The notes under the pieces: generated by a model
What the model was told of the DNA's origin: nothing
Database searches by the model: none
The model's input: only the letters and a program-made list of their open reading frames with translations
Translations under genes and position numbers: made by a program
Assembly: GCA_949287925.1 (NCBI GenBank)
Contig: CASEIR010000015.1
Span: 1-41,947, forward strand
Source: an uncultured Lachnospiraceae bacterium
Lineage (GTDB): Bacteria; Bacillota; Clostridia; Lachnospirales; Lachnospiraceae
DNA: 41,947 nt
Direction: 5' to 3'
In this document: piece by piece, positions 1-41,947 of the stretch
Layout of the letters: each line of letters starts with the position of its first letter
Position numbering within the stretch: the stretch's first letter is position 1

Positions 1-55
1 CCTGAGCATTGAGCAATCCGCTGACAAGAACCTGAATTAATGTTATAATATCCAT
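1..55 (-). CDS. N-terminus of an unidentified protein, cut by the window edge
   Basis: An ATG at 55-53 on the minus strand opens a frame that stays open to the window edge (18 codons). The visible residues read MDIITLIQVLVSGLLNAQ, a hydrophobic start typical of a membrane segment. An AGGAG ribosome binding site lies about 11 bases upstream, slightly far but usable. A TATAAT -10 element is at 104-99. The start resembles LivH-type branched-chain amino acid permeases, but 18 residues are too few to assign a family. It sits 125 bp downstream of the Bce-type permease gene and seems to have its own promoter. Confidence 0.5.
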   Translation of the reverse strand, partial: MDIITLIQVLVSGLLNAQ

Positions 56-123
56 GAGTATTGGTACTCCTTTCGGTTTTTATTTTTTCGTCGAAATCAT
101 TATACCTCAAGGAACCAATACTC
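56..123. repeat. 10-bp inverted repeat framing the promoter/RBS of the window-edge gene
   Basis: GAGTATTGGT at 56-65 is the exact reverse complement of ACCAATACTC at 114-123. The arm at 56-65 touches the start codon of the gene at 1-55. The interval between the arms contains the AGGAG ribosome binding site and a TATAAT -10 (104-99) with no good -35. It could be an operator pair, or a hairpin that hides the start region in read-through RNA. The arms are seen directly; the role is inferred. Confidence 0.5.
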
Positions 124-180
124 TTTTCATTTATTTTTTATTAACTGACTATTTCTTTACTCCAACGTCGAAGGTATTCC

Positions 181-2175
181 CTACCATCTGACGATCCGAT
201 AATATTCCTTTGCAGTCAACATATAGACAATTCCATAGAATATTGCAAAGATGGCAATCGATACTGCTGTGCAGATCAAAAATAAGGTTGAATTTACAAA
301 TCCCAGCGTTACTAGTATTTTTTCAATCACCTGAAATGCTACCACAATGTGCAGTACTGCCATAACAAGAGGCAGAAAAAACACGGTTACCACCTGGCTT
401 CGGATGGAACGTTTCACTTCCCGCTGGTCCATGCCGACCTTCTGCATAATCTGATACCGTTCCTTATCCTCATAGCCTTCGGATATCTGTTTATAATAGA
501 TAATCAGCACCGTAGCCATCAGGAACATCATGCCCAGATAAATGCCGATAAACAACAATCCTCCATATAACGTATAAACTTCCTCCCATTTATTTTCCTT
601 GGTCTCGCAGAATGCTCCAGGTACTTGATCCATGACAGATTCTTCTAATGTATTCTCGATCTTTTCGCAAGCTTCAGAATCCCCTTTCAAATCAAATTTC
701 AGATGATATGTAATGGTATTCATGGCCTGCAGCCACTCATCCTGCATATCACTGTTTGCATAAATCTCATCCATGATCTGCCGGATCTGGGTTTCCTCTG
801 TCATTACGATATACATAGCTTCCAACACCCGGGACTGATTCTTTTTCTCTGCCCGGATCTCTTCCGGCTCTTCTTTGACCTGGTAATCTTTTCCGTTGAT
901 GATGATACTGTCATAGCCATACATTCCGCCTGTCGTATATACAATTACCTGATCTGAAGCCAGTGTGCTGTGCTTTCCCTCCATCTGGTTATAATCTTCC
1001 AGCGGCATCAGATAAATTTCCCGTGCATCTTCCAGCGCATAATTTCCCAATTCTTTCAAGCTGAGTTCATCTTTCTTTAAAATACCCGCAAGAGATCCTT
1101 CATGGTAGGAAAGGCAGGTATCGGGATCAATGGATACACCATACGGCGCCGTCTCATTCTCAATAGCCCTAAGAAGCATATCTTCTGTTTCTTGATCCGT
1201 ATCTTCCATCGTAATATCCACATCTGTCGGAAACCGGTATTTCATGATATCGTCAATTCCCATATACAGCGATGCCGTACTGGATACCATGACCAGAACC
1301 ATGGTACTCAATATACAGATGTTTGCAAGCCCCACCGCATTCTGTTTCATCCGGTAGATCATTCCGGATACAGATGCAAAATGCTTAGCCTGATAATAAT
1401 AACCTTTATTTTTGCGCATAGCTTTTAATACGACAATACTGCCGGCAATAAACAAGGCATACGTTCCGAGAATTACGAAGATGACTGCAAGAAAAAATGT
1501 GGCAATGGCGGCCAGCGGTGATTCCACGGAAAGAGAGATCCCATATCCGGCCCCCAACAAAAGGAATCCCGCCAGCGCAATTAGCGCCTTCGTTTTCGGC
1601 TCTCGTTCGCCCTGGCTGCTTCCACGAAGGAGCTGAATAGGATCTGTCAGCCGGATCTGTATAAGATTATACACTAATGTCAATGTAAAAATGACCAGAA
1701 ATAATATCAACGTGTCCCGGACAGCTTCCGCTGATATTTCAAATTCCATTCCCACATCATAATGCAGTATTTTCAGCAACGCCAGAAACATAAGCTTACT
1801 GAACAAGATCCCGGCAGCAATTCCGCCTATAATGCTGACTCCCCCTGTGATCAGTGATTCGAGCATCAGCATCCGGGAAATGTGGGGTTTTCCCATCCCC
1901 AGAATATTGTAGACTCCCAGTTCTCTCTTCCGCTGCTTGATCAGAAAGCTGTTGGTATAAAACAGAAAGATCACGGAAAATACAACAATCACTCCTACAG
2001 CATAATGAAGCACCTCTGTCAGCGTTCCTCTGCCCAAGCTCTTACTCCCGGCAAGCGCGTCCATGATGTAAAACATCATGACTGTCAGCACTCCAGTGAG
2101 AATATAGGGGAAATACGTCTTCCGGTTATTTTTCAGATTTGTAACTGCCAATCTGGAATAGATGGAACTATTCAT
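181..2175 (-). CDS. Bce-type ABC transporter permease (FtsX/MacB-like, antimicrobial peptide resistance)
   Basis: A 664-residue integral membrane protein with the BceB architecture. An N-terminal helix (about 20-40) is followed by a group of helices carrying an FtsX-like domain (about 60-180), further helices to about 310, one large extracellular domain (about 310-540), and three C-terminal helices. In BceAB systems this outer domain recognises cell-wall-active peptides or lipid II complexes, and the permease also passes the signal to the sensor kinase. The first possible codon is a GTG at 2184. I prefer ATG 2175 because AGGAGG lies 8 bases upstream, which makes the gene overlap the ATPase stop by 8 bases (translational coupling). 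The partner ATPase, kinase and regulator lie directly upstream. The peptide ligand cannot be told from sequence. Confidence 0.9.
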   Translation of the reverse strand: MNSSIYSRLAVTNLKNNRKTYFPYILTGVLTVMMFYIMDALAGSKSLGRGTLTEVLHYAVGVIVVFSVIFLFYTNSFLIKQRKRELGVYNILGMGKPHISRMLMLESLITGGVSIIGGIAAGILFSKLMFLALLKILHYDVGMEFEISAEAVRDTLILFLVIFTLTLVYNLIQIRLTDPIQLLRGSSQGEREPKTKALIALAGFLLLGAGYGISLSVESPLAAIATFFLAVIFVILGTYALFIAGSIVVLKAMRKNKGYYYQAKHFASVSGMIYRMKQNAVGLANICILSTMVLVMVSSTASLYMGIDDIMKYRFPTDVDITMEDTDQETEDMLLRAIENETAPYGVSIDPDTCLSYHEGSLAGILKKDELSLKELGNYALEDAREIYLMPLEDYNQMEGKHSTLASDQVIVYTTGGMYGYDSIIINGKDYQVKEEPEEIRAEKKNQSRVLEAMYIVMTEETQIRQIMDEIYANSDMQDEWLQAMNTITYHLKFDLKGDSEACEKIENTLEESVMDQVPGAFCETKENKWEEVYTLYGGLLFIGIYLGMMFLMATVLIIYYKQISEGYEDKERYQIMQKVGMDQREVKRSIRSQVVTVFFLPLVMAVLHIVVAFQVIEKILVTLGFVNSTLFLICTAVSIAIFAIFYGIVYMLTAKEYYRIVRW

Positions 2176-2935
2176 TCCCGTCACCTCCTGTAGTCAGCAC
2201 CGTCAGTGTATCAGATATCTTCTGATACATCTGCTCATTCGTCAGATTACCGCGATACAATTGATGAAACACTTCCCCATCCTTAATAAACAGAACCCGT
2301 TTTGCCGTGCTGGCTGCCTTCACACTGTGTGTGACCATCAGGATCGTCTGTCCGTCTCCGTTGATTTCCTCAAACAGATCCAACAGCCCTTCTGCCGCCC
2401 GGGAATCCAAAGCTCCCGTGGGCTCGTCTGCAAGAATCAGCTGGGGTTTAGTAATCAGCGCTCTGGCCACTGCTGTCCGCTGTTTCTGGCCGCCGGACAC
2501 CTCATATGGAAACTTCGAAAGCAGATTCGCGATCTTCAGTTTCTCCACAACAGGAATCAGCCTCTTTTCCATCTCCGGGTAACGTTTCCCGGACAGTACC
2601 AGCGGAAGCAGGATATTATCCTGAATAGAAAACGTATCCAGAAGATTAAAGTCTTGAAACACAAATCCCAGATTCTGTCTCCGAAACGCCGCAATTTCTT
2701 TTTCCTTCACTCCAGACAGATCTCTGCCCTTCAGATAAATTTTCCCGGAGGTGGGTCGGTCCAGTGCTGCAAGAATGTTCAGAAGCGTTGTCTTGCCAGA
2801 TCCGGACTCCCCCATAATCGCCACATATTCTCTTTGTTCCACGGAAAAGTTCACATTACGGAGCGCTTCCACCTGATTCCCGCCAAACCGGGTGGTGTAT
2901 ATCTTTTTTACATTTTTCACTTCCAGTAGAGCCAT
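2168..2935 (-). CDS. Bce-type ABC transporter ATP-binding protein
   Basis: A 255-residue ATPase of the MacB/LolD/BceA group. Walker A is GESGSGKTT (about residues 41-49), the ABC signature is VSGGQKQRTAVARAL, and Walker B is LILADEPTGALD with the typical TGALDS D-loop. It should pair with the large permease encoded immediately downstream and power removal of a peptide from its cell-envelope target. An AAAGGA ribosome binding site precedes ATG 2935. A BceR-like operator and a TATAAT element lie in the 111-bp gap before the gene, so it probably has its own inducible promoter as well as read-through from the two-component genes. Confidence 0.92.
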   Translation of the reverse strand: MALLEVKNVKKIYTTRFGGNQVEALRNVNFSVEQREYVAIMGESGSGKTTLLNILAALDRPTSGKIYLKGRDLSGVKEKEIAAFRRQNLGFVFQDFNLLDTFSIQDNILLPLVLSGKRYPEMEKRLIPVVEKLKIANLLSKFPYEVSGGQKQRTAVARALITKPQLILADEPTGALDSRAAEGLLDLFEEINGDGQTILMVTHSVKAASTAKRVLFIKDGEVFHQLYRGNLTNEQMYQKISDTLTVLTTGGDGNE

Positions 2936-2981
2936 TTTTATTACCGTCCTTTCTCTTGGTGTCTTACTTCTTACAATACTG

Positions 2982-3010
2982 ATTATAGAAAAAAGGAAAA
3001 TGTCCTTCCA
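2982..3010 (-). promoter_or_regulatory. Candidate activator-dependent promoter of the Bce transporter genes
   Basis: A perfect TATAAT lies at 2987-2982 on the minus strand, about 47 bases before the ATPase start. At 17-bp spacing the -35 position reads TGGAAG (3010-3005), a poor match. This is expected for a promoter needing an activator. The BceR-like inverted repeat at 3042-3055 lies just upstream. The promoter overlaps the hairpin at 2995-3031. Confidence 0.5.
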
Positions 3011-3031
3011 TAGATGTAGATGACATTTCCC
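2989..3031 (-). terminator. Intrinsic terminator after the two-component gene pair
   Basis: Read on the minus strand, GGGAAATGTC (3031-3022) and GACATTTTCC (3004-2995) form a stem with one mismatch and a 17-base loop, followed by six T (2994-2989). It lies just after the kinase stop at 3047 and before the transporter genes, so it probably limits read-through from the regulator-kinase transcript into the transporter pair. Confidence 0.6.
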
Positions 3032-3041
3032 TTGTGCTAAC

Positions 3042-3055
3042 TTACATTATTGTAA
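3042..3055. promoter_or_regulatory. BceR-like operator, TTACA-N4-TGTAA
   Basis: TTACATTATTGTAA is a perfect inverted repeat with 5-bp arms and a 4-bp centre, matching the TNACA-N4-TGTNA form known for BceR-type regulators. It overlaps the last codons and stop of the kinase gene (stop at 3047) and lies about 30-40 bp upstream of the -35 position of the transporter promoter, the usual place for this activator class. Confidence 0.65.
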
Positions 3056-4054
3056 GGATTCCTTCTTACGGTCCAGATAAAGACAGACTTTCGTCCCCTG
3101 GCCTGGTTCCGATTCCATGGAGATCTCATGGCCCAGACGGTCCATAATGGTCTTACATAGATACAGACCAATTCCCGTAGATTTTTTATCATTTCTTCCG
3201 TTATATCCCGTAAATCCCCGCTCAAATACCCGAGGCAGATCTTCCGAGCGGATACCGATTCCCGTATCCTCGATTACCAATGCCGTCCTGGAATGCCGTG
3301 TCTCCATATAGACAGAAATACTTCCCTCTTTCGTATATTTCAATGCATTGGACAACAGCTGGTCCACTACAAAAACCAGCCATTTTTCATCCGTCAGGAC
3401 CTGATATTCCAGTGTCTGATATTCCAGCCGGATTTTTTTCATAATGAACATCTTTGAATATTTCCGAATTGCCTGTCTTACAATTGAATCCAGTGCGCAT
3501 ACTGTGAAATCCAGATCAGAAGATATATCTCCCACCCTCAGATAACAGAGCACCATCTCCACATATTGTTCAATCTTAAATACTTCAAGCTCCATACTCC
3601 TTTTATCTGCCGTGCAATCCTCCTCCCAGGACTGCAGCATCACCCGCAATGCGGCAATGGGAGTTTTGATCTGATGAACCCACATTCCATAATAATCCAT
3701 CATCTCCTGTCTGGATATCCGTTCTCTGGATTCACATTCCCTTTTCTGTTCCTCCAGAAGATTCAAAAGATACTGGTACTCCGCTTCCACGGCATTTTCC
3801 GGATCCGGCAGCTCCAGTCCCGAGGTTCCTGCCCTTGCCTCATTCTGACAGACGCTCTGGTAATGCTTCCGGTAACGGAAGAATGATACCGTCCCATACA
3901 GTAAAAGCCATAAAAATGACAGGAGAAATGCATACTGGACGGCGTCTTCTCTGATATTATACAGAAAAAACACAATATGAAAAACGCCGATAAAACCGGC
4001 GTACAGACAAATAATTCCGATTCGCTCTCTAATAAAACTTTTCAATATTTTCAT
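3047..4054 (-). CDS. Intramembrane-sensing histidine kinase (BceS-like)
   Basis: A 335-residue sensor kinase with two N-terminal membrane helices (about 12-32 and 40-58) joined by a very short outer loop, so it has no room for an extracellular sensor domain. This is the hallmark of BceS-type kinases, which read the state of the ABC transporter instead. The H-box is MWVHQIKTPIAALR (about residue 124), the N-box LLSNALKY, and the G-boxes IEDTGIGI and STGIGLYL. The frame can be extended 14 codons upstream, but ATG 4054 is preferred because it overlaps the regulator stop as ATGA, a common coupling arrangement. It should phosphorylate the regulator encoded just upstream. Confidence 0.9.
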   Translation of the reverse strand: MKILKSFIRERIGIICLYAGFIGVFHIVFFLYNIREDAVQYAFLLSFLWLLLYGTVSFFRYRKHYQSVCQNEARAGTSGLELPDPENAVEAEYQYLLNLLEEQKRECESRERISRQEMMDYYGMWVHQIKTPIAALRVMLQSWEEDCTADKRSMELEVFKIEQYVEMVLCYLRVGDISSDLDFTVCALDSIVRQAIRKYSKMFIMKKIRLEYQTLEYQVLTDEKWLVFVVDQLLSNALKYTKEGSISVYMETRHSRTALVIEDTGIGIRSEDLPRVFERGFTGYNGRNDKKSTGIGLYLCKTIMDRLGHEISMESEPGQGTKVCLYLDRKKESLQ

Positions 4055-4725
4055 CGTTCCACCATATATCCGATTCCCTTTTTTGTCCGGATACAATTCA
4101 CAGCCCCCGCAGCTTCCAGCTTCTTCCGCAGTCTGCCCACATTAACGCTCAATGTATTATCATCAATAAATTCATCACTGTCCCAAAGCCTATTAATAAT
4201 TTCATCCCGGGATACAATCTTCCCTGCATTTTCAAACAGGATCTGCATAATCCGGAACTCATTCTTCGTCAGCTCTATCCTAATCTCTCCGCATAAAAGC
4301 GACGCATCACTCAGGTTCAGCATCATTCCCTGACATTCCATCACATTGGAAGTACCCTGATATGCATAGGCTCTTCGAAGAACAGCCTGTACCTTAGCAG
4401 TGACTACATTCAGATCAAAAGGCTTTTCAATAAATTCATCCCCGCCCATATTCATAGCCATAACGATATTCATATTATCATCCAGCGATGACAGGAAAAT
4501 AATCGGCACACCGGATACCTTACGTATCTCCTGACACCAGTGGAATCCATTGAAAAACGGAAGTCCGATATCCAGGATCACAAGCTGTGGCTGGAAGGAT
4601 GCAAAATCTTGCATAATATTCCGGAAATCATCCACACAGAAAACATCATAATCCCATTTCTTCAGATGCGCGGCCAGGCCATTTGCAATCATCCTGTCGT
4701 CTTCAACAATCATAATCCGGTACAT
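4051..4725 (-). CDS. OmpR-family response regulator (BceR-like)
   Basis: A 224-residue regulator with an N-terminal receiver (acidic pair EDD near residue 8, phospho-acceptor Asp in LVILDIGLPF near 52, Lys in EKPFDL near 101) and a C-terminal winged helix (about 128-222; RDEIINRLWDSDEFIDDNTL then VGRLRKKLEAAG). It is the first gene of the Bce module and has a strong promoter of its own. In this family the phosphorylated protein activates the transporter operon through TNACA-N4-TGTNA sites, and such a site is present at 3042-3055. The ribosome binding site is GGAAGG about 9 bases before ATG 4725. Confidence 0.92.
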   Translation of the reverse strand: MYRIMIVEDDRMIANGLAAHLKKWDYDVFCVDDFRNIMQDFASFQPQLVILDIGLPFFNGFHWCQEIRKVSGVPIIFLSSLDDNMNIVMAMNMGGDEFIEKPFDLNVVTAKVQAVLRRAYAYQGTSNVMECQGMMLNLSDASLLCGEIRIELTKNEFRIMQILFENAGKIVSRDEIINRLWDSDEFIDDNTLSVNVGRLRKKLEAAGAVNCIRTKKGIGYMVER

Positions 4726-4758
4726 GCATTTTACCTTCCTTATCTTTTTATGCTTACC

Positions 4759-4787
4759 ATCCTAATCAATTCCCGATGATTTGTCAA
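4759..4787 (-). promoter_or_regulatory. Sigma-A-type promoter of the Bce two-component genes
   Basis: Minus strand: TTGACA (4787-4782), a 17-bp spacer, then TAGGAT (4764-4759). The -35 is perfect and the -10 differs from consensus at two positions. The predicted start leaves a leader of about 27 bases before the regulator ATG. Confidence 0.75.
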
Positions 4788-4817
4788 ACATAAATACCCG
4801 GACTTTCGCACACCTTA

Positions 4818-5402
4818 TCAATGAAAATAATGGGCGCCAATCTGTTTCCCAGATCCGCCCTGGTCAAAATACAGACAATTGCCAATAGGATTCTCCCCGT
4901 TAAGAGCTGCCTGCGCCGCCTTTAACGCCGAATCAGTATATCCAGAGGTGCGGCGGACGCGGTCCAGCCATCCGGTAGATACAGGGCCGAACTGTCCCGG
5001 CTGATAGATTACTTCTTCCATGGAATCTGGAAACTGATCACTGTGCATCCGGTTAAGCACCACCGCTCCAACTGCCACCTGCCCTTCAAACGACTGATTT
5101 CCGGCTTCACAGAAAATAATTGACGCCAGGAGCTCTGCGTCCGCTCTGCAACGCTCCATTTCCTGTGCCTCCTGAATCTTCTTGGCAACCGCTTCATTAA
5201 ATCCTGTGCAGCCAGAACCCATCGGTACCAAAACCGCAACACTTGTATCGCAACAGGGAACCTGCGCAGCTGCAGAAACCTGCTGGTCCAGCATCCCCGC
5301 ACCAACTTCCTTCGGAGCTGCAGCACAGCTGAAACATACTGCTGTAAACACACCGGCAGAAATTAATATCCCCGTGGTTCTATTTTTGTGAAACCGTATC
5401 AT
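4818..5402 (-). CDS. Secreted cell wall hydrolase (SleB-like, Hydrolase_2 family)
   Basis: About 194 residues. A signal-peptide-like N-terminus (basic IRFHKNRT, then a hydrophobic stretch ending near CAAA) precedes a linker and a C-terminal Hydrolase_2 domain starting at about ELLASIIFCEAGNQS. The Glu in FCEAGN is the expected catalytic acid of this family, which includes the spore cortex-lytic SleB and CwlJ. The domain closes with YFDQGGSGKQIGAHYFH. ATG 5402 is chosen over an upstream ATG because GGGAGG lies 6 bases before it. No cortex-binding domain is present, so a spore germination role is possible but not proven; it may be a vegetative hydrolase. Confidence 0.82.
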   Translation of the reverse strand: MIRFHKNRTTGILISAGVFTAVCFSCAAAPKEVGAGMLDQQVSAAAQVPCCDTSVAVLVPMGSGCTGFNEAVAKKIQEAQEMERCRADAELLASIIFCEAGNQSFEGQVAVGAVVLNRMHSDQFPDSMEEVIYQPGQFGPVSTGWLDRVRRTSGYTDSALKAAQAALNGENPIGNCLYFDQGGSGKQIGAHYFH

Positions 5403-5533
5403 AAAAACCTCCCAATGAAAGAGAATATAACATTTATACATTACAATTATTTAATAAAGTATATTCAATAATTTCGATTTTATTACAAATGTTACGTTTT
5501 TATTAACTCTCTTCCATTTGGGGACAGGGTAAA

Positions 5534-5584
5534 ACTCAATTCGGGACGTAGACTTTTGCAAAAAGTCTACGTCCCGAATTGAGT
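5534..5584 (-). terminator. Perfect 24-bp inverted repeat behind carB (terminator or dispersed palindrome)
   Basis: Positions 5534-5557 and 5561-5584 are exact reverse complements (24 bp each) around a 3-base loop, beginning ACTCAATTCGGGACGTAGAC. The hairpin starts 9 bp after the carB stop. On the minus strand it is followed by only TTTTACCC, a short T-run. The stem is much longer and more perfect than usual for a terminator. It may be a member of a dispersed extragenic palindrome family that also ends carB transcripts. Confidence 0.8.
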
Positions 5585-5592
5585 CAAATTGA

Positions 5593-8500
5593 TTAAATCT
5601 TCGCGATATCGATCAATGTCAGTTTCTTGATGTCTGTATTTTCCAGGCTTGTGATCAATGCCTCTGCGGTATCGATGGCTGTCAGTACATTCACGCCGGT
5701 TTCAATGGCGCTTCTGCGGATAACGAATCCGTCTTTTGCACGGTCAGCTCCCTGTGGAGGTGTGTCGATGACAAGGTCGATCTTATGTCCCAGAATCAGG
5801 TCCATCAGATTAGGAGACTCCTGTTCGATCTTATTGACTGCGATTACTTTTACACCGGCATCTTTCAACACTTCTGCCGTTCCCCGCGTAGCAAATATTT
5901 TATAACCGATGTTCGCGAATCTACGTCCGATCTCTACTGCTTCTTTCTTGTCTTCATCCCGCACAGTTAATATCATATTCTGATGTTTCGGCAGTTTGAT
6001 TCCTGCGCCCAGGAACGCTTTATAAAGCGCCTCGTCAAAGGTTTTCGCGATTCCCAGGCATTCACCGGTAGACTTCATCTCTGGTCCCAGGCTGATATCA
6101 GCATCTCTGATTTTCTCGAATGAGAATACCGGCATTTTAATTGCAAAATAATCTGCCTCCGGCTGCAGTCCCGGATTATAACCCAGTTCTTTGATCTTAT
6201 GCCCGATGATCACTTTCGTCGCCAACGGCACAATCGGGATTCCGGTTACTTTGCTAATGTAAGGAACTGTACGGCTGGACCGTGGATTTACTTCGATTAC
6301 ATATACATCTTCACCACAAACAATAAACTGTATGTTAATGAGACCGATCACATGGAGTGATCTTGCCAGCCTTCTGGTATATTCCTCGATCGTACGCTTG
6401 GTATTCTCACTGATACTCTGGGCCGGATACACAGAAATACTGTCGCCGGAATGGATTCCGGCACGTTCAATATGCTCCATAATTCCCGGTATCAGAATAT
6501 CCTCTCCGTCACAGACCGCATCCACCTCGATCTCCTTACCCATCAGATACTTATCCACCAGAATGGGATGATCCTGCGCGATCCGGTTGATAATGCCGAT
6601 GAATTCTTCAATATCATGGTCATTAATAGCAATCTGCATCCCCTGGCCGCCCAGCACATAAGATGGCCGCACCAGAACCGGATATCCCAGCCGATTCGCC
6701 ACTTCTTTTGCCTCTTCCGCCGTATATACCGTACCTCCAGTCGGACGCGGGATCTCACACTGTTCCAAGATCTCATCAAACAGCTCCCGATCTTCCGCAG
6801 CATCCACGTTCTCCGCGGACGTTCCAAGAATCGGCACACCCATCTTCAGTAGCGCTTCTGTCAATTTGATCGCCGTCTGTCCGCCGAATTGTACCACAGC
6901 GCCGTCCGGTTTTTCCAGGTCCACGATACTCTCCACATCTTCCGGCGTCAGCGGTTCAAAATACAATTTATCCGCAATGTCAAAATCTGTGCTGACCGTT
7001 TCCGGATTGTTATTGACAATAATGGTCTCATAGCCTTCTTTGGCAAATGCCCAGGTGCAATGCACCGAACAGAAATCAAACTCAATCCCCTGACCGATCC
7101 GGATCGGGCCGGAGCCAAGAACCAGCACCTTCTTTCTGCCCATTGTTTCCTCTACTTCATTCTCACTTCCGTATACAGAATAATAATACGGAGTTTCTGC
7201 TGCAAATTCAGCCGCACAGGTATCTACCATTTTGTAAGAGGCGCGGATTCCATATTCATGTCTCATATCATGAATCTGTCTCTCTGTATTACCAGTCAGC
7301 TTTGCAATAACCTGATCCGGAAATTCCATCCGTTTCGCTTCCGCCAGCGTCTCCGCATTCAAAGTACTATTCTGAAGCTTCTGCTCCATTTCCACAAGAA
7401 TCGCAATCTTATCAATAAACCAGCGGTCGATCTTGGTAGCCTCATGTATCTCATCATAACTGATCCCCTGCCGGATTGCCTCGGCAATCTTCCAGATCCG
7501 GCGGTCATCCACAACTCTCAGCTCTTCCAGAAGCTCCTCACCGCACAGATGTGAGAAATCGTAGGACATCAGGCTGTCCACATGCTGCTCCAGAGAGCGG
7601 ATAGCTTTCATCAAAGCACCTTCAAAGTTATCACAGATGCTCATGACTTCACCGGTGGCTTTCATTTGTGTGGTCAATGTACGTTTCGCACTGATAAACT
7701 TATCAAAAGGCAGTCTTGGAATCTTAACCACGCAATAATCCAGCATAGGTTCAAAGCTGGCATAGGTCTTCTTTGTAACCGCATTCTGAATCTCGTCCAG
7801 CGTATATCCAAGAGCAATTTTTGCCGCCACCTTGGCGATCGGGTATCCGGTTGCTTTTGACGCAAGAGCTGAGGACCGGCTGACACGCGGATTTACCTCG
7901 ATCACACAATATTCAAAGGTATCCGGATGCAGCGCATACTGCACGTTACATCCTCCGGTAATATTCAGCTCGCTGATAATATTGAGGGCAGATGTACGCA
8001 ACATCTGATACTCCTTATCCCCAAGCGTCTGCGAAGGAGCAACCACAATACTGTCTCCGGTGTGTACTCCGACAGGATCGATGTTCTCCATATTACAAAC
8101 AGTGATACAGTTTCCTTTGCTGTCACGCATCACTTCGTATTCAATCTCTTTCCATCCGGCAATGCAGCGTTCTACCAAAACCTGGCCCACACGGGACAGC
8201 CGGAGTCCATTCTCCAGAATCTCCACCATCTGTCCCCGGTTATAAGCGATACCTCCGCCGCTGCCGCCCAGAGTATATGCCGGACGTAATACTACCGGAT
8301 ATCCGATCTTCTCTGCAAAACGGACGCCATCATCCACTGTCTCCACCACCAGTGAGGCCGCGCACGGCTCCCCGATCTTCTCCATGGTAGTCTTAAACTC
8401 CAGACGGTCCTCTGCCTTTTTTATCGTCTCGGAGGTTGTTCCGATCAGCCGAACATTGTTCCGCTTCAAAAATCCGCTTTCTTCCAGCTCCATAGCCAGA

Positions 8501-8790
8501 TTCAAGGCTGCCTGCCCTCCCAGCGTCGGAAGCACACTGTCCGGATTTTCCTTCAGAATCAGCTGTTCCACCACTTCCGTAGTCAGCGGTTCAATATATA
8601 CACGGTCCGCAATATCTTTATCCGTCATGATCGTAGCGGGATTGGAATTCAATAATACGACTTCAATTCCCTCTTCCTTCAAAGACCGGCAGGCCTGGGT
8701 ACCCGCATAGTCAAATTCAGCTGCCTGCCCGATTACAATAGGGCCAGATCCGATCACCAGTACTTTTTTGATATCTTTATTTCTAGGCAT
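5593..8790 (-). CDS. carB: Carbamoyl-phosphate synthase large subunit
   Basis: 1065 residues, the normal length. The two homologous ATP-grasp halves are both visible: the first starts KKVLVIGSGPIVIGQAAEFD, the second KKVLVLGSGPIRIGQGIEFD near residue 555. A C-terminal MGS-like allosteric domain follows from about 935 (ends near LTLIDIAKI). The enzyme makes carbamoyl phosphate from bicarbonate, 2 ATP and the ammonia delivered by CarA, feeding pyrimidine and arginine synthesis. Its ATG overlaps the carA stop as TAATG. It acts in the cytoplasm as a CarAB complex. No pyrimidine or arginine genes flank it. Confidence 0.98.
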   Translation of the reverse strand: MPRNKDIKKVLVIGSGPIVIGQAAEFDYAGTQACRSLKEEGIEVVLLNSNPATIMTDKDIADRVYIEPLTTEVVEQLILKENPDSVLPTLGGQAALNLAMELEESGFLKRNNVRLIGTTSETIKKAEDRLEFKTTMEKIGEPCAASLVVETVDDGVRFAEKIGYPVVLRPAYTLGGSGGGIAYNRGQMVEILENGLRLSRVGQVLVERCIAGWKEIEYEVMRDSKGNCITVCNMENIDPVGVHTGDSIVVAPSQTLGDKEYQMLRTSALNIISELNITGGCNVQYALHPDTFEYCVIEVNPRVSRSSALASKATGYPIAKVAAKIALGYTLDEIQNAVTKKTYASFEPMLDYCVVKIPRLPFDKFISAKRTLTTQMKATGEVMSICDNFEGALMKAIRSLEQHVDSLMSYDFSHLCGEELLEELRVVDDRRIWKIAEAIRQGISYDEIHEATKIDRWFIDKIAILVEMEQKLQNSTLNAETLAEAKRMEFPDQVIAKLTGNTERQIHDMRHEYGIRASYKMVDTCAAEFAAETPYYYSVYGSENEVEETMGRKKVLVLGSGPIRIGQGIEFDFCSVHCTWAFAKEGYETIIVNNNPETVSTDFDIADKLYFEPLTPEDVESIVDLEKPDGAVVQFGGQTAIKLTEALLKMGVPILGTSAENVDAAEDRELFDEILEQCEIPRPTGGTVYTAEEAKEVANRLGYPVLVRPSYVLGGQGMQIAINDHDIEEFIGIINRIAQDHPILVDKYLMGKEIEVDAVCDGEDILIPGIMEHIERAGIHSGDSISVYPAQSISENTKRTIEEYTRRLARSLHVIGLINIQFIVCGEDVYVIEVNPRSSRTVPYISKVTGIPIVPLATKVIIGHKIKELGYNPGLQPEADYFAIKMPVFSFEKIRDADISLGPEMKSTGECLGIAKTFDEALYKAFLGAGIKLPKHQNMILTVRDEDKKEAVEIGRRFANIGYKIFATRGTAEVLKDAGVKVIAVNKIEQESPNLMDLILGHKIDLVIDTPPQGADRAKDGFVIRRSAIETGVNVLTAIDTAEALITSLENTDIKKLTLIDIAKI

Positions 8791-9860
8791 TATTTTGCTC
8801 CTTTCATCATATCCATAAAGCGGTCAAAAAGGTATCCGGAATCCTGAGGACCCGGACATGCCTCCGGATGGAACTGTACCGTAAAGATTTTCTTCCCTTC
8901 ATACACCAGACCTTCATTTGTACCATCGTTTACATTTACGAATGCTTCTCTGGCTATGGCAGGGTCCATAGTCGACGCATCCACCGCATACCCATGATTC
9001 TGTGAAGAAATATATACCCTGTCGTTACTCAAATCTTTCACCGGATGATTTCCGCCGCGATGCCCGTATTTTAACTTATATGTTTTTGCCCCATTCGCCA
9101 GCGCCATCAGTTGATGACCAAGACAAATCGCAAAAATAGGTATATTAGACTCATATAGTTTTTTTATTTCCTGGATAATTAATTCACAAGATGCCGGATC
9201 TCCGGGACCATTCGACAGCATAATCCCATCCGGTTTTGATTGAATAATGACATCCGCTGGTGTATCTGCTGGATAAACCGTCACTTCGCACCCGCGTTGA
9301 TGCAGAGATTTGGCAATATTATTCTTGGCTCCGAAATCCATCAAAGCTACTTTCGGCCCGTTTCCTTCTATGATGTATGAACAATCACAGGTAACTTCGG
9401 ACACAACGTCACCCACATTGTAAGCCTTCAGTTTCGGAATGATTTCTTCAAGATCATAATTCTCATTCGTTGTGATCATGCCATTCATGGTTCCCTTTTC
9501 TCTGAGAATCTTGGTAAGTGCACGTGTATCTATTCCGGCGATTCCGGGAACATCCTGCTTCTTCAAAAAGTCCTGAATTGTACCTTCACAGCGGAAATTA
9601 CTTGGTATCCTGGATAATTCCCTCACAATGTAACCGTCCGGCCAGGCTTTTTTTGATTCCATATCCGGCGTAATGCCATAATTGCCAATCAACGGATAGG
9701 TCATGACTACGGCTTGTCCGGCGTATGACGGATCTGTTAATACTTCCAGATAACCCGTCATCGAAGTATTAAACACTATTTCACTGATCATATCTCTTGT
9801 GGAACCAATACTTTTCCCGGAGAATACCGTTCCGTCTTCTAATATAAGAAATGCTTTCAT
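8790..9860 (-). CDS. carA: Carbamoyl-phosphate synthase small (glutaminase) subunit
   Basis: 356 residues from the preferred ATG 9860 (MKAFLILEDGTVFSG). An in-frame GTG at 9893 and an ATG at 9881 exist, but the family normally begins at this motif and AAAGGAAA lies just upstream. The N-terminal CPSase domain is followed by a class I glutamine amidotransferase domain. The catalytic Cys is in IFAICLGHQLMA, and the His-Glu pair is in VQFHPEACPGP. It hydrolyses glutamine and passes ammonia to CarB. Its long 5' region holds a promoter, an early terminator and further structure (10136-9938). Confidence 0.97.
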   Translation of the reverse strand: MKAFLILEDGTVFSGKSIGSTRDMISEIVFNTSMTGYLEVLTDPSYAGQAVVMTYPLIGNYGITPDMESKKAWPDGYIVRELSRIPSNFRCEGTIQDFLKKQDVPGIAGIDTRALTKILREKGTMNGMITTNENYDLEEIIPKLKAYNVGDVVSEVTCDCSYIIEGNGPKVALMDFGAKNNIAKSLHQRGCEVTVYPADTPADVIIQSKPDGIMLSNGPGDPASCELIIQEIKKLYESNIPIFAICLGHQLMALANGAKTYKLKYGHRGGNHPVKDLSNDRVYISSQNHGYAVDASTMDPAIAREAFVNVNDGTNEGLVYEGKKIFTVQFHPEACPGPQDSGYLFDRFMDMMKGAK

Positions 9861-9937
9861 ATATTTTCCTTTCCCTTCCATAATATTCAACACCTGCAGA
9901 TCCGTAATTCTGTTCTTTTATCTCCGGAAATGCCAAA

Positions 9938-10004
9938 AGCCACATTCCAGAATGTATAAGCGACCGCAAAGGTTTCAGGCAAGCCCGGGCTTTGACTCGT
10001 GGCT
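9938..10004 (-). other. Structured, apparently non-coding segment in the carA 5' region
   Basis: On the minus strand AGCCAC (10004-9999) pairs with GTGGCT (9943-9938), closing a 67-base domain. Inside it are the palindrome AAGCCCGGGCTT and the hairpin ACATTC-TG-GAATGT. A read-through frame crosses this segment and the terminator (10126-9887), but it has no start signal of its own and starts inside helD. This nested pairing suggests a folded RNA or conserved DNA element rather than a gene. No known riboswitch class is recognised. Confidence 0.4.
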
Positions 10005-10009
10005 GTCAT

Positions 10010-10040
10010 AAAAAAAGCAGTTTGTGCACACACAACTGCT
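10010..10040 (-). terminator. Early terminator (candidate attenuator) in the carA leader
   Basis: Minus strand: AGCAGTT (10040-10034) pairs with AACTGCT (10022-10016), extended by GTG/CAC after a one-base bulge, followed by seven T (10016-10010). It starts about 36 bases after the predicted transcription start and lies about 150 bases before the carA start codon. This is the geometry of a transcription attenuator, or of the end of a small RNA of about 65 nt. Confidence 0.65.
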
Positions 10041-10051
10041 CCCCTTACTGA

Positions 10052-10072
10052 TGCGGACCTCACGTCTCCACA
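10052..10072 (-). promoter_or_regulatory. 5' leader hairpin with a GUGAGG loop, upstream of the carA attenuator
   Basis: The RNA segment (10072-10052) folds as UGUG/CGCA plus GAC/GUC around a loop containing GUGAGG. PyrR-binding loops in pyrimidine leaders share a GNGAGG core, and carAB is a pyrimidine gene pair, so PyrR control is a reasonable guess. The flanking bases do not match the full PyrR consensus, so this is only a lead. Confidence 0.35.
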
Positions 10073-10082
10073 AATTGTAGAA

Positions 10083-10111
10083 ATTATACTACACATTGGA
10101 TAATATTTCAA
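10083..10111 (-). promoter_or_regulatory. Strong sigma-A promoter of carAB (or of its leader RNA)
   Basis: Minus strand: TTGAAA (10111-10106), 17-bp spacer, TATAAT (10088-10083). The predicted start is near 10076. A perfect palindrome at 10120-10136 lies just upstream. Confidence 0.85.
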
Positions 10112-10119
10112 CCCAATTT

Positions 10120-10136
10120 TTATCAAACGTTGATAA
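10120..10136. promoter_or_regulatory. Palindrome TTATCAAACGTTGATAA upstream of the carAB promoter
   Basis: 7-bp perfect arms around a 3-bp centre. It overlaps the last codons of helD (stop at 10123) and ends 9 bp before the carA -35. It may be an operator or part of the helD terminator, although there is no T-run. The arms are seen; the function is unknown. Confidence 0.4.
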
Positions 10137-12171
10137 TTATCCAGTCTGTATAAAACAGATACAGCTCATGTAAAGCACGTGTGGCTGTTATATATTCTGC
10201 CTGTTTCTGGATTCTACGTTTTTCTTTCGGAAATACGCCAAACACCTGGTCAAATTCAAGTCCTTTCGCGAGATAAAATGTGGTTACAATAAGTCCCTTT
10301 TCAAATCGTTCACTGTTCCGATTGATACAGACAGCATCTATCCCTGCATGAACTAATAAATCATAGATCATTTCTGCTGCCTGCTCTGTCATTGTGATGA
10401 GCGCAGCCGTCTCATATCCATTCTCTCCAAGATTTAATGCCGATCCAACAGCGGATACCACTTCCGTCACACAGCCAAATGCTTTCGTCTGCACCTCTTT
10501 CCCGTGACGATCCAGATATTCCAGTCCCTGAACCCCTCCTATCCGGGCCGCAAACGATGCGATTTCATAAGTGTTCCGGTAACTCTTGTCCATAAAAACC
10601 GCTCTCATTTCATTTTTGAAAATCTTCGGCAAAAAAGACATAACATCCTGATTATCGAAATCCATCGTCTGCATTTTGTCACCCAATATCGTCATCCTAC
10701 AGGAAAAAAGTTTTTTTAATATTTCAAACTGCAGATAAGAATAGTCCTGCATCTCATCAATTACCAGATGCTTAATCCTTCTCTGGGCAGAAGTTCCATA
10801 GAGCCGATATTTCAGATACAACATGGGATATACATCCTCGTACCGCAACTTTCTCTTTTCATACGGAACGTCCGGCAGCACAGGCCACCCCTGGTTTACC
10901 AATAGTTGATTGTAGATCTGATATAAATCTGTCAATTCATACATTCCAGTAAATTTCTGCCGGATAGGATCTAATTCCTCTTCTGTCAGTTCACGTCCAC
11001 TCATAGTTTCATATTCATCCACGCAGTATTCCATAATAGCCTGCATACGTGACAGCAGCGGTATATTCTGAAAACGGTCGTAAAACAGTCGAATCAGCTC
11101 CTCCTCGCTTTTATGATATCCTCTCCATCCGACATCTGCAAACTCCATAAGTTCATCTTCCAGAACAGTCAGAAATTCTTCCACGATTCCCAGAAAATCC
11201 CCGGACTGCTTCACAAGGTACCGCTGTACATCTTCTATCCGGTCCTCTTCTTTCATACTGCGCTCCAGTTGATCATACCGGTCTTCGCAATCTGCAGCAT
11301 AATCTCTTAATTCTTTATACGCAAACAGATCAAAACTCATCTCGCGGATATTCTCTTCCCCCAGTTCCGGAAGTATATGGGAAATATAATCCGCAAAAAT
11401 GCCATTAGGAGTAAGAACGAGTATATCTGATGATTTCAGGTTTTCTCTGTCATGGTAGAGAAGATACGCAATCCGGTGAAGCGCCACGGATGTCTTCCCA
11501 CTTCCCGCTCCGCCTTGAATTACCAGAATACGGTCCTTTTGATTACGGATGATTGTATTCTGCTCTCTCTGTATCGTCCGAACTATATTTTTTAATTTTA
11601 CATCTCCATCTTTCCCCAGTTCCTCTTTTAATATCTCATCATCAATCTTCAGATCACTCTCAAAACTGTATATCATACGACCGTTTCTGATCTTATACTG
11701 GCCTTTTCCGGTAACCTGTCCGGATATTATGCCGGATGGTGCTTCATACGATGCAGGTCCTCTGTCATAATCATAAAACAGACCGCTAACAGGCGCACGC
11801 CAGTCATAGACCAGCGGAATATCGCCCGCCTGCTCTGCAAAATTGCCGATTCCGATGTAAAACTTTTCCGCTTCTTCCTCTCCGTCATAACAGAAATCAA
11901 CGCGTCCAAAAAAGGGAGACTCCATCATCCGCAGCCATCTTTTCCGCAGCTTTTGCTTTTCTTGTGTATCACTGACCTGACGGAGCAAAGCCTGCTGATT
12001 ATCATAATCCTCATAGCCGTACTGATCCATTTCCGTATAATTCTGCCAATAATATTCATGCATACTCTCAATATCTTTCCGTCCCGCCTCGATGCTGTCT
12101 TCCAGCCGGCTCAGCCTATTTTTGATTTTAATAAGTAAATCTTCTAAAAAAACAATCCCTTGATCATCCAT
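10123..12171 (-). CDS. helD: HelD-like superfamily 1 helicase/ATPase (RNA polymerase-associated)
   Basis: 682 residues. A charged coiled-coil N-terminus (about 1-80) is followed by a UvrD/Rep-type ATPase core. Walker A is VIQGGAGSGKTSVALHR (about 217-233) and motif II is LVIDEMQDYSYLQF (about 470). Motif IV-VI regions lie near the C-terminus (TTFYLAKGLEFDQVFGVFP; ITATRALHELYLFYT). This matches HelD, which in Bacillus frees RNA polymerase from stalled or inactive complexes; the family usually runs about 680-770 residues. The ribosome binding site is AAAGG. It is transcribed away from the SpoIID-like gene. A general UvrD-like DNA helicase is the alternative. Confidence 0.85.
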   Translation of the reverse strand: MDDQGIVFLEDLLIKIKNRLSRLEDSIEAGRKDIESMHEYYWQNYTEMDQYGYEDYDNQQALLRQVSDTQEKQKLRKRWLRMMESPFFGRVDFCYDGEEEAEKFYIGIGNFAEQAGDIPLVYDWRAPVSGLFYDYDRGPASYEAPSGIISGQVTGKGQYKIRNGRMIYSFESDLKIDDEILKEELGKDGDVKLKNIVRTIQREQNTIIRNQKDRILVIQGGAGSGKTSVALHRIAYLLYHDRENLKSSDILVLTPNGIFADYISHILPELGEENIREMSFDLFAYKELRDYAADCEDRYDQLERSMKEEDRIEDVQRYLVKQSGDFLGIVEEFLTVLEDELMEFADVGWRGYHKSEEELIRLFYDRFQNIPLLSRMQAIMEYCVDEYETMSGRELTEEELDPIRQKFTGMYELTDLYQIYNQLLVNQGWPVLPDVPYEKRKLRYEDVYPMLYLKYRLYGTSAQRRIKHLVIDEMQDYSYLQFEILKKLFSCRMTILGDKMQTMDFDNQDVMSFLPKIFKNEMRAVFMDKSYRNTYEIASFAARIGGVQGLEYLDRHGKEVQTKAFGCVTEVVSAVGSALNLGENGYETAALITMTEQAAEMIYDLLVHAGIDAVCINRNSERFEKGLIVTTFYLAKGLEFDQVFGVFPKEKRRIQKQAEYITATRALHELYLFYTDWIIINV

Positions 12172-12220
12172 ATAATATCATGCCTTTCTGCTTTTTTGAG
12201 ATCATATTTAATTTTCCTCA

Positions 12221-12245
12221 CCTTTTACTTCTTCATTCATATAAT
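12221..12245 (+). promoter_or_regulatory. Possible sigma-K-type promoter of the SpoIID-like gene
   Basis: CATATAAT at 12238-12245 fits the sigma-K -10 (CATANNNT) and is close to the sigma-E -10. CACC ends at 12222, about 15 bp upstream, near the AC expected for sigma-K. TATAAT is present, but no sigma-A -35 is found at 17 bp. Suggestive only. Confidence 0.3.
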
Positions 12246-12276
12246 CATGATAAGAGAATATCTAAGAGGTACTGCT

Positions 12277-13542
12277 ATGAACAACATGACTGGAAATCAG
12301 TTTGACAGCCCGGACCAGGGGAGTCTGCAGATCAATCTCACATCTGACGTCAATGCCCGTCCGATCAGCGATGCAACTATCCGTATCTCCTATACCGGAA
12401 TTCCTGACAGTACACTGGAGGAATTAACCACGAACCGCTCCGGTCAGACTGAAACGGTCGAACTGAAGGCCCCTCCTTTGGAGTATAGTCTCACCCCGGA
12501 TACAGAGGAACAACCCTATTCTGAATATACCTTGCAGATCGATGCTCCCGGATATGAATCCATAAGTATCGCAGGTGTAGAAATCCTGCCCACCGTAAAA
12601 GCAATTCAGAATGTCGCCATGAAACCGGTCGATATTCCCCATTCTTCCGAGGAAGTCTTTGTCATACCTGCCCATACCCTCTACGGTACTTATCCTCCCA
12701 AAATTCCAGAAGCTGAAGTAAAACCCACCAATGAAACCGGTGAAATTGTATTGAGCCGTGTCGTCGTGCCTGAGTATATTGTGGTCCATGATGGCAGTCC
12801 CCGGGACTCCACCGCTAAAAACTACTATGTAAAATACAAAGACTATATCAAAAATGTGGCATCCAGCGAGATCTACGCCACCTGGCCCGCCGATACGATC
12901 CGCGCAAACATCCTTGCCATTATGTCGTTTACATTGAACCGGGTTTATACAGAATGGTACCGGAATATGGGTTACGACTTTACCATCACTTCTTCTACCG
13001 CATTCGATCACAAATGGATCCCGGAACGCAACATCTATGATACCATATCTCCCATCGTGGACGAACTATTCACCAACTATCTTTCCCGTCCAGGCGTACG
13101 CCAGCCGATTCTGACCCAGTACTGTGACGGAAGTCAGGTGCAATGTCCTGACTGGATGACACAATGGGGTTCCAAAGCTCTAGGTGACAAAGGATACAGC
13201 GCTATTGAGATCCTACGTTATTATTATGGCGACGATCTGTACATCAACACTGCGGAATCCATATCCGGTATCCCTTCTTCCTGGCCTGGCTATAATCTAG
13301 AGCGGGGCTCCACCGGAAGTAAAGTACGACAGATGCAAGAAGAACTGAACGTAATTGCCGGCGCATATCCGGCACTTCCAAAAATAAATGCCGACGGCAT
13401 CTATGGACCAGCCACAGAAGCCGCCGTACGCAAATTCCAGTCTGTATTCGGCCTTCCGACCACCGGTATCGTAGATTACCCTACCTGGTATAAAATATCG
13501 GAAATCTATGTGGGTGTATCCAGAATCGCTGAGTTAAACTAA
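12277..13542 (+). CDS. SpoIID-like domain protein with C-terminal peptidoglycan-binding domain
   Basis: 421 residues from ATG 12277, chosen because AGAGG lies 8 bases upstream; the frame opens earlier (12160) but that part overlaps the helD start. Residues about 12-115 look like a beta-sandwich of carboxypeptidase-regulatory type (SDATIRISYTG). Residues about 190-350 resemble SpoIID/LytB amidase-enhancer proteins (YIKNVASSEIYATWP, then ANILAIMSFTLNRVY and TQWGSKALGDKGYSAIEIL). The C-terminus (about 350-410; LERGSTGSKVRQMQEEL, INADGIYGPATEAAVRKFQ) is a PG_binding_1 domain. There is no signal peptide from this start. A role in the spore cortex or engulfment-stage wall is inferred from the domains and the CATA-type -10. 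Confidence 0.7.
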   Translation: MNNMTGNQFDSPDQGSLQINLTSDVNARPISDATIRISYTGIPDSTLEELTTNRSGQTETVELKAPPLEYSLTPDTEEQPYSEYTLQIDAPGYESISIAGVEILPTVKAIQNVAMKPVDIPHSSEEVFVIPAHTLYGTYPPKIPEAEVKPTNETGEIVLSRVVVPEYIVVHDGSPRDSTAKNYYVKYKDYIKNVASSEIYATWPADTIRANILAIMSFTLNRVYTEWYRNMGYDFTITSSTAFDHKWIPERNIYDTISPIVDELFTNYLSRPGVRQPILTQYCDGSQVQCPDWMTQWGSKALGDKGYSAIEILRYYYGDDLYINTAESISGIPSSWPGYNLERGSTGSKVRQMQEELNVIAGAYPALPKINADGIYGPATEAAVRKFQSVFGLPTTGIVDYPTWYKISEIYVGVSRIAELN

Positions 13543-13548
13543 CCATGT

Positions 13549-14580
13549 TTAAAAAAATACTCTCTGTATGTCATTATACATGACAAACACCATCAGTATC
13601 ATCAGAAATATGATTCCAACCAGATGAACATACCCCTCTTTTTCCGGTGAAACACGCTTGCGGCGGATGACTTCCAGAAACAGAAATATCAGTCGTCCGC
13701 CGTCCAGAGCCGGTAATGGCAGAAGATTCATCACTCCTAAATTGGCCGACAAAAGGATTGCCAGATTCAGCATTTGCCCAAAAACAATGACTGCTCCATA
13801 GGACCTGCTTTCCTGATAAGCCGTATCTACAACATCTACGATTCCCACCGGCCCAGACAACTGGTCTATTCCGATCTTTCCTGTCACCAGCATCTTCAGG
13901 CTTTCCACCGTAATCTGGATCCAGTATTTCACCTCATAACTTCCATATTGCAGCGCCGTCAGAATATTTGCTTCCGTATTTCCGTTGCTGCCAATGCCAA
14001 TTCTTTCATATCCAAGATCTTCATCCATTACAGGAGTCAATACAGTCGACTTTTTCACACCGTCTCTTTCATAGACAATCCTAACATCTTCTCCCTGATG
14101 AAACTGAAGATATGCAGATACCTCTCTATAGATATGCACTTTCTGGTCGCCGATCTCAAGAATGCGGTCGCCAGCTTTCATTCCGGCTTCCGCAGCCGGA
14201 TATCCTTCTTCTACCGCTCCCAGAACCGGTTCATCATAACCGAACATCCCAACCAGAATCACAGCAAATATAAACGCCAGTATAAAGTTAAAGACGGGGC
14301 CGGCTGCAATGACACTGATCCTTGCCCATACAGATTTGTTATTAAAATTATTCGGAGAATCCGTAGCCTCCTCATCCTCTCCCATCATACACGAACCGCC
14401 TAATGGAAGAAGTTTCAGGCAGTATACGGTTCCTTTATATTCCTTCTGTACTAATATAGGACCCATTCCAATAGCAAATTCCGTTACATCGATCCCATTC
14501 TTTTTCGCCAGTGCAAAATGTCCCAGCTCGTGAAAAAAAACGATAAAGCTGAATAATATCAGCGCTAATATAATTCCCAA
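13549..14580 (-). CDS. rseP: Site-2 membrane metalloprotease (RseP/RasP family)
   Basis: 343 residues. The zinc motif HELGH (about 18-22, in FFHELGHFALAKK) lies in the first membrane helix. A PDZ domain occupies about 115-190 (VEEGYPAAEAGMKAGDRILEIGD), and the second metal-site motif region NLLPLPALDGGRL comes near 290. It cleaves anti-sigma factors and signal peptides inside the membrane. The start codon is TTG 14580. AGGAGG lies 5 bases before it and is formed by the last two Arg codons of dxr, so the gene is tightly coupled to dxr. It is the last gene of the pyrH operon and is convergent with the SpoIID-like gene, with only 6 bp between the stops. Confidence 0.93.
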   Translation of the reverse strand: MGIILALILFSFIVFFHELGHFALAKKNGIDVTEFAIGMGPILVQKEYKGTVYCLKLLPLGGSCMMGEDEEATDSPNNFNNKSVWARISVIAAGPVFNFILAFIFAVILVGMFGYDEPVLGAVEEGYPAAEAGMKAGDRILEIGDQKVHIYREVSAYLQFHQGEDVRIVYERDGVKKSTVLTPVMDEDLGYERIGIGSNGNTEANILTALQYGSYEVKYWIQITVESLKMLVTGKIGIDQLSGPVGIVDVVDTAYQESRSYGAVIVFGQMLNLAILLSANLGVMNLLPLPALDGGRLIFLFLEVIRRKRVSPEKEGYVHLVGIIFLMILMVFVMYNDIQRVFF

Positions 14581-14582
14581 AC

Positions 14583-15725
14583 CTACCTCCTGCTGTTAAT
14601 TCGATCATAGGTTGCTGCTTCGGTTTCCAATATCTGTTCCAGAGTCGGGTGTTCAATCACTTTATGAGCGCGGATACAATCCTCGATAATCTCTGTAATT
14701 TCCAGATATTTAATCTGCCGCTTCAGAAATTGGCTGACTGCCAGCTCATTTGCCGCATTGTAAACAGTAGGAAGAGAACCGCCTCTCCTTCCTGCTATAT
14801 ACGCCAGTTTTAATCCGTAAAAGGTATCCATATCCGGCTCCTCAAAATCCAGATGTCTCAGTTTCCAGAAATCAACCCGATCCCCGGGCAGATACCGTCT
14901 TTCTGGATAATAGAGCGCATACTGGATCGGGAGCTTCATATCCGGGGTCCCTAATTCCGCCAGAACTGCTCCATCCACATATTCAACCATAGAGTGAATG
15001 ATGCTCTGTGGCTGCACCACTACCTGAATCTGGTCTACATCCACGTCAAACAGCCATTTTGCCTCGATCACTTCCAGTCCTTTATTCACCATAGTCGAAG
15101 AATCAATCGTAATTTTCTGTCCCATGGACCAGTTGGGATGTTTCAACGCATCCTCTACCGTTACTTCCATCAGCTGTTCTTGTGTACGGCCACGGAAAGG
15201 GCCGCCTGACGCGGTCAGCAGGATTTTATGAATCGCTTTTCTGTCATTCCCCTGCAGGGACTGAAAAATCGCACTGTGTTCACTGTCTACAGGCAGAATG
15301 GATACCTGATGTTCCTTTGCCAGAGGCATAATTAAATGACCGGCTGTCACTAACGTTTCTTTATTAGCCAGAGCAATATGTTTTCCGGATTTAATCGCCT
15401 CAATCGTAGGACGGATTCCAATCATGCCAACAATCGCCGTAACTAGTATTTCCGCGCCCTGCATGGTTGATACCTGAATCAATCCATCCATTCCCTCCAC
15501 GACTTCTGTATCTGTATCCGCAATTCGAACTCGAAGCTCCTTTGCCTTTTCTTCTGTCCATACAGCTGCGATTCTCGGGCGGAACTCCCGGATCTGTTCT
15601 TCCAGAAGTGAAATATTGCTGCCTGCAGCAATCCCAAGCACTTCAATATCTCCATTTTCTCTGACTACATCCAGAGTCTGCGTGCCGATTGAACCGGTAG
15701 AACCTAATATGGCAATTTTTTTCAT
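14583..15725 (-). CDS. dxr: 1-deoxy-D-xylulose 5-phosphate reductoisomerase
   Basis: 380 residues, the normal length. The N-terminal NADPH-binding fold starts MKKIAILGSTGSIGTQTLDV. The catalytic and metal-binding region includes LLPVDSEHSAIFQ, ASGGPFRG and MNKG-type loop VNKGLEVIEA, and the C-terminal helical domain follows. It makes 2-C-methyl-D-erythritol 4-phosphate, the committed step of the MEP isoprenoid pathway, which supplies the precursors of undecaprenyl phosphate used with UppS two genes upstream. It lies 22 bp after cdsA and 2 bp before rseP. Confidence 0.97.
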   Translation of the reverse strand: MKKIAILGSTGSIGTQTLDVVRENGDIEVLGIAAGSNISLLEEQIREFRPRIAAVWTEEKAKELRVRIADTDTEVVEGMDGLIQVSTMQGAEILVTAIVGMIGIRPTIEAIKSGKHIALANKETLVTAGHLIMPLAKEHQVSILPVDSEHSAIFQSLQGNDRKAIHKILLTASGGPFRGRTQEQLMEVTVEDALKHPNWSMGQKITIDSSTMVNKGLEVIEAKWLFDVDVDQIQVVVQPQSIIHSMVEYVDGAVLAELGTPDMKLPIQYALYYPERRYLPGDRVDFWKLRHLDFEEPDMDTFYGLKLAYIAGRRGGSLPTVYNAANELAVSQFLKRQIKYLEITEIIEDCIRAHKVIEHPTLEQILETEAATYDRINSRR

Positions 15726-15747
15726 AAGCCACCTCTTTCTTACTCAA

Positions 15748-16542
15748 TTATATGACAGTCGCCAGATAATAAATCACCGGCGCAGTAAAGATTACACTGT
15801 CAAATCGATCCAAAACCCCCCCATGTCCTGGTATTAACCGGCCGTAATCCTTAATATCGTGATTACGCTTAATTGCCGATGCCGCCAGATCTCCGATCTG
15901 TGAAATAGCGCCGCCTGCCGCGCAAATAACCGCACAGGATAAGGGTGCCGCCTGCGCGTTTCCCCATTGATTCATAGCCAATGCAAACAATGCTCCCAGC
16001 AGAGCAGCTCCGGCAATGCCGCCGATGCCCCCCTCGATTGATTTTTTCGGACTTAGTTTTGGGGCCATTTTATGCTTTCCAATCAGCATCCCCACACAGT
16101 AAGCACAGGTATCGCATCCCCAGGAGCTTAAAAAAATCAGCCATACCATCACGCCTCCTCCTGGCAGCATGCGAGTCTGATACACATATGAAAGCATCAC
16201 CGCAACATAAAACAATCCAAAATAGACAGTCATAACCTGTTCAGATTTAAAGCATGGAAATGTGAAAACATACACTGCCATCAGGCAGACAAGAAACAAA
16301 ATTGAGAGCATTGGAAAATATTCCATACGCTTACACAGAAGCAGCGCATAATAACATACTGCCGCCAGATATCCGACTACGCCAAGAATCTTTTTATCAG
16401 CATCCACCACCTGATACAGTTCATGCATTCCAATCAGGCTGATAACGCCGAGAAGTCCAAACAGCACATAGCCTCCATATCCAACCGTGGCAATCAACAC
16501 GATCACAAGCACAATTCCACTCAAAAGCCTTGTTTTAAACAT
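15748..16542 (-). CDS. cdsA: Phosphatidate cytidylyltransferase (CDP-diglyceride synthase)
   Basis: 264 residues with about eight membrane helices and the CDS signature near the C-terminus (SAIKRNHDIKDYGRLIPGHG then GVLDRFDS). It makes CDP-diacylglycerol from CTP and phosphatidic acid for phospholipid synthesis. ATG 16542 overlaps the uppS stop by 8 bases and GGAGG lies 8 bases upstream within uppS, so the two are translationally coupled. Confidence 0.96.
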   Translation of the reverse strand: MFKTRLLSGIVLVIVLIATVGYGGYVLFGLLGVISLIGMHELYQVVDADKKILGVVGYLAAVCYYALLLCKRMEYFPMLSILFLVCLMAVYVFTFPCFKSEQVMTVYFGLFYVAVMLSYVYQTRMLPGGGVMVWLIFLSSWGCDTCAYCVGMLIGKHKMAPKLSPKKSIEGGIGGIAGAALLGALFALAMNQWGNAQAAPLSCAVICAAGGAISQIGDLAASAIKRNHDIKDYGRLIPGHGGVLDRFDSVIFTAPVIYYLATVI

Positions 16543-17254
16543 GTTCCGTTTCCTCCTTCACTCCGCCAAAGCGCCGGTCTCTTCTGTTATACTGTTCAAT
16601 CGCCCGTTGAAGTTCTTCTTTTGTAAAATCAGGCCACAGTACATCGGTAAAATAAAATTCAGTATATGCCAGCTGCCATAGCAGATAGTTGGACAATCTC
16701 TGTTCTCCGCTGGTCCGGATTAAAAGATCCGGGTCTGGAATGCCGTGAGTATCCAAATAACTCTCTATCACTGTTTCATCTATCTGTTCCGGCTTCAGCC
16801 TTTTCTCAGCGCAATCAGCTGCCAGTCTTTTGACCGCGCGGGTAATCTCGTCCCTGCTCCCATAATTGATGGCAATCTGGAAATTCAGGCCTCCATTATT
16901 CTTCGTTGCTTCCTGCAGTTCCAGTATTCTGTTCCGGATATCGTCATCCAGTCCCATAAGATCCCCAAGGACCCGGACTTTCATATCATTTTTGGCTGCC
17001 GTTTTCAGACAGGTTTTCATATAATTCCGAAGCAATTTCATCAACGCGTCAACTTCATCTTGGGAACGATTCCAATTTTCCGTTGAAAATGCATATACTG
17101 TCAGGTATTTGATCCCCATCCGGTAAGCATCTTCGCAAATTCTCTCCACGTTCTTACTTCCCTGCACATGTCCGTAATTACGCGGCATTCCCTTGGATCT
17201 GGCCCATCGCCCGTTTCCATCCAGAATGATTGCCACGTGCTGTGGTATCTTCAT
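16535..17254 (-). CDS. uppS: Undecaprenyl diphosphate synthase (isoprenyl transferase)
   Basis: 239 residues from ATG 17254 (MKIPQHVAIILDGNGRWAR). An upstream extension of 22 codons is possible, but GGAGGGAGA precedes this ATG and family members begin here. Conserved elements are LDGNGRWA with the catalytic Asp, YAFSTENWNRS, and the C-terminal DLLIRTSGEQRLSNYLLWQ. It adds isopentenyl units to farnesyl diphosphate to build the C55 carrier for cell wall synthesis. It lies 65 bp downstream of frr. Confidence 0.96.
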   Translation of the reverse strand: MKIPQHVAIILDGNGRWARSKGMPRNYGHVQGSKNVERICEDAYRMGIKYLTVYAFSTENWNRSQDEVDALMKLLRNYMKTCLKTAAKNDMKVRVLGDLMGLDDDIRNRILELQEATKNNGGLNFQIAINYGSRDEITRAVKRLAADCAEKRLKPEQIDETVIESYLDTHGIPDPDLLIRTSGEQRLSNYLLWQLAYTEFYFTDVLWPDFTKEELQRAIEQYNRRDRRFGGVKEETEHV

Positions 17255-17319
17255 ATGACTATTCTCCCTCCGCAAACATAAGGACAGATCAGGTGTCCTC
17301 CAGATCTGCCCCCTCTTCA

Positions 17320-17871
17320 TTAAACTGTCATCACTTCTTTTGATTTGCTTTCTACCGCTTTATCTATTTCTTTGACAAACTTATCTGTCATTTTCTGAAG
17401 ATCATCTTCCATATCCTTGATCTCGTCTTCCGAAACATCGGATCCCTTTAATTTCTTAAAGGCGTCATTCCCATCTCTTCGAATATTACGGATTGCCACT
17501 TTCGCAGCTTCTCCCTTCTTCTTTACATCTTTTACCAGTTCTTTTCTTCGTTCTTCCGTAAGTTCCGGAAATACCAGGCGGATGGTTGTTCCGTCATTCG
17601 CCGGATTGATTCCAAGATCTGAAGTAAGAATCGCCTTCTCAATGACTTTCACCATACTTTTTTCCCAAGGCTGGATCTGAATCATACGAGCTTCCGGAAC
17701 AGATACGTTCGCAACCTGCTGGATCGGCGTCGGGGATCCATAATAATCCACCATGATCTTATTCAGTACATTGGGATTGGCACGTCCTGCACGGATTGCC
17801 GCAAGCTCCGCTTCCAGATTGGACATCGTCTTTGTCATCTTGCCTTCATACACCTGTAATCTTTCATTCAT
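17320..17871 (-). CDS. frr: Ribosome recycling factor
   Basis: 183 residues, the standard size. Recognisable segments are AIRAGRANPNVLNKIMVDYY, PWEKSMVKVIEKAI and DLGINPANDGTTIRL, followed by the basic and helical C-terminus (RKELVKDVKKKGEAAKVAIR). With EF-G it splits the post-termination ribosome. It follows pyrH after 18 bp, the near-universal bacterial arrangement. Confidence 0.97.
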   Translation of the reverse strand: MNERLQVYEGKMTKTMSNLEAELAAIRAGRANPNVLNKIMVDYYGSPTPIQQVANVSVPEARMIQIQPWEKSMVKVIEKAILTSDLGINPANDGTTIRLVFPELTEERRKELVKDVKKKGEAAKVAIRNIRRDGNDAFKKLKGSDVSEDEIKDMEDDLQKMTDKFVKEIDKAVESKSKEVMTV

Positions 17872-17889
17872 ATATACGTTCCTCCCTTA

Positions 17890-18588
17890 TTATGACACAG
17901 TCACTTTCGTTCCTGTAAATTTTCCCATCATCGTCTCGACGATACTATTCTCTTCATTCAGGCCAAACACCAGCATAGGCATCTTATGTTCCAGGCACAT
18001 AATCGATGCGGTCAGATCCACTGCCATCAACTTTTTATCAATAATTTCCCGAATCGAAATCTCGTCATATTTCTTTGCCTCCGGATTTACCTTTGGATCA
18101 CTGTCATAGATTCCATCGATCGCCTTCGCCAACAGCATTGCATCCGCTTCAATCTCAATCGCCCGTAACACAGCTCCTGTATCCGTTGAAAAATAAGGAT
18201 GTCCGGTTCCACCGGCAAAAAAGACTACCTTCCCGGAATCCAAGGCTTCCACTGCCGCATCCTTGGAAAAGAGTGTGGTAAACGCTCCGCACACAAACGG
18301 TGTAAACACTTCTGTTTTCATTCCTGCATAACGGAAAATATCCGATACATAGATGCAGTTCATAACTGTAGCCAGCATTCCGATCTGATCTGCCTTCACC
18401 CGGTCTATCGTCTCGCTGGTTCTTCCTCTCCAGAAATTCCCTCCTCCGGTAACTATGGCAACCTGTATTCCGTCATCCACAAGTTTCTTCACCTGCTTCG
18501 CCACTCCCATACAGGTCTCTTCATCAAATCCTGTCTTTTTCTCGCCCGCAAGCGCCTCGCCGCTGAGCTTCAGTAATACTCTTTTCAT
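17890..18588 (-). CDS. pyrH: UMP kinase
   Basis: 232 residues of the amino-acid kinase fold: KRVLLKLSGEALAG at the start, the VTGGGNFWRGR loop near 46-56, and FFAGGTGHPYFSTDTGA near 125-140. It makes UDP from UMP and links this operon to the pyrimidines supplied through carAB. It is the first gene of the pyrH-frr-uppS-cdsA-dxr-rseP operon. The usual rpsB-tsf neighbours are not upstream here; a MATE exporter gene lies before it instead. Confidence 0.97.
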   Translation of the reverse strand: MKRVLLKLSGEALAGEKKTGFDEETCMGVAKQVKKLVDDGIQVAIVTGGGNFWRGRTSETIDRVKADQIGMLATVMNCIYVSDIFRYAGMKTEVFTPFVCGAFTTLFSKDAAVEALDSGKVVFFAGGTGHPYFSTDTGAVLRAIEIEADAMLLAKAIDGIYDSDPKVNPEAKKYDEISIREIIDKKLMAVDLTASIMCLEHKMPMLVFGLNEENSIVETMMGKFTGTKVTVS

Positions 18589-18640
18589 ATGATTATGCTC
18601 CTTACTTCTCTTGTGTCATGCCTTCGCATACTTATAATAA

Positions 18641-18649
18641 AGTATAGCA
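18641..18649 (-). promoter_or_regulatory. Candidate extended -10 promoter of the pyrH operon
   Basis: Minus strand TGC-TATACT (18649-18641) is an extended -10 about 52 bp before pyrH. The -35 position is poor (TTCCCT), and it partly overlaps the MATE terminator region. Extended -10 promoters can work without a good -35. Confidence 0.4.
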
Positions 18650-18654
18650 TAGGA

Positions 18655-18691
18655 AGAAAAAAAAGGGAATATGCAGTTGCAAGATTCCCTT
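18655..18691 (-). terminator. Intrinsic terminator of the MATE gene
   Basis: Minus strand AAGGGAAT (reverse complement of 18684-18691) pairs with ATTCCCTT (18663-18670) around a 13-base loop and is followed by eight T (18664-18657). It lies 10 bp after the MATE stop and separates it from the pyrH operon. Confidence 0.85.
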
Positions 18692-18701
18692 TCAATTTCC
18701 T

Positions 18702-20039
18702 CTACGCAATCTTATTTTCATATCCTCTCATAATATGAAAATACATAACAAGCAGCAGTCCTCCGGCCAGAACCCATGCCACAGGTCCAGCAAAACACAT
18801 TCCTACATAACTGCCGAAATGAGACGCCATTACCGCCGCCGCGCTTCTTCCAATCAATTCCGCAATCCCTGCCGTCATAGGGAGCAGACCAAACCCCATG
18901 CCCTGGATTCCATTCCGATATACATTGACAAATACCAGCGGAACAAAGGAAACTCCCACACAACAAAGGTAGGTATTTACATAAGATGTAATTGCCGATA
19001 CATTTTCAGACACAAATAATATAGTCATATATTTGCCGACCGTGATCACCAGCACCCCCGTTACTACCGCATAAATGATACCAATCCACGTTCCGCTTCG
19101 AAATCCCTTCCGGATACGGTCAATCTTACCGGCTCCCATATTCTGCGCGCAATAGGTTGCCATTGTAGTTCCCAGCGCCACATAGGCCTGCGAAACCACC
19201 TGCTCAATCTTGCATGCCGCCGCAAATCCGGCTGCGGCCACAGATCCCAGCGTATTCAAAGATGCTTGCAGAACGATCGTCCCAATCGCCGTAATTGAAT
19301 ATTGAAACGCCATTGGAAATCCGATTGCCATCTGCCATTTCGCCAGGTCCCAGTTCATTTTCCAGTCTTCTCTTTTCAAGTGCAGCTCCGGCACTTTTTT
19401 GCCTATATATATGAGACACAATATTCCAGATATACCCTGAGAAATCACTGTTGCATAGGCCGCTCCTTCTGCTCCCATATGAAACTTTACGATAAAAACC
19501 AGATCCAGAATAATGTTAAGCCCCGCTGCCAGGATCAGAAAATACAAGGGTCTCCGGCTGTCTCCGATTGCCCGGAGTATACTGGACAAAAGATTATAAA
19601 GTACCTGCGCCACGATTCCGCCGCAGATTACCATAATATATCCATACGCCTGGCTGTACATATCTTCCGGTGTATTCATCAAATACAGGATTTGTTTCAT
19701 AGTTGTCATACTCAGCACCGTCAGGATCACTGAGACAACCGCCGATAATTTAACCGCCGACGCGACTGACTGACGCATAGCCTTAAGATTGCCGGCTCCA
19801 TAATGCTGTGCGGTAATTACCGTAAACCCCGCCGTTAGCCCCTGTAAAAATCCAAGAATCAAAAACATCAGTGTCCCGCAGGCTCCTACCGCTGCCAAAG
19901 CCGCATTACCAACAAATTTTCCTACGATTACAGTATCCGCCATACTGTAGAACTGCTGAAACATATTTCCGATAAATATCGGTATGGTAAAATTCACAAT
20001 AATTCCAGCCGGGCTGCCTGTTGTCATATCTTTTGTCAT
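18702..20039 (-). CDS. MATE family multidrug/Na+ antiporter
   Basis: 445 residues with about twelve membrane helices in two homologous halves, the MatE fold. The N-terminus (GSPAGIIVNFTIPIFIGNMF, then QQFYSMADTVIVGKFVGNAA) is typical of the NorM/DinF-like clostridial group. Members expel cationic drugs or metabolites using Na+ or H+ gradients; the substrate cannot be inferred. GGGGAC and AAAGGA purine stretches precede the ATG. It has its own promoter at 20120-20148 and a terminator behind it. Confidence 0.92.
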   Translation of the reverse strand: MTKDMTTGSPAGIIVNFTIPIFIGNMFQQFYSMADTVIVGKFVGNAALAAVGACGTLMFLILGFLQGLTAGFTVITAQHYGAGNLKAMRQSVASAVKLSAVVSVILTVLSMTTMKQILYLMNTPEDMYSQAYGYIMVICGGIVAQVLYNLLSSILRAIGDSRRPLYFLILAAGLNIILDLVFIVKFHMGAEGAAYATVISQGISGILCLIYIGKKVPELHLKREDWKMNWDLAKWQMAIGFPMAFQYSITAIGTIVLQASLNTLGSVAAAGFAAACKIEQVVSQAYVALGTTMATYCAQNMGAGKIDRIRKGFRSGTWIGIIYAVVTGVLVITVGKYMTILFVSENVSAITSYVNTYLCCVGVSFVPLVFVNVYRNGIQGMGFGLLPMTAGIAELIGRSAAAVMASHFGSYVGMCFAGPVAWVLAGGLLLVMYFHIMRGYENKIA

Positions 20040-20074
20040 AACTCTGTCCCCTTTCCTTTACTTGCCTGCACAGG

Positions 20075-20105
20075 AAAAGACCTCAATAAATTATTGAGGT
20101 CTTTT
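20075..20105. terminator. Long hairpin between the sugar kinase and MATE genes
   Basis: AAAAGACCTCAATAA (20075-20089) and its reverse complement (20091-20105) are perfect arms with T-runs on both strands. It lies 78 bp after the sugar kinase stop and probably ends that operon. It is also the first structure transcribed from the promoter at 20120-20148, so it may act as a 5' stabilising hairpin or an attenuator for MATE. Confidence 0.8.
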
Positions 20106-20119
20106 TTAAAACTTTTTAC

Positions 20120-20148
20120 ATTATACTCAAACCATCTCGCAAATGCAA
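20120..20148 (-). promoter_or_regulatory. Promoter of the MATE gene
   Basis: Minus strand: TTGCAT (20148-20143), 17-bp spacer, TATAAT (20125-20120). The predicted start is near 20113, just before the hairpin at 20105-20075. Confidence 0.7.
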
Positions 20149-20183
20149 TATATTTCACTGAAATATAACACTGAATTTTATTC

Positions 20184-21647
20184 TTAGACAGAATAGAAGT
20201 TTTTCAAAGCCGGATAAAGTTCCCGGAATTTTTTGTATCTCTCCTCATATCTGCAGACCAGCTCTGGATCCGGTTCTTCTGTTGCCGTCACGTGCACCAG
20301 TTTTTCCGTAGCCTTTTCTACCGAATCAAACACGCCGCAGCCGACCGCGGCCAGAATCGCCGCGCCATAGCCCGGCCCTTCCTCACTTTCTATTATGTCG
20401 ACTTTCATATTCATTACATTCGCGATTATTTTTCTCCACAGCGGGCTTTTTGCCCCGCCGCCGCAGATCTTGGTTCTCTCTGGATCAATTCCAAGCTTTC
20501 TTGCAATTTCAAGGGAATCTCTCAATCCAAATGCAACCCCCTCCAAAACAGCAAGCGTCATATCCTTGCGGGTTGTCTCCATACCCATTCCAACGAAAGC
20601 CGCCCGGATATCCGGATCGTTGTGCGGCGACCGCTCTCCCATAAGGTACGGCATGTAAAACACCCTGTTCTGCCCCAGATTCTGAATCTCTTCTTGTTCA
20701 CTCTGAAAATCGCTGGTCTTAAGGATCTCTTCCATCCACCATTTATTTCCAGACGCTGCGCTGAGCATACATCCCATCAGATGATAATAACCGTCTGCAT
20801 GATCAAAAGAATGCAGAGCATTATTCTCATCAACGCGGAACTGTTTGCTTGAAATGAATATCGTCCCTGACGTTCCAAGTGATATATTGCACGCTCCGTC
20901 TCCTACCGTTGCCGTACCTACCGCCGCAGCCGCATTATCTCCCGCTCCTGCGATCACCTTCACATCTTGAGGAATTCCCAGTTCTTCCGCCACATCTTTT
21001 CGAACGGTTCCAACCACTTCACTGCTTTCATAGAGCGTTGGCAGCACAGCTTCGCTGATCCCGCATATTTCCAGCATCTCTTTCGACCAACGCCGGTTTT
21101 TTACGTCCAGCAGAAGCATACCGGAAGCGTCCGAGACATCCGTACAGAATACCCCCGACAAGCGATATGCCAGATAATCTTTTGGAAGCATAATCTTGGC
21201 AATTCTCGCAAAGTTTTCTGGTTCATGCTTCTTCAGCCACAAAATCTTCGGGGCCGTAAACCCTGCAAAAGCGATATTGGCCGTATAATCGGACAGTCTG
21301 TCCCGTCCAATTGCTTCATTCAGATATTCAGTTTCTTCCGCGGTACGTCCATCGTTCCATAAGATTGCCGGACGTATCACCTGATCCTGGCAATCCAAAG
21401 CCACCAGTCCATGCATCTGGCCGCCAAAACTGATACCGGCCACCTGCTTTTTATCCATCCCTTCCAGGAGTTCCTTGATTCCTTCCATGCTCTGACTGTA
21501 CCAGTCTTCCGGCCTTTGTTCGCTCCATCCAGGATACGGCAGAAACAATGGATATTCTTTTGATACAATCTTATGTATCTTTCCTTCCTCATCCATCAGA
21601 AGCAGCTTAACCGCCGATGTTCCAAGATCAACTCCTATAAAATACAT
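20184..21647 (-). CDS. xylB: FGGY-family sugar kinase, xylulokinase-like
   Basis: 487 residues with both FGGY/actin-like halves. The phosphate-1 loop is FIGVDLGTSAVKLLLMDEEG at the start. The sugar-site motif GQMHGLVALD is near residue 80 and DVSDASGMLLLDV near 170. The second-half loop AGAGDNAAAAVGT is near 235, and KICGGGAKSPLWRKI near 400. This is the xylulokinase pattern. Its neighbour is an L-fucose/L-arabinose isomerase-family gene 24 bp upstream, so the true substrate may be another ketose. It has an AGGTAATGTT-type start region and lies last in its operon. Confidence 0.85.
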   Translation of the reverse strand: MYFIGVDLGTSAVKLLLMDEEGKIHKIVSKEYPLFLPYPGWSEQRPEDWYSQSMEGIKELLEGMDKKQVAGISFGGQMHGLVALDCQDQVIRPAILWNDGRTAEETEYLNEAIGRDRLSDYTANIAFAGFTAPKILWLKKHEPENFARIAKIMLPKDYLAYRLSGVFCTDVSDASGMLLLDVKNRRWSKEMLEICGISEAVLPTLYESSEVVGTVRKDVAEELGIPQDVKVIAGAGDNAAAAVGTATVGDGACNISLGTSGTIFISSKQFRVDENNALHSFDHADGYYHLMGCMLSAASGNKWWMEEILKTSDFQSEQEEIQNLGQNRVFYMPYLMGERSPHNDPDIRAAFVGMGMETTRKDMTLAVLEGVAFGLRDSLEIARKLGIDPERTKICGGGAKSPLWRKIIANVMNMKVDIIESEEGPGYGAAILAAVGCGVFDSVEKATEKLVHVTATEEPDPELVCRYEERYKKFRELYPALKNFYSV

Positions 21648-21671
21648 AACATTACCTCCGAACCCTGACGA

Positions 21672-23156
21672 CTATTTCCATGGATTTTCTGTCGGATACC
21701 GCACGCCGGCCGGCTGATTATAGCCGATCTCTTCTACCGGAACACCGATATATTTGAACACTTCAAACAAAGCTTTTCCGTGGTGTCCGAACGCCACTGC
21801 TCCGTGATGCGGATAGCCGCCTTCGATCAGCACATGACGGTAGAACCGTCCCATCTCCGGAATCGCGAAAACACCCACTCCGCCAAAAGAGCGCGTAGCA
21901 ACCGGCAACACTTCACCATGCGCAATATACGCTCTCAACACATTGTCCGCAGTACTCTGCAGACGATAGAACGTGATGTCTCCCGGTACAATATCTCCTT
22001 CCAACGTTCCCTGTGTTACTTCTTCCGGGAGTGTTCTTGCCATAATCATCTGATACTTCATTTCACAGGAAGTCAGCTTTGAAGAAGCCGTATTGCCGCA
22101 GTGGAAGCCCATAAATACATCCTGCAGCGTATATGGATATTTTCCGGCAATGTCATCCTGATACATATCCTTTGGAACGCTGTTATTAATATCCAGAAGT
22201 GTTACCGTGTCCCCGCTGACAACCGTACCGATAAATTCACTGAGCGCTCCGTAGATATCCACTTCGCAGGATACCGGTATCCCCTGTGCCGTCAAACGGC
22301 TGTTCACATAGCAGGGAACGAATCCGAACTGTGTCTGGAATGCCGGCCAGCATTTTCCGGCGATTGCCACGTATTTGCGATAACCTCTATGTTCCTCAAT
22401 CCAGTCTTTCAACGTCAGCTCATACTGGGCAAGCTTCTCCAGGATCTCCGGTTTCTTATTGCCTTCTCCAAGCTCCGCTTCCATTTCCTTAACGACTGCT
22501 GGAATTCTCGCATCTCCATCATGTTTGTGGAACGCCTCGAACAGATCCAGTTCTGAATTTTCTTCGATTTCCACACCCAGATTATACAACTGTTTGATCG
22601 GTGCATTACATGCAAGGAAATTCAGCGGACGCGGTCCAAAGGATATAATCTTCAGATTACTCAATCCCACAATTGCTCTTGCGATTGGTACAAATTCATG
22701 AATCATATCCGCACAGTCCTCTGCATCGCCCACCGGATATTCCGGAATATAAGCTTTCACATTGCGAAGTTTTAAATTATAGCTGGCATTCAGCATACCA
22801 CAGTAAGCGTCTCCACGGCCGCCTACCAGATCATTTCCGGATTCTTCCGCCGCCGCGATAAACATCTTGGGCCCATCAAAATGTTTTGCAAGCAATGTCT
22901 CAGATATCTCCGGTCCGAAGTTTCCAAGATAAACAACAAGCGCGTTACATCCGGCTTTTTTCACATCCTCCAGAGCCTGTACCATATGGATCTCACTTTC
23001 CACAATACAGACAGGACATTCATAGATTCCTTCCGCCCCATACTTTTCAGTATAAGCTTTCATCAGATTGGCTCTGCGGTTCACAGAAAGGCTCTCCGGA
23101 AAACAGTCACGGCTCACTGCCACCACACCAATTTTTACTTCAGGCATATTATTCAT
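21672..23156 (-). CDS. L-fucose/L-arabinose isomerase family protein
   Basis: About 494 residues from ATG 23156, preceded by AAAGGAG at a slightly long distance; earlier (23189) and later (23147) starts are possible. The N-terminal Rossmann-like part (VKIGVVAVSRDCFPES) is followed by the C-terminal isomerase domain. Probable metal-binding positions are the Glu in CEVDIYGALSEF, the Asp in LLDINNS and the His pair in VAFGHHGKALFE. The family interconverts aldoses and ketoses with Mn2+. With the kinase behind it, it forms a two-step isomerise-and-phosphorylate pathway, but no aldolase or transporter is present in the window, so the sugar is unknown. Confidence 0.85.
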   Translation of the reverse strand: MNNMPEVKIGVVAVSRDCFPESLSVNRRANLMKAYTEKYGAEGIYECPVCIVESEIHMVQALEDVKKAGCNALVVYLGNFGPEISETLLAKHFDGPKMFIAAAEESGNDLVGGRGDAYCGMLNASYNLKLRNVKAYIPEYPVGDAEDCADMIHEFVPIARAIVGLSNLKIISFGPRPLNFLACNAPIKQLYNLGVEIEENSELDLFEAFHKHDGDARIPAVVKEMEAELGEGNKKPEILEKLAQYELTLKDWIEEHRGYRKYVAIAGKCWPAFQTQFGFVPCYVNSRLTAQGIPVSCEVDIYGALSEFIGTVVSGDTVTLLDINNSVPKDMYQDDIAGKYPYTLQDVFMGFHCGNTASSKLTSCEMKYQMIMARTLPEEVTQGTLEGDIVPGDITFYRLQSTADNVLRAYIAHGEVLPVATRSFGGVGVFAIPEMGRFYRHVLIEGGYPHHGAVAFGHHGKALFEVFKYIGVPVEEIGYNQPAGVRYPTENPWK

Positions 23157-23231
23157 GGTTCTAATATCTCCTTTCACAAATAAACTCACTTTTTCCTTCT
23201 ATGGTCATTTTAGCAACAAAAAACCAGAAAT

Positions 23232-23256
23232 ACCACCTAATAGTTAACCACTTAAT
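23232..23256. promoter_or_regulatory. Direct repeat, possible AraC-type regulator site before the isomerase gene
   Basis: ACCACCTAAT (23232-23241) and ACCACTTAAT (23247-23256) are direct repeats with one mismatch and a 15-bp period. They lie in the short gap between the AraC-type regulator and the isomerase gene. AraC proteins bind direct repeats, usually about 21 bp apart, so this is only a candidate. Confidence 0.35.
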
Positions 23257-23273
23257 GCCCATTTTTTATCCTT

Positions 23274-24107
23274 TTATCTTTTCTGCAGTTTCAGATTCTT
23301 CCGGAATTGACTGGGAAGCATTCCGTATTTTCCCTGAAATGCTCTGGCAAATCCCTTGCTGCCTGAAAATCCGTTACGAATGGCGATTTCAGTCAGACTA
23401 TATTCCCCCCTTTTCATATCCAGAATCGCATATTCCAACCGGATACTCTGAAGATACTGCTTAAATGTGATTCCTGCATATTTCTGGAACATGCGGGACA
23501 GATAATTGGGGGAATAATCGAATTTTTCTGCGACTTCCTGAAGACTCAGGCTATTAGAATAGTTTTCTTTCATATAAGACGTGATAGCTGACAGCCGCTC
23601 CATCCTCTTGTTCTGGCTGATCTTTCTTTCATTTTTCTCTGTCAGCCGATAGTGGTTTACCAGACAATACACAACGGCATAAAACAGGCTCATCACCTTC
23701 ATCTCATATCCACATTGCCTGCCGCAATAATCGTCATACATAGTTCCCAGCATCGCCATCAGATTTTCGTCATTTTCTCTGGCGTCATGTGTAAACCAGA
23801 TAAACTCTTGTTCCGTGTAATAATTTCGAAACAGCTTCAGCGGGATCTGCAACACGAGAGTCTCATTGGGCAAAAGGGCATCAATGGAATGGACTTCATT
23901 GGAATTAACGATCAAAAATTCCCCGGCCTTCATCTTCCACTTATGGGAATCAATATAGAAGTTTAATTCTCCTTTTCGTACCGCAAAGATCTCGATCGAT
24001 CGATGCCAGTGCTTTTCTCTTCGGTAATTACCAAGGTTCCCTTCAAACAGGAATAATTTAAACGGGAACCCCTCTTCCGGTATAATCAGTTCGTGTGAAA
24101 CTCTCAT
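23274..24107 (-). CDS. AraC family transcriptional regulator
   Basis: 277 residues. An N-terminal cupin-like ligand domain (about 15-130; KHWHRSIEIFAVRKGELNFY, AGEFLIVNSNEVHSI) is joined to a C-terminal double helix-turn-helix (about 180-275). The two motifs are SLQEVAEKFDYSPNYLSRMF and SLTEIAIRNGFSGSKGFAR. GGAGAGAGACA precedes ATG 24107. It lies between a Na/Pi transporter gene (33 bp upstream) and the isomerase-kinase pair it probably controls. Sugar binding is inferred from the neighbours. Confidence 0.88.
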   Translation of the reverse strand: MRVSHELIIPEEGFPFKLFLFEGNLGNYRREKHWHRSIEIFAVRKGELNFYIDSHKWKMKAGEFLIVNSNEVHSIDALLPNETLVLQIPLKLFRNYYTEQEFIWFTHDARENDENLMAMLGTMYDDYCGRQCGYEMKVMSLFYAVVYCLVNHYRLTEKNERKISQNKRMERLSAITSYMKENYSNSLSLQEVAEKFDYSPNYLSRMFQKYAGITFKQYLQSIRLEYAILDMKRGEYSLTEIAIRNGFSGSKGFARAFQGKYGMLPSQFRKNLKLQKR

Positions 24108-24140
24108 TGTCTCTCTCCATTTGAATCGGTCTGCATCTTT

Positions 24141-25949
24141 CTATGTAACCTCTTCTGCCTCCATACTTTTTACATGGCTGCTTTGGTTTCCAAGATCATA
24201 TTTCTGACTGTACTTCGTAAAATGAGAATAATAGGCCATGCCCTCCCCTGCATAAACTCTGGAATCGTGAATGTGCATATCCTCGTCCTTCTCATCCGTC
24301 TTCTGCATAGCTGACATGATACTGGCGCAGTGGGCCGCAATACGGGTAAAACTATTCAGAATATCATTGAAAATGGTTCTCTGCTCAAGTCCGCAGATGC
24401 CATTCCCCAGCCGGATCACATGGTTGTGCTTCAGTTCATCACACAGGTTGGTGATGACAACGCCCAGAGGCGCTACTTTACTGGCTTCATCCAGATTTCC
24501 GTCCATGAACGCCTTAGCGGTAATATTCATAATCTCCCGTACGGCTTCCATTACCACATTCAGTTCATCCATGGCCTCTTTTGAAAAGCTCATCCGGCTC
24601 TCCTGCATCTCTCTGGACATATAGGCAATGTACGCCGCATGGTCGCCAATCCTTTCAAAGTCACTGATGGTACTAAGATAAAGGGACATCTGCCTGGACT
24701 GAGCCGTTGTCAGCTCCTTTTTTGTTAACTGCATCAAATAAGATCCCAGACGCGTCTCATACTTATCAATCAGATCTTCTTTGCATCGCACCTTCTCAAA
24801 ATGATCCTGCTGATAGTCATTCAGAAGATTCATGGCACGATTTACATTTTTGCGCACCTTTTTCGCCATTCCGGATATCACTCGCTGACACTGTCCCATT
24901 GCAAGCGCAGGATAGGAAACCAGGCGGTCCTCCAGCAGTTCCAGATCCGCCTCTTCTTCCAGCTCCTCCTTCGTATCCTTCACCAGAATACAAACCAGCT
25001 TCTCCAGCCTGGGAATAAATGGAAACAACACACACACTGTAGCCACACGGAAAACAGTATTCACAAAAGCGATAGATACCGGAGTCATGATCTGATCCAT
25101 AAAACCGAAATGCAAAAAACCATTAGCCATATAGAAAACACTTCCCCAGAAGATCATGCCAAACAAATCATTCAAAAGATAGATCAGTGCTGTCCGCTTT
25201 CCATTTTTATTTGCACCGATAGAAGAAATCAGAACTGGACAGGCGGCTCCCACGCCGATTCCCAGCACAATGGGAAAAGCACTGGCAAAGGTCAGAATCC
25301 CCGTCACGGACAGTGCTTGTAATACACCAACTGCCGCAGACGCGCTCTGTAAAACTGCTGTAAAAACGATTCCCACCAGAATTCCCATCAGAGGATTGGA
25401 AAACATGGTGAGCATACTGGTAAAAATCTCATTTTCCCGCAACGGTTCCACCGCTCCGCTCATGGTCTGCATTCCCATCATCAGAATTGCAAATCCCAGC
25501 ATGATATTTCCAATATTCCTGTATACGGAACGCTTGCCAAACATACGAAGCACGATGCCCGCAACCGCCACAAGCGCCGAAATGGTCGCCGTGGAAAGGA
25601 TAGTCGCCCAGCCGCCTGAACCTTCAATATAGGACAAACACAGAATCCATCCGGTAATACTTGTCCCGATATTTGCGCCCATGATAATACTGATCGCCTG
25701 ACGCAGCTTCATCATCATAGAATTAACAAAGCCAATCACCATTACCGTAGTTGCGGAAGAAGACTGGATTATGCAGGTTACTCCAGCCCCCAACGCAACT
25801 CCCTTCAAAGGAGTATTGGTCATCTTGTATAAAAATTTTTCCAGCTTATTTCCGGCTACCATTTTTAATCCGTCGCCCATCAGAAGCATACCATAGAGAA
25901 ACATCGCTACACCGCTGAGCAGTGACAGGACCATTGAAAATATTTCCAT
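24141..25949 (-). CDS. Na+/phosphate cotransporter family protein (NptA-like) with PhoU-like tail
   Basis: 602 residues. The membrane part (about 1-320) contains the two inverted QSS repeats of the PNaS family: GVTCIIQSSSATTVMVIGF near 55-73 and VFTAVLQSASAAVGVLQAL near 195-215. A cytoplasmic helical PhoU-like domain follows (about 345-565). Members take up phosphate with Na+. It could also export phosphate or carry another anion; sequence does not decide. The gene precedes the AraC gene by 33 bp. Confidence 0.9.
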   Translation of the reverse strand: MEIFSMVLSLLSGVAMFLYGMLLMGDGLKMVAGNKLEKFLYKMTNTPLKGVALGAGVTCIIQSSSATTVMVIGFVNSMMMKLRQAISIIMGANIGTSITGWILCLSYIEGSGGWATILSTATISALVAVAGIVLRMFGKRSVYRNIGNIMLGFAILMMGMQTMSGAVEPLRENEIFTSMLTMFSNPLMGILVGIVFTAVLQSASAAVGVLQALSVTGILTFASAFPIVLGIGVGAACPVLISSIGANKNGKRTALIYLLNDLFGMIFWGSVFYMANGFLHFGFMDQIMTPVSIAFVNTVFRVATVCVLFPFIPRLEKLVCILVKDTKEELEEEADLELLEDRLVSYPALAMGQCQRVISGMAKKVRKNVNRAMNLLNDYQQDHFEKVRCKEDLIDKYETRLGSYLMQLTKKELTTAQSRQMSLYLSTISDFERIGDHAAYIAYMSREMQESRMSFSKEAMDELNVVMEAVREIMNITAKAFMDGNLDEASKVAPLGVVITNLCDELKHNHVIRLGNGICGLEQRTIFNDILNSFTRIAAHCASIMSAMQKTDEKDEDMHIHDSRVYAGEGMAYYSHFTKYSQKYDLGNQSSHVKSMEAEEVT

Positions 25950-26267
25950 AATCTTTTTCTTCCATTCCGTTTCTTATGTCCGGCGTATACATAAAAAAGA
26001 TCTACTCTGCAGAAAAGCCGCAGATATATCTCTGTTTTCAAAAAGTGTCATAATTTTACAAAATTCATTATACAACATAATTTCTCTATGTTCCACTTTT
26101 ACTGAAGAAATTAAATACAAGACTCTGTTTCATAAAAAGGACCCCTGAAATGAGCCGTTTTACCGTAAGCGTCAAATAAAACATTATTTAATACATATTG
26201 TCTATCATAAATATACCTATAACAATAATGATGAGACAGTTATTTCCTATCCCATGACTTTAGAATA
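25950..26267. other. Intergenic stretch between the Na/Pi gene and the integrase remnant
   Basis: 318 bp of AT-rich sequence with no convincing gene. A minus-strand TATAAT near 26070 could belong to the Na/Pi promoter, but its -35 is weak. The part next to 26268 presumably is flank of the former mobile element. No repeat or RNA is recognised. Confidence 0.4.
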
Positions 26268-26750
26268 TTAGCAATGACTCCTAGCTGTAATTCTAACTTT
26301 ATCTACATCCAATCCAGAATATGGATCAACCTCCTCAGTCTTTGCCACACCGAATTTTTTTATTTCTTCGTCCATTTTGTTATCCAAGACATGTGTATAG
26401 ATATTTAAAGTAATACTGATACTGGAATGTCCCAATAAAGTCTGCACAACTTTCGGTTCCATTTTATTCTCAAAACATCTGGTCGCAAATGTATGTCTCA
26501 GAATATGCGGATGAAAATCTCTGATCATCTTGGGCTCCCTGTGTTCCTGAATAGCCAGTACCGCTTCTTTCTCACGAATTCTTTTGATTGTTTTCTTAAT
26601 TTCTTTTTCTACAATATATCTGCTGCAAGGGCTTCCCATACCGGTAGTAAAAACCAAAGTTTCTTTCCCTAACCGGACGACACGATACACCAGCTCATGG
26701 CAAATCCGTTCTCTGTCTGTTGTTGGCCGGTTGTTCGCTCGCGCAGACAC
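26268..26750 (-). pseudogene. C-terminal remnant of a tyrosine recombinase/integrase
   Basis: The last 100 or so codons of a phage/Tn916-type integrase survive. [16 protein letters not shown] carries the His-x-x-Arg pair, [18 protein letters not shown] carries the second His and the nucleophile Tyr, and a KTEEV-type tail follows. The N-terminal DNA-binding part and the first catalytic Arg region are missing. The frame opens with a GTG lacking a ribosome binding site inside a GC-rich palindrome, so the upstream codons are not integrase. Homology begins near [15 protein letters not shown]. It is a decayed trace of an integrative element. Confidence 0.8.
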
Positions 26751-26769
26751 GGCGGTCGTTCGACCGGCC
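26725..26769. repeat. GC-rich imperfect inverted repeat at the integrase remnant edge
   Basis: GGCCGGTTGTTCG (from 26725) and GTTCGACCGGCC (to 26769) form imperfect arms around CTCGCGCAGACACGGCGGTC. Its base composition is far more GC-rich than the surroundings, and it marks the place where integrase homology stops. It may be a foreign scar or end of an element. Confidence 0.5.
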
Positions 26770-26777
26770 TATCTCAC

Positions 26778-26814
26778 AAAAGATCCGGGAAACAGAATAC
26801 GTTCCCCGGATCTT
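26778..26814 (-). terminator. Intrinsic terminator of the 3D-domain gene
   Basis: Minus strand AAGATCCGGGGAA pairs with TTTCCCGGATCTT around a 9-base loop and is followed by TTTT. It begins 10 bp after the stop at 26825. Confidence 0.85.
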
Positions 26815-26824
26815 CCAGCATCCT

Positions 26825-27788
26825 TTATTTCGTAAGATACACTTCTGTCTGCCCGACACCCAGGTCTAATGCCCTCTGATGATCACTCACATAAATATCG
26901 ATATGATTCCCGTTAACTCCTCCTCCGCAATCCTCAGCAGTAAATACATGTCCATTGATAATGACCTCTGTACCGTACGGGATGACGTTCGGATCAACGG
27001 CAATTGTTCTGCCTTCCACCACAGGTGTTCCGGTTGCCGTAATACCTGTTTCTACATTACAGCATATTTCGCATGCACAGTAGTATGTAAGTTTAAAAGT
27101 TCCGAGGCTTTCTCCATACATTTCTGCAGTCGCGTTCACTTCGCTGATGTTTCCGTCAGAATAATTATAGACACCGCTGTCCTCAAGAATCCTTACGGCC
27201 CACACAGCGTCTTCAGTATCCAGGGTTCCCTGAATGATTCCCGTTCTGCTGCTCCGTGCCTCAATCGTTTTTCCGTCTCCTGCATATATTACCACATGAT
27301 AATCCGGAACCATCCAAATGGCCTGTATCATCCGGATCCTTCGAGTCTTCTGAGTTATCCAATGTTTCTGACTCTTCACTATCTTCCGACTCCTGATTAT
27401 TTTCCAAGTCACCCGCTATGTCCGACTCCTCATTATCTTCCGATTCTTCCGGATTCTTTGGTCCATCTGTGTCTTCCACCGGTTCTTCTTTCTCTTGAGT
27501 AATCACTTCTCCCGTAGCAGGATCAATTCTTGATCCATCTGCCGTACTTAGCAGATATCCTGTCGTTTCATCGAAATAAACCGTTCCCGCATCTATCATC
27601 GCAAGCACCACATCCGAAACAGCAACAACCGAGCCATTCCCGTCAAGCGCATCAAGTGATTCTGCTGACGCATCTGCGGCAATCTCTTCTGGCTGCCCTT
27701 CTGCCGCAAATACGTATTGTCCAGGACTCATCAGCATCGCTCCTGTAAGCAACATTGCCGCAGTCCGTTTCCATTTATATCCTGCCAT
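26825..27788 (-). pseudogene. Secreted NlpC/P60-3D domain protein, broken by frameshift and internal deletion
   Basis: ATG 27788 (AGGAG 6 bases upstream) starts a signal peptide (YKWKRTAAMLLTGAMLMSPG, ending near FAAEG) and a long acidic Glu/Asp/Ser linker. This frame stops at 27261 soon after reading GLSCGNICRRRKND. A second frame of the same strand carries the C-terminal half: HVVIYAGDGKTIEARSS, which is the His-containing end of an NlpC/P60 peptidase, then a complete 3D domain (about FKLTYYCACEICC to YGTEVIINGHVF and DIYVSDHQRALDLG). The catalytic Cys part of NlpC/P60 is absent. The gene probably encoded a wall peptidase and is now inactive, unless the frames are joined by recoding, which I consider unlikely. 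Confidence 0.75.
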
Positions 27789-27836
27789 ATCGTTCTCCTT
27801 ATCTGTCAGTACTTTCATCCAACTCTTTGATCTGGG

Positions 27837-29582
27837 TTATGACAGTCTTCCATGATCCATTTCATATACCCTGTCTGCCAGATTCATGGTTGACTTCCTG
27901 TGAGAGACCAATATCACCGTCTTATCCCCCTTGCCTTCTTTCAGCGATTTCAGGATAATGCCTTCGTTGAGGGAATCCAGATTGCTGGTGGGCTCATCCA
28001 ATAGAAGGAACGGAGCGTCATGCAGGAACGCCCTGGCAATCCCGATCCGCTGTCTCTCTCCTCCGGATAAGTTGTCTCCCAACTCACCAACTTCCGTATC
28101 ATACCCCTTCGGCAGCTTTATGATGAAGTCATGGATAGAAGCTTTTTTCGCGGCATCCATGATCTCCTCCCTGGAAGCTCCAGGTTTTCCTACAGCAATA
28201 TTATTGGCTATGGAGTCATGGAACAACACCGTTTCCTGCGTCACATAAGACTCCATTTCCCGCAGGTTTTCTGTATTGATTGCGCGTACGTCCCGACCGG
28301 ATATTCGGATCTGTCCACCCTGTACATCCCAGAACCGCATCATAAGCTTCAGCAGAGTGGATTTTCCAGAACCGCTGGCTCCATGGATACCGACCACTTT
28401 TCCTTTGGGGATATGAATCGAATAACCTTTCAGGATCTGCTCCTCTTCGTACGCAAAGTCCACATTGTCCGCCTGTGCATCGGAAAAAGAAACGTTTTCC
28501 GCTCCCGACACTTCCTCTACTTTTGGCTCTTCCTCCAGTAGGGAGAGCACCCGCTCCCCGCTGGCCAGGGTCTGATTCAGATTATTGGACAGGCTGGCAA
28601 GCGCCGTCACCGGTCCAAAGGAGCCCATCATGGCAGCCGTTCCGGTCAGCATGCCTGTCAGATCCACACTTCCCGCCTGCTTCAGCACGATCATAAGGGA
28701 CAGCGTGGCAAAGGAAAAGAGAAGAATGGTCAGATTCGTCACAGACCTTTGCCCGGCTTCCAGACGATTCAGATCTTTCTGTATGCCGGCCAACCGGTCC
28801 GAACGCTCCTCCATCTCTTTCCTGCGCTTCTCGCCCTGGCCGTACTGAATGGTCTCGTCCAGCCCCCGCAGGGAATCCAGGATAAAGCTGTTCAGGCTGC
28901 CGAATCCATTCCGGAACGCCATGCCCCTGCCGGCGCCCTGCTTTCCAAAGTACAGCGGAATCACCGCCCCTACTGTCAGATAGCCCGCCAGCGCCAGGAT
29001 CGCTGCCAGTGGTGAAATTCCACCGATAAACAGGAGCATCACAAAAGAGGTCAGCACCGCAATAGCGACCGGCGAGATCGTATGTGCGTAAAACACCTCC
29101 AGCAGTTCAATATCCGATGTAATGACCGATATCAGGTTTCCTTTGTCCCTCCCCTCCAGTTTCGCCGGACAGAGCTTTCGAAGAGCGGCAAACACCTGAT
29201 GCCGGATGATCGCCAGCAGTTTAAACGCAATGAAATGATTGCAGTACTGCTCTCCATAATGCAGGATTCCCCTCATTACCGCCATTACAATCAATATGAT
29301 GAACAGGGTCTGTGGTTCCATCCGAAGAAATAGTCCAGCACCGGAGGCAGACAGGCTGCCTCCCATCAGTTCTATAAGAGGCTCCAGCAGGATATGCATC
29401 AGACCGTATCCCGCAAGGATAGTAAGAAAGATCGCGCACAGGTATCCAAGGGTTCCAAGCACAATGGCAAGGGCCATGACCGGAAGGAGCGGCTTTACCA
29501 GTCCGATCAGCCTTCCCATGATACAGACCCCGCTGCGCCGGGAATTTCCGTTCTTTGTATCCAATGTCTTCTCTTCGTTCAT
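27837..29582 (-). CDS. ABC half-transporter, permease-ATPase fusion (CydC-like), partner B
   Basis: 581 residues: six membrane helices (about 25-310) followed by an ATPase. Walker A is GIHGASGSGKSTLLKLM (about 395-411), the signature is LSGGERQRIGIARAF, and Walker B is FLLLDEPTSNLDS. The membrane part resembles CydC-type exporters. Its start overlaps the stop of the preceding half-transporter (ATGA), so the two form a heterodimer. CydDC exports thiols and binds heme in E. coli. Here it is the last gene of the heme locus, so a role in heme or redox handling is inferred. It ends 48 bp before the broken 3D gene with no terminator between. Confidence 0.85.
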   Translation of the reverse strand: MNEEKTLDTKNGNSRRSGVCIMGRLIGLVKPLLPVMALAIVLGTLGYLCAIFLTILAGYGLMHILLEPLIELMGGSLSASGAGLFLRMEPQTLFIILIVMAVMRGILHYGEQYCNHFIAFKLLAIIRHQVFAALRKLCPAKLEGRDKGNLISVITSDIELLEVFYAHTISPVAIAVLTSFVMLLFIGGISPLAAILALAGYLTVGAVIPLYFGKQGAGRGMAFRNGFGSLNSFILDSLRGLDETIQYGQGEKRRKEMEERSDRLAGIQKDLNRLEAGQRSVTNLTILLFSFATLSLMIVLKQAGSVDLTGMLTGTAAMMGSFGPVTALASLSNNLNQTLASGERVLSLLEEEPKVEEVSGAENVSFSDAQADNVDFAYEEEQILKGYSIHIPKGKVVGIHGASGSGKSTLLKLMMRFWDVQGGQIRISGRDVRAINTENLREMESYVTQETVLFHDSIANNIAVGKPGASREEIMDAAKKASIHDFIIKLPKGYDTEVGELGDNLSGGERQRIGIARAFLHDAPFLLLDEPTSNLDSLNEGIILKSLKEGKGDKTVILVSHRKSTMNLADRVYEMDHGRLS

Positions 29583-31315
29583 ACTGCCGCCTCCTTTCCG
29601 TACTGCTCCAGTTCCATCTGCGACTGATAAAGTTTCTGATACTCTCCTTCCAGTTCCATCAGTTTTTCATGTGTTCCGGTTTCCACAACCCGTCCTTCCT
29701 TCATCATATAGATCCGGTCTGACTTCACTACGTTGGCAAGGCGGTGGGAAATCAGGATGATCGTCCTGGTCTTTGCCAGTTCATGGATCACATCCATGAT
29801 CATCTCTTCACTTTCCGCGTCAATATTGGAAGTCGCCTCATCAAAGATATAGACCGGCGTATCATGAAGGAGCGCCCGCGCGATGGCAAGCCGCTGACAC
29901 TGGCCGCCGGAAAGATTGCCGCCTTTCTCTGAAATGGGGGTTTCCAGCCCCTGCTGCGCCTGCAAAAATCCCCACAGATTCACTTTTTCCAGTGCTTCCT
30001 CCATCTCTTTCTTCCTGGCATCCGGTTTTCCCATGCGGAGATTCTCTTCCACCGATCCCTTAAACAGATAGCTGTTGTGGCTGACCAGGGTGATCTGATC
30101 CATCAGACTGCTTTCCTGTATATCGGATAATTCTTTCCCTTCGACCGTCACACTGCCGGTATAACCGTGATTCCTGCCCATAAGAATCCCTGCCGCCGTA
30201 CTCTTGCCGCACCCCGAACTTCCTACAATGGACGTGAAACTTCCTGCTGGGAACTCCAGGCTGACTCCTCTTAGGATTTCCCGCTCCCCTTCGTAAGAAA
30301 AATGTACGTCTGAAAACGCGATATCCATCTCCATATAGGAAAGCCATTCCGATTTTTCCTCCGGCTCCGGAAGATCCAGCAATGCAAAAATCTTATCACT
30401 GGCCGCCATGCCATTCATGGCAATATGAAAGAAGGAACCCAGCAGGCGCAACGGAATAAAGAATTCCGAAGCAAGCAGAATGAGCATCAGCGCTCCATGA
30501 ACACTCACATTTCCTTTCATAAACTGGGACAGCGTAACGATCATCCCCACTGCCGCACCGCCGTAGGCGATGATATCCATGACGCTGGTAGAATTCAGCT
30601 GCATGGTCAACACCTTCATGGTAATCTGGCGAAACTGCTGGGATTCCTCATCCATCTCCCGAGCCTTTTCTTCATCCGCCCGGTAGATTTTCAACGTAGT
30701 CAGTCCCTGCAGATTTTCCAGGAAGCTGTCCCCCAGTTCCGTGTAGATCACCCAGTATCTGTTCAGCAGTTTTTTCGCGATCTTCTGAACTGCTACAATG
30801 GAAACGGGAATCAGCGGCACACAGACGAGAAGCACAAGACTTGCCTGCCAGTTTACAAATACGAGGATGACGAACAGCGTCACCGGAGCCAACAGACTAT
30901 AAATAAGCTGGGCAAGATACTTTCCGAAATAGGTTTCCAGCTGTTCCACTCCTTCCGCCGCCATCTGGACAACTTCCGAAGTGGCAGTCTTTTCCCGGTA
31001 GGATGCCCCCAGCCGGAGCAGTTTCCTGTAAATCTTATCTCTCAGGATCCGTTTTACATCCACGCTGGCCTGGTAAGAGGCATAAGCCGCTTTTCTGTCA
31101 CAGTAAAAGCGCAGAAACAATGCCATGATAAGAAGCGGTCCGTAAAAAACCACTGTCTGAGTTGTCACTTCCCAGAACAAAGCCGTCTCCAGCAGTACCG
31201 ATACACTGTAGATCATCAGCACCTGGCAGAGCAGAGCAAGCCACTGCCAGACAACCTGATATAGGATATATTTCTTAGCATGGGACAATAATCCCACAAG
31301 ACGTTTTTTGATCAT
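29579..31315 (-). CDS. ABC half-transporter, permease-ATPase fusion (CydD-like), partner A
   Basis: 578 residues from ATG 31315, chosen because AAAGG lies 5 bases before it and it starts 2 bp after the YgbA-type gene; the frame extends 19 codons upstream into that gene. Six membrane helices (about 15-300) precede the ATPase. Walker A is SIVGSSGCGKSTAAGIL, the signature is LSGGQCQRLAIARAL, and Walker B is VYIFDEATSNIDAESEE. It is the heterodimer partner of the next gene. The substrate is unknown; in the CydDC family it would be cysteine or glutathione, and in this locus heme-linked export or import is possible. Confidence 0.85.
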   Translation of the reverse strand: MIKKRLVGLLSHAKKYILYQVVWQWLALLCQVLMIYSVSVLLETALFWEVTTQTVVFYGPLLIMALFLRFYCDRKAAYASYQASVDVKRILRDKIYRKLLRLGASYREKTATSEVVQMAAEGVEQLETYFGKYLAQLIYSLLAPVTLFVILVFVNWQASLVLLVCVPLIPVSIVAVQKIAKKLLNRYWVIYTELGDSFLENLQGLTTLKIYRADEEKAREMDEESQQFRQITMKVLTMQLNSTSVMDIIAYGGAAVGMIVTLSQFMKGNVSVHGALMLILLASEFFIPLRLLGSFFHIAMNGMAASDKIFALLDLPEPEEKSEWLSYMEMDIAFSDVHFSYEGEREILRGVSLEFPAGSFTSIVGSSGCGKSTAAGILMGRNHGYTGSVTVEGKELSDIQESSLMDQITLVSHNSYLFKGSVEENLRMGKPDARKKEMEEALEKVNLWGFLQAQQGLETPISEKGGNLSGGQCQRLAIARALLHDTPVYIFDEATSNIDAESEEMIMDVIHELAKTRTIILISHRLANVVKSDRIYMMKEGRVVETGTHEKLMELEGEYQKLYQSQMELEQYGKEAAV

Positions 31316-31317
31316 AG

Positions 31318-31671
31318 TTACCTTTCTTCCTTTTGTTTTCTTTTTTCTTTCATGCTGCTGATAACATGCCATACTGCAAGGATGGGATGGAAAAATATGA
31401 TCCTCGGTCCGGAATACCGCATCACCTGCCGGATCTTCTCCCGCATTTCAGGTTTATAGCAATGAACCCTGCAGTTGCTGCAAAAGGTTTTTTTCTCCAT
31501 AAAGGGACATTTTTCGCTTCTCAGCTTTGCATAATCTGCCAGTTCCCGGCAGGCATGACACAATCGTCCCGTCTTCCGGTCAAATCCCTTATGATTCTTC
31601 CTGCAGTACAGATGGATCATTTCATCCACCACATACTGTTCTCTCTTTCTCTTCCATTCTATATCTGCCAT
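31318..31671 (-). CDS. YgbA-type protein (nitrous oxide-stimulated promoter family)
   Basis: About 117 residues, soluble, rich in Cys and basic residues: YCRKNHKGFDRK, LCHACRELADYA, KCPFMEKKTFCSNCRVHCYK. The pattern of paired Cys and the sequence RVHCYKPEMREKIRQVMRY with GPRMIFFHP-type region (SGPRIIFFHPILAVWH) match the YgbA_NO family. In enteric bacteria the homologue is linked to nitric oxide stress recovery. The Cys groups suggest a metal or Fe-S site. It begins at the DUF454 stop. Its role with a heme system is unknown, but iron or NO metabolism would fit. The first codon may be GTG 31674. Confidence 0.75.
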   Translation of the reverse strand: MADIEWKRKREQYVVDEMIHLYCRKNHKGFDRKTGRLCHACRELADYAKLRSEKCPFMEKKTFCSNCRVHCYKPEMREKIRQVMRYSGPRIIFFHPILAVWHVISSMKEKRKQKEER

Positions 31672-31674
31672 CAC

Positions 31675-32085
31675 TCATACCGCATCCTGTTCCAGGATTT
31701 GTCCCGGCTGTATCGTCTTCACCCGCAGGAAGAAATACAGCAGATGGCATACCCACACAACAGCCAGACAGATCCTGCCAGCCGGCACCTGACTCATCAT
31801 GACAAATCCAATTGCCATCACAACAGTCACTGTTCCTACAATTCGCAACTTCGTCCCGATGGTCATTGCCCGCTGCTTCACAAAACTGTCCAGATGCTTT
31901 CTATAGAGTTTTGTACTGATAAACCAGTTATGAAGTTTCTTTGAACTTTTTGCAAAGCAAAACACTGTCGCCATATAAAACGGAACAGTCGGAAGAATTG
32001 GAAGTACAATACCCACTGTCCCCAAACCCAGGCAAAGAAATCCCAAAATTATCCAAAAAATCCTGAGCGGATTCGCTTTTTTCAT
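31675..32085 (-). CDS. DUF454 (YbaN-like) membrane protein
   Basis: About 136 residues with an N-terminal pair of membrane helices, then a short amphipathic region and two more helices. The family signature is visible: [40 protein letters not shown] and the [18 protein letters not shown] stretch. Its function is not known. AGGAG is 9 bases before ATG 32085 and only 3 before ATG 32091, so the later start is preferred. It sits between the heme importer ATPase and the YgbA-type gene, and DUF454 genes often occur near heme uptake loci. Confidence 0.8.
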
Positions 32086-32170
32086 TTTCATTCACTCCTG
32101 TTTTTCATACTTTCCAGGCTCCGGAGAGTCCTGTTCCTTGAGATGTCTCCGGTCCTGTATACTCTGACTC

Positions 32171-32959
32171 TCACACAGTCAGTACAAATTTCTTTCCGTC
32201 TATCATGGTCACGCCAAGAGAGATTCCATACAGTTCCCGGATGCACTCCGAAGTAATGATCTCATCGGGAGTTCCTTCCGCCGCCACATGTCCGTCTTTC
32301 AACCCGATGATCCGATGGGAATAATGGATCGCCTGATTGATATCATGGAGTACCATAATGATCGTGATCCCGTATTCCTGATTGAGTTTTTTTACCAGCT
32401 CCAGGATTTCAATCTGATACCGGATATCCAGATAAGTCGTCGGCTCATCCAGAAACAATATCTTCGTGTTCTGTGCCAGTGCCATGGCGATCCAGACACG
32501 CTGTCTCTGTCCTCCTGAGAGACGGCTTACTTCCCGGTCACGGTACTTCTCCACATTGGTCACTTCCATGGCCCAGCTGATCAGATTTTCGTCCTCCTCA
32601 CTTTGACTCTGCATCATCTTCCTGTGAGGCGTCCTCCCAAAAGAGACCAGCCGTTCCACCGTGATATCGTCTGCCGAAGTATTGTATTGATGAACAATGG
32701 AAACCTTGCGGGCGAATTCTTTAAGAGCCAGATTCTGGATGTTTTTTCCGTGGAGAAAGATATTCCCTTTTCTCGGATAAAGATTTTTCGTCATCAGATT
32801 AAACAATGTAGATTTTCCGCACCCGTTTGCTCCCATGATCGTTGTGATCTTCCCTTCTTCGATCTTAAAAGAAGTATCTTTTAACACTTTGTTCTTTCCG
32901 TAGGAAAAAAACAGGTTCCTCACCTCCATGGCTGGCTTTTTGTTATCCTCATGCTGCAT
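32171..32959 (-). CDS. Heme/iron-complex ABC importer ATPase (FecE/HtsC type)
   Basis: 262 residues of the FecE/FhuC/BtuD importer class. Walker A is TIMGANGCGKSTLFNLM (about 39-55), the signature is LSGGQRQRVWIAMALAQ, and Walker B is KILFLDEPTTYLDIRYQ. The TYLDI motif with LD...H switch (VLHDINQAIHYSHRI) is typical of siderophore and heme importers. It overlaps the permease gene by 11 bases. It should drive uptake through the FecCD permease with the IsdE-like lipoprotein. Confidence 0.92.
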   Translation of the reverse strand: MQHEDNKKPAMEVRNLFFSYGKNKVLKDTSFKIEEGKITTIMGANGCGKSTLFNLMTKNLYPRKGNIFLHGKNIQNLALKEFARKVSIVHQYNTSADDITVERLVSFGRTPHRKMMQSQSEEDENLISWAMEVTNVEKYRDREVSRLSGGQRQRVWIAMALAQNTKILFLDEPTTYLDIRYQIEILELVKKLNQEYGITIIMVLHDINQAIHYSHRIIGLKDGHVAAEGTPDEIITSECIRELYGISLGVTMIDGKKFVLTV

Positions 32960-34085
32960 ATTTCTTCGACCTCCTCAACAGAATGATAAAGAACGGCCCT
33001 CCGATCACACTCATGATGATGGATGCGGATACCTCGTAGGGCGCCGCCACCGTCCTGCCGATGGTATCAGCCAGCAGAAAGGTAAAAGCTCCTGCCAGCA
33101 TGGAAAACGGGATCAGCGCCCGGTGATCGCTCCCTACCAGGATGCGCCCCATATGCGGTACGATCAGTCCAAGGAAACTGATGGCTCCCGCCACCGCCGT
33201 GGAGATACTGGCAAGGAGTACCGCGATCAGAGAGATCACAATCCGCATCAGATTCACATTTACGCCCAGTCCCCGCGCCGTCTTGTCCTCCAGCGACATC
33301 AGGTTGCACATCTTTGAAAACAGAATGGCAAGGATCAGGCCGATGATCACATACGGCAGAAGCGTCTGTACATCCTCCCACGTCTTTTGCGTAATATTCC
33401 CTTCCACGATGGAAGCCACACCCGAAGAGTTTCCTCCGGTCATGGAATTCAGTGCATCGGAAAGACCGGTGAACATGGCGCTTACCGCAACACCGGTAAG
33501 GATAATCCTTAAAGGACTCAAACCGCTCTTCCATGACAGGCTGTAAACCAGGAAAAATGCCAGTACACCGCCTGCAAATGCAAACAACGGGGTGAAATAA
33601 TACAGGGCCGGCAGAAATGCCGTGACCAGCACCGCCACAAAGCTTGCCCCGCTGGAGATGCCGATGATCCCGGGGTCAGCCAGCGGATTCTTCAGCACTG
33701 CTTGAAACAATACACCAGACACCGCCACTGCAGCTCCTGCAAACAGAGAGATGACGATCCTCGGAAACCGGAGGTCATAAATCGCCGCCACGTTCTCAAT
33801 ACGCTCGATAAACAGGCCCCGGAACAGCTCTGACGGCGACACCTTCAGGCTGCCGATGTTCACGGATGCAAAAATCAGCACCACCAGAAGGCCCATCATG
33901 ACCACAAAGGATACGGTAGCCCGTGCCGCCTTCTTCTTTTTCCGGGTCCGGTCCGACTTCTGTATTTCTCCTTGTTCTTCTGAAGTTTCCATCTCCCTGC
34001 TCTGTGTTTCGGGCAGGATTTTTTCACCCCCCTTTTCTGCCTCCGTAAGGGGATTGTCCTGTAAACGGTTCTTTTCATCAGCCAT
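32949..34085 (-). CDS. Heme/iron-complex ABC importer permease (FecCD/HtsB type)
   Basis: 378 residues. Nine to ten membrane helices start after residue about 60, with the FecCD hallmarks FPRIVISLFAGAAVAVSGVL, NPLADPGIIGISSGASF and the coupling-helix segment GLIVPHMGRILVGSDHRALI. The first 60 residues are an unusual highly charged cytoplasmic extension (LTEAEKGGEKILPETQSREM and a K-rich patch before helix 1) not normal for this family. Only one permease gene is present, so it presumably forms a homodimer. It lies 13 bp after the lipoprotein gene. Confidence 0.92.
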   Translation of the reverse strand: MADEKNRLQDNPLTEAEKGGEKILPETQSREMETSEEQGEIQKSDRTRKKKKAARATVSFVVMMGLLVVLIFASVNIGSLKVSPSELFRGLFIERIENVAAIYDLRFPRIVISLFAGAAVAVSGVLFQAVLKNPLADPGIIGISSGASFVAVLVTAFLPALYYFTPLFAFAGGVLAFFLVYSLSWKSGLSPLRIILTGVAVSAMFTGLSDALNSMTGGNSSGVASIVEGNITQKTWEDVQTLLPYVIIGLILAILFSKMCNLMSLEDKTARGLGVNVNLMRIVISLIAVLLASISTAVAGAISFLGLIVPHMGRILVGSDHRALIPFSMLAGAFTFLLADTIGRTVAAPYEVSASIIMSVIGGPFFIILLRRSKKYAA

Positions 34086-34098
34086 ATCATCATCCTCC

Positions 34099-35223
34099 TT
34101 ACTTTGTAATCTCCTGCAGGGTTTCCTCGTCTACTTTCTCGCTGGCTTCGCTCTCTTCAGCCGCCTGTGCGGCATTCTCACTGTTCTCCTTTGCCTTGGC
34201 TTCGTCTTCCTCGTTCTCCGGATAGAGTATGGGCTGCAGTTCCTCCAGAGCCTCCGGATAACGGAAGGTGGCGCTCATACCGAACAATTCATAGGAAAGG
34301 TAGTAGACCTTGTCATTCTGCACCGCCTCAAAATGCTGCCAGATATCATTGGTCTCAAAGTCTTCCTGAAACATCTCCGTTACCTGATCCGGCAGAGCAT
34401 GGGCCGCGCAAAGGATAATGTCCGGCTCCTTCGTCTTCATATCTTCTGTATTGACAGTCAGAAATTCCTGGTCTGTCCCGGCATAGACATTCTCTCCGCC
34501 TGCCAGTTCCACCAGACTTCCTACATAGGAATTTTCCGTCGCTATGATATAGCTTCCGGGAAGTCCCATCAGGATCAGAACCTTCGGGCTCTCTTTTCCT
34601 TCATTTTTTGTGCTGTACTCTTCATAGAATTCCGTAAATTCATCCACCAGTTCCTGCGCCTCTTCTTCTCTGCCGAAGATCTCACCCAATTCCTGAATAG
34701 ACCGGTACATGCCCGGCACGCTCCTTAAGTTCAAAAACGCCCAGTCCGTATCGATGGCCTCATACTTTGGCTGCAGGTCTGACTGAAGGCTTGCCGGACT
34801 TAAGATCCAATCAGGATCAAGGGATGCCACGATCTCCATATCTGGAGCCATGGATGTACCCACCTGTTCCACTTCTGCATATCGCTCCGGTATGGTAGAA
34901 ACGGTGCTGGAGCATACCCCGACCAGTTCCAGTTCCAGACGGTCACAGATATCTGCCGTTGCAGGAGAGGTGGCAATAATCCTTGGTTCTTCCTCCATCG
35001 CTGCAACCTTCGCTTTCGCCGCTTCGACTGCTGCTTTCTCTTTCGGATCAGTGATCTCCAGGAGCGTCTCCGCACTCTGGGCAGTTCCCTCTGCAGTGCT
35101 TTCCGTATCGGCAGAGCCGCCCTTCTGATCCACGCAGCCTGCAAGAAGTCCGCAGGACAGGGCCATGCACAGGGCAATCCCAGTCAGTCTTCTCTTCTGT
35201 TCAGTTATCCTAATCTTCATCAT
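34099..35223 (-). CDS. isdE: Heme-binding lipoprotein of the ABC importer (IsdE/HtsA type)
   Basis: 374 residues from ATG 35223 (GGAGG 8 bases upstream inside the Shp gene). The lipobox is SCGLLAGC with the lipid Cys near residue 30. The mature protein is a helical-backbone binding protein. The heme-ligand motif VGTSMAPDMEI places Met125 and the AHALPDQV motif places His275, 150 residues apart, nearly the Met78/His229 spacing I recall for S. aureus IsdE. The closing FGMSATFRYPEALEEL is also typical. It has an extra acidic and Ala-rich tail of about 35 residues beyond the fold, which is unusual. It should receive heme from the Shp-like protein and give it to the FecCD permease. Confidence 0.88.
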   Translation of the reverse strand: MMKIRITEQKRRLTGIALCMALSCGLLAGCVDQKGGSADTESTAEGTAQSAETLLEITDPKEKAAVEAAKAKVAAMEEEPRIIATSPATADICDRLELELVGVCSSTVSTIPERYAEVEQVGTSMAPDMEIVASLDPDWILSPASLQSDLQPKYEAIDTDWAFLNLRSVPGMYRSIQELGEIFGREEEAQELVDEFTEFYEEYSTKNEGKESPKVLILMGLPGSYIIATENSYVGSLVELAGGENVYAGTDQEFLTVNTEDMKTKEPDIILCAAHALPDQVTEMFQEDFETNDIWQHFEAVQNDKVYYLSYELFGMSATFRYPEALEELQPILYPENEEDEAKAKENSENAAQAAEESEASEKVDEETLQEITK

Positions 35224-36187
35224 CGTCATATCCTCCGCCCCAGCGTTTCCAGTTCTTCCGGAAGAAATACACGATTACCGCCGCAACACCCATGAGGATC
35301 AGCCCGGATATGGTGACTGCCGCTCCTACGGCAAAAGCATTGTTCCCGCCGGATATCCCGGATTCCTCCTCTTCCGGTGTTTCTTCCGCTGTGGAAAGAC
35401 TCAGTCCCTGAGCGTCATTAAGTTCCGAATCTGTCGCTGTATCTGTAGACGGCTCCGCCGCCTCATCAATAGAACTGGACAGCGTTGGCGTCTCGCTCGC
35501 ATCCGTCGTCTCATCGCCGTCAGAAGCAGAAAGGAAAGACCCGCTCTGCAGAGAAGATCCGGAACCTGTGGAGCTTCCGGATGAACTGCTCCCCGATGAG
35601 CTGCTCCCGCCTGATGAACTTCCGGAAGCTGCCGTAACGATCGTGGCCGTCATATCTGTATTATTTCCTGTTGTATAATCGCTTGGGTACAGGTAAAAGA
35701 TCACATTTCTTCCCATAGGCTGCACATACATGGAGCCACGCACCACACAGTTTTCACTTGGCACCTGCATGCAGATATCCGCTGTAGTTCCATTACTGTC
35801 TGTCCCATTTCCTGTCACCCCGATGGCCGGGCTGGACCACCCGGAATCTTCCACATTCTGTACCCAGAAACTGTGGTTTGATGTATAATCCATCAGGCTC
35901 ATGCGGATCGTCAGATAGTATTCCCCGCTGTCCGTCAGTTCCAGGATTCCTGTCGTGTAAACAGCCCCATCTACCATTCCCTGCCCTGTCGTATAGGAGG
36001 CTTCCCCGCCGGAATCCTCGATCACCCCGGTCACCGGATGCGCATAGCAGGGATGGATCACACAGGTATATACACTGCCGCTTGCCGCCTGTACCGACGC
36101 CGCACTCATGCCTGCCCCCATAACAGCAAGCACAAAAACCGCCAGCAGACCGGCTATGGTCTTTCTCATTCTCTTTACTGTATTCAT
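35210..36187 (-). CDS. shp: Shp-like surface heme-transfer protein
   Basis: 325 residues: signal peptide (about 1-35), an Shp-type heme domain (about 37-190), a Ser/Gly linker, an acidic region, a C-terminal membrane helix (about 280-310) and a basic plus acidic tail. The start of the domain, SVYTCVIHPCYAHPVTGVIE, and DSGGEASYTTGQGM are characteristic. Met71 and Met158 are spaced 87 residues, the same as the bis-Met heme ligands I recall for S. pyogenes Shp (Met66 and Met153). In streptococci Shp passes heme from Shr to HtsA. Here the lipoprotein gene overlaps its end, supporting the same hand-over. AGGAG is 6 bases before ATG 36187. Confidence 0.88.
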   Translation of the reverse strand: MNTVKRMRKTIAGLLAVFVLAVMGAGMSAASVQAASGSVYTCVIHPCYAHPVTGVIEDSGGEASYTTGQGMVDGAVYTTGILELTDSGEYYLTIRMSLMDYTSNHSFWVQNVEDSGWSSPAIGVTGNGTDSNGTTADICMQVPSENCVVRGSMYVQPMGRNVIFYLYPSDYTTGNNTDMTATIVTAASGSSSGGSSSSGSSSSGSSTGSGSSLQSGSFLSASDGDETTDASETPTLSSSIDEAAEPSTDTATDSELNDAQGLSLSTAEETPEEEESGISGGNNAFAVGAAVTISGLILMGVAAVIVYFFRKNWKRWGGGYDDDED

Positions 36188-36217
36188 TGCATTCTCCTGT
36201 CACAATTTGATGTAATA

Positions 36218-36285
36218 CAGGCAGTGTTTTCTGCCTGCTTTGAAAACACCGGAAAGGGGCTGCATTTTCCCGCCGCCCCTTTTCC
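36218..36285 (-). terminator. Two hairpins between the FMN-NEAT and Shp genes
   Basis: GC-rich arms at 36251-36260 and 36275-36285 (GGAAAGGGGC / GCCCCTTTTCC) and a perfect 7-bp hairpin CAGGCAG-CTGCCTG at 36218-36237 lie in the 112-bp gap. Neither has a good T-run on the minus strand. They may slow or process the transcript, or protect the 5' end of the downstream RNA. Confidence 0.5.
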
Positions 36286-36299
36286 ATTCTTAATAAGAA

Positions 36300-38516
36300 T
36301 TAACTCCTCTTCTCGTCTTTTCTTACTGATCTTTTCTGCATTACGCCTGCCAGCACTGCCATGCATCCGATTGCCAGCAATGCGGCAAATCCGCCCATAT
36401 CCACAGAGGTATCATCTGTCTTGACACTGGATGTGGAGGAAAGGCCACTTCCACTCTTAAGCGAAGATGAACCAAGGCTGGAAGAACCAAGACTTGATGA
36501 GCCCAGACTGGAGCCACCAAGGCTGGAAGAGCCCAGTGTAGAGCCGCCCGTCAGACTGCTTCCGCCCGTCAGTCCGCTGCCTCCGGAACCAGCATCGTTA
36601 TTTCCCGGATCATCTTCATCTGTAAATACCGGATCATCTTCATCCGCCGTTTTTAACGTGGACCAGTCAAGCGCCAGATAGACTGACTGATCTCCCAATC
36701 CCTCGGAAATAGACTCCATCACCGGTACATAGACCTGCAGCGGGGCAAATCCATCTTCCAACGCCTCCGGAATCAGTTCAAACGTTACCAGCTCCGGATA
36801 ATCTGTGCCATATTCGTCACAGATCCGCTCTCCATTCCCATCCAGTTGATAGGATTCTACTTCTGCGTCGCGCAACTCTCCTTTGGGATAGCCGTACTGG
36901 TCTTTCGTATACCCTGTAAGGAAATAACGAAGTTCCCCGAGATATCCCAGTTTACCACTAATATTCATTCCTTTCATGTCCAGTGTGACAGAATAGACGC
37001 CGTCTTTTACTGTTAATTTGATTGTATGATGTATCGCATTGTCTGCCATAGAGAGCGTTGACTGATCCACTTTCACCATATTCCCCGTCACCGCATAAAT
37101 ACCGTCTTTCAGGTTATGGATATCCAATTCTGTATCCCCCGCCGGTTCTTCCGGATCCTTCTGGTCATCCGGATTTTCTTCGCCTCCCGTATCCTTCGAC
37201 GCATCGCTGTATGTAATGGTAAACGTAGTCGTACCCGTGTAATTCCCAGGCGCTGCCGCCGCCACATCCTTTCCCTTGATGGTTATATTTCCATTCAGTA
37301 CCGTTTCCGTCCCTGCATCTTTTGTTCTTACCGTCTCTGCATCTCCGGCCGTCTGCGTGCCGAAATCATTGGCAAAGGGAAGTTCATCCTTCCCGCTGTA
37401 CAATACGCCTCCGGCCTGGGCACTCACTGTAACCCTGTTTTCCAGATCATCAGCAGATACATGGATCTCATACGGCTGTATATTATCGACATCTGTCGCA
37501 AGTTTCCCCATGGAAAGAGAGGATGGAATCTGTATCATGCCGGACGGCTCTGATATCTGGTCAGCCACATGAGCCGTTACTTCCATGGACTGCTGCCCCT
37601 CTTCTGATGCGCCATATTTTGTCAGCGTATCCCAGTATATGGTCACGATCGTCTTTACGTTGAATTTCCCGTTTTCAAAATAAATTCCGTTGATCTCACC
37701 ATTTAATCCGCCCATGGCAGGCACATAGATACGGGTATTGTTGTAATAATACTGGCTCAGACCAGTAAGCGGAAAGGTTACGTCCGTCACAACCGTATAA
37801 TCTCCCCGGTCTTCTGTCTTATATGTTACGCCTTCCATCGAAAGTGCATTTCCCGGGTCATTATTTATGTAATATCCGTTAAATCCGAGGATATACATTG
37901 GCTCCTGTTCCGTTCCGGAAACCATAGTGTAAGACAGGCTCATCTCTCCCTCGTCACTGACCGTCAGCCTTGCCTTCGTCGTCTCAGTCTGTACCAGACT
38001 GTGGTCTACCACATCGCTGCGCACCGCCGCCGTTACGTCATATACTCCCGATTCCGGCAGTTTCTCCGGAACATCTCCCCCGGACTCTTCTGCCAGTTCA
38101 AGCCCCAGCGCATCTGCAACAGCTTCTTTGATGCCATTTGAGGAATACGTTGCGCTTGTCACAGCATCCACGTCTCCGATTCCATCCGCATCGTCATCTT
38201 CCAGTCCCAGAAATTTCTCTACAATACCGTCAATGGCCGTCTGAAGTTTTCCTTTATTCACCTCTGCGTATGTTCCGCCAAAATTACCGCCTGTGATCTC
38301 CACACCTGAGATCCTTCCATCAATAACAGTTACTTCCGCATTGATATCATACTCTCCGAATTGATCGATATGATAAGTACCGTTTTTTTTGTATGAATCG
38401 CTCTGTGCCCCGGATGGCGCCGCAGCCGCTTCCTGTGCCGCCCCCATCACCGGCAGCGCCAGCAGACCTGCCAGGGCTAGCACCGCCCACCTCTTCCTGC
38501 TTCTTTTTTTTCCCAT
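36300..38516 (-). CDS. Surface heme receptor-like protein: FMN-binding-like domain plus two NEAT-like domains
   Basis: 738 residues from ATG 38516 (GGAGGG 4 bases upstream). Order: signal peptide (about 1-32); FMN_bind-like domain (about 42-138) with DGRISGVEI and the flavin-attachment-like motif DAVTSATYSS (117-126, Thr123 as possible FMN acceptor); NEAT-like domain 1 (about 155-305, ending YVPAM then YWDTLTK); a beta domain shared with the neighbouring secreted protein (about 311-440); NEAT-like domain 2 (about 467-625, YLGELRYFLTG, ending YVPVM and DWSTLK); a Ser/Gly linker of 5-residue repeats; a membrane helix (about 708-726) with a basic tail. There is no LPXTG motif; SVKTDD near 698 resembles a degraded K-T-G-D type sorting signal. 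Heme binding is inferred from the domains and the locus. Confidence 0.78.
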   Translation of the reverse strand: MGKKRSRKRWAVLALAGLLALPVMGAAQEAAAAPSGAQSDSYKKNGTYHIDQFGEYDINAEVTVIDGRISGVEITGGNFGGTYAEVNKGKLQTAIDGIVEKFLGLEDDDADGIGDVDAVTSATYSSNGIKEAVADALGLELAEESGGDVPEKLPESGVYDVTAAVRSDVVDHSLVQTETTKARLTVSDEGEMSLSYTMVSGTEQEPMYILGFNGYYINNDPGNALSMEGVTYKTEDRGDYTVVTDVTFPLTGLSQYYYNNTRIYVPAMGGLNGEINGIYFENGKFNVKTIVTIYWDTLTKYGASEEGQQSMEVTAHVADQISEPSGMIQIPSSLSMGKLATDVDNIQPYEIHVSADDLENRVTVSAQAGGVLYSGKDELPFANDFGTQTAGDAETVRTKDAGTETVLNGNITIKGKDVAAAAPGNYTGTTTFTITYSDASKDTGGEENPDDQKDPEEPAGDTELDIHNLKDGIYAVTGNMVKVDQSTLSMADNAIHHTIKLTVKDGVYSVTLDMKGMNISGKLGYLGELRYFLTGYTKDQYGYPKGELRDAEVESYQLDGNGERICDEYGTDYPELVTFELIPEALEDGFAPLQVYVPVMESISEGLGDQSVYLALDWSTLKTADEDDPVFTDEDDPGNNDAGSGGSGLTGGSSLTGGSTLGSSSLGGSSLGSSSLGSSSLGSSSLKSGSGLSSTSSVKTDDTSVDMGGFAALLAIGCMAVLAGVMQKRSVRKDEKRS
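36472..36546 (-). repeat. 15-bp tandem repeats encoding the LGSSS linker
   Basis: Five 15-bp units (starting at 36472, 36487, 36502, 36517 and 36532) vary around CCAAGGCTGGAAGAA and encode SSLGS repeats in the wall-spanning linker. The unit length is a multiple of three, so copy-number changes would keep the frame. Confidence 0.75.
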
Positions 38517-38545
38517 AATGCCCTCCGTCAAAACTGTCATCTCTT

Positions 38546-38585
38546 AAAAACAGGGATCCCGCGGCCTTTTGTACGGGGATCCCTG
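38546..38585 (-). terminator. Intrinsic terminator between the secreted NEAT-like and FMN-NEAT genes
   Basis: Minus strand: CAGGGATCCC pairs with GGGATCCCTG (38576-38585 with 38551-38560), followed by TTTTT (38550-38546). It lies 21 bp after the secreted NEAT-like stop and 30 bp before the FMN-NEAT start. No promoter is evident before the latter, so it is probably a partial terminator that lowers downstream expression. Confidence 0.75.
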
Positions 38586-38606
38586 CATCGTCTGCTGACG
38601 CTTCTC

Positions 38607-39557
38607 TTAATCTGCCGCATATGAAATCGTAAATGTTGTTGTTCCTGTGTAGTTTCCGGCTGCGGCTGCCGCTACGTTCTCTGCGGTTACTGTAAGCTGT
38701 CCGCTTAATTTCGTACCATTTGCATCTTTTGTCACGTCCTGACTTCCGAAGCTATTCGTAAAAGCAAGAGTGTTATCACCGCTTGTCAGAGTACCGCTTT
38801 CCGGCGTAGAAATGGTCAATGTACCATTCAGATTTTCAGCTGTAACATCTACCGAATAGTCTGACACATTAGCCTTCTCTGCACTTAGAGTTCCCATTGC
38901 CACAGATTCAGGCACCGTTACCGTATACTCCGGTTCAGAAACCGCTTCTGCCACATCCGCGGTGATCTCCATATCCTGTGTATTCTGTGTGTCACCTCCC
39001 GGATTCTGAGCGCCTCCGGCAGTCTGCAGATCTGTAACCTGCACAAAGAAATTCTGCGTACTGTTCATAACTACATTCACATAAGCGCTTACCGGCACCG
39101 TGCCTGCTTCCAGATCATTCAGAACATCCCGGGGAAGTTCTACCGTAAGCACCTGCGTCGTCAGAGAATCTTCTGCATTGATACCAAACAACGCCGCAGT
39201 TGTATCAAACACTTTTTCCGGTTTTGTTGTAATATCAGACTCTACCCGATACTCCGTTTCCCCTACCGTAAACACTACATCCTTTACCGTTCCGTCTGTT
39301 CCCTGATCCGGGTACGCCGGAATCGGATAAGCCACATAGAATGTAAGCTCAGCGTTCTCAGCTGTCAGCTCGATGTCCGCCTCATGTGCAAAGATCGGAT
39401 CACACATACTCTTATTTCCGCTACCGTTGGCATTCAGGAAATGGATCTCTCCAGTGTAACTGCCATCGGCCGGCTCTGCCGCGAATGCGGTTCCGCACAT
39501 CATCGTGGTCATCATGGCCGCCGCAACAGCGCCGGATAAAATTTTTCTGAATCTCAT
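38607..39557 (-). CDS. Secreted NEAT-like heme-binding protein
   Basis: 316 residues. Signal peptide MRFRKILSGAVAAAMMTTMM to about 26 (CGTAFA). Residues about 28-185 look like a NEAT-type domain (DGSYTGEIHFLNANGSG, SMCDPIFAHEADIEL, AELTFYVAYPIPAY) with candidate Met ligands in KSMCDPIF and VVMNSTQNFF. A Pro/Gly linker precedes a beta domain (about 192-316) homologous to residues 311-440 of the next protein, as shown by AAGNYTGTTTFTISY against APGNYTGTTTFTITY. There is no membrane anchor, so it is either free, a hemophore, or held by its beta domain. GGAGA precedes the ATG. The NEAT assignment is moderate. Confidence 0.65.
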   Translation of the reverse strand: MRFRKILSGAVAAAMMTTMMCGTAFAAEPADGSYTGEIHFLNANGSGNKSMCDPIFAHEADIELTAENAELTFYVAYPIPAYPDQGTDGTVKDVVFTVGETEYRVESDITTKPEKVFDTTAALFGINAEDSLTTQVLTVELPRDVLNDLEAGTVPVSAYVNVVMNSTQNFFVQVTDLQTAGGAQNPGGDTQNTQDMEITADVAEAVSEPEYTVTVPESVAMGTLSAEKANVSDYSVDVTAENLNGTLTISTPESGTLTSGDNTLAFTNSFGSQDVTKDANGTKLSGQLTVTAENVAAAAAGNYTGTTTFTISYAAD

Positions 39558-39645
39558 AATGGATTCTCCTTTCTATTGATGTTTTTTATTTATGTTAGGT
39601 GCCTTCGCACTATAACACCGTCTATATATTCCCTGCTGTTAACTG

Positions 39646-40122
39646 TCACTTTACCGTAAGTGTGCAATTAACTTCTGCACCGTTGCGCGGCGTCATCTCA
39701 TCGTCCATTGCAAACGTCTCATACCGTATGGTAAGCGGGTACTCGCCGGCTTCCATTTCCCTCTCCAGGGCAATCTCGTAGAGACTCTGGCCGGGTTTGA
39801 TCATTTTGGATGTATAGATGATCTCGTCCGTCTCCGGAAGGTAAAAAGAAATCTGGAAATAAACCTGATTTTCTTCCGGGTTGGTCAGTTCTACAGACAC
39901 ATCTTTTGTATCTGCCGGGATTTCAACAGACTTATATCCCGGGATTTGGATTCCTTCCCCTACAGAAGACGCCTGACTTTCATCCTCGGGTTTTTTCTGG
40001 TCTTCCTCAAACTCCACATCGTAATTGGTCACTTCTTTTGGTCTGGTATAGAACCAGGCGGCTACAGCTACGATTATGAGAACTGCAATGACTGATAAGA
40101 TAATTTTTTTCTTCCTGTTCAT
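39646..40122 (-). CDS. Small membrane-anchored protein of the heme locus, function unknown
   Basis: 158 residues: one N-terminal membrane helix (KKIILSVIAVLIIVAVAAWF, about 5-24), a charged linker, then a beta-sandwich domain (about 55-158; GYKSVEIPADTKDVSVELTN, EMEAGEYPLTIRYETFAM). Similar small proteins occur beside surface-protein genes in Lachnospiraceae. The fold looks like a binding or assembly module on the cell surface. GGAGAG precedes ATG 40122. It is the first gene after the operator-bearing region at 40140-40168. Confidence 0.65.
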   Translation of the reverse strand: MNRKKKIILSVIAVLIIVAVAAWFYTRPKEVTNYDVEFEEDQKKPEDESQASSVGEGIQIPGYKSVEIPADTKDVSVELTNPEENQVYFQISFYLPETDEIIYTSKMIKPGQSLYEIALEREMEAGEYPLTIRYETFAMDDEMTPRNGAEVNCTLTVK

Positions 40123-40139
40123 GTGATACTCTCCGTAAA

Positions 40140-40168
40140 ACTATAGTTTGTCTCGTCTAACCGTCGGT
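40140..40168 (-). promoter_or_regulatory. Operator-bearing promoter-like site B of the heme locus
   Basis: Minus strand: -35 position ACCGAC (40168-40163), 17-bp spacer GGTTAGACGAGACAAAC, -10 TATAGT (40145-40140). The spacer matches 15 of 17 bases of the spacer of site A (41267-41283). The predicted start would leave almost no leader before the ribosome binding site, so it may act more as an operator or roadblock than as a strong promoter. Confidence 0.6.
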
Positions 40169-40169
40169 G

Positions 40170-40207
40170 TAAAAGAAAACTCACATAACTTTCATTCAAG
40201 TGAGTTT
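40170..40207 (-). terminator. Intrinsic terminator after sortase B
   Basis: Minus strand AAACTCAC pairs with GTGAGTTT (arms 40200-40207 and 40177-40184) around a 15-base loop, followed by TTTTCTTTT (ending near 40170). A second weaker hairpin, AAATGAGA-TCTCATTT at 40279-40299, overlaps the sortase stop. These separate sortase B from the surface-protein genes. Confidence 0.7.
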
Positions 40208-40220
40208 ATATATGCGAGAA

Positions 40221-40234
40221 TTAGTTGTAACTAA
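40221..40234. promoter_or_regulatory. Palindrome TTAGTTGTAACTAA (site C)
   Basis: Perfect 6-bp arms with a 2-bp centre, related in its GTTAG half-sites to sites A and B. It resembles half-sites of DtxR/IdeR-type iron regulators, but no consensus promoter is found around it. Confidence 0.4.
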
Positions 40235-40293
40235 CTGCAAAAATGATATCACAGCCTGTTGCCTCTGTCAATTTCCTCAAATGAGATTATTTC

Positions 40294-41097
40294 TCATTTT
40301 TCAACCTGTCCCTGCATTTGCTGTACATCCATACACACCGCATGTACAGCAAATCTTTTGCCGTATCCATTTCCGGTACATGTGGAAAGCGTCATTACTT
40401 TATGGCTGCTGTCCGGTCTGATTCCAGTATCGATCAAAGAATCCTTTCTCAGATTGTCAATAAATTTCTGATACTCTTCCCCCGGCTCATATCCGATCTT
40501 ATATACATATCCGCCATTTACTGCCTCCTGGCAGGCAAAAACCTGATATCTGTACACCATATCTTCTGTATACAGGGTAAAATACTGGTTTTCCTCCCAA
40601 AAAGCCTGATTCCTGTACTGGTCCAGATTGCCAAACATGCTCCCGTCATTCATGTTATGTCCATACAGGATGTTGTAACAGTCGCTGAAATCCGGGCTGT
40701 TCAGTCCTTCCAGAAAAATACTTCCGGCGATGTGGGATTCGCCATAGAAATCACTTCTCAAATACTTTTCATTGTCTCCGGAATAAAGAACCGGATAATC
40801 AATCCCCAGATCCTGGGTATTGTCAAAACGGATCCATGCTGCAATATCTTCATTCTGTTTATGCAGTTCTTCAAAGTTAACGAAGACATCCGTCAGCCAC
40901 CAGTCTTTCTTTTTTTCTTTCTCATTCTCTCCAGATTCTTCCAGGTAATTTTCCCTCAGTTCTTCGTAAGTCTTTGCTGATTCTGCTTTGTCCAGATAAT
41001 CCGGCAGAATATTGACCAATGCCACAACAATAAGAATCACTCCGGTGATCACAGGCAGAAGCCAGCGACAGTTTCTTACTTTTCTTTTATTCCTCAT
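40294..41097 (-). CDS. srtB: Class B sortase
   Basis: 267 residues. One N-terminal membrane helix (about 13-32), then the catalytic domain with His147 (ILYGHNMNDGSMFG), Cys240 (VMTLSTC) and Arg248 (GYGKRFAVHAVC), the class B triad. It ends VQQMQGQVEK. SrtB anchors heme-uptake proteins in staphylococci and Listeria. Here it leads the heme locus and probably anchors the NEAT or Shp-like proteins through non-LPXTG signals, though no clear sorting motif is seen. Translation may be coupled to the small ORF just upstream (stop 8 bp before ATG 41097). The ribosome binding site AGGAAAG is 11 bases away. Confidence 0.9.
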   Translation of the reverse strand: MRNKRKVRNCRWLLPVITGVILIVVALVNILPDYLDKAESAKTYEELRENYLEESGENEKEKKKDWWLTDVFVNFEELHKQNEDIAAWIRFDNTQDLGIDYPVLYSGDNEKYLRSDFYGESHIAGSIFLEGLNSPDFSDCYNILYGHNMNDGSMFGNLDQYRNQAFWEENQYFTLYTEDMVYRYQVFACQEAVNGGYVYKIGYEPGEEYQKFIDNLRKDSLIDTGIRPDSSHKVMTLSTCTGNGYGKRFAVHAVCMDVQQMQGQVEK

Positions 41098-41104
41098 ATA
41101 TCCG

Positions 41105-41203
41105 TTATCTTTCCTGACACCGTCGTGCCCACACTCTTTTCATCACTTGCATCCGTGTAGAATCAGTCTGCTCTATGAGCGCCCTCAATTGTATTCTCAG
41201 CAT
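41105..41203 (-). CDS. 32-residue leader peptide or small protein before sortase B
   Basis: ATG 41203 has an excellent AAAGGAGG ribosome binding site 8 bases upstream, better than that of sortase B itself. It encodes 32 residues (MLRIQLRALIEQTDSTRM then a basic tail ending RRCQER) and stops 8 bp before the sortase start. It is basic, not hydrophobic, and not rich in one amino acid, so it is not an obvious attenuation peptide. It may raise sortase translation by coupling or be a small regulatory protein. Confidence 0.5.
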   Translation of the reverse strand: MLRIQLRALIEQTDSTRMQVMKRVWARRCQER

Positions 41204-41260
41204 AAATCTGCCTCCTTTCGAATAGCTCCTTTTATTACATACGACTCATATCTTAACACC

Positions 41261-41289
41261 ATTATAGTTAGTCTCTTCTAACCCGTCAA
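41261..41289 (-). promoter_or_regulatory. Promoter and operator site A of the heme locus
   Basis: Minus strand: TTGACG (41289-41284), 17-bp spacer, TATAAT (41266-41261). The spacer contains the perfect inverted repeat GTTAG-N6-CTAAC (GTTAGAAGAGACTAAC). A repressor on this site would block RNA polymerase directly. The leader to the small ORF is about 50 bases. Confidence 0.8.
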
Positions 41290-41312
41290 GCGTATTATAT
41301 CTTTCACTTTTC

Positions 41313-41341
41313 TTGACAAATATACAGAGCTATTCTATGAT
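41313..41341 (+). promoter_or_regulatory. Promoter of the CsoR-type repressor gene
   Basis: TTGACA (41313-41318), 17-bp spacer, TATGAT (41336-41341). It is back to back with the heme promoter, 23 bp apart. Confidence 0.8.
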
Positions 41342-41346
41342 ATCCA

Positions 41347-41364
41347 CATACCCCTTACGGTATG
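41347..41364. promoter_or_regulatory. CsoR-type operator 1 at the repressor promoter
   Basis: CATACC-CCTTAC-GGTATG has 6-bp perfect arms and a 6-bp centre, placed just after the -10 (41341), near the transcription start. The core ATACC-N6-GGTAT also occurs at 41762-41777. The position fits self-repression. Confidence 0.65.
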
Positions 41365-41375
41365 GAGGTGTAAGC

Positions 41376-41651
41376 ATGAAGCAGTGCATGGATTCTGACA
41401 ATCTGCATCGCCGTTTAAAAAAAATCATCGGCCAGGTGCAGGCCATTGACCGGATGATCGATGAGGATATCCCCTGTGAAGATGTTCTCGCACAGATCAA
41501 TGCGGCAAAATCCGCTTTACACAAAGCCGGTCAGGTCGTTCTTGAAGGACACATCAAACATTGTGTAAGAGACGGTATTGAACACGGAGATGCCGATAAA
41601 ACCATCGAAAGCTTTACAAAAGCAGTGGAACGTTTTGCAAATATGCATTAA
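41376..41651 (+). CDS. csoR: CsoR-family metal-sensing repressor
   Basis: 91 residues, all-helical DUF156 family. ATG 41376 is preferred over 41313 because GGAGG lies 7 bases before it. Cys34, His59 and Cys63 (IPCEDV, LEGHIKHCV) have exactly the 25 and 4 residue spacing of the Cu(I) site of M. tuberculosis CsoR (Cys36, His61, Cys65), as I recall it, so copper sensing is more likely than nickel, formaldehyde or persulfide. It should bind the two ATACC-N6-GGTAT sites and release on copper. It is one of only two plus-strand genes and is divergent from the heme locus. Confidence 0.85.
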   Translation: MKQCMDSDNLHRRLKKIIGQVQAIDRMIDEDIPCEDVLAQINAAKSALHKAGQVVLEGHIKHCVRDGIEHGDADKTIESFTKAVERFANMH

Positions 41652-41660
41652 TCCATCAGA

Positions 41661-41696
41661 CAGGCAGTCATATGAAATGGCTGCCTGTTCTTTTTT
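41661..41696 (+). terminator. Intrinsic terminator of the CsoR-type gene
   Basis: CAGGCAGTCAT (41661-41671) pairs with ATGGCTGCCTG (41677-41687) with one G-T pair, followed by TTCTTTTTT. It begins 9 bp after the stop. Confidence 0.85.
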
Positions 41697-41728
41697 ACCA
41701 GAGACGAGTCAAGATCTCTGAATTTTCC

Positions 41729-41758
41729 TTTTCAACATCCGGCGATCCATGTTGAAAA
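41729..41758. repeat. Inverted repeat TTTTCAACAT / ATGTTGAAAA before the second CsoR promoter
   Basis: Perfect 10-bp arms around CCGGCGATCC. The right arm covers the -35 TTGAAA of the promoter at 41752-41780, so it may be an operator or a terminator-like hairpin. Confidence 0.45.
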
Positions 41759-41780
41759 CCTATACCCCCATAGGTATAAT
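41752..41780 (+). promoter_or_regulatory. Second promoter with a CsoR-type operator in its spacer
   Basis: TTGAAA (41752-41757), 17-bp spacer, TATAAT (41775-41780). The palindrome ATACC-CCCATA-GGTAT (41762-41777) fills the spacer and overlaps the -10. It should drive a copper-controlled transcript toward the window end. Confidence 0.8.
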
Positions 41781-41808
41781 ATCCCATCTTTGACAGTTAG
41801 TAAATCAA

Positions 41809-41859
41809 AAAATGGCTATGAGTCCAGTAAATACAGGGCTTATAGCCATTTTTCTTTTT
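41809..41859 (+). terminator. Hairpin with T-run shortly after the second CsoR promoter
   Basis: AAAATGGCTAT (41809-41819) pairs with ATAGCCATTTT (41842-41852), extended by AGTCC/GGGCT, followed by TTTCTTTTT. A transcript from the promoter at 41752-41780 would be about 70 nt if it stops here. This could be a short regulated RNA or an attenuated leader for a gene beyond the window. Confidence 0.6.
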
Positions 41860-41947
41860 GTAACGATATGTGCTATATTATGGTATCGTTGATTTTATTT
41901 GCTTTGTATCTTTAATAATTGTTCTCATAGATGATTTGGTGATAAAC

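Follow-up and report, generated by a model that had tools for sequence, protein, structure and literature searches.

The window analysed here is a stretch of 41,947 nucleotides from an uncultured Lachnospiraceae bacterium (assembly GCA_949287925.1, contig CASEIR010000015.1, positions 1 to 41,947), and it carries a run of reverse-strand genes in which a surface receptor is followed directly downstream by Shp, a heme lipoprotein of the IsdE/HtsA type, a FecCD permease and an ABC ATPase, and has on its upstream side the genes for a class B sortase, for a small protein and for a protein that is probably NEAT-like. The features of this region are listed below, with the residues of the receptor counted from position 38540 unless stated otherwise.

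41267..41282, unstranded: exact palindrome GTTAG-N6-CTAAC, which overlaps a promoter-like site ahead of srtB
40297..41097, minus: class B sortase (TIGR03064, E 5.9e-52)
40220..40235, unstranded: palindrome with 1 mismatch, before the gene at 39649-40122
40146..40161, unstranded: palindrome with 1 mismatch, before the same gene
39649..40122, minus: small protein with an N-terminal hydrophobic segment (by eye)
38610..39557, minus: probable NEAT-like secreted protein with a beta domain (fold match of a model)
36303..38516, minus: Shr-like surface receptor (FMN_bind, NEAT1, beta, NEAT2), 738 aa from start 38516
38097..38378, minus: FMN_bind domain, residues 55-148 (PF04205)
38139..38168, minus: putative flavinylation-site motif DAVTSATYSS (TSAT replacing SGAT), residues 125-134
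37623..38072, minus: NEAT1-like domain, residues 157-306 (predicted fold)
37206..37592, minus: beta domain, residues 317-445, shared with the 38610-39557 protein (homology)
36654..37118, minus: NEAT2 of the Shr-NEAT2 type, residues 475-629, with Met498 and Met608 at the axial-ligand positions
36303..36599, minus: Ser/Gly-rich stalk, SVKTDD sorting-like signal, hydrophobic segment and basic tail
35213..36187, minus: Shp heme-binding protein (PF11545, E 1.7e-59; 2q7a, E 3e-42)
34102..35229, minus: heme lipoprotein, IsdE/HtsA type (TIGR03659, E 2.9e-118; 2q8p alignment)
32952..34085, minus: FecCD permease (PF01032, E 7.9e-90)
32174..32959, minus: ABC ATPase (PF00005, E 8.1e-34)

The Shr-type receptor, Shp, the lipoprotein, the permease and the ATPase all occur together in the window, and the locus is, by the homology of its genes, a heme-uptake operon of the Shr/Shp/Hts type whose receptor has gained a flavin-type domain. 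The initial annotation, which had been made from the sequence without database searches, had already placed a flavin-type domain beside heme domains, and this description is supported, now within a heme-uptake locus.

The receptor is encoded by an open reading frame at 36300-38540 on the minus strand (746 aa), in which a start at 38516 is better than one at 38540, because a GGAGGG lies 4 bases 5' of that ATG and two homologs, L030 and L031, have reading frames with the corresponding start. This start had been chosen in the initial annotation, as had the order FMN_bind, NEAT-like, beta and NEAT-like, and both are borne out, the latter by Pfam, fold matching and alignment; the 38610-39557 protein carries a homolog of the beta domain at its C-terminus. 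A signal peptide was judged by eye at the N-terminus, and the C-terminus contains SVKTDD, a KTGD-like motif, followed by a hydrophobic segment, which we take, likewise by eye, to be a sorting signal; with the class B sortase gene nearby, the cell surface is the probable location of the receptor, as had been proposed. The Pfam scan of the receptor, at E up to 1, gave no match to PF07550, the hemoglobin-interacting domain of Shr.

The neighbouring protein at 38610-39557 has no NEAT match in Pfam and is probably NEAT-like; its structure model is poor (pLDDT 47.3), with 4myp as the best fold match (E 2.5e-4), and the NEAT reading is based on this one fold match of a poor model and on likeness by eye. 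At another locus, L024, a NEAT-like relative of this protein is fused N-terminally to FMN_bind, so that the relative, FMN_bind and NEAT1 make up one protein, which has no NEAT2. A conserved link between the sortase and the fusion loci was also considered and failed, since no homolog of the window's sortase was found in the 15 other stretches searched.

The flavin-type domain, its acceptor site and its distribution

The Pfam profile PF04205 covers residues 65-145 of the receptor at E 6.6e-9, with 36.7 bits against a cut-off of 22, and a profile of our own matches the domain at E 2.9e-47, having been built partly from the same sequence. The solved FMN domains are matched weakly by sequence profile (8p2a, E 0.0085; 8p2b, E 0.076; 3o6u, E 0.54), and a Foldseek search with an AlphaFold2 model of FMN_bind and NEAT1 together found no FMN_bind structure among the 50 hits listed. 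The FMN assignment therefore comes from Pfam, because the listed hits include no FMN_bind fold and the sequence matches to solved domains are weak. A chance match was rejected, as the PF04205 score lies above the cut-off and ten genomes match the FMN_bind-NEAT1 profile along its whole length.

The substrate motif of ApbE is given in a review as D-x-x-[S/T]-G-A-[S/T] (PMC12052999), and the window copy does not follow it in one position, where Gly is replaced by Ser (DAVTSAT), as the initial annotation had noticed correctly; the Asp, the S/T, the Ala and the acceptor Thr are retained, the candidate acceptor being Thr131 (123 when counted from start 38516). According to an account in the same review, a change of Gly to Ala in another protein left about 50% of flavinylation (PMC12052999). 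Among nine aligned rows (the window and eight homologs), SGAT is found in six, TSAT in the window and in L030, and AGAT in L031, with the Asp and the acceptor Thr invariant in all nine, and an interrupted homolog, L161, has SSAT. In a wider set of motif rows from the fetched loci, with duplicates included, Gly is present in 92 of 99, the remaining seven being four of TSAT (three copies of the window and one of L030) and three with Arg. The FMN domain has a dN/dS of 0.06-0.10, with equally low values in the NEAT domains, in the five pairs, out of six, for which it was computable (window, L030, L031 and L032), with dS near saturation, and these low values across pairs indicate that the domain is maintained under purifying selection. 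Given that the window has TSAT in the place of the SGAT seen in six of its eight aligned homologs, a covalent flavin on the window copy is uncertain, and the homologs with SGAT are probably flavinylated by ApbE.

The distribution of the fusion was followed with an FMN_bind-NEAT1 profile of 252 positions, searched against 397 genomes of the family at E 0.001. Matches were found in 82 of these genomes, seven of them full-length among the matches listed, where the others are partial and mostly confined to the FMN half. From the family search and the fetched loci together, the intact fusion is present in ten genomes, namely those of the window, L030, L031 (= G375), L032, L033 (= G284), L034, G030, G372, G023 and G029, and the named carriers are Candidatus Mediterraneibacter tabaqchaliae, Drancourtella massiliensis (L031), Lachnospiraceae bacterium UBA1818, Candidatus Scatomonas pullistercoris and Candidatus Blautia merdipullorum. 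At the level of the class, 4 of 391 genomes match at 1e-12, two of which had already been counted; of the other two, G615, which belongs to another family, has a fusion gene with an internal stop and the motif SSAT, and G482 has, at the end of a contig, NEAT1, then FMN_bind with SGAT and then a NEAT/Shp-like stretch. Neither of the two same-genus genomes examined (G001 and G002) gave a match.

Shp is present in 26 of the 397 family genomes, and all seven genomes with a full-length fusion among the matches listed fall within these 26 (hypergeometric 2.2e-9, or 4.4e-8 if two genomes of the same genus are taken as one, neither value being corrected for kinship), with Shp on a contig other than that of the fusion in G030, G372 and G023. 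The remaining 19 have no full-length fusion among the matches listed, and 18 loci from these genomes (L026 and L111-L127, with G139 left out) were inspected with our own FMN profile, which found no match except in G129, where an FMN_bind domain with SGAT is part of a subtilase/LRR protein of 2927 aa whose end lies about 8 kb from Shp. Since 19 of the 26 Shp genomes are without a full-length fusion match, the flavin is an optional addition to heme uptake.

These data also bear on the possibility that the receptor is a plain heme receptor, in which the FMN_bind of the window's lineage has lost its flavinylation and plays a structural or protein-binding role. The altered motifs of the window and L030 (TSAT), L031 (AGAT) and L161 (SSAT), set beside the Gly that prevails elsewhere, are consistent with such a loss, as is the dispensability of the fusion among the Shp genomes, but the acceptor Thr kept in every aligned row, a dN/dS that is just as low in FMN_bind as in the NEAT domains and the SGAT of most of the aligned homologs argue against it, and it is held to be rather unlikely.

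NEAT domains and the predicted route of heme

The second NEAT domain is matched by PF05031 over residues 476-525 (profile positions 2-51 of 119) at E 2.9e-8 and 34.6 bits against a cut-off of 32.8, and it matches the solved streptococcal Shr NEAT2, 9w5y, at E 7.6e-40. The heme ligands of Shr NEAT2 are Met997 and Met1107 (PMC12796733), which, counted along the 9w5y alignment, correspond to Met498 and Met608 of the receptor. Among 53 stretches of the NEAT2 type from the window and the fetched loci, 39 contain both ligand columns and 14 lack one of them, and 38 of the 39, with the window counted twice, have Met/Met, the other having Ala/Met. The pairing of two Met ligands in a NEAT domain has been called seemingly characteristic of S. 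pyogenes (PMC12796733), and the present alignments suggest that it is widespread in the family of the source bacterium, being found in 38 of the 39 matched domains.

The first NEAT domain (residues 157-306) has no Pfam match at E up to 1, and a comparison with the sequences of solved structures gave no NEAT match and only an unrelated phosphatase (E 0.32). On the other hand, the best Foldseek matches of the AlphaFold2 model of FMN_bind and NEAT1 (pLDDT 83.4) are structures of NEAT and Shp, namely 3sz6, 3sik and 2q7a, with 3sz6 the only one below 0.001 (E 8.7e-4) and 3sik at a TM-score of 0.69 by target length, and these residues are thus assigned to the NEAT fold by the model only. His180-Ser181-Leu182 stand where Shr NEAT2 has Ser-Met, so that the first Met is missing and, by alignment, Met276 is kept alone at the predicted axial positions with His180-Ser181-Leu182 opposite. 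His180, Ser181, Leu182 and Met276 are all invariant in nine aligned NEAT1 rows, and of 11 matched rows, with the window counted twice, all 11 have the Leu, 10 the His and 10 the Met.

Further along the putative relay, both Met positions of Shp and the Met and His positions of IsdE are retained in the alignments with 2q7a and 2q8p, where we take the ligands to be Met66 and Met153 for Shp and Met78 and His229 for IsdE. The ligands predicted by alignment are therefore Met/Met for NEAT2, Met/Met for Shp and Met/His for IsdE, with which ferrous heme could be carried, and the relay may in fact carry heme in this state. The authors of PMC12796733 consider that neutral Met ligands may hold either Fe(II) or Fe(III).

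One form of heme reduction would be that FMN_bind and NEAT1 make up a flavocytochrome assembled from scavenged heme, with a covalent flavin beside a NEAT pocket of His/Met ligation or with an open site, which would reduce every heme on arrival and so pass heme to Shp and IsdE in the ferrous state only. This version is considered unlikely; were it true, the receptor would be one whose cargo doubles as a redox cofactor.

Probable iron control and candidate sources of electrons

Three palindromic sites of the GTTAG-N6-CTAAC type lie in the region, a number reached in none of 100 shuffles, and the promoter-like sites of the region are not commoner than in shuffles. The palindrome precedes most of these fusion/heme operons: in L023, L024, L030, L032, L033, L034 and L066 the upstream side of the operon has two boxes with a spacing of 58-64 bp, one of the two having a mismatch in L024 and L033, and L027 has a single box with 1 mismatch ahead of the entire gene run. 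In six loci, the gene that comes first after the paired palindromes encodes a homolog of the small protein at 39649-40122. No box was found in L161 or in L031, the contig of which begins close by, and among the unlinked Shp loci there are boxes in G023 and G030 and versions with 1 mismatch in G372.

Exact palindromes per genome, with the counts of a reversed-pattern control in brackets, number 4 (1) in the source genome, G000, 10 (2) in G030 and 4 (0) in G284. The other three exact copies of the source genome stand before a Fur-family gene, before FeoA-FeoB and before a DUF3793-flavodoxin pair, and those of G284 include one before FeoB, with further copies ahead of an HMA protein and close to an ABC transporter; at the three sites inspected, out of six outside the heme loci of G030, no clear iron-uptake gene was seen. 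As a set, the palindromes probably mark an iron-starvation regulon, under which the operon would be controlled by iron.

The position of the palindrome before FeoA-FeoB in the source genome and before FeoB in G284 is what would be expected if the protein were a surface ferric-iron reductase, the flavin reducing Fe(III) or ferric chelates to Fe(II) for the co-regulated FeoAB and the NEAT domains binding heme independently. Flavinylation has been tied to iron assimilation elsewhere (PMC8238504), but the fusion of FMN_bind to NEAT domains and the co-occurrence of Shp in 7 of the 7 listed fusion genomes speak against this function, which is judged improbable.

With regard to flavinylation and electron supply, the source genome, which is 84% complete, encodes one ApbE (E 1.2e-91), and ApbE was found for all 12 of the carrier handles, which represent 10 distinct genomes. 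The presence of ApbE was nevertheless rejected as support for flavinylation of the receptor, since it is near-universal in the family (108 of 120 genomes) and hence uninformative. All six Rnf genes are present in the source genome, in a set that ends about 0.9 kb from ApbE, and RnfG is the only other FMN_bind match of this 84% complete genome, in which neither a multi-flavin protein nor a Ferric_reduct protein was found and a single, stand-alone Fer4_5 protein lies elsewhere than the locus. Six of the ten carriers searched (G000, G023, G284, G375, G422 and G424) have two FMN_bind matches each, the other four have four to seven, and no electron-transfer partner was seen among those genes of the window that were scanned. 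Rnf is accordingly the leading candidate for the electron donor, by partial exclusion only. The extracellular electron-transfer chain that had been invoked as the source of electrons is weakened by this inventory: within a genome 84% complete, there is RnfG as the other FMN_bind protein, a lone Fer4_5 protein and no Ferric_reduct.

Met-ligated hemes suit electron transfer. This property would be put to use if the heme-loaded NEAT domains served as a cytochrome of scavenged heme in a conduit from the flavin to acceptors outside the cell, and surface-bound hemin is reported to support electron transfer in Staphylococcus epidermidis (PMC12370626). The complete uptake operon and its iron-regulon-like operator point instead to nutrition, and the sole other FMN_bind match, RnfG, and the lack of a multi-flavin protein in the genome (84% complete) also tell against a conduit, which is very improbable.

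Proposed heme reduction during uptake and comparison with known systems

The best explanation of the data as a whole, held tentatively and at somewhat less than an even chance, is a receptor of the Shr type whose FMN_bind domain reduces heme during uptake, working with Shp and the IsdE/HtsA transporter. The receptor would stand at the cell surface and would probably be made under iron starvation; FMN_bind, if flavinylated by ApbE, would pass electrons, from RnfG or from a diffusible carrier, to ferric heme in the adjacent NEAT1, where Met276 may hold the heme on one side and either His180 or an open site would face it on the other, and the heme, now as Fe(II), would travel along the uncharged Met/Met and Met/His carriers, from NEAT2 to Shp and from Shp to IsdE. 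With flavinylation, heme reduction, the electron donor and iron control all as putative elements, we infer that a heme reductase is the most economical reading, and the data suggest that the cell reduces heme at its surface during import. The initial interpretation gains strength from the conservation of the fusion, its co-occurrence with Shp, an operator like that of an iron regulon and predicted ligands that would admit Fe(II). The release of iron, the other outcome initially suggested, is less likely than the handing of intact heme to Shp and IsdE, because this relay is encoded next to the receptor.

FMN_bind on the receptor in several gut bacteria would be a candidate reductant for heme uptake in anaerobic Gram-positive bacteria and, if this is true, protein flavinylation would be linked to heme nutrition. 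Met-ligated NEAT domains may hold both oxidation states of heme, and the relevant part of PMC12796733 names no reductant. The legend of a supplementary table in Honsa et al. 2014 lists FMN among the additional features of NEAT proteins (PMC4143258), and beyond this legend a non-exhaustive literature search found no paper that joins an FMN_bind or FMN-binding domain with a NEAT domain, none on a flavin heme reductase at the Gram-positive cell surface and, by title and abstract, none that pairs flavinylation with NEAT receptors. The initial view that no system with this domain order had been described needs qualifying in the light of the legend, which already attributes an FMN feature to some NEAT proteins.

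The relay established in S. pyogenes begins with Shr, which draws heme from methemoglobin, and continues with Shp, which delivers the heme to HtsA (PMC3359286). The window resembles this Shr/Shp/HtsABC system in its homologous NEAT2 (E 7.6e-40), with both Met positions, and in Shp and the lipoprotein of the HtsA/IsdE type, but its receptor differs from Shr in that the hemoglobin-interacting domain gave no match, the C-terminus looks, by eye, like a sortase substrate's and NEAT1 is of another kind. We know of no FMN_bind domain in the Shr of S. pyogenes.

The receptor resembles the extracytosolic proteins flavinylated by ApbE, such as RnfG and the multi-flavinylated surface proteins, in its PF04205 domain and in keeping the acceptor Thr together with the Asp and the Ala of the motif, and it differs from them in that a single FMN_bind is fused to heme-type NEAT domains and the Gly of the motif is replaced. 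The Isd systems comprise NEAT proteins, IsdE, a FecCD permease and a class B sortase, and the locus shares the NEAT fold and these three other components with the Isd of Staphylococcus aureus and Bacillus anthracis. Unlike the NEAT domains of Isd, which use tyrosinate ligands (PMC12796733), the receptor of the window has Met at the ligand positions.

Genes bordering the heme operon of the window

The following genes lie on either side of the heme operon and the receptor gene:
26271-26750, minus strand: short integrase fragment (PF00589)
27840-31372, minus strand: pair of ABC half-transporters, closest to CydC and CydD, both under the curated cut-off
31678-32091, minus strand: DUF454 protein (E 2.2e-36)
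41316-41651, plus strand: metal-sensitive repressor (PF02583)

The DUF454 gene comes immediately after the heme ATPase gene, and the CydC/CydD-like pair is located downstream of the operon, with the integrase fragment approximately 1 kb away from the transporter genes. ORFs similar to this pair, as compared by size alone, are found near heme genes in the fetched loci L026, L027, L032, and L033. An ORF at 2670-3128 of L027 resembles, by appearance, the DUF454 protein of the window. The repressor gene, which is presumably of the CsoR type, is divergent from the class B sortase gene.

Flavin domains near heme genes and in clusters of other genomes

FMN_bind domains were also found in the following fetched loci:
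L161 (G615, a genome of another family), 8443-10479: FMN_bind-NEAT1 gene broken by a stop, motif SSAT
L162 (G482), 1-3342: partial frame of 1114 aa with NEAT1, FMN_bind (SGAT), and a NEAT/Shp-matching stretch
L130 (G129), 2194-10977: subtilase/LRR protein of 2927 aa with FMN_bind (SGAT)
L028 (G027), 3578-12399: multi-flavin cluster with FMN profile matches

The SSAT motif of G615 provides an additional Gly-to-Ser case. The last stretch of the G482 frame matches NEAT models as well as Shp models. The G129 protein, which ends some 8 kb from Shp and is neighbored by a protein with a match to the Shr-like hemoglobin-interacting domain, may represent a second way to put flavin near heme uptake. In the G027 cluster, one protein matches the FMN profile five times; it is accompanied by a protein with a single FMN domain, another ORF, and a large FMN_bind protein.

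Methionine ligands of the NEAT2-type domains

The heme-ligand columns are Met/Met in 38 of 39 NEAT2-type domains of the window and the fetched loci that have a residue in both columns. This count contrasts with PMC12796733, according to which ligation by Met seems to be a hallmark of S. pyogenes. Clostridial NEATs with a conserved Met and no YXXXY were noted earlier, in PMC4143258.
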